From an uncultured Bacteroidota bacterium (lineage in GTDB: Bacteria; Bacteroidota; Bacteroidia; 2-12-FULL-35-15): a stretch of 41,689 nucleotides of DNA. The position numbers and the translations under genes are program-made. Within the stretch, counting starts at the first letter, position 1; each line of letters begins with the position of its first letter. Of this stretch, positions 1 to 41,689 are shown in pieces. The notes below the pieces were generated by a model. The model saw only the letters and a list, made by a program, of their open reading frames with translations, had not been told where the DNA came from and searched no databases. The DNA lies in NCBI GenBank assembly GCA_903926385.1, contig CAIYIS010000030.1:1-41689 (forward strand). Reading direction: 5' to 3'.

Positions 1-1
1 C

Positions 2-502
2 TACGATAGCAGTGGGGTGTGTCTAGGAGTAAAGAATATTGGGCAGAATTTTGGACAGGCGAATGGTACAGGAGTTTGTTCAGATGGTAATTCGTTTTGG
101 GTTACAGGTACATTTTCAAGCAATACAGTTACTATTGGCAGCACTACTCTTACTCGTTATGGAAATAACAATGGTTACACAGGTGATATTTTTACTGCCA
201 AATGTGCTGAAATAACAAAGCTAGATGATAAAATGTTAAGCGGTAGCACTAAGAATACCTTAACTATTTATGCCAACCCCAACAAAGGCATATGCAATAT
301 AACAGTGCCTCAAGATTTACTACATGAAGAAAACCTTGTATTAAAAATATATGATACAAACGGTAAACTTATACAACAACAACCTGTGCAAGTAGACCAA
401 GAAAAAGTAAAAATTAATATAGAAGCAGAAGCTACAGGGATATATAATGTAACATTGGGTAATAAGAATAAGGTGTATAGTGGAAAGATAGTGTTTGAGT
501 AA
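2..502 (+). CDS. C-terminal part of T9SS-secreted protein (5' truncated by window edge)
   Basis: The frame is open to the left edge, so the GTG at 17 is not a convincing start and only the last ~166 residues are visible. The N-terminal visible part (FWVTGTFSSNTVTIGSTTLT followed by GDIFTAKCA) resembles the repeat of SBBP/beta-propeller-type surface proteins common in Bacteroidota. The last ~80 residues look like a T9SS type A sorting domain: YANPNKG opening, a KIYDTNGKLI strand, a TGIYNV strand and a terminal KIVFE. Such proteins are exported by Sec, cross the outer membrane by T9SS and are attached or released. The substrate or role of the mature protein cannot be seen. A hairpin terminator follows about 30 bp after the stop. 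Confidence 0.8.
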   Translation, partial: YDSSGVCLGVKNIGQNFGQANGTGVCSDGNSFWVTGTFSSNTVTIGSTTLTRYGNNNGYTGDIFTAKCAEITKLDDKMLSGSTKNTLTIYANPNKGICNITVPQDLLHEENLVLKIYDTNGKLIQQQPVQVDQEKVKINIEAEATGIYNVTLGNKNKVYSGKIVFE

Positions 503-530
503 AGGAAATTATAAATTATAAATGAAAACT

Positions 531-559
531 CCGAGCAGAAATGTTCGGGGCTTTTTTTT
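531..559 (+). terminator. Rho-independent terminator with GAAA tetraloop
   Basis: A 7-bp stem (CCGAGCA / TGTTCGG) closes a GAAA loop and is followed by a run of T. It lies about 30 bp after the stop of the truncated secreted-protein gene. Confidence 0.8.
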
Positions 560-565
560 GTCACC

Positions 566-718
566 TCTCCCCAGCCCCTCTCCGTAAGAGAGGGAGAGAA
601 ACGTGAAGGTAGGGGAGGAAAATGTCACCCCTACGGGGTTTTGAGAGGTGGTGGAGATTTAATTTACCACGGGTTTCACCCGTGGCTACCAACATGTCAC
701 CCCTACGGGGTTGGAAGT
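566..718. repeat. Cluster of short intergenic palindromes (REP-like)
   Basis: This gene-free stretch holds four small palindromes in a row: 576-594 (CCCTCTC/GAGAGGG), 627-639 (ACCCC-tac-GGGGT), 667-685 (CCACGGG-ttt-CACCCGTGG type) and 699-711 (ACCCC-tac-GGGGT again). The 18-bp string around the second and fourth palindromes (623-640 and 695-712) is an exact direct repeat 72 bp apart. Similar GC-rich palindromes are, from memory, dispersed in environmental Bacteroidota genomes; their mobility mechanism is not evident here. Confidence 0.7.
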
Positions 719-722
719 AAGC

Positions 723-750
723 TCTGGGCAGAAATGTTCGGAGTTTTTTT
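723..750 (+). terminator. Second terminator-like hairpin, near copy of the one at 531
   Basis: The stem CTCTGGGCA / TGTTCGGAG again closes a GAAA loop and is followed by seven T. The right arm and loop match the 531-559 terminator. No gene directly precedes it, so it may be a duplicated copy carried along with the palindrome cluster. Confidence 0.6.
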
Positions 751-776
751 CATGCTTACTTAAAGGTAACAAAGAA

Positions 777-1030
777 AGAGGCGCTGACTAACTGCACCCG
801 ATAGAAGAGGAAAGCCCGAAGTGTGCAGGCATAAGCGGGGGCGGACTTGGAACGGATAGCGGGAGAGAGGACTACGAAAACAGATAAGGATGGTGCCCTA
901 ATGATTGGCGATTGTTGATTGATTATTGTTGATTGCCTAATGCTAAATTGCCCAATTGATGAATTGCCTACTGCCAAATTGCCTAATTGCCTAATTGCCT
1001 ACTGCCGAATTGTAGAATTGACAAATTGAA
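777..1030. repeat. Non-coding stretch: conserved-looking GC-rich element plus AATTGCCTA-type short repeats
   Basis: From 781 to about 870 there is an unusually GC-rich segment (around GGGGGCGGACTTGGAACGGA) that resembles, from memory, an intergenic element found in many Bacteroidota genomes. From about 925 to 1025 follows low-complexity sequence built from imperfect copies of AATTGCC(TA) with CTACTGCC variants. Frames crossing it show no protein-like composition. No promoter or RNA gene was recognised. Confidence 0.55.
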
Positions 1031-1045
1031 CTTGAAACCCGAAAC

Positions 1046-1450
1046 TTAATACGCCAAAGAACTATTATGTTCGTTAACTCTTTCGGTAAGCCAGTTGAGA
1101 GCGGCATCGGGGTCGGAGAAGAGGCGAGTGGGAGAGGAGGGTTTGTTGAACTTGATAAGGAAATTGGCGATAAGTTTATTGGGCAGGGAATCGACAATGA
1201 TGGCCATAGCAATGAGCGGTTTTTGCCGGTCGGGGTGAGAGGAATAGGCTCTGCTTTCGGGGGTATCGGAGGCATGCACGCGAGCATCGACCAGGGTGGC
1301 GTATTTATGTCCCTGAGCAAGTTGTAAGATGGCCGTAAAATTATGTTGAGACTGGAGTAAATCTATTTCGGCATCTTCTTTAATTTTAACCAAAATAATA
1401 TCGGGACGGATGTACGAAAAAGTGGCTGTTTGAGTAGAAATGACGGTCAT
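1046..1450 (-). CDS. Small conserved protein, possible STAS/SpoIIAA-like fold
   Basis: A 134-residue soluble protein. The N-terminal pattern of a strand (ATFSYIRPDIILVKIKEDAEI), a helix, then a strand with ATLVDARV resembles small STAS/SpoIIAA-like proteins frequent in Bacteroidota, in which short strands alternate with helices. No catalytic residues can be named. The ATG start fits an exact -7 promoter box on the minus strand at 1506-1513 with a TTTG (-33) 19 bp further upstream. It stands alone between the repeat region and the divergent polysaccharide operon. Overlapping frames on the other strand look like shadows. The family assignment is from pattern memory only. Confidence 0.6.
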   Translation of the reverse strand: MTVISTQTATFSYIRPDIILVKIKEDAEIDLLQSQHNFTAILQLAQGHKYATLVDARVHASDTPESRAYSSHPDRQKPLIAMAIIVDSLPNKLIANFLIKFNKPSSPTRLFSDPDAALNWLTERVNEHNSSLAY

Positions 1451-1505
1451 GGTGATGTATTGAGTATTGTAACGATTAAGTTAACTTAGTTTTCGATTAA
1501 GCGTC

Positions 1506-1536
1506 CAAAAGTAATTATATGATTTAAAACTGCAAA
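1506..1536 (-). promoter_or_regulatory. Bacteroidota promoter (-7 TACTTTTG, -33 TTTG)
   Basis: On the minus strand TACTTTTG (1506-1513) matches TAnnTTTG exactly and a TTTG (1533-1536) sits 19 bp upstream, the expected spacing. It would give a ~50-nt leader for the gene starting at 1450. Confidence 0.7.
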
Positions 1537-1808
1537 GAAAAAAGGTGGTTTTTTTGTCGATTATTATGGGGAGGGTTGGGGGAATTGGGTACGCGGATAG
1601 AAATGATTGGTTATGATAAAAAGGGTTTATGATTGAATATCTGCGAGACTTAGCGTTTTATCTGGGAGAAAATGAGTTCAACTAAATATTTGTGATTGGT
1701 AAAAAGCGATGAAGCGGTAAGAATTGGGGTGTGGTTTTGATAATTTTTCTACATTTACGAAGTTTAAAAAGCGGCTTGATTGCCGAACATGAAAAGAGAA
1801 ACATTGCT
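1514..1808. other. Upstream region of the polysaccharide operon, no clear element
   Basis: About 300 bp lie between the divergent small gene and the first operon gene. No exact TAnnTTTG was found for the plus strand; the nearest is TACATTTA at about 1749-1756, one base off, roughly 50 bp before the ATG at 1809. No antiterminator or JUMPstart-like element is recognised. Confidence 0.4.
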
Positions 1809-2975
1809 ATGAAAAATACAGAGGAGGCAGGGCTTTTGGGTCATCTTCCGAAAATAGATATAATGAGGGCCGTGGCCATAATGGTGGTGTTTGCGGTGCA
1901 TGCGCTAACGGGGCTAATACCTAATTATGGGGATTACAGCTATGGGGCCAATGGTTTGCTGGAACTGAACGGGGTGAAGAGTGTGTTGCTTAATCTGAAT
2001 CCGCTGGCATTCGGGTGGTCGAGCATACATTTGTTTTTGCTTATCAGCGGATTTGGGATACATCTTGGATACCTGCGCAGTGAGGGCAGTTTTAGCGCAC
2101 GAAAATTTTTTAACAAACGTTTTTGGAGGGTGTATCCTCCTTATTTGTTGATTTTATTATTTATGTGTGTGTTCAGGCGGGGCATAGTGTATTACTTTTT
2201 TACAAAAGAAGGTATGACAGACTTTGTGTCGCATTTGTTTCTGGTTAATAATTTTTCGAACACTACATTTTTCACTATTGATGGTACGTTCTGGAGTTTG
2301 GCAGCCGAAGTGCAACTGTATTTGCTGTATCCGTTGTTTCGCTATTCGAATGCAAGAGTGGGGGTAAAGAAAACGTTTTTGTGGATATTCGGTATGTCGA
2401 TGGCTTTGCAGTTGATAGGGGTGGCTACTAATAATTACGGGCCGGTTAATTTTGCTTACGATTGGTCGCCATTTAAATTCTGGTTTGTGTGGGCCGCAGG
2501 GGCATGGTTAGCCGAAAGCTATCATAATCAGAAACGAGTGTTTGGCAACAAAGGCTTGATGTGGACATTGGGATTGCTGGCTATACTAACCGTTTCGAAG
2601 TGTTTTTCGATGACACAGTATTTTCAAACGTACATTGCCACCTTTATGTGGATGGCATTTTTTGAATGGTTTGTTACTACCGAAAAAATAAAAGCTACGG
2701 GTTGGATAGCAAAAGTGCTTATTTCGGTGGGATTGTGCAGTTACAGTATGTACCTTATTCATTTGCCTTACCTGAGGCAGATGATGTCGCTCTTCAGCAT
2801 TAATCCATATCCCGACCATTCGGGGCTTGTAAAATATGTGGATTTGCTGGTTAAACCAGCGGTGGCGTTTGTGATTTTGTATTTGATTTCGTATTCCATG
2901 TATATTTTGATTGAGCAAAAATCAATAGCTATTGGTCAGCAATTGCGCAAGCGAAAAGCTCTCCGTGAAAAGTAA
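1809..2975 (+). CDS. Acyltransferase 3 family membrane protein
   Basis: A 388-residue polytopic membrane protein of the acyltransferase-3 (OafA/OPG-C-like) family, which transfers acyl groups (often acetyl) from the cytosol onto extracytoplasmic glycans. The family start motif is present: KIDIMRAVAIMVVFAVHA with R20 and the catalytic-type H31 in the first helix. The mid-protein DGTFWSLAAEVQLYLLYPLF motif is also typical. About ten hydrophobic segments are visible. I chose the ATG at 1809 rather than an in-frame GTG at 1731, because the family motif then lies near the N-terminus as usual. It is the first gene of the polysaccharide operon and lies 6 bp before the next gene. Confidence 0.9.
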   Translation: MKNTEEAGLLGHLPKIDIMRAVAIMVVFAVHALTGLIPNYGDYSYGANGLLELNGVKSVLLNLNPLAFGWSSIHLFLLISGFGIHLGYLRSEGSFSARKFFNKRFWRVYPPYLLILLFMCVFRRGIVYYFFTKEGMTDFVSHLFLVNNFSNTTFFTIDGTFWSLAAEVQLYLLYPLFRYSNARVGVKKTFLWIFGMSMALQLIGVATNNYGPVNFAYDWSPFKFWFVWAAGAWLAESYHNQKRVFGNKGLMWTLGLLAILTVSKCFSMTQYFQTYIATFMWMAFFEWFVTTEKIKATGWIAKVLISVGLCSYSMYLIHLPYLRQMMSLFSINPYPDHSGLVKYVDLLVKPAVAFVILYLISYSMYILIEQKSIAIGQQLRKRKALREK

Positions 2976-2981
2976 TACCCG

Positions 2982-4193
2982 ATGAAAAAGACGATTTGTT
3001 TATTAACGGCTGAGTATCCTTATGGAAAATCAGAAAGTTTCATTGAAAATGAAATAGAGGTATTGCAAACCAAGTTTGAAAAGGTGCTTATAATGCCTCA
3101 CACCTCGCAACGCAGCGAGAAAAGAGCCTTGCCCACTAATGCCGAACAGCACGACCTGATTAATCATAGAGCGGATATGAATACACGAAAATTACTGGTG
3201 AGTAATTTATTTTTTATTGTGTGGGTGCTGTTAATCGAACTGTGGCATTGCCCACGGTCGTGGTATTTTCTTAAAAATATACGTTATTTTAATTCTCTTC
3301 TTATTAGAGCTATTTACGATTCGGAAAAAATTAAGGAGTTGATTAAACAAACGGGAGAAGGAATTATTTTTCATTCGTACTGGATGAACGACTGGGCTCT
3401 GGCATTGGCGGTGCTGAAACGCAAGGGGGAGATACCGAAGTTTGTGTTCAGATGCGGAGGATTTGATATATTTGACGAACGCCACAAAGGTAATTTTGTT
3501 CCGTTTCGGCATTTTGTGTACAGTCAAACGGCTGCTGTTTATCCGAATTCGCAATATGGAGAGCACTATATTAAAACCAAGAACTGTTTCCCGGAAAAAG
3601 TAAAACTGCAATACCTGGGCACTAAAAACTACGGGATAAATCAGTTTGACAATAATGCGGTTTTTACCATCGTTTCGTGTTCGAATGTTATTCCCCTCAA
3701 AAGAGTGGACATGATAATAGAAATTCTGAAACATATAAAATTTGAAGTAAAATGGGTGCATTTTGGAGATGGTAAAAGCATGCAGGATATAATTGAAAAG
3801 TCATTACATTTGCCAGCTAATATATGTTGCGAATTAAAAGGTAGGGTAACGAATAAGGCAATCATCGAATATTATCAAACTCATCCGGTTCATTTGTTTA
3901 TTATGACAAGCGAAACAGAGAGTTTGCCGGTGTCGATTCAGGAGGCCATAAGTTTTGGAATACCTGTTATGGCTACAAGTGTGGGAGGTGTGGGAGAAAT
4001 AGTGACAGAGCAAACGGGAATGTTGATAGATGCAAATATAGATGCTGCTTATGCGGCTGAAATGATAACAGAATTTAAATTGAGTGATAAAAACACATCA
4101 GCGTTCAGAAAAGGAGTCAGACTTTTTTGGGAAAAGCATTTTGATGTAGAAAAAAGTATAGCACATTTTTATGATGATTTAATTAGGAAATAG
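2982..4193 (+). CDS. Glycosyltransferase, GT4-like
   Basis: A 403-residue GT-B fold glycosyltransferase, expected to add a sugar from a nucleotide-sugar donor at the cytoplasmic face. The C-terminal domain has the retaining-GT4 signature: TSETESLPVSIQEAISFGIP with the E-x7-E pair (E313, E321), followed by a GGVGEIV loop for the nucleotide. The N-terminal domain begins KKTICLLTAEYPYGKSESFI, a common start of the acceptor domain in this group. It lies 6 bp from the genes on either side, as part of one operon. Donor and acceptor sugars cannot be told. Confidence 0.9.
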   Translation: MKKTICLLTAEYPYGKSESFIENEIEVLQTKFEKVLIMPHTSQRSEKRALPTNAEQHDLINHRADMNTRKLLVSNLFFIVWVLLIELWHCPRSWYFLKNIRYFNSLLIRAIYDSEKIKELIKQTGEGIIFHSYWMNDWALALAVLKRKGEIPKFVFRCGGFDIFDERHKGNFVPFRHFVYSQTAAVYPNSQYGEHYIKTKNCFPEKVKLQYLGTKNYGINQFDNNAVFTIVSCSNVIPLKRVDMIIEILKHIKFEVKWVHFGDGKSMQDIIEKSLHLPANICCELKGRVTNKAIIEYYQTHPVHLFIMTSETESLPVSIQEAISFGIPVMATSVGGVGEIVTEQTGMLIDANIDAAYAAEMITEFKLSDKNTSAFRKGVRLFWEKHFDVEKSIAHFYDDLIRK

Positions 4194-4199
4194 AAAAGC

Positions 4200-5657
4200 A
4201 TGTTGTTTAACTCTTTCAGTTTTTTAGTTTTTTTTCCTCTGGTTACATTGCTGTATTTTATGTCGCCATATAAATACAGGTGGCCGTTACTTCTTATTGC
4301 CAGTTGTGTTTTTTACATGGCATTTATTCCCTATTATATTTTAATTCTGGGTGGCACCATTGTGGTGGATTATTTTGCCGGAATATATATTGAAAGAGCC
4401 GAAAATACACTACAGAAAAAGCAATACTTGATACTAAGTTTGGTTGCAAACATTGGTGTGCTGGCGGTGTTTAAGTATTACAATTTTTTTATTGATAATG
4501 TGAGCGAGGTAATTACTTATTTCGGTTTCGAATCCCCATTGCGTTACCTGGCCATTATACTTCCCATCGGACTTTCGTTTCACACCTTTCAGGCCATGAG
4601 TTATACCATAGAGGTTTATAGAGGTAATCAAAAGGCAGAAATGAATTTTGTTAAATATGCCTTGTATGTAATGTTCTTTCCTCAACTGGTTGCAGGGCCT
4701 ATAGAGCGTCCGCAGGGATTGTTGCCTCAGTTTGAAAGACATTATGATGTAGACTACGACAGAATAGTGGTCGGATTAAAGCAAATGTTGTGGGGGTTCT
4801 TTAAAAAGATAGTGATAGCCGACCGTATTGCTGCCATTGTAAAGCAGGGGTATGGTGATATTGAAAATCATGATGGGTTTTCGATTATGATATTTACTTA
4901 CCTTTTTGCTTTTCAGATTTACTGCGATTTTTCGGGTTATTCGGATATTGCCATAGGAGCCGCAAAGATTTTGGGAATTAATTTGAGAGAAAACTTTCGC
5001 ACACCCTATTTTTCAACTTCAATTAAAGAGTTCTGGCAACGCTGGCACATGTCGCTTTCCACATGGTTCAGAGATTACTTATACATTCCTCTGGGAGGGA
5101 AACGAGTGGGAAGATGGCGTTGGTTTTTTAATTTAACTGTTGTATTTCTTCTTAGTGGTGTTTGGCATGGGGCCAACTGGACATTTGTGGTTTGGGGTGC
5201 ATTACATTGTTTGTATATGATCTCAGGTCACTTTGTTAAAAAGTACTTTGGTTGGTTTTTTATTTCAATTGAAGAACAAAAAAATGTAAAGTCTTATTTA
5301 CTTCAATTTATCAGGGTAATTGTCACTTTTAGTTTGGTTTCTTTTGCGTGGATTTTCTTCAGAGCTACTTCGGTGGACGAAGCGTTGACCATAATAGTTA
5401 AGATATTCACCATGGAGGATTTTATAAATATTAGAAACCTTAGCTTATTTAAGATAAGTGATGCTACTAGTTTTATTGTAACACTAGGCTTGCTTGTTAT
5501 GTTCCTTTCGTCCGATTCGTTTATGGATAAATTACTGAAACAACAGAAAAAGATAAAATACAGATTTGTTAATTATCTGCTTTATGCAAGTGTGCTGGTG
5601 TTTATATTTATTTTCGGGCATTTCTCAGATACTAACTTTATTTATTTTCAATTTTAG
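4200..5657 (+). CDS. MBOAT O-acyltransferase (AlgI/PatA/DltB-like)
   Basis: A 485-residue membrane-bound O-acyltransferase. The N-terminus FNSFSFLVFFPLVTLLYF and the segment FPQLVAGPIERPQ are family hallmarks. So are KEFWQRWHMSLSTWFRDYLY and SGVWHGANWTFVVWG, with the expected catalytic histidine at H323. About eleven hydrophobic helices are visible. AlgI-type MBOATs pass an acyl group from a cytoplasmic donor across the membrane to a periplasmic partner that acylates the polysaccharide. The next gene starts directly after its stop and encodes a plausible SGNH partner, which supports an alginate-type acetylation pair. Confidence 0.95.
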   Translation: MLFNSFSFLVFFPLVTLLYFMSPYKYRWPLLLIASCVFYMAFIPYYILILGGTIVVDYFAGIYIERAENTLQKKQYLILSLVANIGVLAVFKYYNFFIDNVSEVITYFGFESPLRYLAIILPIGLSFHTFQAMSYTIEVYRGNQKAEMNFVKYALYVMFFPQLVAGPIERPQGLLPQFERHYDVDYDRIVVGLKQMLWGFFKKIVIADRIAAIVKQGYGDIENHDGFSIMIFTYLFAFQIYCDFSGYSDIAIGAAKILGINLRENFRTPYFSTSIKEFWQRWHMSLSTWFRDYLYIPLGGKRVGRWRWFFNLTVVFLLSGVWHGANWTFVVWGALHCLYMISGHFVKKYFGWFFISIEEQKNVKSYLLQFIRVIVTFSLVSFAWIFFRATSVDEALTIIVKIFTMEDFINIRNLSLFKISDATSFIVTLGLLVMFLSSDSFMDKLLKQQKKIKYRFVNYLLYASVLVFIFIFGHFSDTNFIYFQF

Positions 5658-6626
5658 ATGCAAGCGAAACGGTTATTGAAAAGTGGTTTGGTTTTTCTGC
5701 TGGTGTTCGCAGTCTTGTATTTTCCTGCATTGGTATTTATGTGTAAGGTTAATTTTAAAAGCAAACCTCTTATTTATAAAACATCTGATATTTATACACT
5801 CAAGGGGGGAAATAGTTATCGTAAATTTAAGGAGTTTGATAAGAATGCCAAGTGCGATTTGATTGTAGTAGGTTCCTCTCACGCTTACCGAGGTTATGAC
5901 CCACGAAATTTCAGTAGTGCCGGAATATCGATGTTTAATTTGGGAACAAGTGCACAAACTCCGCTCAATTCATATATAATAACAAAAAATTATGTTACAA
6001 ATGGAAACTGTAAACTTGTCATTCTGGATGTGTATGACGGAGCGTTCCATAATAACGGGTTTGAATCATCCTCCGATTTGATTCAAAACATTTCGTCAAA
6101 CAAAGCGGCCTTTGAAATGGCCACTTCATATAAGAATCCTCAAATTTTAAATATGCTTGCGCTTCGATTTATAAATTCTTCTTCACCTGTTTTATATCAG
6201 GATTCGCTCTACAAAGGATGTGGTTACAGCGAAAAGAGAGATACCTTAAAATATTCCCTTCCTTTTGATGAATATGAAAACAGGTATTTGCCAAGCGATG
6301 TCCAAATCGAATACCTGGAGAAATTGCTACAGTATTTTACAACTAATAATATTCCTGTCATCATGGTAACAGTGCCTTTTCCAAAGGAGAAAATTGTGGA
6401 ACAGCATATTATTTATAGTAAAATATTTACTGAAATGGCTTTGAAATATAAAGTACAGTATTTGGACTATTCTTTCAATAACAATTTTAATTCGAAAACA
6501 CATTTTTACGATTCTCATCATCTTAATCAGTCAGGGGTAAACTTATTTAATAAGATATTTTTGGATGATTTAGATAAGATGGATATTCTGAAAAAGCTGC
6601 ATGTTGGAGCAGTATCGCGTGAATAA
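5658..6626 (+). CDS. SGNH-hydrolase-like periplasmic acyltransferase partner of the MBOAT
   Basis: A 322-residue protein with one N-terminal membrane anchor (residues ~8-29) and an extracytoplasmic domain. The motif VVGSSHAYRGYDP (serine at 73/74) and a late D285-S-H-H pair fit an SGNH serine esterase/transferase triad as in DltD/AlgX-like partners. ATG follows the MBOAT stop with no gap, so the two are probably translationally coupled and act together: MBOAT exports the acyl group and this protein places it on the glycan. Which serine is catalytic and what the acceptor is remain inference. Confidence 0.75.
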   Translation: MQAKRLLKSGLVFLLVFAVLYFPALVFMCKVNFKSKPLIYKTSDIYTLKGGNSYRKFKEFDKNAKCDLIVVGSSHAYRGYDPRNFSSAGISMFNLGTSAQTPLNSYIITKNYVTNGNCKLVILDVYDGAFHNNGFESSSDLIQNISSNKAAFEMATSYKNPQILNMLALRFINSSSPVLYQDSLYKGCGYSEKRDTLKYSLPFDEYENRYLPSDVQIEYLEKLLQYFTTNNIPVIMVTVPFPKEKIVEQHIIYSKIFTEMALKYKVQYLDYSFNNNFNSKTHFYDSHHLNQSGVNLFNKIFLDDLDKMDILKKLHVGAVSRE

Positions 6627-6657
6627 TTCCATAAATATTATTTTAATACATTGACAT

Positions 6658-8196
6658 TTGAAGTCTGTTTTATATTTTAGTTTGTTGCTTGTTGCTGCGC
6701 TTGTTTTGAGGCTCTATGCTGTTTTTGAACTAAAGAAAGGTTTTTCGAATGATGAAAGCGTTACCTATTTGACTGCAACTGGTAATCAAGTCCGATATGC
6801 TAATCTTGCTAATCCTGATTCTATTTACCTAAATTCAGTTATGAAGACGAATGTATGGAAGGATTGTTATATCTCTCATCCAAAATTTTGTTTTAATAAA
6901 ATTGCTTCCGGGCTTTCGCATTATGATATTCACCCTCCATTGTATTTTTGGTTGATGCATATTTTTGTTTTACTTTTTGGATTGCATCTCTACACCGGCT
7001 TGATTTTGAATTTGCTTATTAGCGTGCTAACGCTGTTTGCGCTTTACAAATTAGCTCTGTATGTGTTTAACGATACTTCACAATCACTATTGGTATGTAC
7101 TATTTGGTTTTTGAGTCCTGCTGTGGTGCAGATGGATTTAGAAGCAAGGCATTATCAGTTGTTCGCATTGTTCAGTATTCTGGTGAGTTATTCGGCTCTT
7201 ATAATTTTAAATAATAGAAAGACGGATAAAAAAAATCTTTTCCTACTTGTGCTTTATTCTACTCTTGGATTGCTTACTCATTATTATTTTTCTTTTGTCC
7301 TTTCAGGTTTGTTTGTTTTATTTCTTATTCGATTTAAGCTTACACGAATTACTTTTCAATTAGCATTTTCATTCTTGCTTAGTTACGGCCTTTTTATATT
7401 GATATTTTCTGATTTTATTACTTTTATAAAGGGCTATTTTTCGAATAAAGGAAGCGTGCGTCATGCTCACGAATTCCAGTCGCTTATTGATAAAATCAAG
7501 ACTCAACTTTATGCCACGCTCGATTTTGGATCATTTGGACACCTGATTAAGTATGTTTATCTGTTGCTGCTAATTCTCCTAATCGGTGCAGTAATCAATA
7601 AGATTGTAAAGAAGAAATTATTTGGTTCTTTCTTATCAATGAAGAATATTCATATTATTATCATACTCTTTTTATGGAATTCGCTTTTTACTGTCCTGTT
7701 TTATATGGCTAATGTAAGTCCAAATCAGGCCGTAGGCGAGCAGTACTATTCGTACATTTGGCCATTTTTTGCTATTATTCTTGTTTATGCTATTAGTTTT
7801 TTGAACATCTCCGTTTGGATTACCTATTCTTATATGCTGTTACTTTTTGTTTTTTGTTTTCAATCAATTAAGCATAGCGATTATTTGCATTCTGAGATTC
7901 CTTCGAGCTGGTATGATGAGGCAAATAAATCAGATTTAATAGTTATCGATTCATACGACCGTTGTATGTTACCAAGAATATTGTACTTTATTAATAATGA
8001 AAAGGATATCTTTGTTGGAGATATTCATAAATTGAAGGATCCAGAATCATATAATAATATCGTTGTAATGTATTTGATTAAGAAAAGTAATAATCATCAG
8101 GAGCAGTTTAACCTACCGTTTCATGTGTTGAATGGAACAGAGAAATACTCTGATACCGATAAAGATTTTTATTTTATTGATTCGTATGTCAAGTGA
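6658..8196 (+). CDS. GT-C glycosyltransferase, family 39/ArnT-like membrane protein
   Basis: A 512-residue integral membrane protein with ~10-11 hydrophobic helices. The first loop after helix 1 carries SNDESV (D32, E33), the acidic pair of polyprenyl-phosphate-sugar-dependent GT-C enzymes. Further on, the YDIHPPLYFWLMH motif is typical of GT39/ArnT relatives. Such enzymes use lipid-linked sugars and act on the periplasmic side. The start is taken as TTG at 6658: an in-frame stop lies two codons upstream, and any later ATG would remove the first helix and the acidic motif. It follows the SGNH gene by 31 bp. It could glycosylate the polysaccharide, a lipid or a protein. Confidence 0.8.
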   Translation: MKSVLYFSLLLVAALVLRLYAVFELKKGFSNDESVTYLTATGNQVRYANLANPDSIYLNSVMKTNVWKDCYISHPKFCFNKIASGLSHYDIHPPLYFWLMHIFVLLFGLHLYTGLILNLLISVLTLFALYKLALYVFNDTSQSLLVCTIWFLSPAVVQMDLEARHYQLFALFSILVSYSALIILNNRKTDKKNLFLLVLYSTLGLLTHYYFSFVLSGLFVLFLIRFKLTRITFQLAFSFLLSYGLFILIFSDFITFIKGYFSNKGSVRHAHEFQSLIDKIKTQLYATLDFGSFGHLIKYVYLLLLILLIGAVINKIVKKKLFGSFLSMKNIHIIIILFLWNSLFTVLFYMANVSPNQAVGEQYYSYIWPFFAIILVYAISFLNISVWITYSYMLLLFVFCFQSIKHSDYLHSEIPSSWYDEANKSDLIVIDSYDRCMLPRILYFINNEKDIFVGDIHKLKDPESYNNIVVMYLIKKSNNHQEQFNLPFHVLNGTEKYSDTDKDFYFIDSYVK

Positions 8197-8249
8197 TTAC
8201 AGGCTTGACTTAAATAAGAATGATTAATATGAAAGGCAAGAATTGAATT

Positions 8250-9311
8250 ATGGAAAGAATTAGGGGATTCGATGGATTGCGTTTTTTTTCAATACTGTTT
8301 GTTATAACTTTTCATATGGGGTCGATTAGTTTGTTTCCTGACAACGAATATTTGAGGAGAAATATATTCTACTTTTTTTCTGGTGGAGCAGGGGTGACAA
8401 TGTTCTTTGCAATAAGTGGTTTTTTAATCACTTCCATTTTGCTTTCAGAAAAAAAAAGAAAAGGTGAAATTAAGCTCAAACGTTTTTTTATTAGAAGGTT
8501 TTTAAGACTATTACCACCTATCATTCCATTTTACATCACTGTAGCTGTTTTTATGTATTTAGGTTATATAAGGGAGTCTTATGTTGGATTGTTGGCCTCC
8601 ATGCTTTATTTATACAATTTTATCCCAATAGATAAAAAGTTCTTTACTGCAGAGCTTACTCATACATGGTCTTTAGCGGTGGAGGAGCAATTTTATTTCA
8701 CATGGCCATTCATTCTAAGTTTTGTGACTTTGAAACGAATCTATTTAATCGCCTTTATAATTATTATCTCAAGTTTCGTAATACTCTTTTCACTTCCTTA
8801 TTTAAGTTTTCATGGCCATTTGTTAAATCATGTGTTTTTTGTCGAGAGATGGATTGTTCCTGCAATAGCTCCTATACTAATAGGGTCATTAGCAGCGGTT
8901 ATAAACTTTAACAATAAAGAATGGGTAAGCGGTTATTTTAAAAGGAAAACATGGTTTTATATAAGTTTAGCTGTTTTATGTGCTCCATTTTATTTACCTG
9001 ATTTTTTATTTAATTCTTGTGCGCAAATATTTTATTCGCTCGGAGCATCACTTTTATTGCTATGGGTGAGTCATAATCAGAATAGCAGAATTGTGGGGTT
9101 TCTAGAAAATAAAGTAATGAGTTATATCGGAAAGATTTCATACGGCTTATATATTTGGCAGGGTTTTTTTATTGGTGATATTCCTAAAGTAAATCCAACA
9201 TTAATTGTACAGGCTTTACCATTTAATGTAATTTGTACTTTTTTAGTTGCTATTGTTTCGTATGAATTTTATGAAAAAAGAGTGCTTAAATTGAAGGAGA
9301 AGTTTAGTTAA
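8250..9311 (+). CDS. Acyltransferase 3 family membrane protein
   Basis: A 353-residue polytopic protein of the acyltransferase-3 family, the second of three in this operon. The N-terminal RGFDGLRFFSILFVITFHMG has the conserved R and the histidine (H22) of the active site. HTWSLAVEEQFYFTWPF is the classical second motif. There is no C-terminal SGNH domain, so transfer would rely on the membrane domain alone. The gene sits 53 bp after the GT-C gene in the same orientation. Its target is probably a specific sugar of the glycan. Confidence 0.92.
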   Translation: MERIRGFDGLRFFSILFVITFHMGSISLFPDNEYLRRNIFYFFSGGAGVTMFFAISGFLITSILLSEKKRKGEIKLKRFFIRRFLRLLPPIIPFYITVAVFMYLGYIRESYVGLLASMLYLYNFIPIDKKFFTAELTHTWSLAVEEQFYFTWPFILSFVTLKRIYLIAFIIIISSFVILFSLPYLSFHGHLLNHVFFVERWIVPAIAPILIGSLAAVINFNNKEWVSGYFKRKTWFYISLAVLCAPFYLPDFLFNSCAQIFYSLGASLLLLWVSHNQNSRIVGFLENKVMSYIGKISYGLYIWQGFFIGDIPKVNPTLIVQALPFNVICTFLVAIVSYEFYEKRVLKLKEKFS

Positions 9312-9343
9312 GAATTATAGTATTTTTAGTTTGTTTTATTATC

Positions 9344-10246
9344 ATGTTAGTTTCAGTAATCATACCTTGTCATAACGCAGAAAAGTACATTGCAGAATGT
9401 ATTGAATCGGTGATGACTCAAACGTATCGTGATATTGAGATGATCTTGGTCGAGAATAATTCTTCAGATAGTACGCTGAAGTTGTTACACGAATTTTCAA
9501 CAAAGTATCCTGATAAGGTAAAAGTTCTGACTGAAACAAAACCTGGAGCTTCTCTGGCACGAAATGCCGGCCTTTCAATAGCAAAAGGGGAGTGGGTGCA
9601 GTTTTTGGATGCGGATGATCTTTTACTTCCAAATAAAATCAGCAATCAGGTGCAATTAGTATCGGGCTCAGTTGCAAATTTGGTTGCCGGTAATTATTTA
9701 AGGATAGAGAACTGTAACACCGAAAAAATATTTACAGTAAAAAATAGTTGGGAAGGTTTAATTATAGGCAGACTGGGAGTAACCAGTTCTAATTTGTGGA
9801 GAAAGTCTTCTTTGTTGGCAGTAGGAGGATGGGATGATATAAAAAGCAGTCAGGAGGCTATGCTGATGTTTAAACTGCTTCAGCAAAACAACGAAGTAAT
9901 ATTCGATGATGAGTTTAACGCTATAAAGATGGAAAGGAGTAATCTTTCTATTTCGAAAACAAATGTAAAAGACAATATCATTCGATATATTGAGTTAAGA
10001 ATTGCCATCTGGAAATACCTGCAGTCGACTGGTAATTTAACTGAGTACCTTTTAAGAGTACTTAAAATAAATGTGTTCGATAGCATTAAAATTTTGCACA
10101 CCGAAAATGCAGAAGCAGGACTGAGCTTGTATAATGAATATGTGAAACATAAATTTAAACCCATTCAATCATCAAGCACTTCGTTTTTATATTTAGTTTT
10201 ATACAAAATTGCAGGCTTCAGAATGGTGCAGAATATAATTGGTTAA
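9344..10246 (+). CDS. Glycosyltransferase family 2
   Basis: A 300-residue GT-A fold enzyme with a standard GT2 N-terminus: VSVIIPCHNAEKYIAECIES, then VENNSSDST, the acceptor-side GASLARNAGL, and the metal-binding DAD (residues 89-91) in VQFLDADDLLLPNK. It has no membrane segment and should work at the inner face of the membrane with a nucleotide sugar. It lies 4 bp upstream of wecB, so a role in adding the N-acetylmannosamine unit is possible but not shown. Confidence 0.92.
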   Translation: MLVSVIIPCHNAEKYIAECIESVMTQTYRDIEMILVENNSSDSTLKLLHEFSTKYPDKVKVLTETKPGASLARNAGLSIAKGEWVQFLDADDLLLPNKISNQVQLVSGSVANLVAGNYLRIENCNTEKIFTVKNSWEGLIIGRLGVTSSNLWRKSSLLAVGGWDDIKSSQEAMLMFKLLQQNNEVIFDDEFNAIKMERSNLSISKTNVKDNIIRYIELRIAIWKYLQSTGNLTEYLLRVLKINVFDSIKILHTENAEAGLSLYNEYVKHKFKPIQSSSTSFLYLVLYKIAGFRMVQNIIG

Positions 10247-10250
10247 GTGA

Positions 10251-11351
10251 ATGAAAAAAAAGATACTTATTGTTGTAGGCACACGGCCTAATTTTATAAA
10301 AATGACACAATTTAAGAAGGAAGCTTCGCGCTTTCCTCTTCTTGATATTAAAATTGTTCATACCGGTCAGCATTACGATACCAAAATGGCTGATGTGTTT
10401 TTTAAGCAATTTGAACTGGTGCCCGATTACTTCTTAAATATTGCTCAGGATTCGGCAGTAGCCCAGATGGCTCAGATAATGATTAAGCTCGAAAACCTTA
10501 TTCATACTTCATTTAATCCTGATTTAATGATTGTTGTTGGCGATGTGAACTCTACCCTGAGTGCCGCTTTGGTAGCAAATAAACTGAATATTAAACTGGC
10601 TCACCTCGAAAGCGGGTTGCGTAGTTTTGATAAAACAATGCCCGAAGAAAATAACAGACTGCTGACAGATGCTATAACGGATTATTACTTTGTCACCGAA
10701 AAAAGCGGAATGACTAACCTTGACAATGAAAAGGTAAAAGCGGATTCTGTTTTTTTTGTGGGAAATACTATGATTGATACACTGGTGGCGTATCACAAAA
10801 GTATTCAATCGTCCGCTATTTTAAAGGAATTGAATGTAGAGTCACAAAAGTATGTGCTGATGACTATGCACAGGCCTGCTACAGTGGATGAAGAGAAGGG
10901 CTTGAATACATTGATAAGTTTAATAGAAGAAGTTACTAAAGAGTTGAAGTTGGTTTTTCCTGTTCATCCCAGAACGTTGAAAAATCTGGAAAAGTATAAC
11001 TTGTTACAAAGGTTTCAAAGCAACAAAAATATTATTTCCACCGAGCCTCTTGATTATTTTTCATTTCAGAAACTAATTGCAGATTGTAAGTTTGTGCTTA
11101 CAGACAGTGGGGGAATACAAGAAGAATCTACCTTTTTAGGAGTACCTTGCCTCACACTGCGTCCAAATACTGAAAGACCGGTTACTTGCGAAGTGGGCAC
11201 AAATACGTTGATTCCATTTGATGTTGAAATAATAAAACATCAAATAAACCTTATTACCACAGGAGCATATAAAAAAGGTAGTATACCTGAATTGTGGGAT
11301 GGAAATGCAACAACCCGGATAGTTAAAATACTTAATGAAGTGTTGAGTTAA
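10251..11351 (+). CDS. wecB: UDP-N-acetylglucosamine 2-epimerase (non-hydrolysing)
   Basis: A 366-residue enzyme, the usual family length, interconverting UDP-GlcNAc and UDP-ManNAc. Diagnostic segments run in order: GTRPNFIKM at the N-terminus, HTGQHYDTKM, GDVNSTLSAALVA, HLESGLRSFDKTMPEENNR, MHRPATVDEEKGL, PVHPRT, and DSGGIQEESTFLGVPCLTLR with TERP in the C-terminal nucleotide domain. The product is the usual precursor of ManNAc or ManNAcA residues; no UDP-ManNAc dehydrogenase (WecC) is seen nearby. Its stop overlaps the next ATG by one base (TAATG). Confidence 0.95.
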   Translation: MKKKILIVVGTRPNFIKMTQFKKEASRFPLLDIKIVHTGQHYDTKMADVFFKQFELVPDYFLNIAQDSAVAQMAQIMIKLENLIHTSFNPDLMIVVGDVNSTLSAALVANKLNIKLAHLESGLRSFDKTMPEENNRLLTDAITDYYFVTEKSGMTNLDNEKVKADSVFFVGNTMIDTLVAYHKSIQSSAILKELNVESQKYVLMTMHRPATVDEEKGLNTLISLIEEVTKELKLVFPVHPRTLKNLEKYNLLQRFQSNKNIISTEPLDYFSFQKLIADCKFVLTDSGGIQEESTFLGVPCLTLRPNTERPVTCEVGTNTLIPFDVEIIKHQINLITTGAYKKGSIPELWDGNATTRIVKILNEVLS

Positions 11352-12490
11352 TGATTTATCTAACTTACAATGATCAGCCTTCGGGGGTTTATTTCAGTCA
11401 GGTTACTGATGTTTGTGCGTTTGTAAATAAAAGATTCAATTGCAATATTCGTTTGGTTGCGCTGATTTCAATTCGGGGGTTTTTAGAAAATAGAAAATCC
11501 ATCAAGCAGAATTTTCCAGAAGCCATTGTTCTTCCCATGTTTCCCAAACAAAAGAACTGGAGAAGAAATAAATTACTTCTTAAGATTTTATTTCTCTTTA
11601 TTGGTAAACAATCCGTTTGGTGTCGCGGTATATTTGCAACTAATCTGGCATTGTTACTGAAGAAGAACAATTGGACAAATCGGGTGGTGTTTGATGGCAG
11701 AGGCGCTTATGATGCTGAGTATAATGAATACCTGAATAAAATCACTTCCTTGTCCGATAGCATTTCTGATTTAGAACGGGATGCCATTTTGCTCTCCGAT
11801 TTCCGTTGTGCTGTTTCAGAAAAACTGGTAACCTACTGGCATCAGAAATACAATTACGTTTCAAAAAATCATTGTGTCATTCCATGCACCATTAATTCTA
11901 ACGAATCTCATTATCCAAGCGAAAATGAGATAAAGTCTGTAAGAAAGGAATTAGGTTTTGCTAATGATGATGTGGTCATTGTTTATTCCGGGTCGGCTGC
12001 CGACTGGCAATCATTACAAATGGTGGATGACTTTCTTTTATTGCAAATGCGAAGTAATACTGGCATTAAGTTTATTCTTCTTTCCAATTCTCCTTTGGAA
12101 CAATTGAAAATGTATAAGGAATTCCCGAATCGAATTATCCAGAAATGGGTAAAAGCTCATGAAGTAAAAAAGTATTTGTATGCGTCCGACTATGGAATGT
12201 TAATCAGAGAGAATTCGGTTACCAATGAAGTAGCATCACCAACCAAGTTTGCAGAATATCTTCATGCCGGATTAAAGGTGCTGATTTCGGAAAATATTGG
12301 TGATTTCTCAGCCTTTACCAAGAAAAATAATTGCGGAACAATAATTACCGATTTTGAATTTGGTTATAACTTTACTCCGTTAACTTATTCGCAAAAAGCA
12401 ATTAATTTTAAATTAGCGCAAAATCATTTTACGAAAAATGTATTTGAACAAAATTATAATACCATTGTACAACTGTTAAAGGAGAAATAA
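11351..12490 (+). CDS. Glycosyltransferase, GT-B/GT4-like, atypical
   Basis: A 379-residue soluble protein. Near residue 115 there is FDGRGAYDAEYNEY; the C-terminal half begins with a phosphate-loop-like YSGSAADWQSLQM, and PTKFAEYLHAGLKVLIS replaces the usual E-x7-E block of GT4. This pattern fits a glycosyltransferase of GT-B fold in a divergent group. It is translationally coupled to wecB by a one-base overlap and lies 6 bp before the acetyltransferase gene. The name is by weak pattern and context; donor sugar unknown. Confidence 0.75.
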   Translation: MIYLTYNDQPSGVYFSQVTDVCAFVNKRFNCNIRLVALISIRGFLENRKSIKQNFPEAIVLPMFPKQKNWRRNKLLLKILFLFIGKQSVWCRGIFATNLALLLKKNNWTNRVVFDGRGAYDAEYNEYLNKITSLSDSISDLERDAILLSDFRCAVSEKLVTYWHQKYNYVSKNHCVIPCTINSNESHYPSENEIKSVRKELGFANDDVVIVYSGSAADWQSLQMVDDFLLLQMRSNTGIKFILLSNSPLEQLKMYKEFPNRIIQKWVKAHEVKKYLYASDYGMLIRENSVTNEVASPTKFAEYLHAGLKVLISENIGDFSAFTKKNNCGTIITDFEFGYNFTPLTYSQKAINFKLAQNHFTKNVFEQNYNTIVQLLKEK

Positions 12491-12496
12491 CATTGA

Positions 12497-13165
12497 ATGA
12501 TTAAGAGTAAAGCAGATTACGAATATTACCTAGAGGCCGACCGTATAGCGCTGTCTAAACCAAAAGACTTCTCCTTTTCAACTCGGCAGAAGTTATGGCT
12601 GTTTCCTGATTATATCTGGAAGTTTCAACGAACATTGCGTAGACTGGAGTATTTGAAAAATAAGAATAAGAATGCTTTTGAAAAGGTCACTTATTATTTT
12701 GTGCTCAAACGCTTTTACAAATTGTCATATAAACTTGGATTTACCATTCCGGTAAATGTATTTGGCCCGGGATTATCCATCGCTCACTACGGAACTATTA
12801 TTATCAATTCAGGAGCACGGGTTGGTGCTAATTGTCGTATTCATGCAGATGTGAATATTGGCACTGAGGCAGGTTATTCTGATAAAGCACCAGTATTAGG
12901 CGATAATATTTACATAGGCCCGGGAGCCAAAATATTCGGACAGATTACCATTGCAGACAACACGGCCATAGGGGCAAATGCGGTGGTTAATAAATCAGTT
13001 GAAGTGAGTAATACTGTAGTAGGAGGAATACCTGCAAAAATTATTTCTGAAAATATTGATGTAGATGATATGCTTATCAGGGCCACGCGAATAATTGAAT
13101 TAGGTTTAAACTCCCGCGAACTAACCGGAATGCCTGCCAGAGAAATTAAAAAGTTGATAAAATAA
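12497..13165 (+). CDS. Serine O-acetyltransferase-like (left-handed beta-helix) acetyltransferase
   Basis: A 222-residue CysE-type enzyme with a helical N-terminal part (~1-90) and a hexapeptide-repeat beta-helix (~95-185): IHADVNIGTEAGYSDKAPVL, GDNIYIGPGAKIFG, ADNTAIGANAVVNKSV, VVGGIPAKII. Proteins of this kind in polysaccharide loci acetylate sugar hydroxyl or amino groups with acetyl-CoA. With WecE directly downstream making a 4-amino sugar, N-acetylation of that amine is a reasonable guess, though the CysE-like family is more often linked to O-acetylation. It could also be a true CysE, but its context argues against this. Confidence 0.85.
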   Translation: MIKSKADYEYYLEADRIALSKPKDFSFSTRQKLWLFPDYIWKFQRTLRRLEYLKNKNKNAFEKVTYYFVLKRFYKLSYKLGFTIPVNVFGPGLSIAHYGTIIINSGARVGANCRIHADVNIGTEAGYSDKAPVLGDNIYIGPGAKIFGQITIADNTAIGANAVVNKSVEVSNTVVGGIPAKIISENIDVDDMLIRATRIIELGLNSRELTGMPAREIKKLIK

Positions 13166-13171
13166 CTACCT

Positions 13172-14317
13172 GTGAGCTCATTTTCTGAACATCCAATACT
13201 TTTTAATAAACCATTTTTGCCTGATAATGGCTTGCGAAATATTGTGAATGCTTTTATTTCCGGCAAAAAATCATTTGCTCAAAAATGTCAGCAATTCTTT
13301 AATGAAAAGTATAATTTTAAGAATACGTTTTTTACATCCTCCTGCACCGGTGCTTTAGAAATGGCGTCATTACTGCTTAATTTGAAACCAGGCGATGAGG
13401 TTATCATACCTTCTTTTACGTTCGTTTCTTCTGCCAATCCGTTTTTGTTGAGGGGAGCCACCATTGTTTTTGCTGATAGTTCGGCTGATTCACCTAATAT
13501 AGAAGTAGACAGATTAGAAGTTTTAATAACAAAAAAAACTAAGGCTATCGTTGTAGTGCATTATGGGGGAATAGCCTGTGATATGAATAGCATAATGCAG
13601 TTTGCTAATAAACATAATTTAATTGTTGTCGAAGATGCCGCTCATGCTATTGATGCATATTACGACAATAAACCGCTTGGTAGCTTCGGGCACTTGTCAG
13701 CATTTTCATTTCATAATACTAAAAATATATCCTCTGACGAGGGAGGAATGCTGGTGGTGAATGATGAATCTTTATTAGCGCGTGCTGAAATTATATTTGA
13801 AAAAGGAACCAATCGTAAGGCTTTTAACAGAGGTCAAGTGAAAAAATACGAATGGATGGATGTTGGTTCTTCCTTTTGCATGTCTAATCTAACTGCAGCA
13901 TATCTGTATTCACAATTGGAACACCTGGATGAAATACAGAAAAAAAGAATGACTCTTTGGAATTTGTATTTTCAATCGCTTAAGCCCTTACAAGAAAAGA
14001 AATTCATTCAGCTTCCTAAATTAACAGCACTTTCACAACATAATGCCCATCTCTTTTTTATTGTTTGCAAATCCGAAGACGAGAGAAATTTAATAATTGA
14101 GCACATGGCGAAAACTAATATTCCTGTTGCCTTTCATTATTCGTCCTTGCACAACAGCTCGTTTTTTAAGTCTCAATACAGAGGTTTACCTCTAATTAAT
14201 ACTGATAAGTTTTCATTCTGCTTATTGCGTTTGCCCCTGCATTATTATTTGTCCGAATCGGATGTAATGGCAATTACTAGGGCTCTCCAATCATTTTATC
14301 TACCTAATACAATATGA
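13172..14317 (+). CDS. wecE: dTDP-4-amino-4,6-dideoxygalactose transaminase
   Basis: A 381-residue PLP-dependent DegT/DnrJ/EryC1/StrS aminotransferase, closely following the WecE/RffA pattern. Shared strings include SCTGALEMASLLL, PGDEVIIPSFTFVSSAN, FLLRGATIVFAD, VHYGGIACDM, VVEDAAHAID, FSFHNTKN (PLP lysine K184), EKGTNR and GQVKKYEWMDVGSS. WecE makes dTDP-Fuc4N from dTDP-4-keto-6-deoxyglucose using glutamate. RmlA/RmlB for the precursor are not in this window. GTG start, 6 bp after the acetyltransferase; its stop overlaps the next gene (ATGA). The final sugar stereochemistry is inferred from family resemblance. Confidence 0.9.
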   Translation: MSSFSEHPILFNKPFLPDNGLRNIVNAFISGKKSFAQKCQQFFNEKYNFKNTFFTSSCTGALEMASLLLNLKPGDEVIIPSFTFVSSANPFLLRGATIVFADSSADSPNIEVDRLEVLITKKTKAIVVVHYGGIACDMNSIMQFANKHNLIVVEDAAHAIDAYYDNKPLGSFGHLSAFSFHNTKNISSDEGGMLVVNDESLLARAEIIFEKGTNRKAFNRGQVKKYEWMDVGSSFCMSNLTAAYLYSQLEHLDEIQKKRMTLWNLYFQSLKPLQEKKFIQLPKLTALSQHNAHLFFIVCKSEDERNLIIEHMAKTNIPVAFHYSSLHNSSFFKSQYRGLPLINTDKFSFCLLRLPLHYYLSESDVMAITRALQSFYLPNTI

Positions 14318-15303
14318 CGATAGATAAGAATGTCCCGGTTTTGAATTCATTAAGAGCTTTGGCCGCCTTGTCGGTATGTATGTTTCATTATGTTTGTACA
14401 GTTACGGGCTTTATTTCTAATTCGTTTGTTACTTCCATTTTTTCTTATGGTCATCTTGGGGTGCAAATGTTTTTTGTAATCTCCGGTTTCATCATTCCAT
14501 GGTCAATGTATCATAGTAAATATGAGATTTCAGATTTTTTTACATTCACTTTAAAGCGGTTGATTCGACTCGAACCTCCTTACATGGTTTCTCTGATGTT
14601 TGCCATTGCTCACACTTATCTGAGAGCCTATGGTCCGCACTATAACGGTACCGACATTACCCCAACTGCCAAACAAATAGCTTTACATTTTGGATATTTA
14701 ATTCCCTTTTTCGAAGGGGAAAAATGGATACGACCTGTTTACTGGACATTAGCGGTAGAATTTCAATATTACATCACCATTGGTTTATTGTTCAAATTTA
14801 TTTCAAGTAATAAAATGTGGTTGCGAATACTTGTTTATGTTCTGTTTCTTTCAGGGCCTATATGGATGAGAGCAAATTTCCTTCCTTATCATCTTCCTAT
14901 ATTTTTGCTCGGAATTTCTTTATGTCTTTATAAAACAAAAATTATTTCTTTACTTGAAATGTACTTTACAAGTATTGCCGCCATGGTAATCACAGCTGTT
15001 TATATCGATGTTCCTTCGATGTGTTTTGCCGGCTTTACATTTTTTGTAATTCTTTATTTCAGCAATATTAAATCAGCAATTGGAGATTTTCTTGGAAATA
15101 TTTCTTATTCCATTTATTTATTTCACAGTCTTACCGGGATGATTTTGCTTAACTATTTTGCACATTCCACCACATCACCTTTTGTTAAGTTTGTTTTACT
15201 AATTGTTGCAGTCGCTATCAGTATTGGGGCTTCCTACATTGTTTACCGACTTGTCGAAAAACCTTCAAAAGCATTGTCATCAAGGATTAAATATAAAAAA
15301 TGA
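14314..15303 (+). CDS. Acyltransferase 3 family membrane protein
   Basis: A 329-residue polytopic protein, third of the acyltransferase-3 members in the operon. Motifs: PVLNSLRALAALSVCMFHYV (R14, H25) at the N-terminus and RPVYWTLAVEFQYYITIGLL in the middle. About ten hydrophobic helices are seen and there is no extra C-terminal domain. It overlaps wecE by 4 bp and the next glycosyltransferase by 4 bp (ATGA both times), so the three are translationally coupled. Likely acylates one sugar of the glycan or a lipid-linked intermediate. Confidence 0.92.
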   Translation: MTIDKNVPVLNSLRALAALSVCMFHYVCTVTGFISNSFVTSIFSYGHLGVQMFFVISGFIIPWSMYHSKYEISDFFTFTLKRLIRLEPPYMVSLMFAIAHTYLRAYGPHYNGTDITPTAKQIALHFGYLIPFFEGEKWIRPVYWTLAVEFQYYITIGLLFKFISSNKMWLRILVYVLFLSGPIWMRANFLPYHLPIFLLGISLCLYKTKIISLLEMYFTSIAAMVITAVYIDVPSMCFAGFTFFVILYFSNIKSAIGDFLGNISYSIYLFHSLTGMILLNYFAHSTTSPFVKFVLLIVAVAISIGASYIVYRLVEKPSKALSSRIKYKK

Positions 15304-16439
15304 AAGTAGCGTTATTTACAGATGGTATATATCCTTATATGATAGGAGGAATGCAAAAGCATTCGTTTTATCTTGCTAAATATTTTGCCCTTCACCAAAT
15401 TAATGTCGATTTGTATCATACAGCTCCCGACAGTTCTTCGTTGGATAATTTGTTTTGCTTTTCTGAAGATGAAAAGAAATACATTCAATCTATATACATT
15501 CCTTATCCTAAATCTGGAAAGTTACCGGGACATTACATTCGCGAAATGTATGTGTACTCTCAATCCATGTTCGAAAAGATGGAACAACGCCCTCCTGCCG
15601 ATTTTATATATGTGCAGGGATTATGCGGGATGTATATGCTCGACAAAAGTAAACAGACTAAACTGCCTGTTGGAATTAATTTTCATGGATTGGAAATGTT
15701 TCAACATGCACCAAACGTAAGAACAAAATTGGAACAGTTACTTTTCAAACCATCCGTAAGTATGTCCATGCGTAATTCAGATTATGTTTTTTCACTTGGA
15801 GGCAAGCTTACAGATATTATCAGGAAGAATGGAATTCCTGCTGAGCGTATCATTCAGATTCCGATAGGCATTGACGATTCGTGGATTCGTTCTCTTCCCC
15901 TCAAAGTTAATTCAAAACGCAGGTTTGTGTTTGTTGGCAGATACGAAAGAAGAAAAGGGATAGAAGAATTAACACATGTTATTAAGCAACTTTTATCAAA
16001 ACAGAAGTTCAGATTCGAATTTATTGGAGACATACCGGATGGTAAAAAAATAAAATCTCCTGATGTGGTTTACCATGGCAGTTTAACGGATGTGGCTAAA
16101 ATTAAAAATATACTTCTTGATGCAGATGTGCTGGTATGTCCGAGTTACAGCGAGGGCATGCCTACTGTTATTCTCGAAGCTATGGCTTCCGGTCTTGCTG
16201 TTATAGCAAGTAGAGTAGGGGCTGTGGAAGAACAAGTGGATGCAGGCAATGGTTTACTCATAAATCCAGGTAGTACATCCGAACTAAAAAAAGCCATCAT
16301 AAAACTTATCGAGTTGCCCGAAACGGATTTGATTAAACTAAAAAATTATTCTATCGAAAAAATGAAAACACATTTTGTATGGGATAGAATAATCATAAAA
16401 ACTATTGACGAAATAAACCGAGTTATTTCTAAAAAATAA
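15300..16439 (+). CDS. Glycosyltransferase family 4
   Basis: A 379-residue GT-B retaining glycosyltransferase. The N-terminal GIYPYMIGGMQKHSFYLA is the glycine-rich acceptor-domain loop of GT4. The C-terminal domain has RRFVFVGRYERRKGIEEL and SYSEGMPTVILEAMASGLAV with the E-x7-E pair (E285, E293), then SRVGAVEEQV. It overlaps the acyltransferase gene by 4 bp and is the last gene of the operon; dapA follows with its own promoter. Likely adds one sugar to the lipid-linked repeat unit. Confidence 0.93.
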   Translation: MKVALFTDGIYPYMIGGMQKHSFYLAKYFALHQINVDLYHTAPDSSSLDNLFCFSEDEKKYIQSIYIPYPKSGKLPGHYIREMYVYSQSMFEKMEQRPPADFIYVQGLCGMYMLDKSKQTKLPVGINFHGLEMFQHAPNVRTKLEQLLFKPSVSMSMRNSDYVFSLGGKLTDIIRKNGIPAERIIQIPIGIDDSWIRSLPLKVNSKRRFVFVGRYERRKGIEELTHVIKQLLSKQKFRFEFIGDIPDGKKIKSPDVVYHGSLTDVAKIKNILLDADVLVCPSYSEGMPTVILEAMASGLAVIASRVGAVEEQVDAGNGLLINPGSTSELKKAIIKLIELPETDLIKLKNYSIEKMKTHFVWDRIIIKTIDEINRVISKK

Positions 16440-16453
16440 GCTCTCCTTATTCG

Positions 16454-16461
16454 TACTTTTG
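16454..16461 (+). promoter_or_regulatory. -7 promoter box (TACTTTTG) of dapA
   Basis: Exact match to TAnnTTTG, 19 bp before the dapA ATG, within the short gap after the polysaccharide operon. No clear -33 TTTG at the expected distance. Confidence 0.65.
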
Positions 16462-16480
16462 TACATAAATTATTTATAAA

Positions 16481-17371
16481 ATGAACTCAAACGAAAAATT
16501 TACAGGAACAGGTGTTGCTTTGGTAACCCCTTTTAATGCTGATAAAAGTGTAGATTATAAGTCCCTCACCAAACTGGTGAAACATGTAATAAAAGGTAAA
16601 GCCGATTATGTGGTGGTATTAGGTACCACTGGCGAGTCGGTAACGCTTACCAAACATGAAAAAGAAAAAATAGTATCTCATGTCGTAAAAGATGTGTTGG
16701 GTAGAGTGCCTGTGGTGCTTGGATTAGGAGGCAACAATACGATGGATATTTTAGAGGCTCTTTCTAAAACATCCGATTTCAAATACATTGATGGCCTTCT
16801 TTCTGTTTCGCCTTATTACAACAAACCTAATCAACGCGGGATATACGAGCATTACAAAGCCATTTCCGAAAATAGTCCTTTGCCAGTTATTCTTTATAAT
16901 GTTCCGGGACGCACAGGTTCTAATATGGCTGCCGAAACTACTTTAAAGCTCGCATCTGATTGTAAAAACATTGTTGCCATTAAAGAAGCCTCTGGGAATA
17001 TGGAGCAATGCATGAAAATTATTAAACATAAACCGAAAGACTTTATTCTCATTTCAGGTGATGATATGCTTACTTTGCCATTGGTGGCTTGCGGAGCTAA
17101 AGGTGTAATTTCTGTTGTTGCCAATGCCTTTCCAAAAGATTTTTCGGAAATGACTCGTCAGATGATGTGGGGAAATATTTCAGCTGCACAAAAACTTCAT
17201 TACAAATTAACCGATATCACCGAACAATTATTTGCAGATGGCAATCCTGCCGGAATTAAAGCTGCGCTGGAGATTATGGGCATCTGTCAGTCGCATTTAC
17301 GATTACCATTGGTTAATGTAAATGCCGAAACACAGAAAAAACTGGATGTCCTAATTAAGGAATATAAATAA
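16481..17371 (+). CDS. dapA: 4-hydroxy-tetrahydrodipicolinate synthase
   Basis: A 296-residue enzyme of full family length. It condenses pyruvate with aspartate semialdehyde, the first committed step to diaminopimelate and lysine. Key parts: GTGVALVTPFN, GTTGESVTLTKHEK, LYNVPGRTG (catalytic tyrosine), and IVAIKEASGN with the Schiff-base lysine K168. It has its own promoter, so its place after the glycan operon appears incidental. It converges with the following minus-strand lipoprotein gene, 11 bp apart. Confidence 0.97.
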   Translation: MNSNEKFTGTGVALVTPFNADKSVDYKSLTKLVKHVIKGKADYVVVLGTTGESVTLTKHEKEKIVSHVVKDVLGRVPVVLGLGGNNTMDILEALSKTSDFKYIDGLLSVSPYYNKPNQRGIYEHYKAISENSPLPVILYNVPGRTGSNMAAETTLKLASDCKNIVAIKEASGNMEQCMKIIKHKPKDFILISGDDMLTLPLVACGAKGVISVVANAFPKDFSEMTRQMMWGNISAAQKLHYKLTDITEQLFADGNPAGIKAALEIMGICQSHLRLPLVNVNAETQKKLDVLIKEYK

Positions 17372-17382
17372 AACCGATTTTT

Positions 17383-18021
17383 CTATTTACAGGCTGCTAC
17401 TTTTTGTTTCAACCTTTCCATCTGATTACTTGCCGCAGCATTGCCTCGGAGCAAAGCATAGGTTAATTCATATTCCTGCTTTGCTTTCTCGCATTTACCC
17501 TGGTCGCTGAACGAAAGAGTTAGGTTAAGGTGTGCTCCTGCATTCAATACAGTGTCCGTAGTTTTACCTACCACATATTCGCTTATCTTCACACATTCAT
17601 CATATTTTTTCATGTAGTAAAACGTCAATCCCATATTAACAGCCGAGTTGAGATAGCTCGAATCTGTTTCGGCAAGCGACTTGTTAAAATACTCAATAGC
17701 TTCATTATAATTTTCACATTGAAGTTCCACCAGTCCCAGATTGTTAAGCACTGTAGCATTGCGGGGTTCAAACACCAGGGCTTCTTTCAGTTTATCTCTG
17801 GCTTCTCCCATCTTTCCCGCTTCAGTAAGGTGTACCCCTTCGCTATTGAGCTTAGAAGCAAATGCCGAAACAAATTTCTCTCCGTGTTTCGTTACAGCTA
17901 TTTTACCTTTGCTATCCTGTTCAGTTGTGGTGGATTTGTTTGTTTTTTCTTCACTTTGATTATTGCACGCCATCAATAATATGCTCATGCCTATTATACC
18001 TGTTTTCAAAATTCCCTTCAT
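17383..18021 (-). CDS. TPR-repeat lipoprotein
   Basis: A 212-residue lipoprotein: signal peptide GILKTGIIGMSILLMAC with the lipid cysteine at C19, a Ser/Thr/Lys-rich linker (~20-50), then about three tetratricopeptide-type helical pairs. Typical TPR sequences are KLKEALVFEPRNATVLNNLG and YNEAIEYFNKSLAETDSSY. TPR domains bind other proteins; no partner can be named. The gene stands alone, with an exact -7 box at 18069-18076 upstream. Likely attached to the inner face of the outer membrane, as is common in Bacteroidota. Confidence 0.88.
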   Translation of the reverse strand: MKGILKTGIIGMSILLMACNNQSEEKTNKSTTTEQDSKGKIAVTKHGEKFVSAFASKLNSEGVHLTEAGKMGEARDKLKEALVFEPRNATVLNNLGLVELQCENYNEAIEYFNKSLAETDSSYLNSAVNMGLTFYYMKKYDECVKISEYVVGKTTDTVLNAGAHLNLTLSFSDQGKCEKAKQEYELTYALLRGNAAASNQMERLKQKVAACK

Positions 18022-18068
18022 TTTTGCTTATAATATATTCTTGTTTCTAATGCAAATACTGCGAACAA

Positions 18069-18076
18069 CAAAGGTA
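18069..18076 (-). promoter_or_regulatory. -7 promoter box of the TPR lipoprotein gene
   Basis: On the minus strand TACCTTTG matches TAnnTTTG, 47 bp before the ATG at 18021. No good -33 at 19-20 bp. Confidence 0.55.
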
Positions 18077-18149
18077 ATAAACTTATTCAATTCGTATTTG
18101 CCATTTTCTCCCGTTTGCATCTTCCTGCAGGTGTAAGTATATATCAAAA

Positions 18150-18157
18150 TACTTTTG
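18150..18157 (+). promoter_or_regulatory. -7 promoter box of the GldM-C-like gene
   Basis: TACTTTTG matches TAnnTTTG and would give a ~45-nt leader for the ATG at 18209. It lies back to back with the minus-strand box at 18069-18076. Confidence 0.6.
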
Positions 18158-18208
18158 TACATTTACTTCCGATTTTCATAATTTATTCAATCACTTAATC
18201 TATCGGCT

Positions 18209-18625
18209 ATGAAAAATACATTACTCAACACACTTGCCAATAAGGGAGTTTTAGCTTATTCCATTTTGTTTTTAATGCTTGTTTCTCTTCATCCTGCCAA
18301 AGCACAATCGGCAAGGGCATTTACGTTTTGTAACGAAATTAGCGACACCATTCAGATGCCCGATTTGGCCAAATGTATAGAACTAAAAGCTGCCGACTCC
18401 AAGCTTACCATTAAAGGATTTACCATGAGTGTTAAATACGGTGAGCACTTTGTAGATTACGACCCCATAGATGGAAATATGATTCCTCCAGATATCTTGG
18501 ACGAAATTATTAAACATAAATACACCATGAATTATATCGACATTAAAGAAATAGTGGTGCAGGAAGGCAAGTCGAAGAAAAAGGTTAAAGGCTACCGGAT
18601 TTTTGTTAAGAAACCAAGCAAGTAG
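18209..18625 (+). CDS. Small exported protein resembling the GldM C-terminal domain
   Basis: A 138-residue protein with a signal peptide ending near LHPAKAQ (residue ~33). The mature part has the pattern LTIKGFTMSVKYGEHF, then DGNMIPPDILDEIIKHK, then YIDIKEIVVQ and a final GYRIFVK strand. This layout (a GFTMSV strand, a loop, IL-helix, then an I-EDIKA-like strand) resembles the last domain of GldM, the T9SS/gliding motor shaft protein. GldM itself is ~500 residues and membrane-anchored, so this is a stand-alone copy of the domain type. The link is from pattern only; function unknown. Own promoter, no operon partner. Confidence 0.7.
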   Translation: MKNTLLNTLANKGVLAYSILFLMLVSLHPAKAQSARAFTFCNEISDTIQMPDLAKCIELKAADSKLTIKGFTMSVKYGEHFVDYDPIDGNMIPPDILDEIIKHKYTMNYIDIKEIVVQEGKSKKKVKGYRIFVKKPSK

Positions 18626-18684
18626 TATAGTTCTGTTTTATGTATTTCCCTTAATAGAACTGGCAGGTAATCTAAATGAGATAA

Positions 18685-18835
18685 GCACGAAAAAATATTC
18701 AAGCGTATTTCGCTCGTGTTTCCTATCCTGTGGCGTCTTGCCACATTTTTATTTCTTTTTAGTTTAATGATAGCGAGACGCAACCTAATAAATGGCAAGA
18801 GCGAAACTCGCTCGCGACTGCGGGGGTAAATTAAC
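18685..18835. repeat. Putative interspersed palindromic element
   Basis: This 150-bp stretch between two genes is more GC-rich than its surroundings. It contains GTGGC-gtctt-GCCAC and an imperfect inverted pair, TTTCGCTCGTG near the left end against GAGCGAAACTCGCTCGCG near the right end. It looks like a small non-autonomous repeat. No coding sequence is credible within it. Confidence 0.45.
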
Positions 18836-18869
18836 AAGGCATATAGGTCCTCTCATTGTCGAATTAAAA

Positions 18870-19457
18870 TTAGAACGGTACAAAAATTCTAAAAACGACA
18901 AATATCCAAGCTGCAATTGTAGCAATTATACCAAATCTATTGTGAATCGTTATTTTGGACTTATACCTTATCTTGGTTTTCAATGCAAGTATAAATACAT
19001 AACTAACATTAAGTAAATGTAACATTATACATATGTATAACACTATATTTAAATTTTTGAAATACCAAATTAATATTGGAAACAATGTAATACAGATATA
19101 AGTAATAATTCCACGCTTTTCTTGAGATAATTTAATTTTTAAAGATTTACGCTTGAAATTTCGACTTATATAAAAAAAATGAATCAGATGATTAATAGTT
19201 AGAATGGTTATTAAATTAAAAAAAATATCAAACTTTTCTTTGTCAGAATAAATCTGTTTAAGTCCAAAATACCCAACCACAAGTAATATAACCAGGTTCA
19301 GTAGTGCAGAAACTCTACCTGAATTTCGAGCACATTTTTCAAAAATTACTTGATGAGAAATGGCAAAATAATTATCTTTTTTAAGATTAGCGGTCCAGGC
19401 CGACCATACGTAAATCAATACTTCTAAACAAAAAATAATTAATATAAAACTAGTCAT
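18870..19457 (-). CDS. Orphan integral membrane protein
   Basis: A 195-residue protein with about six hydrophobic segments (roughly residues 1-19, 49-66, 80-98, 113-130, 135-157, 176-193) separated by short basic loops (RNFKRKSLKIKLSQEKRG). No family motif is recognised. It lies 100 bp downstream of the AurF-like oxygenase in the same direction, and the composition is AT-rich like the rest of this block. The start at 19457 (ATGACTAGT) is the only good ATG before the first helix. Confidence 0.65.
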   Translation of the reverse strand: MTSFILIIFCLEVLIYVWSAWTANLKKDNYFAISHQVIFEKCARNSGRVSALLNLVILLVVGYFGLKQIYSDKEKFDIFFNLITILTINHLIHFFYISRNFKRKSLKIKLSQEKRGIITYICITLFPILIWYFKNLNIVLYICIMLHLLNVSYVFILALKTKIRYKSKITIHNRFGIIATIAAWIFVVFRIFVPF

Positions 19458-19556
19458 ATATAATAATGTTAAAATTAACGATTAGTAATTAGTAAAGAAT
19501 ACAAACGGAATTTCAACAGTTTTATCATATTCTGTTGGCTGTAGTATTTATTATTG

Positions 19557-20501
19557 TTAGGCATCGAAAAAATTATTTTTTAGTAAATCTTTTTCTACTC
19601 TAATACGATTATCAATTTGCGTTTGAGATACCATTTTGTTTTTCAATAAATAGTTAAGTGTAGGTTCACAAACTTCCATCATTTCACTAATTACGACCTC
19701 TTCAGTATAGCTTTGTAAAATATTTTTTTTTGAATCCTCAATTGACAAATTAGATGCATAAGAAAAACAAACTGTAAGAGCATCCACGTCTGGCATATTT
19801 CTATAAAATAGTGCATCTGTAAACGAAGCTGAAACTAGTTCTTTAATTTTGTCATCCATTTGTTCCCAAAGCCATTCACCTAATGCTTGAAATTGTGAAG
19901 AGTGAACAACTTCGTCTAAAGCATGGCTTAAACATATTTCTCTTACCGAATTTTCTAATTCAGTATTTTTAGCAAACTGCCCAAGCTCAATTGATATTCT
20001 TGTTTCTGTTACTATCCCAAATATTATCGGCAATAATTCTTTTATATCCTCATAAGTCTTATTGAGTTTTTGCGACTCTAATTCTCGAATAAATTTTGGG
20101 GGTAGCTTATCATCTTCTAAATTAATCTGAAACTGTTGCTTCAGGCTATTTAAATAGGCCAATGATTGTTCAGCATGAAAAGCTTCATCTGTTGCTATTT
20201 TGAATAAATCTTCTTTCGCTTTATTGGGAATAGAATAGTTTAATCTGTTTAAATTAGCAATTGCCGGAATAACAAGAAAATGTTCTACTTCAATTGTTTC
20301 TTTTAGAAACTTATAAAATTGTGCAATTTCAAATTTCCGTTCATCCTCTTTTGAATTTAAATTAGAAAAGAGTAACTTGTTTTTTGGAAAATACCTTTTG
20401 TCAGTGTTTACATCAGGCATCGGAAATGCTTGATTTAATACAGAAGGCACATTATTTCGATTACTATAAGTTAAATACTTTGGGTAATTTTTCATTTTCA
20501 T
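19557..20501 (-). CDS. AurF-like diiron oxygenase
   Basis: A 314-residue helical protein matching the AurF (p-aminobenzoate N-oxygenase) diiron family. The seven expected iron ligands are present: E71 (in IEVEHF), E106 and H109 (DEAFH), E166 (TETRIS), H193, E197 and H200 (HALDEVVH). Their spacing (35, 3, 57, 27, 4, 3) equals that of the AurF ligands E101, E136, H139, E196, H223, E227, H230, with a constant offset of 30. Members oxidise amines to nitro groups or carry out other O2-dependent oxidations. No tailoring pathway is nearby except a GNAT gene upstream, so the substrate is unknown. ATG at 20501; a second Met two codons later is equally possible. Confidence 0.9.
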   Translation of the reverse strand: MKMKNYPKYLTYSNRNNVPSVLNQAFPMPDVNTDKRYFPKNKLLFSNLNSKEDERKFEIAQFYKFLKETIEVEHFLVIPAIANLNRLNYSIPNKAKEDLFKIATDEAFHAEQSLAYLNSLKQQFQINLEDDKLPPKFIRELESQKLNKTYEDIKELLPIIFGIVTETRISIELGQFAKNTELENSVREICLSHALDEVVHSSQFQALGEWLWEQMDDKIKELVSASFTDALFYRNMPDVDALTVCFSYASNLSIEDSKKNILQSYTEEVVISEMMEVCEPTLNYLLKNKMVSQTQIDNRIRVEKDLLKNNFFDA

Positions 20502-20618
20502 TTAATTATATTTCGAACATAAATTAATTTTGAATCAAATAACTAAAAAAAAGTTCTCATTATTATTTATAAGTGCATATAATTATCGCAAGTGTTTTTT
20601 GGTTCTTCTTATCTCGAA

Positions 20619-21215
20619 TTATTTTTCAATTCTGGCTTTTAAATTTTGTCTTACTTTTTCAAACCATTCATTTTTTAATATGCTCAAAACTGTAGCATTA
20701 ATATTATTCCCATTTACATCTATCGAAAAATTTCGTAAAACACCTTCTTCAACACACCCGATACTTTTCATTGCCGAAATACTCGGTATATTTAAACTAT
20801 TAGCTCTAAAACCCACTCTTTCCATTTTGAGTTGTTCAAATGCAAATTCCAAAAGCAAGTATTTACAATTTTTATTTACATACGTTCCTTGATATTTTTT
20901 GCCATACCACGTAAACCCAAGTTCAGTAGTTTTATTAATTTTATTTATCGAATATAAACGAGTGGTGCCTATCACTTTGTTTTCCTGTTTATGCACTACC
21001 GTAAATGGGTAGTCCATTTCAATTTTTCTGTTATATAATGCCTTCGCAATATACCTTTTTAGATTTTCTGCACTATTGGGTTCATTGCCATTAAATTTCC
21101 AAATATCAGGTTCGTTTACTGAATATTCTAAAAGCAAATCATAGTCGCTTTCTAACATAGGTCTTAATCTGATTTTGTCATTTTCTAAAACATAATCATT
21201 TTCAAAAATTATCAT
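20619..21215 (-). CDS. GNAT family N-acetyltransferase (RimJ/RimL-like)
   Basis: A 198-residue acetyltransferase. The N-terminal strand DKIRLRPMLESDYDLLLEY is typical of RimJ/RimL relatives. A central ELGFTWYGKKYQGTYVNKNC corresponds to the acetyl-CoA loop region, followed by LLEFAFEQLKMERVGFRANSLNIPSI and a SIGCVEEG turn. It would transfer acetyl from acetyl-CoA to an amine of a protein, peptide or small molecule. It lies 117 bp upstream of the AurF-like gene in the same direction; whether they act together is open. Confidence 0.85.
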   Translation of the reverse strand: MIIFENDYVLENDKIRLRPMLESDYDLLLEYSVNEPDIWKFNGNEPNSAENLKRYIAKALYNRKIEMDYPFTVVHKQENKVIGTTRLYSINKINKTTELGFTWYGKKYQGTYVNKNCKYLLLEFAFEQLKMERVGFRANSLNIPSISAMKSIGCVEEGVLRNFSIDVNGNNINATVLSILKNEWFEKVRQNLKARIEK

Positions 21216-21262
21216 TTTTTATTATTTTTATTTTTTATTTGTACAGTAATTTATGTTGCATT

Positions 21263-21272
21263 GTTATCGGTA
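21263..21272 (+). repeat. Left half of a 10-bp inverted pair (GTTATCGGTA)
   Basis: GTTATCGGTA here and its exact reverse complement at 22199-22208 flank the barrel-like gene at 21386-22036. The match ends after 10 bp. It could be a recombination or cassette boundary, or chance. Confidence 0.35.
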
Positions 21273-21385
21273 CTTGTTTCTTTCGTATTCCAATGATTTC
21301 AGGTGTTTCCGTTCTGTTGTTGGTTGTTGTTCTTCTTTCGTGTCTTGTTCATTAATGTTTAGGTACTGAAAAAATGAAAGTCCGG

Positions 21386-22036
21386 TTAAAACTTAACTGT
21401 CAAATGTAATTTGAGTATTGGACTAAGATTTACGTCAATGTTATTAGATTCTAAAGTTTGTCCCAAATAATTATTTGTTGTCTGATTTACGAATTTGTTA
21501 GAAATTAAACAACCGAGTTCGGGTGATAGGTAAACATACTTAATTGTTTTTATTTTAAAACCTAACCCTAGGAAGCCGTCAAAGCCATTTGCTGTTTTCG
21601 AAAAACTTTCGTTGGCTCCACCAATTCCTCCGTAGTAATGTCCTGTTGAAAAAACATTTCGGTATGAAAGGTCGAGAAAAGTATAAAACCAGTCTTTCCG
21701 TTTTAAAAGTGAAAATTGTCCACCAACACCAATTCTGAAGTCTTTGTTATTAATGTCGCCAGATGAGCTCTCCGGCACGCCAGAAAGTGTTGCATAAGAA
21801 GTCGAATTGTCCGTGTAACTTGCATGCAAACGAAGTCCAAGTCTTTTTTTTGTATAACGAAAAAACAAACCATTCATAAATTCAAAGGAGGGTCTGTCGG
21901 GGGCAGAGTAATAGTTAGTGTTAAACGAATTAATCGTTATCAATGTCGAGCCGAATTCAAAACGTCTAATCGTGTCTTGTCCTTTTGACATGTGAAAGGT
22001 CAAAATAATGGTCAAGATGGTTATTATTTTTTTCAT
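21386..22036 (-). CDS. Exported small outer-membrane-barrel-like protein
   Basis: A 216-residue protein with a signal peptide MKKIITILTIILTFHMSKGQ and a mature part made of alternating amphipathic strands rich in Y, F, G and N (for example KRLGLRLHASYTDNSTSYAT, FRIGVGGQFSLL, FDGFLGLGFKIKTIKY). It ends in LKLHLTVKF with a terminal phenylalanine, as in outer-membrane beta-barrels. No ligand or family motif is seen. It has ~170 bp and ~370 bp of non-coding sequence around it, and a 10-bp inverted pair flanks it. Confidence 0.75.
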   Translation of the reverse strand: MKKIITILTIILTFHMSKGQDTIRRFEFGSTLITINSFNTNYYSAPDRPSFEFMNGLFFRYTKKRLGLRLHASYTDNSTSYATLSGVPESSSGDINNKDFRIGVGGQFSLLKRKDWFYTFLDLSYRNVFSTGHYYGGIGGANESFSKTANGFDGFLGLGFKIKTIKYVYLSPELGCLISNKFVNQTTNNYLGQTLESNNIDVNLSPILKLHLTVKF

Positions 22037-22338
22037 TTTGTTTTTGCTTTTGTTTAAGATTGAAATATTAAAAACTACTATAAATTAACGCAATTTCTTT
22101 AAAAATATTGTGTTTGTGGTAAAATAAATATTTCTTTTTACTCAAACTTGTCTTTAAACTCGTGTTCGTTCGCTACAAGTTAGCACGTCCCCCAGCATTA
22201 CCGATAACTTATCTATTTACGAAGTTTCAATTCATAATCTGTTAATTATCAAATTCAGTCCTTTCATTTTTTGTATTATCAACTATACTAAAAAAATATT
22301 CATTAAATAAAAACTTACTTCAATAGCCAATCAACAAC
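22037..22338. other. AT-rich gap, no gene; holds right half of inverted pair
   Basis: The only notable part is 22165-22210, GC-richer than its surroundings, containing TAGCACGTCCCCCAGCATTA followed by CCGATAAC. Read on the minus strand this is a GTTATCGG...GCTAAC arrangement with complementary GTTA/TAAC ends, of a kind I associate with boundaries between accessory genes in Bacteroidota. No promoter with an exact -7 box was found. Confidence 0.4.
22199..22208 (-). repeat. Right half of a 10-bp inverted pair (TACCGATAAC)
   Basis: Exact reverse complement of GTTATCGGTA at 21263-21272. Confidence 0.35.
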
Positions 22339-22370
22339 AAAAAAAGCCCCGCATTGCTGCGAAGCTTCTT
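22339..22370 (-). terminator. Terminator of the 318-residue orphan gene
   Basis: On the minus strand AAGCTTCGCA-GCAA-TGCGGGGCTT forms a stem with two G-U pairs and a GCAA loop, followed by a T run. Between it and the stop codon lies a 14-bp direct repeat (ATCTCAATACTCAA twice, about 22373-22402). Confidence 0.8.
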
Positions 22371-22407
22371 AAATCTCAATACTCAAATCTCAATACTCAA
22401 ATCTAAT

Positions 22408-23364
22408 TTACAAAAACTCCACCGAATAATGTCCTTTGGTGGGTAAATCTAAATTATGGATTTGATACACTCGATTTAAGAAATTACCAAGGTCGGGGAA
22501 AGCGGCTGTAGTAGGGGTGTTGGCCGGAATAAAAACTCCAACGGGATGTGCTTTGTTTTTGGCCGAATCGTTAACCCACACTTGGCAATCTACATCGCAG
22601 GTAACTTTAATTTTAGTAGTGGGTGTCGATTTTTTAGTTGCTACCATTTTAATTTTATTACTATTTACAGTGCCTTGGTACACGTTGCTGTGAACATGTG
22701 ACTGCATGGTAGCCACATCCACAAAACTTCTGATAATTGTAGGTTCGTTAGGGTGCAAGGTAACGATAACGCCATAATCGACAAAATGCTGAATACACAT
22801 TGCTTCTATGGCTGCCTTTTGGTTAGCAATAGCCACTCCTACCAATGTTTTTTCGCCTTCCTGGTTGCCTCGCGCTGCACTTATTAATCCGTAAAATGAA
22901 GTTATTAAAGTGGCCACTGCTGTTAAAGCCGCGTCCAGATTGCATTTGTCGCACAGAGTTTTAAGATGTAATAATTTATTTTCGATACTTCCTTTGTGAA
23001 AAACATCCATTCCGTAAGGGAAAAGATTAGTGTAGCCGGGAGTTCCGGGCATATGCACGTTGCTAATCATTTGTCGCCACATTGGAAACTTTTCTTTTGT
23101 CATTATCAAAAACAACTGGTCTTTGGCTTGAGTATCGCTCTTAAGGCTGCCCGCAGCGCCATCTTTGGTGGACGATGCATTAACCAAATTGGTATGATAC
23201 GGAGTAAAAATAACTAATTGAGCGGCTATTGCAGGGTCGGAAGGAGCTGCTGCTGTTAGTGCATTAAAATGAAAGGTACTTACTTTAAGTGCTATTGTAT
23301 AGTTTTTACGAACCGCATTGCGAACAAAGTTTTCGGCTGGTAGCCATGTGTTTGTTAAAGGCAT
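22408..23364 (-). CDS. Unrecognised 318-residue protein behind tandem repeats
   Basis: No family is recognised. Residues ~1-215 look mostly alpha-helical (PAENFVRNAVRKNYTIALKV, LDAALTAVATLITSFYGLIS), with a CDKCN pair near residue 138. Residues ~220-318 look beta-rich (TTKIKVTCDVDCQVWVND, GHYSVEFL at the end). No signal peptide or membrane helix is seen, so it should be cytoplasmic or carried out by another route. The gene is alone, with a good terminator behind it and about 1 kb of repeats in front (42-bp and 168-bp arrays). No exact -7 box was found, so any promoter may lie inside the array. Confidence 0.75.
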   Translation of the reverse strand: MPLTNTWLPAENFVRNAVRKNYTIALKVSTFHFNALTAAAPSDPAIAAQLVIFTPYHTNLVNASSTKDGAAGSLKSDTQAKDQLFLIMTKEKFPMWRQMISNVHMPGTPGYTNLFPYGMDVFHKGSIENKLLHLKTLCDKCNLDAALTAVATLITSFYGLISAARGNQEGEKTLVGVAIANQKAAIEAMCIQHFVDYGVIVTLHPNEPTIIRSFVDVATMQSHVHSNVYQGTVNSNKIKMVATKKSTPTTKIKVTCDVDCQVWVNDSAKNKAHPVGVFIPANTPTTAAFPDLGNFLNRVYQIHNLDLPTKGHYSVEFL

Positions 23365-23404
23365 GATTAACTAGTTTAGTTTATGTATTATTTTAATATT
23401 GTTT

Positions 23405-23690
23405 AGCTTCACATCTGGTGAGGTGAGCAAAAATTCAATTTTATATACCATCACATCTGATGAGGTTAGTAAAAATTCATTTTTATATACCTCCACATCT
23501 GATGAGATGAGCAAAAATTCATTTTTATATACCTCCACATCTGGTGAGCTGAGTAAAAATTCATTTTTATATACCTCCGCATCTGGTGAGCTGAGTAAAA
23601 ATTCATTTTTATATACCTCCGCATCTGGTGAGGTGAGCAAAAATTCATTTTTATACACCTTCACATCTGGTGAGGTGAGTAAAACTCAAT
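23405..23690. repeat. 42-bp tandem array (about 6.7 copies)
   Basis: Near-identical 42-bp units, each containing CACATCTGGTGAGGTGAGYA followed by an A-run, TTCA, a T-run and TATAYACC. Because 42 is a multiple of three and the unit has few stops, frames on both strands stay open and give 14-residue repeats (for example VYKNEFLLTSPDAE on the minus strand). That is a property of the repeat rather than good evidence for a protein. It lies 40 bp upstream of the orphan gene at 22408-23364. Confidence 0.9.
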
Positions 23691-23789
23691 TTCCCCCTAT
23701 TTCCCTTCAAAATTTTCTTTTCAAAACTCAAAGAATAAGTGTTGTTTCGAAAAGGGTATGCAAATGAAAAGAATATTTATTTAGGTTAC

Positions 23790-23821
23790 ACATAAGTCCA
23801 TTTTGGACTAATGTTTTTTTT
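23790..23821 (+). other. Hairpin plus T-run in 168-bp copy A
   Basis: Arms ACATAAGTCC / GGACTAATGT with a 5-nt loop and one A-A mismatch, followed by eight T: the shape of an intrinsic terminator on the plus strand, though no upstream plus-strand gene is known. Confidence 0.65.
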
Positions 23822-23957
23822 ATTTAAAAGCCCCTCGCCATCGTTTGTAAAACAATACCTCGTTTATCCCTCTTCGAAGTTTTACTTTCCAAATCTCAAA
23901 GAACAAGTGTTGATTCGAAATGATGATGCAAATGAAAAGAATATTTATTTAGGTTGT

Positions 23958-23989
23958 ACATTAGTGCGTTTGGCACTAATGATTTTTTT
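23958..23989 (+). other. Hairpin plus T-run in 168-bp copy B (compensatory changes)
   Basis: Arms ACATTAGTGC / GCACTAATGA with a 5-nt loop. Compared with copy A a C-G pair has become G-C on both arms and the A-A mismatch has become T-A, while the outermost pair is lost. Confidence 0.65.
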
Positions 23990-24236
23990 ATTTAAAAACC
24001 CTTCGCCATCGTTTGTAAAGCAACTCCTCTTTTATCCCTCTTCTAAGTTTTTCTTTTCAAAACTCAAAGAACAGGTGTCGATTTGAAAAGGGTATGCAAA
24101 TGAAAAAAATGTTTAAATATGCTTCCGCATTGGTATTAAAAAATACAAATGATTTAGTTATTCTAAAACTAATTACCTTCCTCCCACATGTTGGTGACGA
24201 GTGACGATAGGGAAGGTAAATGAGGATAGGAGAAAC

Positions 24237-24288
24237 ATGCGTTACAAACGCATCTCTAGTGCGCCCGCTTTACAAACGAGGGCGAGGG
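24237..24288. repeat. Two adjacent palindromes sharing TTACAAACG
   Basis: ATGCGT-tacaa-ACGCAT (24237-24253) and a GCCC...GGGC palindrome (24263-24283) both contain TTACAAACG. The reverse complement of 24267-24288 matches, at about 20 of 22 positions, the sequence around CGTTTGTAA in both 168-bp copies, so the two repeat types share an ancestor module. Confidence 0.65.
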
Positions 24289-24324
24289 TGAGATTTTAGA
24301 TGTGAGATTTGGAATATTAGATAT

Positions 24325-24352
24325 AAAAAAAGCCCCGAGCAAAAGTCGGGGC
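24325..24352 (-). terminator. Terminator of the secreted protein at 24386-25204
   Basis: On the minus strand GCCCCGA / TCGGGGC closes a 7-nt loop, followed by seven T. Confidence 0.92.
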
Positions 24353-24385
24353 TAGTGAGATGGAAGAATTGAGATTTATTTTATT

Positions 24386-25204
24386 CTATTCTTTAACTAC
24401 TTTAAAAGTTCGCTTGGTTAGTTCGCCAATCTTGAAAAGATAAACACCGGCAGGTAATTGATTAATTTTGATGGTAGATTGTTCATCGATGAGTTTGCCG
24501 GTAAGCACAGTTTGTCCCATTAAATTTTGAATGGAGTAAACAGCTCCGGTAGATGATTTATTGATTTTAACATTGAGCATATCGCTTGCCGGATTTGGGA
24601 AAACGGAAACGGTGTTATCGGTTAAAGTATTATCGATGCCAACAGAAGGGGAGCAACAGGTTCCTCCGGCAGCAACACTTTGAGTGGTTGTCCAGCAACT
24701 GTACTGCACATCGTGAGCATATAAAACAGCACCCGAAAATATACTCATAAAATAAGCTTCAATCTGGTCTACGGTGTTGCATCCGCCCTGATTGGAGGTG
24801 GTGGAGCATGAATAGCCACAAATGATGGAACCATATCCGTTGGGATTGGACAGTGGAGAAGGGGGATAACTAGTAATGGTAGGGGTGACACCCGATGGAG
24901 CGCCCGTGATGGTGGTTGCGGGAATGGCTGCGCCACAGTTGGTGCCATTGGTGCCGTTATATCCTGCATAGGCCACCTCGGTTACATTGTTTACATAAGC
25001 ACCACCCAGCATAACGGTTACAGGCTCGTAACTAACAATACCAATTTTGAGATTCGGAATATTGGCATCTACATTAATGGTTAGATGTCCTCCATCATAA
25101 TTAGTATAGATGATAAGGTTTCCGGCAGGATTGCAAACAATAGTTTGAGCTGAAAGGTTAATGGCCAGGATGCCAACTGCAAAAGAGAGTAGAAGTTTTT
25201 TCAT
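24386..25204 (-). CDS. T9SS-secreted protein, unknown mature domain
   Basis: A 272-residue protein: signal peptide MKKLLLSFAVGILAINLSAQ, a mature domain of ~160 residues with several cysteines (for example CGYSCSTTSNQGGC and TCCSPSVG), and a T9SS type A sorting domain of ~75 residues (VFPNPASDMLNVKI, YSIQNLMGQTVL, LPAGVYLFKI, FKVVKE at the end). I chose the ATG at 25204. A longer frame begins at 25282 but lies upstream of the exact promoter box at 25252-25259, and only the later start leaves a clean signal peptide. The mature domain is not recognised. Confidence 0.88.
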   Translation of the reverse strand: MKKLLLSFAVGILAINLSAQTIVCNPAGNLIIYTNYDGGHLTINVDANIPNLKIGIVSYEPVTVMLGGAYVNNVTEVAYAGYNGTNGTNCGAAIPATTITGAPSGVTPTITSYPPSPLSNPNGYGSIICGYSCSTTSNQGGCNTVDQIEAYFMSIFSGAVLYAHDVQYSCWTTTQSVAAGGTCCSPSVGIDNTLTDNTVSVFPNPASDMLNVKINKSSTGAVYSIQNLMGQTVLTGKLIDEQSTIKINQLPAGVYLFKIGELTKRTFKVVKE

Positions 25205-25251
25205 TTTGATTTGTTTTTTAGGTGAAAAATGGAACATTGAATTTGATACCA

Positions 25252-25283
25252 CAAATGTAATAGATAAGAGGGAATAAAGCAAA
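25252..25283 (-). promoter_or_regulatory. Bacteroidota promoter (-7 TACATTTG, -33 TTTG)
   Basis: On the minus strand TACATTTG (25252-25259) and TTTG (25280-25283) are 20 bp apart. Predicted leader ~40 nt to the ATG at 25204; it decides that start. Confidence 0.72.
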
Positions 25284-25288
25284 CCGAA

Positions 25289-26161
25289 CTAAGTATACTT
25301 TAAAAGATACTTCTGGCATTCGTTAGCCGAGGCGGGAGCAGATTTTATTATTTCCAGAAAATCTTTTATTGATTTTTGTTTGAGTAAAACTTTTTTGAGG
25401 AGGAAATAATTTTTGCAATAATATTCGTTTTTCAATAAGTAGGCATTGTTTACAGCGAAATTAAAACGGTCGTTTTGAAACAGGTTGCATTCTGTTAAAA
25501 TGGTTTTTATCATTCGGTCGCATTGTTGGTTTAGCTGAACAGCTTTTTTGGGATTGGCATTTATCTTGTCGATGTATTTATTGAGGCACCAATATATATT
25601 TTCGTTGCGGTCGAGTTGATTTTTTGCTGCTGATATATTGAGCTCTTTGTTTGCTTCAAAAAAATGCATAGTGCCGTAATTGCCCATAACATCGCACAGA
25701 GCTTCGTTAAACTCGTATGGTATTTTTAATTCTAGCTGAGCAATGTAATTATGCATCAATTCGTGAAAAATAATAAAACTTTCCGACTCTTTGGCATACA
25801 TATAATAGCGCTGGTTGAGCATAGCTGCAGAGTTGGCATAGGTTTTATAACAAAAGGTTTGATATCCTAGTTGACATAGGGTATCACTTTTTCTTTTTGC
25901 CAAATCTTCATCTGTGTTGCAATATACAAAACTACCGAAGCCTTCGGGGCATTGTATTTTGTCGGGTTTGGAGATGTAGAGATAAATGTAAGGTTTGTCT
26001 GTTTCCATTGTTTTTGTAAACAAATCGCCATTCAGTTCAGTTCCCATTTCGTGATACGCGAACTTCTTTATACGCTCTGTAAAGGTTAAGGAATCGGCTC
26101 CAAAGCAATGTTGAAATACTGCAATGAATAGAAAATGAAAAATGAGAAAACGTTTAATCAT
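25289..26161 (-). CDS. Exported zinc metallopeptidase-like protein (HExxH)
   Basis: A 290-residue protein with a signal peptide (~1-22) and a gluzincin-like active site: HELMH at 133-137 as zinc ligands and catalytic glutamate, then E153 in YEFNEALCDVMGN as a likely third ligand, 16 residues later. The layout resembles the predicted-aminopeptidase type with HExxH followed by FNE. Several cysteines could form disulfides. Substrate unknown. It sits between two T9SS-secreted proteins on the same strand but has no sorting domain itself, so it may stay in the periplasm. A hairpin lies 15-44 bp before its start. Confidence 0.75.
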   Translation of the reverse strand: MIKRFLIFHFLFIAVFQHCFGADSLTFTERIKKFAYHEMGTELNGDLFTKTMETDKPYIYLYISKPDKIQCPEGFGSFVYCNTDEDLAKRKSDTLCQLGYQTFCYKTYANSAAMLNQRYYMYAKESESFIIFHELMHNYIAQLELKIPYEFNEALCDVMGNYGTMHFFEANKELNISAAKNQLDRNENIYWCLNKYIDKINANPKKAVQLNQQCDRMIKTILTECNLFQNDRFNFAVNNAYLLKNEYYCKNYFLLKKVLLKQKSIKDFLEIIKSAPASANECQKYLLKYT

Positions 26162-26175
26162 TTATTGAGATAAAT

Positions 26176-26205
26176 AAAAACCACGGTTGCATGGCCGTGG
26201 TTTTT
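26176..26205. terminator. Bidirectional terminator hairpin
   Basis: ACCACGG / CCGTGGT with A-run and T-run on the two sides. It lies 20 bp after the stop of the glycine-rich protein gene (minus) and 15 bp before the metallopeptidase start, so it probably ends the former. Confidence 0.85.
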
Positions 26206-26224
26206 AGTAATAAGAATACGTAAT

Positions 26225-27196
26225 TTATTTTTTTATCAGTTTAATAGTTTGTGTAGTGGCAGGCTGAATAACTTTTAAGAAATACAAACCTGAAGGTAAT
26301 TCAGTAAAGTCGGTTTGTTCGATATGTTTACCGCTCCAAACATTTTGTCCTACTAAATTATATAACTCGTAATTTTCGTTTCCAACCGTATTCTGAACAG
26401 AAAGTTTTCCGGAAAAAGGATTAGGATAAACAAGTAAAGAGGTTAACTGAGGTTGATTGGCAATACCTGTGCTACCCCAAGAAATATTAGCATAACCGGC
26501 ATTTCCTGTTCCGGCACCACCGCCATTTCCGTTGGCACCACCGCCACCGCCACCATAGTTATTACCATTACCAGAAGGATTTGTAACATTGCAATTAGCA
26601 TCAGTAAAACCGGCACCTTTGCCACCGTCACCTCCCGGTGCACCACCGCTAATACCTCCGGTTCCTCCTGGAGTTTGACAAACACCTGTCCATGCAATGG
26701 TATTACCGCCATTATTTCCATTGGCCAAGGCACCAGCAGCACCGCCACCGCCACCGCCAAAGTAAGTCCAGTAGCCACCGCCACCGTTACCACCTACACG
26801 ATTAACAAGCGAACCGCTAACACCTGCACCACCTGTACCACCACCGCCAATGTTTGGGTTAGCTACAGAAGTTCCGTTGCCACCACCTGTTGCAGATATC
26901 AAAGCTCCAACTAATGTTGTTCCTGATCCTGCACCACCACCAGCGGCTCCTATTGTTACGTTAAGTGTGCTTAATGGGGTTACTGCATACACTCCTGCAG
27001 CGTAGCCACCGCCACCGCCACCACCACCACCATTGCCTCCTCCGGCACCACCGGCACCAACTACTTCAATAAAAATGGACGTTACTCCGGAAGGTACGGT
27101 AAACATACCCGATGTAGTAAATGCCTGCGAGCCTGACTGAGCAGACAAACTGCCTGCTGCAAGGGCAAGCATAATGATGGATACTGTTTTTCTCAT
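26225..27196 (-). CDS. Glycine-rich T9SS-secreted protein
   Basis: A 323-residue secreted protein: signal peptide MRKTVSIIMLALAAGSLSAQ, an opening strand FTVPSGVTSIFIEVVGAGGA, then ~190 residues of glycine-rich sequence (long GGGG runs with Y, N, A) and a T9SS sorting domain (LLVYPNPFSGKLSVQN, YELYNLVGQNVWSG, LPSGLYFLKV, TIKLIKK at the end). This is the pattern of glycine-rich adhesin-like surface proteins in Bacteroidota. The GC-rich glycine codons produce long open shadow frames on both strands. Adhesion or matrix role is inference. Confidence 0.92.
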   Translation of the reverse strand: MRKTVSIIMLALAAGSLSAQSGSQAFTTSGMFTVPSGVTSIFIEVVGAGGAGGGNGGGGGGGGGYAAGVYAVTPLSTLNVTIGAAGGGAGSGTTLVGALISATGGGNGTSVANPNIGGGGTGGAGVSGSLVNRVGGNGGGGYWTYFGGGGGGAAGALANGNNGGNTIAWTGVCQTPGGTGGISGGAPGGDGGKGAGFTDANCNVTNPSGNGNNYGGGGGGANGNGGGAGTGNAGYANISWGSTGIANQPQLTSLLVYPNPFSGKLSVQNTVGNENYELYNLVGQNVWSGKHIEQTDFTELPSGLYFLKVIQPATTQTIKLIKK

Positions 27197-27228
27197 GATG
27201 GATTTGTTTTAATTAATGAATATAAAGG

Positions 27229-28302
27229 TTAAGCAAATTTTTTCTCAAACGCTTGCATTACTTCCACCAGAGCTTTCACACTGTCTAGAGTAAGAGCATT
27301 GTATAATGAAGCACGGTAACCACCCACATCGCGATGTCCTCGAAGTCCACTCAAATTAGCTTCTTTGGTTAGTTTATCAAATTCCGGTTCGAGTTCGGCT
27401 TTAGGCATAATAAAAGTAACATTCATATTCGAACGGTCTTCAATGGCTGTTGTTCCGGTAAACATAGTGTTTCTGTCTATTTCGGCATACAAGGTAGCTG
27501 CTTTTTCGTTGTTGATTTTTTCTATCCATTCTACACCTCCATTATCTTTAAGCCATTTCAAGGTGAGCATAGAAACATAAATAGGAAATACAGGAGGAGT
27601 GTTATACATACTTTCACCTTTTATCTGCACCTGATAGTCGAGCATGGAAAGCATTTTGCGTCCTGTTTTACCTAGAGCCTGTTCGTTTACAGCCACCATT
27701 GTGGTTCCGGCAGGGCCCATGTTTTTTTGTGCACCAGCATAAATTAATTCAAAATCATTTCCGTTTACTTTGCGACTGAAAATATCGCTGCTCATATCGC
27801 ATACCAAAGGAACCGAAGTTTTTGGAAAGTGTTTAATCTGTGTTCCGTAAATGGTATTATTAGAAGTGATGTGCAAATAATCAAGTGTAGAAGGGATTTC
27901 GTAGCCTTTTGGTATATAGTTGAATTTTTTGTCTTCGGATGAAGCCACAACCATGGTGTTTCCAATCATCTTAGCTTCTTTAATTGCTTTGCTTGCCCAC
28001 ACACCTGTGTTAACATATCCAGCAGTACCTTCAGTTCTCAGTAAATTATAAGGCACCATTGCAAACTGCAAACTGGCACCACCTCCCAGAAATAATACTT
28101 TGTAATTATCGTTTAATCCCAAAAGCTCTTTGGTAAGTGCTCTTGCTTCTTCCATTACATTGATAAAATTTTTGCTGCGATGCGATATTTCTAATAACGA
28201 TAAATTTAAATTATCGAAATTGATGCAGGCATCTGCTGCTTTTTGTAACACTTCAGCTGGTAATACTCCCGGCCCTGCACTAAAATTGTGAACTTTTGTC
28301 AT
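27229..28302 (-). CDS. serC: Phosphoserine aminotransferase
   Basis: A 357-residue PLP enzyme of the usual length, converting 3-phosphohydroxypyruvate and glutamate to phosphoserine and 2-oxoglutarate in serine synthesis. Markers: HNFSAGPGVLPAEVL at the start, EISHRSKNF, LFLGGGASLQFAMVPYNL, and YAGAQKNMGPAG with the PLP lysine K193, then GLRGHRDVGGYRASLYNAL near the end. An exact -7 box at 28350-28357 lies 48 bp before the start. serA is not next to it here. Confidence 0.97.
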   Translation of the reverse strand: MTKVHNFSAGPGVLPAEVLQKAADACINFDNLNLSLLEISHRSKNFINVMEEARALTKELLGLNDNYKVLFLGGGASLQFAMVPYNLLRTEGTAGYVNTGVWASKAIKEAKMIGNTMVVASSEDKKFNYIPKGYEIPSTLDYLHITSNNTIYGTQIKHFPKTSVPLVCDMSSDIFSRKVNGNDFELIYAGAQKNMGPAGTTMVAVNEQALGKTGRKMLSMLDYQVQIKGESMYNTPPVFPIYVSMLTLKWLKDNGGVEWIEKINNEKAATLYAEIDRNTMFTGTTAIEDRSNMNVTFIMPKAELEPEFDKLTKEANLSGLRGHRDVGGYRASLYNALTLDSVKALVEVMQAFEKKFA

Positions 28303-28349
28303 ACTTGTTTTTAATATAGATTTTATTTTAAACTGAATTTATTCTATTG

Positions 28350-28357
28350 CAAATGTA
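28350..28357 (-). promoter_or_regulatory. -7 promoter box of serC
   Basis: TACATTTG on the minus strand, exact TAnnTTTG match, ~48 bp before the ATG. No clear -33. Confidence 0.6.
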
Positions 28358-28402
28358 ATAAGATATTTGATGTTGAAGGTTTTTAAGCCGACTAAGCAAG
28401 AG

Positions 28403-29434
28403 CTATTTTTTATTTCTTTTCTTACGTTCGTGCTTAATCACTTTATTTCCTTCGCCTGCTGGGGCGTTTTCATCAAATATTGTTTTGTAATTGGTACTTT
28501 CTTTTTTTGAAGCACCACCCTCATCAGGCCTGTGATAGAGCTTGTCTTTTTCATCTCTGTCGTTTATTGCATTCAAATCCATACCGTAATTCCATTTTCC
28601 TTTCTTAAACCCAAACCCATCATAACTCATGTCGTTGCAATAATATTGATATTGCCCCTCGAGTTGGGGTGAAGTAGGGGAGAGGTGGTCGAAAACGATG
28701 GAGTCTTTTTTAGTACTATAACGAAGCGACATAGTGCAGTTGGCCGAGTATTCAAAAATAATACGTTTAGGATATTTTTTCTGATAAACAAAAATGTCTG
28801 CTCCAAAATGTGGTGTGCCGTTCAAATCAAAAGAAAGGACATCAATAATTTTTTTTGATGAAATCTTATCATTGCCATCCCATGCCAGCAAAGTATAATA
28901 GGTTTTACCTTTCCATTTGTTCTCAATTATTTTATAATATAACATACCAAACCATTTGGTATGGTCGGATATGGTGTTATCAGGATTTTTTATGTCGGCT
29001 GACTTATCGGTTAATTTGTAGAGTTGCATTACTTCTGTTTTTTTGTGTTTAAACAATCCTTTTGAAGTAATCTGCTGAAATTTTTCCTGTACAAATCCGT
29101 AATACTGCTGTGTGCCGTCAGCTTTTGGAATGTTCCAGGTAATTACTCTGCATTTATGGTCGGATGATGGAAGTACACTTATATAACGCAAAATACTTAA
29201 TGAATCGAATGGATATTCGAAGGAATTGGCTGTATTTAATGCTTGTTCAAGCACGTTAATCATTTCGGCATTGTATTTTTCTTTCTCCGCATCCTTGGTT
29301 TTGTTATTGTAAATAATGCGGCACAGGTGAAGAATAGAATCCTGAAAAGGTTTGAATACCTCTGTTTCTTTTGCCGATTGGGCAAAAGAAGAAGCCGAAA
29401 GAAAAATGAATGAGAATAGAATTGCCTTTTTCAT
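28403..29434 (-). CDS. Exported protein of unknown function
   Basis: A 343-residue protein with signal peptide MKKAILFSFIFLSASSFAQ. The mature part is mixed alpha/beta with many aromatic and charged residues (YYTLLAWDGNDKISSKKIID, LSPTSPQLEGQYQYYCNDMS) and a basic, lysine/arginine-rich end. It resembles large groups of uncharacterised periplasmic proteins in Bacteroidota, but no domain is named. I chose ATG at 29434: the longer frame from 29476 lies upstream of the exact promoter box at 29440-29447, and the signal peptide begins cleanly at 29434. Confidence 0.82.
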   Translation of the reverse strand: MKKAILFSFIFLSASSFAQSAKETEVFKPFQDSILHLCRIIYNNKTKDAEKEKYNAEMINVLEQALNTANSFEYPFDSLSILRYISVLPSSDHKCRVITWNIPKADGTQQYYGFVQEKFQQITSKGLFKHKKTEVMQLYKLTDKSADIKNPDNTISDHTKWFGMLYYKIIENKWKGKTYYTLLAWDGNDKISSKKIIDVLSFDLNGTPHFGADIFVYQKKYPKRIIFEYSANCTMSLRYSTKKDSIVFDHLSPTSPQLEGQYQYYCNDMSYDGFGFKKGKWNYGMDLNAINDRDEKDKLYHRPDEGGASKKESTNYKTIFDENAPAGEGNKVIKHERKKRNKK

Positions 29435-29439
29435 CTGCT

Positions 29440-29447
29440 CAAAAGTA
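29440..29447 (-). promoter_or_regulatory. -7 promoter box 5 bp from the start codon
   Basis: TACTTTTG on the minus strand ends 5 bp before the ATG at 29434, so the transcript would have almost no 5' leader. Confidence 0.55.
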
Positions 29448-29588
29448 CAAATTTTAAAACGGATATCGAATGACATTAAATTTCTTTAACAACCGGGAGG
29501 TGTTAATTTATTCCATAAGCAAATTTCCTTTATCGGGTGTTATGCTTATTTTAGGTTGATTTAATCAAAAAATGATTTTTGTCAGGAA

Positions 29589-29601
29589 GTCGAATTTCGA
29601 C
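29589..29601. promoter_or_regulatory. Perfect palindrome, possible operator
   Basis: GTCGAA-T-TTCGAC is a perfect 13-bp inverted repeat whose right end is 30 bp upstream of the -7 box at 29632, in the position of an activator or repressor site. A wider TTTTGTC/GACAAAA pair surrounds it. Confidence 0.5.
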
Positions 29602-29631
29602 AAAAGATGTAGGATAATTCATAAATAAAAT

Positions 29632-29639
29632 TACTTTTG
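29632..29639 (+). promoter_or_regulatory. -7 promoter box (TACTTTTG) of the exported three-gene operon
   Basis: Exact match to TAnnTTTG; no -33 TTTG at the normal distance, which would fit dependence on an activator. The leader to ATG 29850 would be ~205 nt. Confidence 0.5.
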
Positions 29640-29849
29640 ACGGCTTAAATTTTTAGAAACAATGTTAATAATGCTCTGAAAACTTTTTTTAGCAACTTGT
29701 GTTATCAGAATTGCAACTAACTATTTTAGGGCTCTGGTAATCTAAATGGAAATAGTTTTAGAGTTATTGACTCAAATAACAGACACAGAAATTATCAAAA
29801 CAACAATTAAAACAATAATAAACAATTAAAACAAAACAAAAACAAAAAA

Positions 29850-30329
29850 ATGAAAAAAATTAACTTTTTCGCCTTAATCGGCACAGCTTTAGTAGTAGCA
29901 GTTTTAGCAACATCATGTTCAAAAGGAAAATTGGCAACCCCACGTGCAACCTTTAAATATGATAATTCGGATGCAAAATCCATTATCAAGTTAGCAAATC
30001 CTGATTTATACAAAAAAGTATACGATCAAAAACAAGAACCTGGTACTATTACTATTGTTAAAGGTTACCACGATATGTCGAATAACTGTCAGGATGATGA
30101 TGCGATATGTTCAATAATTGTGGTTACAACTTATCCGGCCATTACTGTTCAAGATTCAATATCGCTTTATGATTCTGACCCAAATTTATCATTAGCATTT
30201 AATGCTAAAGGACAGGCATACTTAATTGAAGCAAAACCTGAATTCCCTACTTCTACAGAGATTCGTACTTTAGAAATTGTTGTAGATATGAATGGTAAAA
30301 AAACAATAAACTGTGTACCGTATTATTAA
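29850..30329 (+). CDS. Lipoprotein of unknown function
   Basis: A 159-residue lipoprotein: signal peptide KKINFFALIGTALVVAVLA followed by TSC with the lipid cysteine near residue 23. The mature domain has a C-x8-C pair (NNCQDDDAICSI) and a beta-rich pattern; it ends NCVPYY. No family recognised. It starts a three-gene operon; its end overlaps the next gene by 17 bp, so the two are translationally linked. The upstream A/C-rich stretch without a Shine-Dalgarno is usual for Bacteroidota. Confidence 0.8.
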   Translation: MKKINFFALIGTALVVAVLATSCSKGKLATPRATFKYDNSDAKSIIKLANPDLYKKVYDQKQEPGTITIVKGYHDMSNNCQDDDAICSIIVVTTYPAITVQDSISLYDSDPNLSLAFNAKGQAYLIEAKPEFPTSTEIRTLEIVVDMNGKKTINCVPYY

Positions 30330-31557
30330 AAAAATATTTCTGTTTTTATTATTGGTGTCGGGCATAACTTTTTTTGAAAGATGCGCCCGCACCAATGATA
30401 ATGACAAACTAGTTCCGGATGCAACTTGTCTTATCAAAGATGATAATGGTTTTATTAGAGCAAAGCCATTAAGAATTAGTTGCGAACATGAAAATAATTT
30501 TAAGTTTCTTATTACTCCAGACAGAATAGTTGAGTACGATAACAATTCGAAATTAGTAAAAGTTCTATTCGATAGTATTCGCTTTGATGTTGATTCATTG
30601 ATTGCTGCTACCTATCAGGTAAAATATAAACACACCTATCGTTATTATAAACATAAGCCTAAAGAGCTGCGCAATGTTGACCACAATTTATACGTAATCA
30701 ACCCATTTTCGTATTACAAGGAAAGATATTATTTGCCAATCTCAATTAAGGCTTTAGCTGAAAATGTATTTGATGATGCTACAAACTCTAAGGATAAAAG
30801 ACTTTTGGATAGTATAAAAAACTTGTATGGAAACAATAAAGTTAATTCATTAGAGAATTTAAGTTTTGTTTTGGTCGCTGATAAAGATTTTAAACAACTA
30901 AATATTATTCCATTTTATTTAAAATCGAAAGAAGGATTTATCTCTAAAACCAAAGGAAGCTTTTTTTATGAAGGCAATTATTATTTTTCTATTCATTCAA
31001 ATAAAGTAAAATGTCCTTCTGATTCTTTCAGTATTAAAGGGCTTGAACCCGATTTTTATTATAAGTCATTTACCCTTTCGGACACAGGAATTTCTTCATC
31101 AAAATCTTTAATTGATAAAAAAATGGTAAATCCTGAGCAGTACACATGGTCGCGCCATTTGATGCAAAACTTAAGTTTTTTTGTCAGTGGTAAAGGTCTT
31201 ATAGCTTCACAAGGGCGAGAACTTATTAATATTTCTACACAGCAACTTTATCCGAAACAGCCCATTTTAGAACCAGATGAGTTTGTTTCCAATTTCCTTA
31301 TTTCGGGTAAATACATTATTTACCTCACCGAAAAGTACGACAAACAGCAAACCGGAACCAAACAATATGGTTATGTTAATAATTTAGGAAGTGTTGAGAT
31401 ATCTGTAATGGATACCGGAGATAATAAAATAGTTGCTCAACATCATTTAAAGACTGATGGGGTTTACACTTTAACGCCACCTAACATTCTATACGAATAT
31501 CTAGAAGACAAGAATTCGGTATTAATCAATAAGTACATTATTCATCCTTCACTGTGA
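30313..31557 (+). CDS. Exported protein, possible beta-propeller (uncertain)
   Basis: A 414-residue protein with an N-terminal hydrophobic signal (IIKKIFLFLLLVSGITFF) and a cysteine at 24 that is not a standard lipobox (ERC). The mature part has repeated aromatic strand-turn patterns (NLYVINPFSYYKERYYLPIS, GSFFYEGNYYFSIHSNKV, LISGKYIIYLTEKY) reminiscent of the 6-bladed propeller proteins of Bacteroidota. This fold assignment is weak. The GTG start is the only one after an in-frame stop 6 bp upstream; it overlaps the lipoprotein gene by 17 bp and the next gene by 4 bp. Confidence 0.7.
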   Translation: MYRIIKKIFLFLLLVSGITFFERCARTNDNDKLVPDATCLIKDDNGFIRAKPLRISCEHENNFKFLITPDRIVEYDNNSKLVKVLFDSIRFDVDSLIAATYQVKYKHTYRYYKHKPKELRNVDHNLYVINPFSYYKERYYLPISIKALAENVFDDATNSKDKRLLDSIKNLYGNNKVNSLENLSFVLVADKDFKQLNIIPFYLKSKEGFISKTKGSFFYEGNYYFSIHSNKVKCPSDSFSIKGLEPDFYYKSFTLSDTGISSSKSLIDKKMVNPEQYTWSRHLMQNLSFFVSGKGLIASQGRELINISTQQLYPKQPILEPDEFVSNFLISGKYIIYLTEKYDKQQTGTKQYGYVNNLGSVEISVMDTGDNKIVAQHHLKTDGVYTLTPPNILYEYLEDKNSVLINKYIIHPSL

Positions 31558-32009
31558 AAAATAAATTTCTTTTTATCTTATTTTTTGTGTCTGCTCCTTT
31601 ATTGAGCAATTCGTCATCCACACCTTCGGCAGGAATTGCTCAATCGGGTAATAATGTTTTTATTTTTACTTTAAATTTGGGTGAGTGTGTACCTTGTTTA
31701 AACAATGCCTACACAATAACAGATTTTATTATCAGTCGGCAAGTTCCGAAACAAAAAATAATTTTTGTGATAAAAGAAAAACGTAAAATTGTAGAAAAAA
31801 ATTACGAAGAATCTTTAAAACAAATATTCGACAGTAATAGGATTTCTATTGTGTGGGACGATAAACTCTACAGACAGCTTCAAATTGATAAACTGAAAAG
31901 AGAAACGGTTTCGAAACTCAATGTTTTCGACTTATCCACTAACTCATTTGTGTTTACTAATCCTACTCAAACGCTCACTGCAGCTATGTTGACTTCTTTT
32001 GTGAGGTAG
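31554..32009 (+). CDS. Exported thioredoxin-like protein with CVPC motif
   Basis: A 151-residue protein with a signal peptide (~1-22, ending LLSNSSS). The motif NVFIFTLNLGECVPCLNNAY has a beta strand followed by a CxxC (C45, C48), as in thioredoxin-fold oxidoreductases. The following helix-strand pattern (KQKIIFVIKEKR) fits the fold, and no cis-proline is obvious. It starts with GTG overlapping the previous stop by 4 bp. Likely a periplasmic or membrane-associated thiol protein acting on its operon partners, but this is inference. Confidence 0.75.
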   Translation: MKNKFLFILFFVSAPLLSNSSSTPSAGIAQSGNNVFIFTLNLGECVPCLNNAYTITDFIISRQVPKQKIIFVIKEKRKIVEKNYEESLKQIFDSNRISIVWDDKLYRQLQIDKLKRETVSKLNVFDLSTNSFVFTNPTQTLTAAMLTSFVR

Positions 32010-32012
32010 TTT

Positions 32013-32915
32013 TTATTCTATAGGAATACATAAATCTACTATACATTTCTTTTCAGGATGCATGTTGGGATTGTTGTGATAAATTTCAAACGGATATCTC
32101 CCATCTTTTTTGTATCCATTTTCATTCATCCAGATAAATAATCCGTTCCACGATTTTTCGAAATCTACAGGCTCAATTTCAAAACGACCTACAATATATT
32201 TTCCGTTTTCAATTGTTGTTATCCCAAGTTCTCCGTCAACAGTAATAGGCTGTTTAATGGTTATGCCTATGCTCATTCTTACTTTATCTTCATCGGTTAT
32301 TTTAAAACTGTCGTGAAAAATTCTAACCATATTTGATTCTTCTTCCTTAAGAATATCCTTTGGAATTGCCCATTTAAGCATTCTTTCAAAAGCATTTTCA
32401 ACTCCATTAACTCCAATTTGTGTGGTGTAAACCACGTTCATTTTTGGCATTTCTTTTATTTCAATTTTAGCATTCATTTTTATCCAGTTTTGAATATTTA
32501 TTATGTTGCAAAGATATTCTTCGGTAATATAATTTACTTTTCCAATCTTGCTATTCAGTTTACTAATCTTGCTAAAATTGTTTAAATTCTGCTTTCTGAA
32601 ATCGTTGGGACTCTGCCCATATTGTTTTTTGAAAGACCGTGTAAACGAGGAGTTGCTGTTAAAACCGCATTGCACTGAAATTTCGGTAATAGTTAATTCG
32701 TTTCCATAGATAAGAAGCATGGCTGCCTTTTCAATTCTTTTTCGGATGATATATGAATTAAGCGTCTCGTTTGTGACTGCTTTAAAAAGCCGGTGTAGGT
32801 GAAAAGGTGAATAAAAAGCAATTTGAGAAATTGTTTCGAGCGACAAGTCAGTCTGCAAATTGTTTTCAACATAAGTAAGGACTTTATTAATTCGTTTGAT
32901 GTAGTCGTTGTTCAT
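32013..32915 (-). CDS. AraC-family regulator with GyrI-like effector domain
   Basis: A 300-residue regulator. Residues ~8-105 form an AraC-type double helix-turn-helix: NLQTDLSLETISQIAFYSPF, LFKAVTNETLNSYIIRKRIE, ITEISVQCGFNSNSSFTRSF, KKQYGQSPNDFRK. Residues ~145-300 form a GyrI-like/effector-binding domain, which in related proteins binds small hydrophobic or cationic compounds. DNA-binding domain first and effector domain second is the Rob/SoxS-related arrangement. It converges with the thioredoxin-like gene (3 bp apart) and has a promoter box at 32986-32993. Targets are not evident. Confidence 0.93.
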   Translation of the reverse strand: MNNDYIKRINKVLTYVENNLQTDLSLETISQIAFYSPFHLHRLFKAVTNETLNSYIIRKRIEKAAMLLIYGNELTITEISVQCGFNSNSSFTRSFKKQYGQSPNDFRKQNLNNFSKISKLNSKIGKVNYITEEYLCNIINIQNWIKMNAKIEIKEMPKMNVVYTTQIGVNGVENAFERMLKWAIPKDILKEEESNMVRIFHDSFKITDEDKVRMSIGITIKQPITVDGELGITTIENGKYIVGRFEIEPVDFEKSWNGLFIWMNENGYKKDGRYPFEIYHNNPNMHPEKKCIVDLCIPIE

Positions 32916-32985
32916 CGGTGTTTACAATTTCAAATTGTTCGAATGGCTTTCAATGGAATTTGTTTGGTTAAAATCATTCATAAAA

Positions 32986-33015
32986 CAAAAGTAACAAAAA
33001 ACAATAATCTATCAA
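32986..33015 (-). promoter_or_regulatory. Promoter of the AraC-family gene (-7 TACTTTTG, -33 TTG)
   Basis: On the minus strand TACTTTTG (32986-32993) with TTG (33013-33015) 19 bp upstream; leader ~65 nt. Confidence 0.6.
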
Positions 33016-33242
33016 TTGTTGAGTTGTTCTGCAAATTGAAATTGAATTATGGAAATGATTAACTTTAATTTTTCAATCCAACCTTATCAAAGTTAACAAT
33101 CAGCACGATTTACTTTTATCAATACATATTTAAATTTCTTACTCTTTTCAATTCCAAAGTTAACTTTAGAGAATTAATTAATTTTTATTGAATCAGTGAA
33201 TGAACGCCATTTCCTTCAATTTTTTGTTCGTAATATCAATTA

Positions 33243-33450
33243 TATAAGAATGGTATATCGGCAACTTGTTTACCATATCAACCCTATAAGAATGGTATAT
33301 CGGCAACTTGTTTACTTTATAAACCGTATAAGAACGGTATCTCGGCAACTTGTCTACAATATCAACCTTGTATGAATTGTATCTCGGCAACTTGTTACTA
33401 AATCAACCGTATAAGAATGATGTCCCAGCAACTTGTTTACTATATTTGTT
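33243..33450. repeat. Second 42-bp tandem array (5 copies, unrelated sequence)
   Basis: Five imperfect units of 42 bp (41-42 in the last), each with TATAAGAATGGTATATCGGC followed by AACTTGTTTAC and ATCAACC. Landmark TATAAGAA recurs at 33243, 33285 and 33327, and TCGGCAAC continues the period in the fourth unit. Copies diverge toward the right. A minus-strand frame stays open as 14-residue repeats, which follows from the period. The flanks (32994-33242 and 33451-33700) hold no gene or other structure that I can name. Confidence 0.9.
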
Positions 33451-33707
33451 TATTAAGATTGCCGACCGGCTGTATTTGGCATATGCAAAAAACTTAAAAG
33501 TATCTACAAATTGACTTTGCCTATCCTTAACCAAATTGTAATATTCAACAAAAACAGACTTGCATTACCTTTAAATGTTTCAATAGAATAACAGAGTGAT
33601 AAAAAAATGGTCGGACTTTAATTTGTAATTATTGAGTAAAACTAACTTTTAACCTTATTTGCCATTTCTCTAAATGAGGTAAGGTGTATGCGTAACGAAA
33701 TTATTTG

Positions 33708-33715
33708 TACTTTTG
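33708..33715 (+). promoter_or_regulatory. -7 promoter box (TACTTTTG) of the universal stress protein gene
   Basis: Exact TAnnTTTG; it rules out the longer in-frame start at 33705 and places transcription start just before the ATG at 33738. Confidence 0.65.
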
Positions 33716-33737
33716 CGCCAAAATTTTTAAAACAATC

Positions 33738-34562
33738 ATGTCGACAACCCAAAGCTGTATTTTAGTACCTATAGATTCTACCGAACAGACTATTATTGCC
33801 CTTCACCAATCGTATAACTTAGCACGATTAACTAATTCTAAAATAGTATTGATGAGTGTTGACGAAGGAGAACCTCCCTTTAAGCATCATCATTTAGAAG
33901 AGCTTGCTAAAGAGGCTTCTGCTGATTCCGGACAACCTGTTGAAACTATGGTAAGAGATGGAAATGTGTATGACGAAATTATTAAAGTAGCCGATGTTAT
34001 CAATCCTCTTTTTATTATGATTGGTTTAACTTCTAAGATTAATGTTGGCAAAATAATTGGCAGAAATGCCTTTAAAATGGTGCGCGAATCCAAACATCCG
34101 GTTATCACCATTAGAGGAAAAGAGCACCATGATGGTTGCAAAACCATATTGTTGCCCCTCGACTTAACAAAAGAAACCAGAGAAAAAGTAGACAAAGCCG
34201 TTCATTTAGCCAAATTGTTCAATGCTACGGTTAGGGTTATTTCCATTTTAACCACCACCGATGAGTTTGCAGAGAACAGATTAATTTCTTTGTCCAATCA
34301 GGTTTGGAAACATATCAAAAGCGAAGGGGTTCGTTGTTCTATTAAAACATTGAGAGGAAAGGATATTACTCAAATGATTTTGGATTATGGACACGAAGTG
34401 GAAGCTGATCTTATTTTAATTATGAGTAAAGCTGAATTGTCGGTAACTGAATTTTTTATCGGAACAGTTGCTCAGCGTATTATTAACGAAAGCGATATCC
34501 CAGTGGTTAGTTACCGACCAATGAAACGAAAGGATATGACCACTTTCGTGACACCTTATTAA
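33738..34562 (+). CDS. Tandem universal stress protein (two UspA domains)
   Basis: A 274-residue cytoplasmic protein with two UspA-type domains (~1-135 and ~140-274). Domain 1 begins SCILVPIDSTEQTIIALHQS; domain 2 begins CKTILLPLDLTKETREKVDK and ends NESDIPVVSYRP. The usual ATP-binding G-x2-G-x9-G(S/T) is not intact: domain 1 reads GRNAFKMV and domain 2 ELSVTEFFIGTVAQRII, so nucleotide binding may be lost or altered. The ATG at 33738 is chosen because of the promoter box at 33708-33715. It is a single-gene unit ended by a hairpin. Confidence 0.9.
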   Translation: MSTTQSCILVPIDSTEQTIIALHQSYNLARLTNSKIVLMSVDEGEPPFKHHHLEELAKEASADSGQPVETMVRDGNVYDEIIKVADVINPLFIMIGLTSKINVGKIIGRNAFKMVRESKHPVITIRGKEHHDGCKTILLPLDLTKETREKVDKAVHLAKLFNATVRVISILTTTDEFAENRLISLSNQVWKHIKSEGVRCSIKTLRGKDITQMILDYGHEVEADLILIMSKAELSVTEFFIGTVAQRIINESDIPVVSYRPMKRKDMTTFVTPY

Positions 34563-34600
34563 TAGTATCATTCTTCCGTAAGGGAAATAATATAGGAATC

Positions 34601-34645
34601 AAAAAAGACCTGTCTGTTGAATAACTGACAGGTCTTTCTTTTTGA
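34601..34645. terminator. Bidirectional terminator between usp and mqnE
   Basis: AGACCTGTC (34606-34614) pairs with GACAGGTCT (34627-34635), with A-run and T-run flanks, serving two convergent genes. Confidence 0.88.
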
Positions 34646-34675
34646 TTTAATCTTCCTAGACAGCAGATTTGTTTA

Positions 34676-35797
34676 TTAAATATGATTATAAAGCGTATCT
34701 CTCTCCACTGGAGTGCGGTTTACCTGTTTTATCAAATCTACTAGTTCCTGAGTAGTAAGTGTTGGTTTTTGCTCTTCAGCACCGGCCATGGTGTATATTT
34801 TTGTAGAATCGTCAATGGTTCCGTCAATATCATCTACTCCGAAAGCCAGAGAAAGTTGAGCAGTGCTTCGTCCTATCATAGGCCAATATGCTTTCAGGTG
34901 AGCAAAGTTGTCGAGAAAAATACGAGAAACAGCATAATTTCGAAGGTCTTCTATCAAACTTACTTCGGCAATATGGCTCATCTGATTGTCTTTATTACGA
35001 AACTTAAGCGGAATAAAGGTGTTAAAACCTTTTGTTTTATCCTGTAATATTCTAAGGCGATTCATATGGTCGATGCGATGAGCGTATGTTTCTACATGTC
35101 CGTATAAAATCGTAGCATTAGATGGCATTCCAAGTTTATGAGCAGTTTCGTGTATTTCGAGCCACTCGATAGCAGTACATTTGTCTTCGCAAATTTGTTT
35201 TCGTATTACTTCGTCAAATATTTCGGCACCACCGCCCGGCAAGGAGTCTTGTCCGTGTTCTTTTAATATACGCAATCCTTCCTCGTAACTAACTTTAGCC
35301 TTGCGACACATGTATTCCAATTCCACAGCAGTAAATGCTTTTACATGCACATCAGGTCTTAATTCCTTAATTTTTTTAATCAAATTGGCAAAATACATAA
35401 GTCCCATTTTTGGGTGAACACCACCAACAATGTGAACCTCTGTTATAGGCTTCCCATCGTAGCTACGCACTTTGTCCAATATTTCTTCCTCCGACATTTC
35501 CCAGTTACCATCGGTTTGTTTCAGCATTCGCGAATACGAACAGAATTTGCAATCGAACACACATAAATTAGTAGGTTCAACGTGAAAATTACGGTTAAAA
35601 TAAACATTGTTTCCGTTTTTGTTTTCGCGAACAAAATTGGCCAAAGCGCCCAAATAACCCAGTTCACCTTTTTCGTAAAGCAGAATACCTTCTTCTGGGG
35701 TAATGCGCTCGAGTGCCATTACTTTTCTGGCTATTTGTTTTAAATCTTCAGAAATTGCTGAATCCAATAATATGGTTGGAATGGTAAGAGTTTGCAT
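34676..35797 (-). CDS. mqnE: Aminofutalosine synthase
   Basis: A 373-residue radical SAM enzyme of the futalosine menaquinone pathway, joining SAM-derived adenosyl to 3-[(1-carboxyvinyl)oxy]benzoate. The cluster-binding motif CVFDCKFC is C79-x3-C83-x2-C86 within HVEPTNLCVFDCKFCSYSR. Further matches to MqnE are EVHIVGGVHPKMGLMYF, VKAFTAVELEYM, DSLPGGGAEIF, TAHKLGMPSNATILYGHVET, FIPLKFRN and DNFAHLKAYWPMIG. The alternative MqnC has a different N-terminal and mid-protein pattern. Promoter box at 35817-35824. Shows that the host makes menaquinone by the futalosine route. Confidence 0.94.
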   Translation of the reverse strand: MQTLTIPTILLDSAISEDLKQIARKVMALERITPEEGILLYEKGELGYLGALANFVRENKNGNNVYFNRNFHVEPTNLCVFDCKFCSYSRMLKQTDGNWEMSEEEILDKVRSYDGKPITEVHIVGGVHPKMGLMYFANLIKKIKELRPDVHVKAFTAVELEYMCRKAKVSYEEGLRILKEHGQDSLPGGGAEIFDEVIRKQICEDKCTAIEWLEIHETAHKLGMPSNATILYGHVETYAHRIDHMNRLRILQDKTKGFNTFIPLKFRNKDNQMSHIAEVSLIEDLRNYAVSRIFLDNFAHLKAYWPMIGRSTAQLSLAFGVDDIDGTIDDSTKIYTMAGAEEQKPTLTTQELVDLIKQVNRTPVERDTLYNHI

Positions 35798-35816
35798 ACG
35801 TTAAATTTTAAGGGCG

Positions 35817-35824
35817 CAAAGGTA
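35817..35824 (-). promoter_or_regulatory. -7 promoter box of mqnE
   Basis: TACCTTTG on the minus strand, exact TAnnTTTG, 19 bp before the ATG; divergent from the response-regulator promoter 50 bp away. Confidence 0.6.
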
Positions 35825-35876
35825 GTATTTTCGAATTGCAAAATGGTTATTTTGTCAATTTGTCAAATTGAAATTT

Positions 35877-35884
35877 TATATTTG
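35877..35884 (+). promoter_or_regulatory. -7 promoter box (TATATTTG) 6 bp from the response-regulator start
   Basis: Exact TAnnTTTG, with a TTTG at 35851-35854 (22 bp upstream) as possible -33. The short distance to ATG 35891 predicts a nearly leaderless transcript. Confidence 0.6.
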
Positions 35885-35890
35885 CACTCG

Positions 35891-36589
35891 ATGGAAAAGA
35901 AAAAAATTCTTTTAGTAGAAGATGAAGAACATCTTTTAAAAATTATTCAGTTAAATCTGGAGCTGGAAAACTATGAAGTAACCACAGCGGTGAACGGAAT
36001 AGATGCGCTCAAAGAATTTCGTAAAGGAAGCTTTGATGTTATTTTGCTTGATGTGATGCTGCCTGAACTCAATGGATTTGATGTATGCGAAGTAATTCGT
36101 TCCGAAAATGCTCGTGTGCCCATTATGTTTCTTACCGCCAAAGGCGCTAGTGCTGACCGAATACAAGGTCTTAAACTTGGAGCTGATGATTATCTGGTGA
36201 AACCTTTTAACCTAGAAGAATTATTGCTTCGTGTGGATATACTTATCAGACGCAGCAACCCCGAGCCCAACAAGCCGGAAGATATATTGACATACTCCTT
36301 TGGTGGCTTCCAAATTAATTTTGTAACATTTCAGGTTACTGATGAAGCGGGTAAAATAACCGACATTACTAAAAAAGAAATTGGATTACTCAAATTACTT
36401 ATTCAGCGTAAGGGCGAAGTAGTTTCGCGCGAAGAAATTCTGGATGTGGTGTGGGGTGTTGATGCTTATCCCTCCAGTAGAACAATAGATAATTATATAC
36501 TTGCTTTCAGAAAACTTTTTGAAAAAGACCAAAAAGACCCTCAGCATTTTCATTCGATAAGAGGAGTAGGGTATAAGTATACCGATTAA
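35891..36589 (+). CDS. OmpR/PhoB-family response regulator
   Basis: A 232-residue two-domain regulator. The receiver domain (~5-120) has LLVEDEEHLL, the phosphorylated aspartate D54 in ILLDVMLPELNG, FLTAKGASADRI and YLVKPF. The C-terminal winged helix (~135-230) includes TDITKKEIGLLKLLIQRKGE and SSRTIDNYILAFRKLF, ending RGVGYKYTD. No histidine kinase gene is next to it, so its partner lies elsewhere. A longer frame runs back to 35792, but it overlaps the mqnE start and both promoters; ATG 35891 starts directly at the receiver domain. Confidence 0.95.
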   Translation: MEKKKILLVEDEEHLLKIIQLNLELENYEVTTAVNGIDALKEFRKGSFDVILLDVMLPELNGFDVCEVIRSENARVPIMFLTAKGASADRIQGLKLGADDYLVKPFNLEELLLRVDILIRRSNPEPNKPEDILTYSFGGFQINFVTFQVTDEAGKITDITKKEIGLLKLLIQRKGEVVSREEILDVVWGVDAYPSSRTIDNYILAFRKLFEKDQKDPQHFHSIRGVGYKYTD

Positions 36590-36591
36590 AA

Positions 36592-39465
36592 TCAGCGATT
36601 GCAGATACCTTTAAACGAGCAGTATTCGCAGTTTTCGATTTCTTCGGTTTGTGTAAAATTTATTTCCGGATTAAATAGTTCGCTCAGCATTTGTTTTAAC
36701 TGAGTTTCGAATTCGTTCAGTACTTCAGTGTTGAGTTCGTTGCTATCATTCATATTTACCATTTTCAGTCCGGCACTCAATTGCCTAAATGTTATGATTC
36801 CTGAAACCATATTTTCGGTAATAACAGGATTCATTCTTTGATACATCAGCGCATACATCAATAACTGGAAGCTTTTGGCAAGTTCGCTGTTTGTTCGTAT
36901 GTCGTTCCAATCATCAAATTTCAGTTCCTTATCTTTTGCACTTCCTGTTTTGTAATCCACTATTCGCGTTACTTTACCAATAGAATCGATGCGGTCGGCA
37001 TTTCCTTTAATTTTCACATGGCGTTGTTCTACTTCTATAACTGTGGTTAGTTCCTGCTCCAGAGCAGTAATGATAGTAGGTTTGGAGTTTTTCTCGTTTT
37101 CTGTAATGCTTTTTATTTCCTGATTCAGAAAATTAGTGATGAACTTTACTGCTACTTTAACGGTAAGCAAATTTTTTCCATAACTAATTTCATTCTTGCT
37201 GTATTCTTCTTCGAATACTTCTTTAGTGGCCTCTTCAGTTCTTTTTTTCATTTCTGCCACATCAGCGGCATTTATTTTTTTACCGATAAATGGAGTGTAA
37301 AAAAGCTGAAGTACTTTGTGAATGGCGTTCCCCAATGTATCGGCACCAATGGTTTCTTCTACTTCGTCTTCTTCTTTCAATCCTTCTATGGCTTGAAAAT
37401 AAAATTGAAGTGTGCAATTTCGATAACGATTGAGCAGAGATGGAGAAAACCCTGATTCAGCTTTTACTGCCAGCACTTCCAGAATATGTGGTGTTTTGCT
37501 GATAACAATTTCATTGGTTGGTTTGTTTGCTGCCACAGGAATATTAACTAGCATCTCTTTCAGTTCAACATTCGGATTTGCTTTTGGCAATTCATAAATT
37601 AATTGAGTGAGGTATCTACTCTTTTCACCACTTCCAAATTCATCATTTTCGGTATTGTAAAGCAGATAAATATTTTTTGCCCGCTGAATGAGACGATAAA
37701 AATGGTAAGCAAATATGGCATCCTTGTCGCTGTATGTAGGCAAGCCGAAATGGTGTTTCAATTCGAAAGGCACGAATGAATTTACCGACTTAGCAGATGG
37801 CAAAATATCTTCGTTGCACGACAAAAGAATAACATTTTCAAAATCCAGCGTTCTTGTTTCGAGCATACCCATTACCTGCAAACCCATCAAAGGCTCGCCA
37901 TAAAAAGGCAAAGTGGTGGTGCGTATTATTTGATTTAAAATACTTCTCAGTGTTTTCAAATCATTAATGCTGGTGTTGTAATCACTGCTAAGGTCCTGTA
38001 TTCGTTTAATGATTTTTGTAAACGCAAAAAGATATTCGAGTTCCAGACTTGCTTTGTTTTCGGCTTTGTTTTCGCGTTGTGCCACCACAGCATTTTTTAA
38101 TAACTCAATCAGATAGGTGATGCAATAAAGTGCATCTTCGGTAGAACTCCAGTTCTTAAATATAGGCTTTAGTATTTCAAATTCGGAAGTACAATTCAGT
38201 TCAGTGAAAATATTTTCGAGCATGGAAGCACCAGCAAAAACAATGTTTCTGCCCTGTATCAGTTGTATTACTTTTTTTGCCGAACGATTTTTATTCCCTT
38301 CGGATAAGGCAATGGCAGTGTAGGGGTGACTAAGTAATTTTAAGATGTCGCTGTGATAAAAACTATAATTCGGTTTTCCTTTGCTCAATCGTTGCGCACT
38401 TTCGTGCAGATTTAAAACCAATTCGAAATAACCTGCCACAGGTGTATTCCTGAGCGGATAGCCCATCGTTACGTTGATGTCGGTTAAGTCGGCTGGCAAC
38501 GAATGCAACACCGGAAACAAAAGATTTTCATCGGCAAGCACGAGTGCTGTATTTTGCAAACTCTCGTATTCGGTTTTCAATTCACTTACCAGATTGCCCG
38601 CTACCTTAGCCTGAGCAACATTTTTAGCTGAACCAATAACGGTTATTTTTTTGTACTCGGTAGCAATTAGGTTTTCTTCTATAAGGGTACACTGCTCTTT
38701 TATTTTCGAAAAGATTCCTGACTGATTATATTTTCTGATAAATCTTCCGGCCTCTTGATCGGTATTGTCTACGTAATAAGCATCCGTATCCCATACTATT
38801 TCTGCTTTTCCGGCATTCAGCAATTTTTCGATAATAAGTTCTTCCGCCTTGTTAAGCGCATTGAATCCGGCAAATATTACTTTTTTCCAAGGGTGTTTAT
38901 TTATCCTTTCTTCGGCATTCAATGCAGCTATTTTGTATGCCATGCCTTGATATGCCTGATGTTTTGCCGTAAGCCGATCTCTGAAATGAAAATAATATTC
39001 TTTCAGCGATTTCCAAAACGTCAAATATTTAAGTTGAAATTCGGTGAGCTCATCACTGTTAAGTGTCCAGTTTTCGAGCTCTTTTATATCTTTTAAATTC
39101 CCAAACAACTGCGATGCATCCACCAGATAACGGTCTATTTCGTTGAAGTCATTTAAGAGTACTTGTCCCCACTTACTGAATTCATCAAAGCTTTCTGTTT
39201 CTCCATTGTTCAGTATCTTAATTGTTTCGTATAATTCAAAAAGCAGAGTGGTGGTATCGGCTAGTTCGGCTTCGGCCAGCAGGGCAACAAAATCTTCGGT
39301 AGCGAGTATTTCGGGCGCCCAAAACGTTTTTTGAAGATTGTTTGCCAAATGAGTTTTCAGAAATAATCCGGCTCTTCGGTTGGGCAGCACAATGCAAAGT
39401 TCACTGATGTCATCCTGGTATTTTTCATACAGGTGTTTTACTAATTTTTCGAGGAAAGATTGCAT
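36592..39465 (-). CDS. AddB-like PD-(D/E)XK nuclease / inactivated helicase of DNA double-strand-break repair
   Basis: A 957-residue protein with the layout of AddB/RexB-type proteins of Bacteroidota. The N-terminal region begins LCIVLPNRRAGLFLKTHLAN, like a helicase fold with degenerate ATP site. Mid-protein has KVIFAGFNALNKAEELIIEK and METRTLDFENVILLSCNEDI. The C-terminal nuclease has GNADRIDSIGKVTRIVDYKTG with catalytic D837-Y-K839. Four cysteines (C684 and C946-x2-C949-x5-C955 at the end) fit the iron-sulphur cluster typical of AddB nucleases. The AddA-like helicase partner is not next to it. It converges with the response regulator, 2 bp apart. Confidence 0.88.
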   Translation of the reverse strand: MQSFLEKLVKHLYEKYQDDISELCIVLPNRRAGLFLKTHLANNLQKTFWAPEILATEDFVALLAEAELADTTTLLFELYETIKILNNGETESFDEFSKWGQVLLNDFNEIDRYLVDASQLFGNLKDIKELENWTLNSDELTEFQLKYLTFWKSLKEYYFHFRDRLTAKHQAYQGMAYKIAALNAEERINKHPWKKVIFAGFNALNKAEELIIEKLLNAGKAEIVWDTDAYYVDNTDQEAGRFIRKYNQSGIFSKIKEQCTLIEENLIATEYKKITVIGSAKNVAQAKVAGNLVSELKTEYESLQNTALVLADENLLFPVLHSLPADLTDINVTMGYPLRNTPVAGYFELVLNLHESAQRLSKGKPNYSFYHSDILKLLSHPYTAIALSEGNKNRSAKKVIQLIQGRNIVFAGASMLENIFTELNCTSEFEILKPIFKNWSSTEDALYCITYLIELLKNAVVAQRENKAENKASLELEYLFAFTKIIKRIQDLSSDYNTSINDLKTLRSILNQIIRTTTLPFYGEPLMGLQVMGMLETRTLDFENVILLSCNEDILPSAKSVNSFVPFELKHHFGLPTYSDKDAIFAYHFYRLIQRAKNIYLLYNTENDEFGSGEKSRYLTQLIYELPKANPNVELKEMLVNIPVAANKPTNEIVISKTPHILEVLAVKAESGFSPSLLNRYRNCTLQFYFQAIEGLKEEDEVEETIGADTLGNAIHKVLQLFYTPFIGKKINAADVAEMKKRTEEATKEVFEEEYSKNEISYGKNLLTVKVAVKFITNFLNQEIKSITENEKNSKPTIITALEQELTTVIEVEQRHVKIKGNADRIDSIGKVTRIVDYKTGSAKDKELKFDDWNDIRTNSELAKSFQLLMYALMYQRMNPVITENMVSGIITFRQLSAGLKMVNMNDSNELNTEVLNEFETQLKQMLSELFNPEINFTQTEEIENCEYCSFKGICNR

Positions 39466-39519
39466 GTGGCGAAATTATAAATTATAAGTTATAAATGCAG
39501 CAGGTGATGTTGTTTAATT

Positions 39520-39527
39520 TACATTTG
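39520..39527 (+). promoter_or_regulatory. -7 promoter box (TACATTTG) 4 bp from the start codon
   Basis: Exact TAnnTTTG ending 4 bp before ATG 39532; again predicts an almost leaderless mRNA. Confidence 0.55.
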
Positions 39528-39531
39528 TGCC

Positions 39532-39777
39532 ATGAATCAACCGGTAAAATATCCACAGTTCCGAAAATATATCAATGATATGGCTTATTTCAAGATAGTT
39601 TCGGAATCAGAATGGGAAGAAATTCAAGTGATGGGCAAACGATATTCTATCCATTCGTTTATGGCAAAAATTCTACCTGACAGAAATTTTATTTACGATC
39701 TAACTTATGATTATAAGAGAAACTGGTTGAAAATAGAAGAAGAAGAATACGAAAGAATAAAGTCGAATGTTATTTAA
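39532..39777 (+). CDS. Small protein of unknown function
   Basis: An 81-residue acidic protein (QFRKYINDMAYFKIVSESEW, KRNWLKIEEEEYERIKSN) with no signal peptide or membrane helix. It has its own promoter box and a strong terminator right behind it, so it is a real single-gene unit. The family is not recognised. Confidence 0.75.
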   Translation: MNQPVKYPQFRKYINDMAYFKIVSESEWEEIQVMGKRYSIHSFMAKILPDRNFIYDLTYDYKRNWLKIEEEEYERIKSNVI

Positions 39778-39785
39778 CCAAAACC

Positions 39786-39825
39786 AAAAAAGGTTATTTC
39801 CTTACTAATGGAAATAACCTTTTTT
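39786..39825. terminator. Terminator, bidirectional
   Basis: GGTTATTTCC (39792-39801) pairs with GGAAATAACC (39810-39819), A-run before and T-run after; it serves the small gene and the convergent minus-strand gene. Confidence 0.92.
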
Positions 39826-39852
39826 GTAAAAACTCGTTTCTGATGAAAGAAA

Positions 39853-41689
39853 TTACCTGCCTATCTTTTTAATCACTTTTCCATCGGAGTAATAAATCAA
39901 TCGCAGTCCATCGTATTCAGGCGAAACAACCTGTCCTAGTGTATTTGTTATTTTTACTACTACCGGAGCACCAGTTGTATTATTAATGGCGATGATGCTG
40001 AACGGAGTTGTTTGTCCGTTGTAATCTACCTGATGAAGTCGGTAGTAATTAACAGCAGCAGGTGGGTTTTTGTCAACAAACTGGTATTCTATCTGAGAAG
40101 TAGAATTTCCGGCACCTTGCACTGTAGCTACAGTTACCCAATACGAAGCATCAGAACTTCTTTTTAAAATAAAATAATCATTATCCGTTTCGGTAGCGGT
40201 TGCCCATTTTATTAAATTGTTCCCATCCGATTGTTTGTCACCTGCGAAATACAACATGTCAATGGGCAATGGAGCGCAGGTTACCGAAGCAGTTCCTCCA
40301 AACACCAGAGGAACTGTAGTTGTCAGTCCACTGTAATTAGTAAAACAAACTACATATTGTTGTCCGGCTGTAACGGCAAGCGGAGTTGTATAATTCCCGG
40401 GATTTCCTCCAACAGGAACAGTTGTTACCATTCCGGTTCCTCCACTGGCCTGGGCATTCCAGTTGCATCGAACTGGAGCTATTGTTCCTCCCGGAAGGAG
40501 AGCACATGTAGCAGAAGTGTAAGGATACATTATCCAATCCGTGAATCCGGTTTGAGTACCCACTCCCATAGTAAATTCCAGATTACCCGAAGCGGATATA
40601 TTAATTAACCACCAGGTAGCATTCAGCTCACCTGCTGCCAAACAACCCGTAGGGTTACCTGTGGTCCCGTATGCCGGAATATCATTGGTGTTTCCAATCC
40701 CCCAAGGAGTAATTGAAAACGTGAAATTGGTACAAATATTATATGCATTAATACAATCGTTCGCTATTGGTGAAACCACACAAATGGCAAATACAAATGT
40801 AGTGGGAGCTCCCGAAAAGTCGTACACTCTTATCCAATATTGAGTACCGGAGCTTAATGTATTCCAGGCAAACGTTTCATTTCCTCCTAGTCCTGTATTA
40901 TTAATACATCCCAGCGAGGTGCCTGCACCACCGCAAGGGTTAGTTGAAAATAATTCATAAACAACATTTAAACCAGCCGAACCATTAACAGTAATGGTTT
41001 GGTTGGCCGATGAGGCAGTAAATGTGTACCACACATCTGATGTAACCGTACCACCACAATTGGCCGGATAAGATTGAGACCCGTTCACCAATGTTCCCGA
41101 TGTAAGTACACAAGAGGAAGATGGAGTTAATGTAATTGCTCCCGAGCAAGGGTCATTAACAGGTGGTGTGGAAACACAAATTGTAAAGGTATTGCAAGCT
41201 GAAGTGCCTGTAAAATCATATACCCTCACCCAATACGTTAATCCTATAGTAAGCCCTGATAATGTCAGCACTTCTGTTCCACCTACACCCTGAGCATTGG
41301 CACAACCAATCGAAGTTCCTCCGCAGGAAGTTGAATAAGCCTGAACCACTACGTTCATAGAAGCACATGGAACCACAGTAACTATATTGGTAGAGGACGT
41401 AGCCACAAAATTATACCAAATATCATCATTAGGGGTTCCACCACAAGTGGCAGGAAAACCTGTAGCAGAAGCTCCTAGCAAACTGCTGTTGGTAACACCT
41501 CCGCAGGCAGCAGGAGCGGCCTGAGTTCCGTATACAAGAAGAGTTGGCCCCGGACAGTTGTCGTTAATAGGTGGAATACGCACACATATAGTGAATGTAG
41601 TATTGGCAGGATATCCTGCTCCAAAATCGTATACACGAATGTAATAAGTTGTGCTGGCTAATAATTGAACCCCTGTGGTAAGCGTAACC
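39853..41689 (-). CDS. Large repetitive secreted protein, 3' part (start beyond right edge)
   Basis: The frame stays open to the right edge; the GTG at 41583 lies inside a repeat and is not the true start, so at least ~611 residues are encoded here. It consists of ~132-136-residue repeats, each beginning N-D-x-C (INDNCPG, VNDPCSG, ANDCINA) and containing DIWYNF/DVWYTF, CGGTSIGC-like cysteine pairs and YWVRVYDF. These look like beta-sandwich modules of adhesin-type T9SS proteins. The C-terminus carries a fibronectin-like stretch (NLIKWATATETDNDYFILKR, VNYYRLHQVDYNG) and a short tail (LGQVVSPEYDGLRLIYYSDG to KKIGR), probably a sorting domain variant. Confidence 0.88.
   Translation of the reverse strand, partial: VTLTTGVQLLASTTYYIRVYDFGAGYPANTTFTICVRIPPINDNCPGPTLLVYGTQAAPAACGGVTNSSLLGASATGFPATCGGTPNDDIWYNFVATSSTNIVTVVPCASMNVVVQAYSTSCGGTSIGCANAQGVGGTEVLTLSGLTIGLTYWVRVYDFTGTSACNTFTICVSTPPVNDPCSGAITLTPSSSCVLTSGTLVNGSQSYPANCGGTVTSDVWYTFTASSANQTITVNGSAGLNVVYELFSTNPCGGAGTSLGCINNTGLGGNETFAWNTLSSGTQYWIRVYDFSGAPTTFVFAICVVSPIANDCINAYNICTNFTFSITPWGIGNTNDIPAYGTTGNPTGCLAAGELNATWWLINISASGNLEFTMGVGTQTGFTDWIMYPYTSATCALLPGGTIAPVRCNWNAQASGGTGMVTTVPVGGNPGNYTTPLAVTAGQQYVVCFTNYSGLTTTVPLVFGGTASVTCAPLPIDMLYFAGDKQSDGNNLIKWATATETDNDYFILKRSSDASYWVTVATVQGAGNSTSQIEYQFVDKNPPAAVNYYRLHQVDYNGQTTPFSIIAINNTTGAPVVVKITNTLGQVVSPEYDGLRLIYYSDGKVIKKIGR

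Follow-up and report, generated by a model that had tools for sequence, protein, structure and literature searches.

Tandem DNA Arrays of Held Period and Free Sequence Lie Upstream of Unannotated Protein Families in Uncultured Bacteroidota

Genes of an unannotated protein family of Bacteroidota, here called family I, are preceded by tandem DNA arrays in which the period is held at 41 or 42 bp and the unit sequence is free, and the association between array and gene is strongly supported. One such array lies in the window, the whole 41,689-nt stretch analyzed (contig C30 of a 4.27-Mb genome, hereafter the own genome), to the left of two tandem hairpins on which a preliminary description had centered. 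Absent from that description, the 42-bp array is the more important feature, and the hairpin repeat is best read as the distal part of an array region that belongs to the adjacent gene. The explanation we favor, at a probability of about 0.5, is that the array is a phased series of cis-acting DNA dyads that controls this gene. Binding and regulation are what we infer from the array pattern.

Arrays of 41- or 42-bp Units Precede Family I Genes

Family I was represented by 112 ORF hits, of which three lacked a usable ATG. The remaining 109 were dereplicated by their first 150 residues to 93, and seven of these with less than 350 bp of upstream sequence were left out, giving 86 distinct genes; at least four family I places were also left out (fragments, a contig end, and one with stop codons). 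Arrays were called from the best self-match in a 100-bp window at lags of 20 to 80, with a threshold of 0.60. By this measure, an upstream array was found in 79 of the 86 genes, at a lag of 42 in 59 and of 41 in 20 and at no other lag, compared with 1 of 45 downstream controls and 0 of 430 shuffled upstream regions. At a threshold of 0.50, which 13 of 430 shuffles also pass, the count was 84 of 86, at 41, 42, or 63. The 79 array-bearing genes span 23 of 26 genomes and 7 of 9 taxonomic families, so that the cases are not all independent and yet do not represent one clade. By taxonomic family, arrays were found in 34 of 36 genes in the own family, 23 of 24 in f4, and 9 of 10 in f10; the seven upstream regions below threshold included all three from f41 (0 of 2) and f49 (0 of 1).

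Arrays hold a median of 5.8 copies (quartiles 4.0 and 6.65) and end 29 to 275 bp before the ATG (5th to 95th percentile). The longest, at L105 (16.2 units of 41 bp) and L079 (12.3 units of 42 bp), are candidates for copy-number variation. The sole downstream-control array belongs to L071 (G218), a distant family I member, and has a 41-bp period on the 3' side with a score of 0.79. A possible third array-linked protein group (312 to 315 aa) is encoded at L160:7934-8878 and L208:10317-11252; the L160 gene is preceded by 12.4 units of 42 bp and scores more weakly against family I (E 9.8e-10).

The motif TAnnTTTG is a Bacteroidota promoter motif. It occurs 48 to 66 nt before the ATG in 8 of the 56 long gaps between array and gene (shuffled mean 0.51, maximum 3), an interval that was chosen after the hits had been seen. 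Since the motif is also equally frequent on both strands of the array-ATG gaps (11 and 11), we take it as supportive only.

Unit Length Is Held and Unit Sequence Is Free

Unit sequences of distant family members resemble each other about as much as shuffled units do, and little relatedness between arrays is left below ~60% protein identity. Between proteins less than 45% identical, unit identity is 0.43 to 0.44 vs. 0.42 for shuffled units, and it reaches 0.46 at 45 to 60% protein identity, 0.50 at 60 to 80%, and 0.78 above 80%. The eight array-bearing paralogs of the own genome differ from one another in their units. The period is held and the unit sequence is free.

A further regularity is symmetry. 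Across 80 consensus units, whole-unit reverse-complement symmetry had a mean z of 2.06, with 40 of the 80 above 2, and the point half a period from the best dyad was itself a dyad in excess of expectation (0.41 vs. 0.25, p 1e-8), placing dyads about 21 bp apart. Strong dyads, present in 29 of the 80 arrays, are centered on a base in 7 of 7 arrays of 41 bp and between bases in 21 of 22 arrays of 42 bp, a pattern expected if the two lengths differed by a single base pair at the dyad. A stricter local test, which called an inverted repeat clear when no more than 5 of 100 shuffles equaled it, was passed by only 29 of the 80 consensus units. Several units have none (e.g., L023, L028, and L040), so dyad symmetry is a tendency and not a rule. 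Folding of the 42-bp-type arrays did not differ by strand (mean z -1.40 vs. -1.54, p 0.34). Lengths of 21, 42, and 63 bp correspond to two, four, and six turns of B-DNA. A period locked to multiples of two turns, together with the dyads and the strand symmetry, points to phasing at the level of DNA.

The same units bear on whether the repeats encode protein, given that 42 bp equal 14 codons and that several arrays are open in at least one frame. Two window ORFs (23371-23664 on the minus strand and 23399-23767 on the plus strand) cross the array, and the number of open frames, of six, exceeds that of shuffled units at both periods (3.22 vs. 2.56 at 42 bp and 1.00 vs. 0.41 at 41 bp), so that a share of coding may exist. 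However, 41-bp units shift the frame with each unit, 15 of the 21 arrays of 41 bp have no open frame over three units, and translations, compared by eye, differ between loci. The occurrence of 41-bp beside 42-bp arrays speaks against a general coding role, which we consider extremely improbable. A CRISPR array was rejected as an identity for the repeats, as their units are contiguous without unique spacers and, in most arrays, resemble one another from end to end.

The Window Array and Its Dispersed Relatives

In the window, the array occupies 23399..23692, with 6.5 copies by strict TRF (23410-23684) and 7.0 by relaxed TRF. An AT-rich gap of 34 bp (23365..23398, minus strand) separates it from the ATG of the unannotated family I gene at 22408..23364 on the minus strand. 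A second 42-bp array, unrelated in sequence and with 5.1 copies, lies at 33233..33445 as an orphan flanked, judging by eye, by one AraC-like gene and one UspA-like gene, without an adjoining family gene. Far from the repeat, positions 1731-16439 hold a polysaccharide-type cluster (acyltransferases, glycosyltransferases, and epimerase-like and aminotransferase genes, by eye).

Elsewhere in the own genome, the composite of 42-bp array and tail was found again at C18, C48, and C39a (contig C39, ~49.5 kb), and the array without tail or gene at C39b (C39, ~87.6 kb). The window gene has an 89% identical copy at C18. At C48, sequence similar to the gap is kept up to the start codon and the gene is missing, and at C39a the array runs straight into the last part (3' end) of the gene. 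Thus, the gene or some of its region survives at three of the four related loci, which favors gene-cassette copies over a free mobile repeat. C18, C48, and C39a look like such cassette copies, C48 and C39a look like copies after gene loss, and C39a reads as a deletion remnant because the 3' end of the gene is present. The mobile repeat proposed in the preliminary description as one identity for the hairpins fits these loci less well.

Array, leader, and tail might together form a mobile or hitch-hiking minisatellite that spreads by itself and lands before genes, comparable to the BrickBuilt MITE of Porphyromonas gingivalis, which has a 23-nt unit, TIRs, and promoters in its flanks and for which the portions of the source used here report BLASTn matches only within P. 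gingivalis (PMC4596501). Like BrickBuilt as described in those portions, the present arrays are intergenic, dispersed tandem repeats of Bacteroidota that lie between a leader and a tail and have stem-loop potential; unlike BrickBuilt, they have units of 41/42 (or 21, 62, and 63) bp and free sequence, and they are tied to gene families across genera, whereas no partner gene family is named in that text (PMC4596501). Mobility would account for the dispersed array and tail (C30, C18, C48, and C39a), which occur without the gene at C48 and with only its 3' end at C39a, for the array alone at C39b, and for orphan arrays such as window 33233-33445 and L139, which shares its unit with the family array L140. 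Against it, family I arrays are upstream in 92% of cases (79 of 86) vs. 1 of 45 downstream, array sequence is common mainly to close homologs, C39a has the look of a deletion remnant, and no relatives were found in the phage, plasmid, and viral collections searched. At the window locus, none of the 18 inverted pairs joins both flanks of the array in the manner of TIRs. Overall, we regard a self-spreading element as quite unlikely.

Two of these gene-less arrays have features of their own. The orphan array at L139:2584-2911 has the same unit sequence as the family I array at L140:17048-17352, ~34 kb away on the same contig. At L007:1770-1798 (C39, ~87.8 kb), a gene-less array, whose unit arms are a mixture of two types along its length, ends in the perfect palindrome CACCTCCCCACGTGGGGAGGTG followed by 7 T, showing that an array unit can itself look like a terminator.

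Tail Hairpins of the 168-bp Repeat

Beyond the array, a distal tail (23693..24179) is partly common to C18, C48, and C39a and partly triplicated as a 168-bp repeat on the plus strand. A repeat search placed copy 1 at 23713..23880 and copy 2, 86% identical to it, at 23881..24048; a partial third copy of 67 nt follows at 24049..24115 and matches C18 and C39a on to ~24179. The unit length equals 4 x 42 bp, and the 42-bp array lies directly to the left. Consistent with the preliminary description, the two full copies are 168 bp apart and each holds a hairpin followed by 7 to 8 T: the first at 23791..23821 (plus strand; stem-loop 23791-23813, arms CATAAGTCC/GGACTAATG, then T8) and the second at 23959..23989 (plus strand; stem-loop 23959-23981, arms CATTAGTGC/GCACTAATG, then A and T7). 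The changes it reported between the copies, a C-G pair becoming G-C on both arms, an A-A mismatch becoming T-A, and the loss of one outer pair, were all found as described. The RNA fold z scores of the hairpins are -3.5 and -4.5, with 0 of 200 shuffles as good. An AT-rich third version of the stem without a T-run was located by eye at 24128..24151 (plus strand). An inverted repeat of 20 to 22 bp containing TTTACAAACG occurs at 24000-24021, 23832-23851, and 24267-24288; it links the ends of the 168-bp units to a point past the tail and looks like a separate dispersed repeat.

To these three stems were added those of C18, C39a, and C48, giving six copies in five distinct rows, with the stems of 24128-24151, C39a, and C48 picked by eye, which favors pairing. 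Pairing held in 88.6% of cells across the six copies vs. 22 to 47% when the partner was slid by one to three columns. Both-sided changes occurred at 4 of 9 stem pairs, compared with 0 to 2 in the slid controls and a mean of 2.2 among shuffles, 25 of 500 of which were as high; 4 of 500 shuffles attained the covariation score. Pair types were no more numerous than in shuffled stems (301 of 500 as high). Small as the sample is, it supports the earlier proposal that selection acts on structure, here a dyad or stem, and not on the letters. Its assignment of that structure to RNA or ssDNA stands less firmly, as the equal folding of both strands in the related 42-bp arrays fits dyads in double-stranded DNA at least as well.

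The hairpins taken alone might instead be a tandem pair of intrinsic terminators that stop rightward transcripts and were doubled by chance together with the 168-bp unit. Both were flagged as terminator-like on the plus strand, and the stem is followed by a T-run in three of the six copies (C30_1, C30_2, and C18). In the other three, however, the stem is kept and the T-run is absent, and terminator-like sites in the region number five vs. a shuffle mean of 2.5. This reading also leaves the array and the gene link unexplained. With the T-run confined to half of the copies, neither tandem terminators nor an sRNA array, both suggested earlier, is the general explanation, and we judge terminators alone very unlikely. 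Predicted sigma-70 promoters showed no clear excess in the region (10 vs. a shuffle mean of 9.0). In agreement with the earlier statement that no known RNA family could be recognized, Rfam gave no match in the window at the gathering score, and its E-value mode returned only snoZ5 (E 0.34) and ylbH (E 0.041), both far below gathering; a tRNA/tmRNA search of the window found none.

Family I Proteins

Members of family I were found in 11 of the 59 relatives and, when at most five candidates were scored per genome, in 21 of the 395 genomes and 9 of the 196 genera of the class, all counts including the own genome. Several genomes hold five or more members. The 318-aa window protein had no match in Pfam, NCBIfam, or PADLOC and no sequence match in the PDB, and no signal peptide was evident by eye. 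Its AlphaFold2 model (mean pLDDT 88.7, pTM 0.55) predicts an N-terminal helical bundle (13-221) and a C-terminal beta-sandwich (228-317). Foldseek of family I against the PDB gave no match at E <= 1e-3. The best VIA-align matches, a PirA beta domain (Z 9.5; 86 aligned at 2.8 A) and the McpS helical sensor domain (Z 9.5; 187 aligned at 3.9 A), lie in the range that this tool assigns to common arrangements, and neither they nor 13 BFVD matches at E <= 1e-3, the best of which had an E of 1.9e-6 and a TMq of 0.20, were used for function; single-member PHROGs matches (best E 0.0086) were ignored. Phage and plasmid records, searched with DNA and with the family I protein, and IMG/VR, searched with a few peptide patterns, held no relatives, leaving a phage or plasmid origin without support in the collections searched. 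The isoelectric point has a median of 6.1 in the family (10 to 90%, 4.9 to 9.3; 9.0 for the window protein), and proteins near neutral overall do not clearly suggest self-binding to the array.

The gene and array could alternatively resemble a type III toxin-antitoxin system, in which the array would be transcribed into tandem structured RNAs of 41/42 nt that bind or inhibit the protein. The ToxIN clusters cited in PMC8860590 have 3 to 5.6 repeats whose length and sequence are unique to each cluster. The layout is similar, with tandem repeats directly before one gene and a sequence that differs between clusters in ToxIN, CptIN, and TenpIN (PMC8860590), and the median of 5.8 copies compares with 3 to 5.6 for ToxI. 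An RNA product would also be consistent with the stronger folding of the units relative to shuffled ones (mean z -1.4) and with the covarying tail stem. Unlike these systems, which have an endoribonuclease toxin and variable repeat length (PMC8860590), the present arrays are locked in length and give no strand-specific RNA signal, folding without strand asymmetry. Furthermore, a promoter-like box lies between array and ATG in eight genes, no terminator-like site was found on the minus strand between the window array and its gene (23365-23400), 18 family I members matched no toxin family in Pfam, NCBIfam, or PADLOC (including ToxN/CptN/TenpN), and the protein is helical with a beta-sandwich. 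We consider a system of this type unlikely.

Family II and the 21-bp Quantum

Family II proteins are ~205 aa long and combine a three-helix part with an fn3 domain. Its model (mean pLDDT 88.8, pTM 0.52) has three long helices and a clear fn3 domain (Z 14.3), the helical part not being covered by the structure match. A profile comparison between families I and II gave no homology (probability 0.1%), and we therefore treat them as two families. Plasmid records searched with the family II protein held no relatives.

Thirty family II loci were collected, one of which (L193) had no ORF hit; three of the other 29 lacked enough upstream sequence, leaving 26. Upstream arrays were found in 21 of the 26, with periods of 42 (9), 63 (5), 21 (5), and 62 (2) bp, compared with 1 of 29 downstream, a 21-bp array at L201. 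Because L201 has an array of the same period on both sides, its upstream array may be something else. In a phylum-wide search scored with an 84-bp window, 11 of 13 family-II-like genes had arrays at 21, 41, 42, or 63, comprising 7 of 7 in the own genome (some counted before) and 4 of 6 in other genomes, where the two failures scored 0.55 at 63 and 0.52 at 41. No array was found at any of five unrelated fn3 hits.

Periods of the same series recur in the genomes that were sampled. In 835 kb of the own genome, from contigs partly chosen for holding family genes, the spectrum of periods of at least 15 bp contained 26 arrays at 42, 14 at 21, and 9 at 63, with 0 to 4 at others. Periods of 21, 42, 63, and 84 appeared in 200 kb of G120, and 200 kb of G009 had no peak. 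Counting ORFs of at least 200 aa, with family genes and overlapping frames included, upstream arrays were present at 51 of 462 in the own genome (47 at 21, 42, 62, or 63), 11 of 109 in G120 (9 at 21, 42, or 63), and 0 of 108 in G009. Other genes also have such arrays, which are accordingly strongly tied but not exclusive to families I and II. At L213:3301-8357 (G120), a Cas9-like ORF (by eye) and a family-II-like gene flank a 63-bp periodicity, which could be a CRISPR array.

Comparison with Known Systems

Iterons and operator arrays of plasmid replication and partition are direct repeats spaced at whole helical turns and bound by one protein, which is known in the case of iterons, whose sequence is maintained. 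The arrays here are like them in spacing, which equals whole helical turns (41/42 and 21/62/63 bp, with dyads at ~21 bp), and unlike them in that unit sequences are unrelated between distant members and the binder is hypothetical. BrickBuilt, ToxIN, and a survey of prokaryotic satellites are the nearest known comparisons. That survey covers bacterial tandem repeats of 10 to 200 nt, and a word search of its main text returned no instance of "Bacteroid", "21 nt", "42 nt", "helical", or "upstream" (PMC6749651). Intergenic tandem repeats in lake bacteria are discussed with Planctomycetes in PMC9426551. A limited search of the open-access literature found no description of such arrays.

A Possible Mechanism and Its Meaning

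If the arrays act as phased DNA, dyads lying on one face of the helix could be bound cooperatively by a hypothetical dimeric or multimeric DNA-binding protein, and the bound array would nucleate a nucleoprotein complex by which transcription of the gene behind it is switched or tuned. Gain or loss of whole units (42 bp, or four turns) would change the number of sites with the phase kept, and homogenization among units would allow their sequence to drift in concert. The hairpin of the tail would be one more dyad element, whose T-run in some copies may stop rightward transcripts. If the factor were sequence-specific, its site should be conserved, and the differing units of the own-genome paralogs count against this. 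More speculatively, and in our estimate doubtful, the protein and a private nucleic-acid lattice (the DNA or an RNA copy of it), with a dyad every two turns, might form one two-part system in which geometry is selected, the sequence, free to evolve, acts as an identity label, and many orthogonal pairs coexist per cell.

Strong selection on length and not on sequence is hard to fit to the bacterial repeat and regulatory families known to us. The period lock gives a clean testable prediction, the comparison of 5-bp with 10/11-bp insertions. If the arrays work through DNA phasing, they would represent an undescribed promoter architecture in uncultured Bacteroidota; if through RNA, a new protein-RNA system. 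Either way, they offer a first handle on two unannotated protein families.
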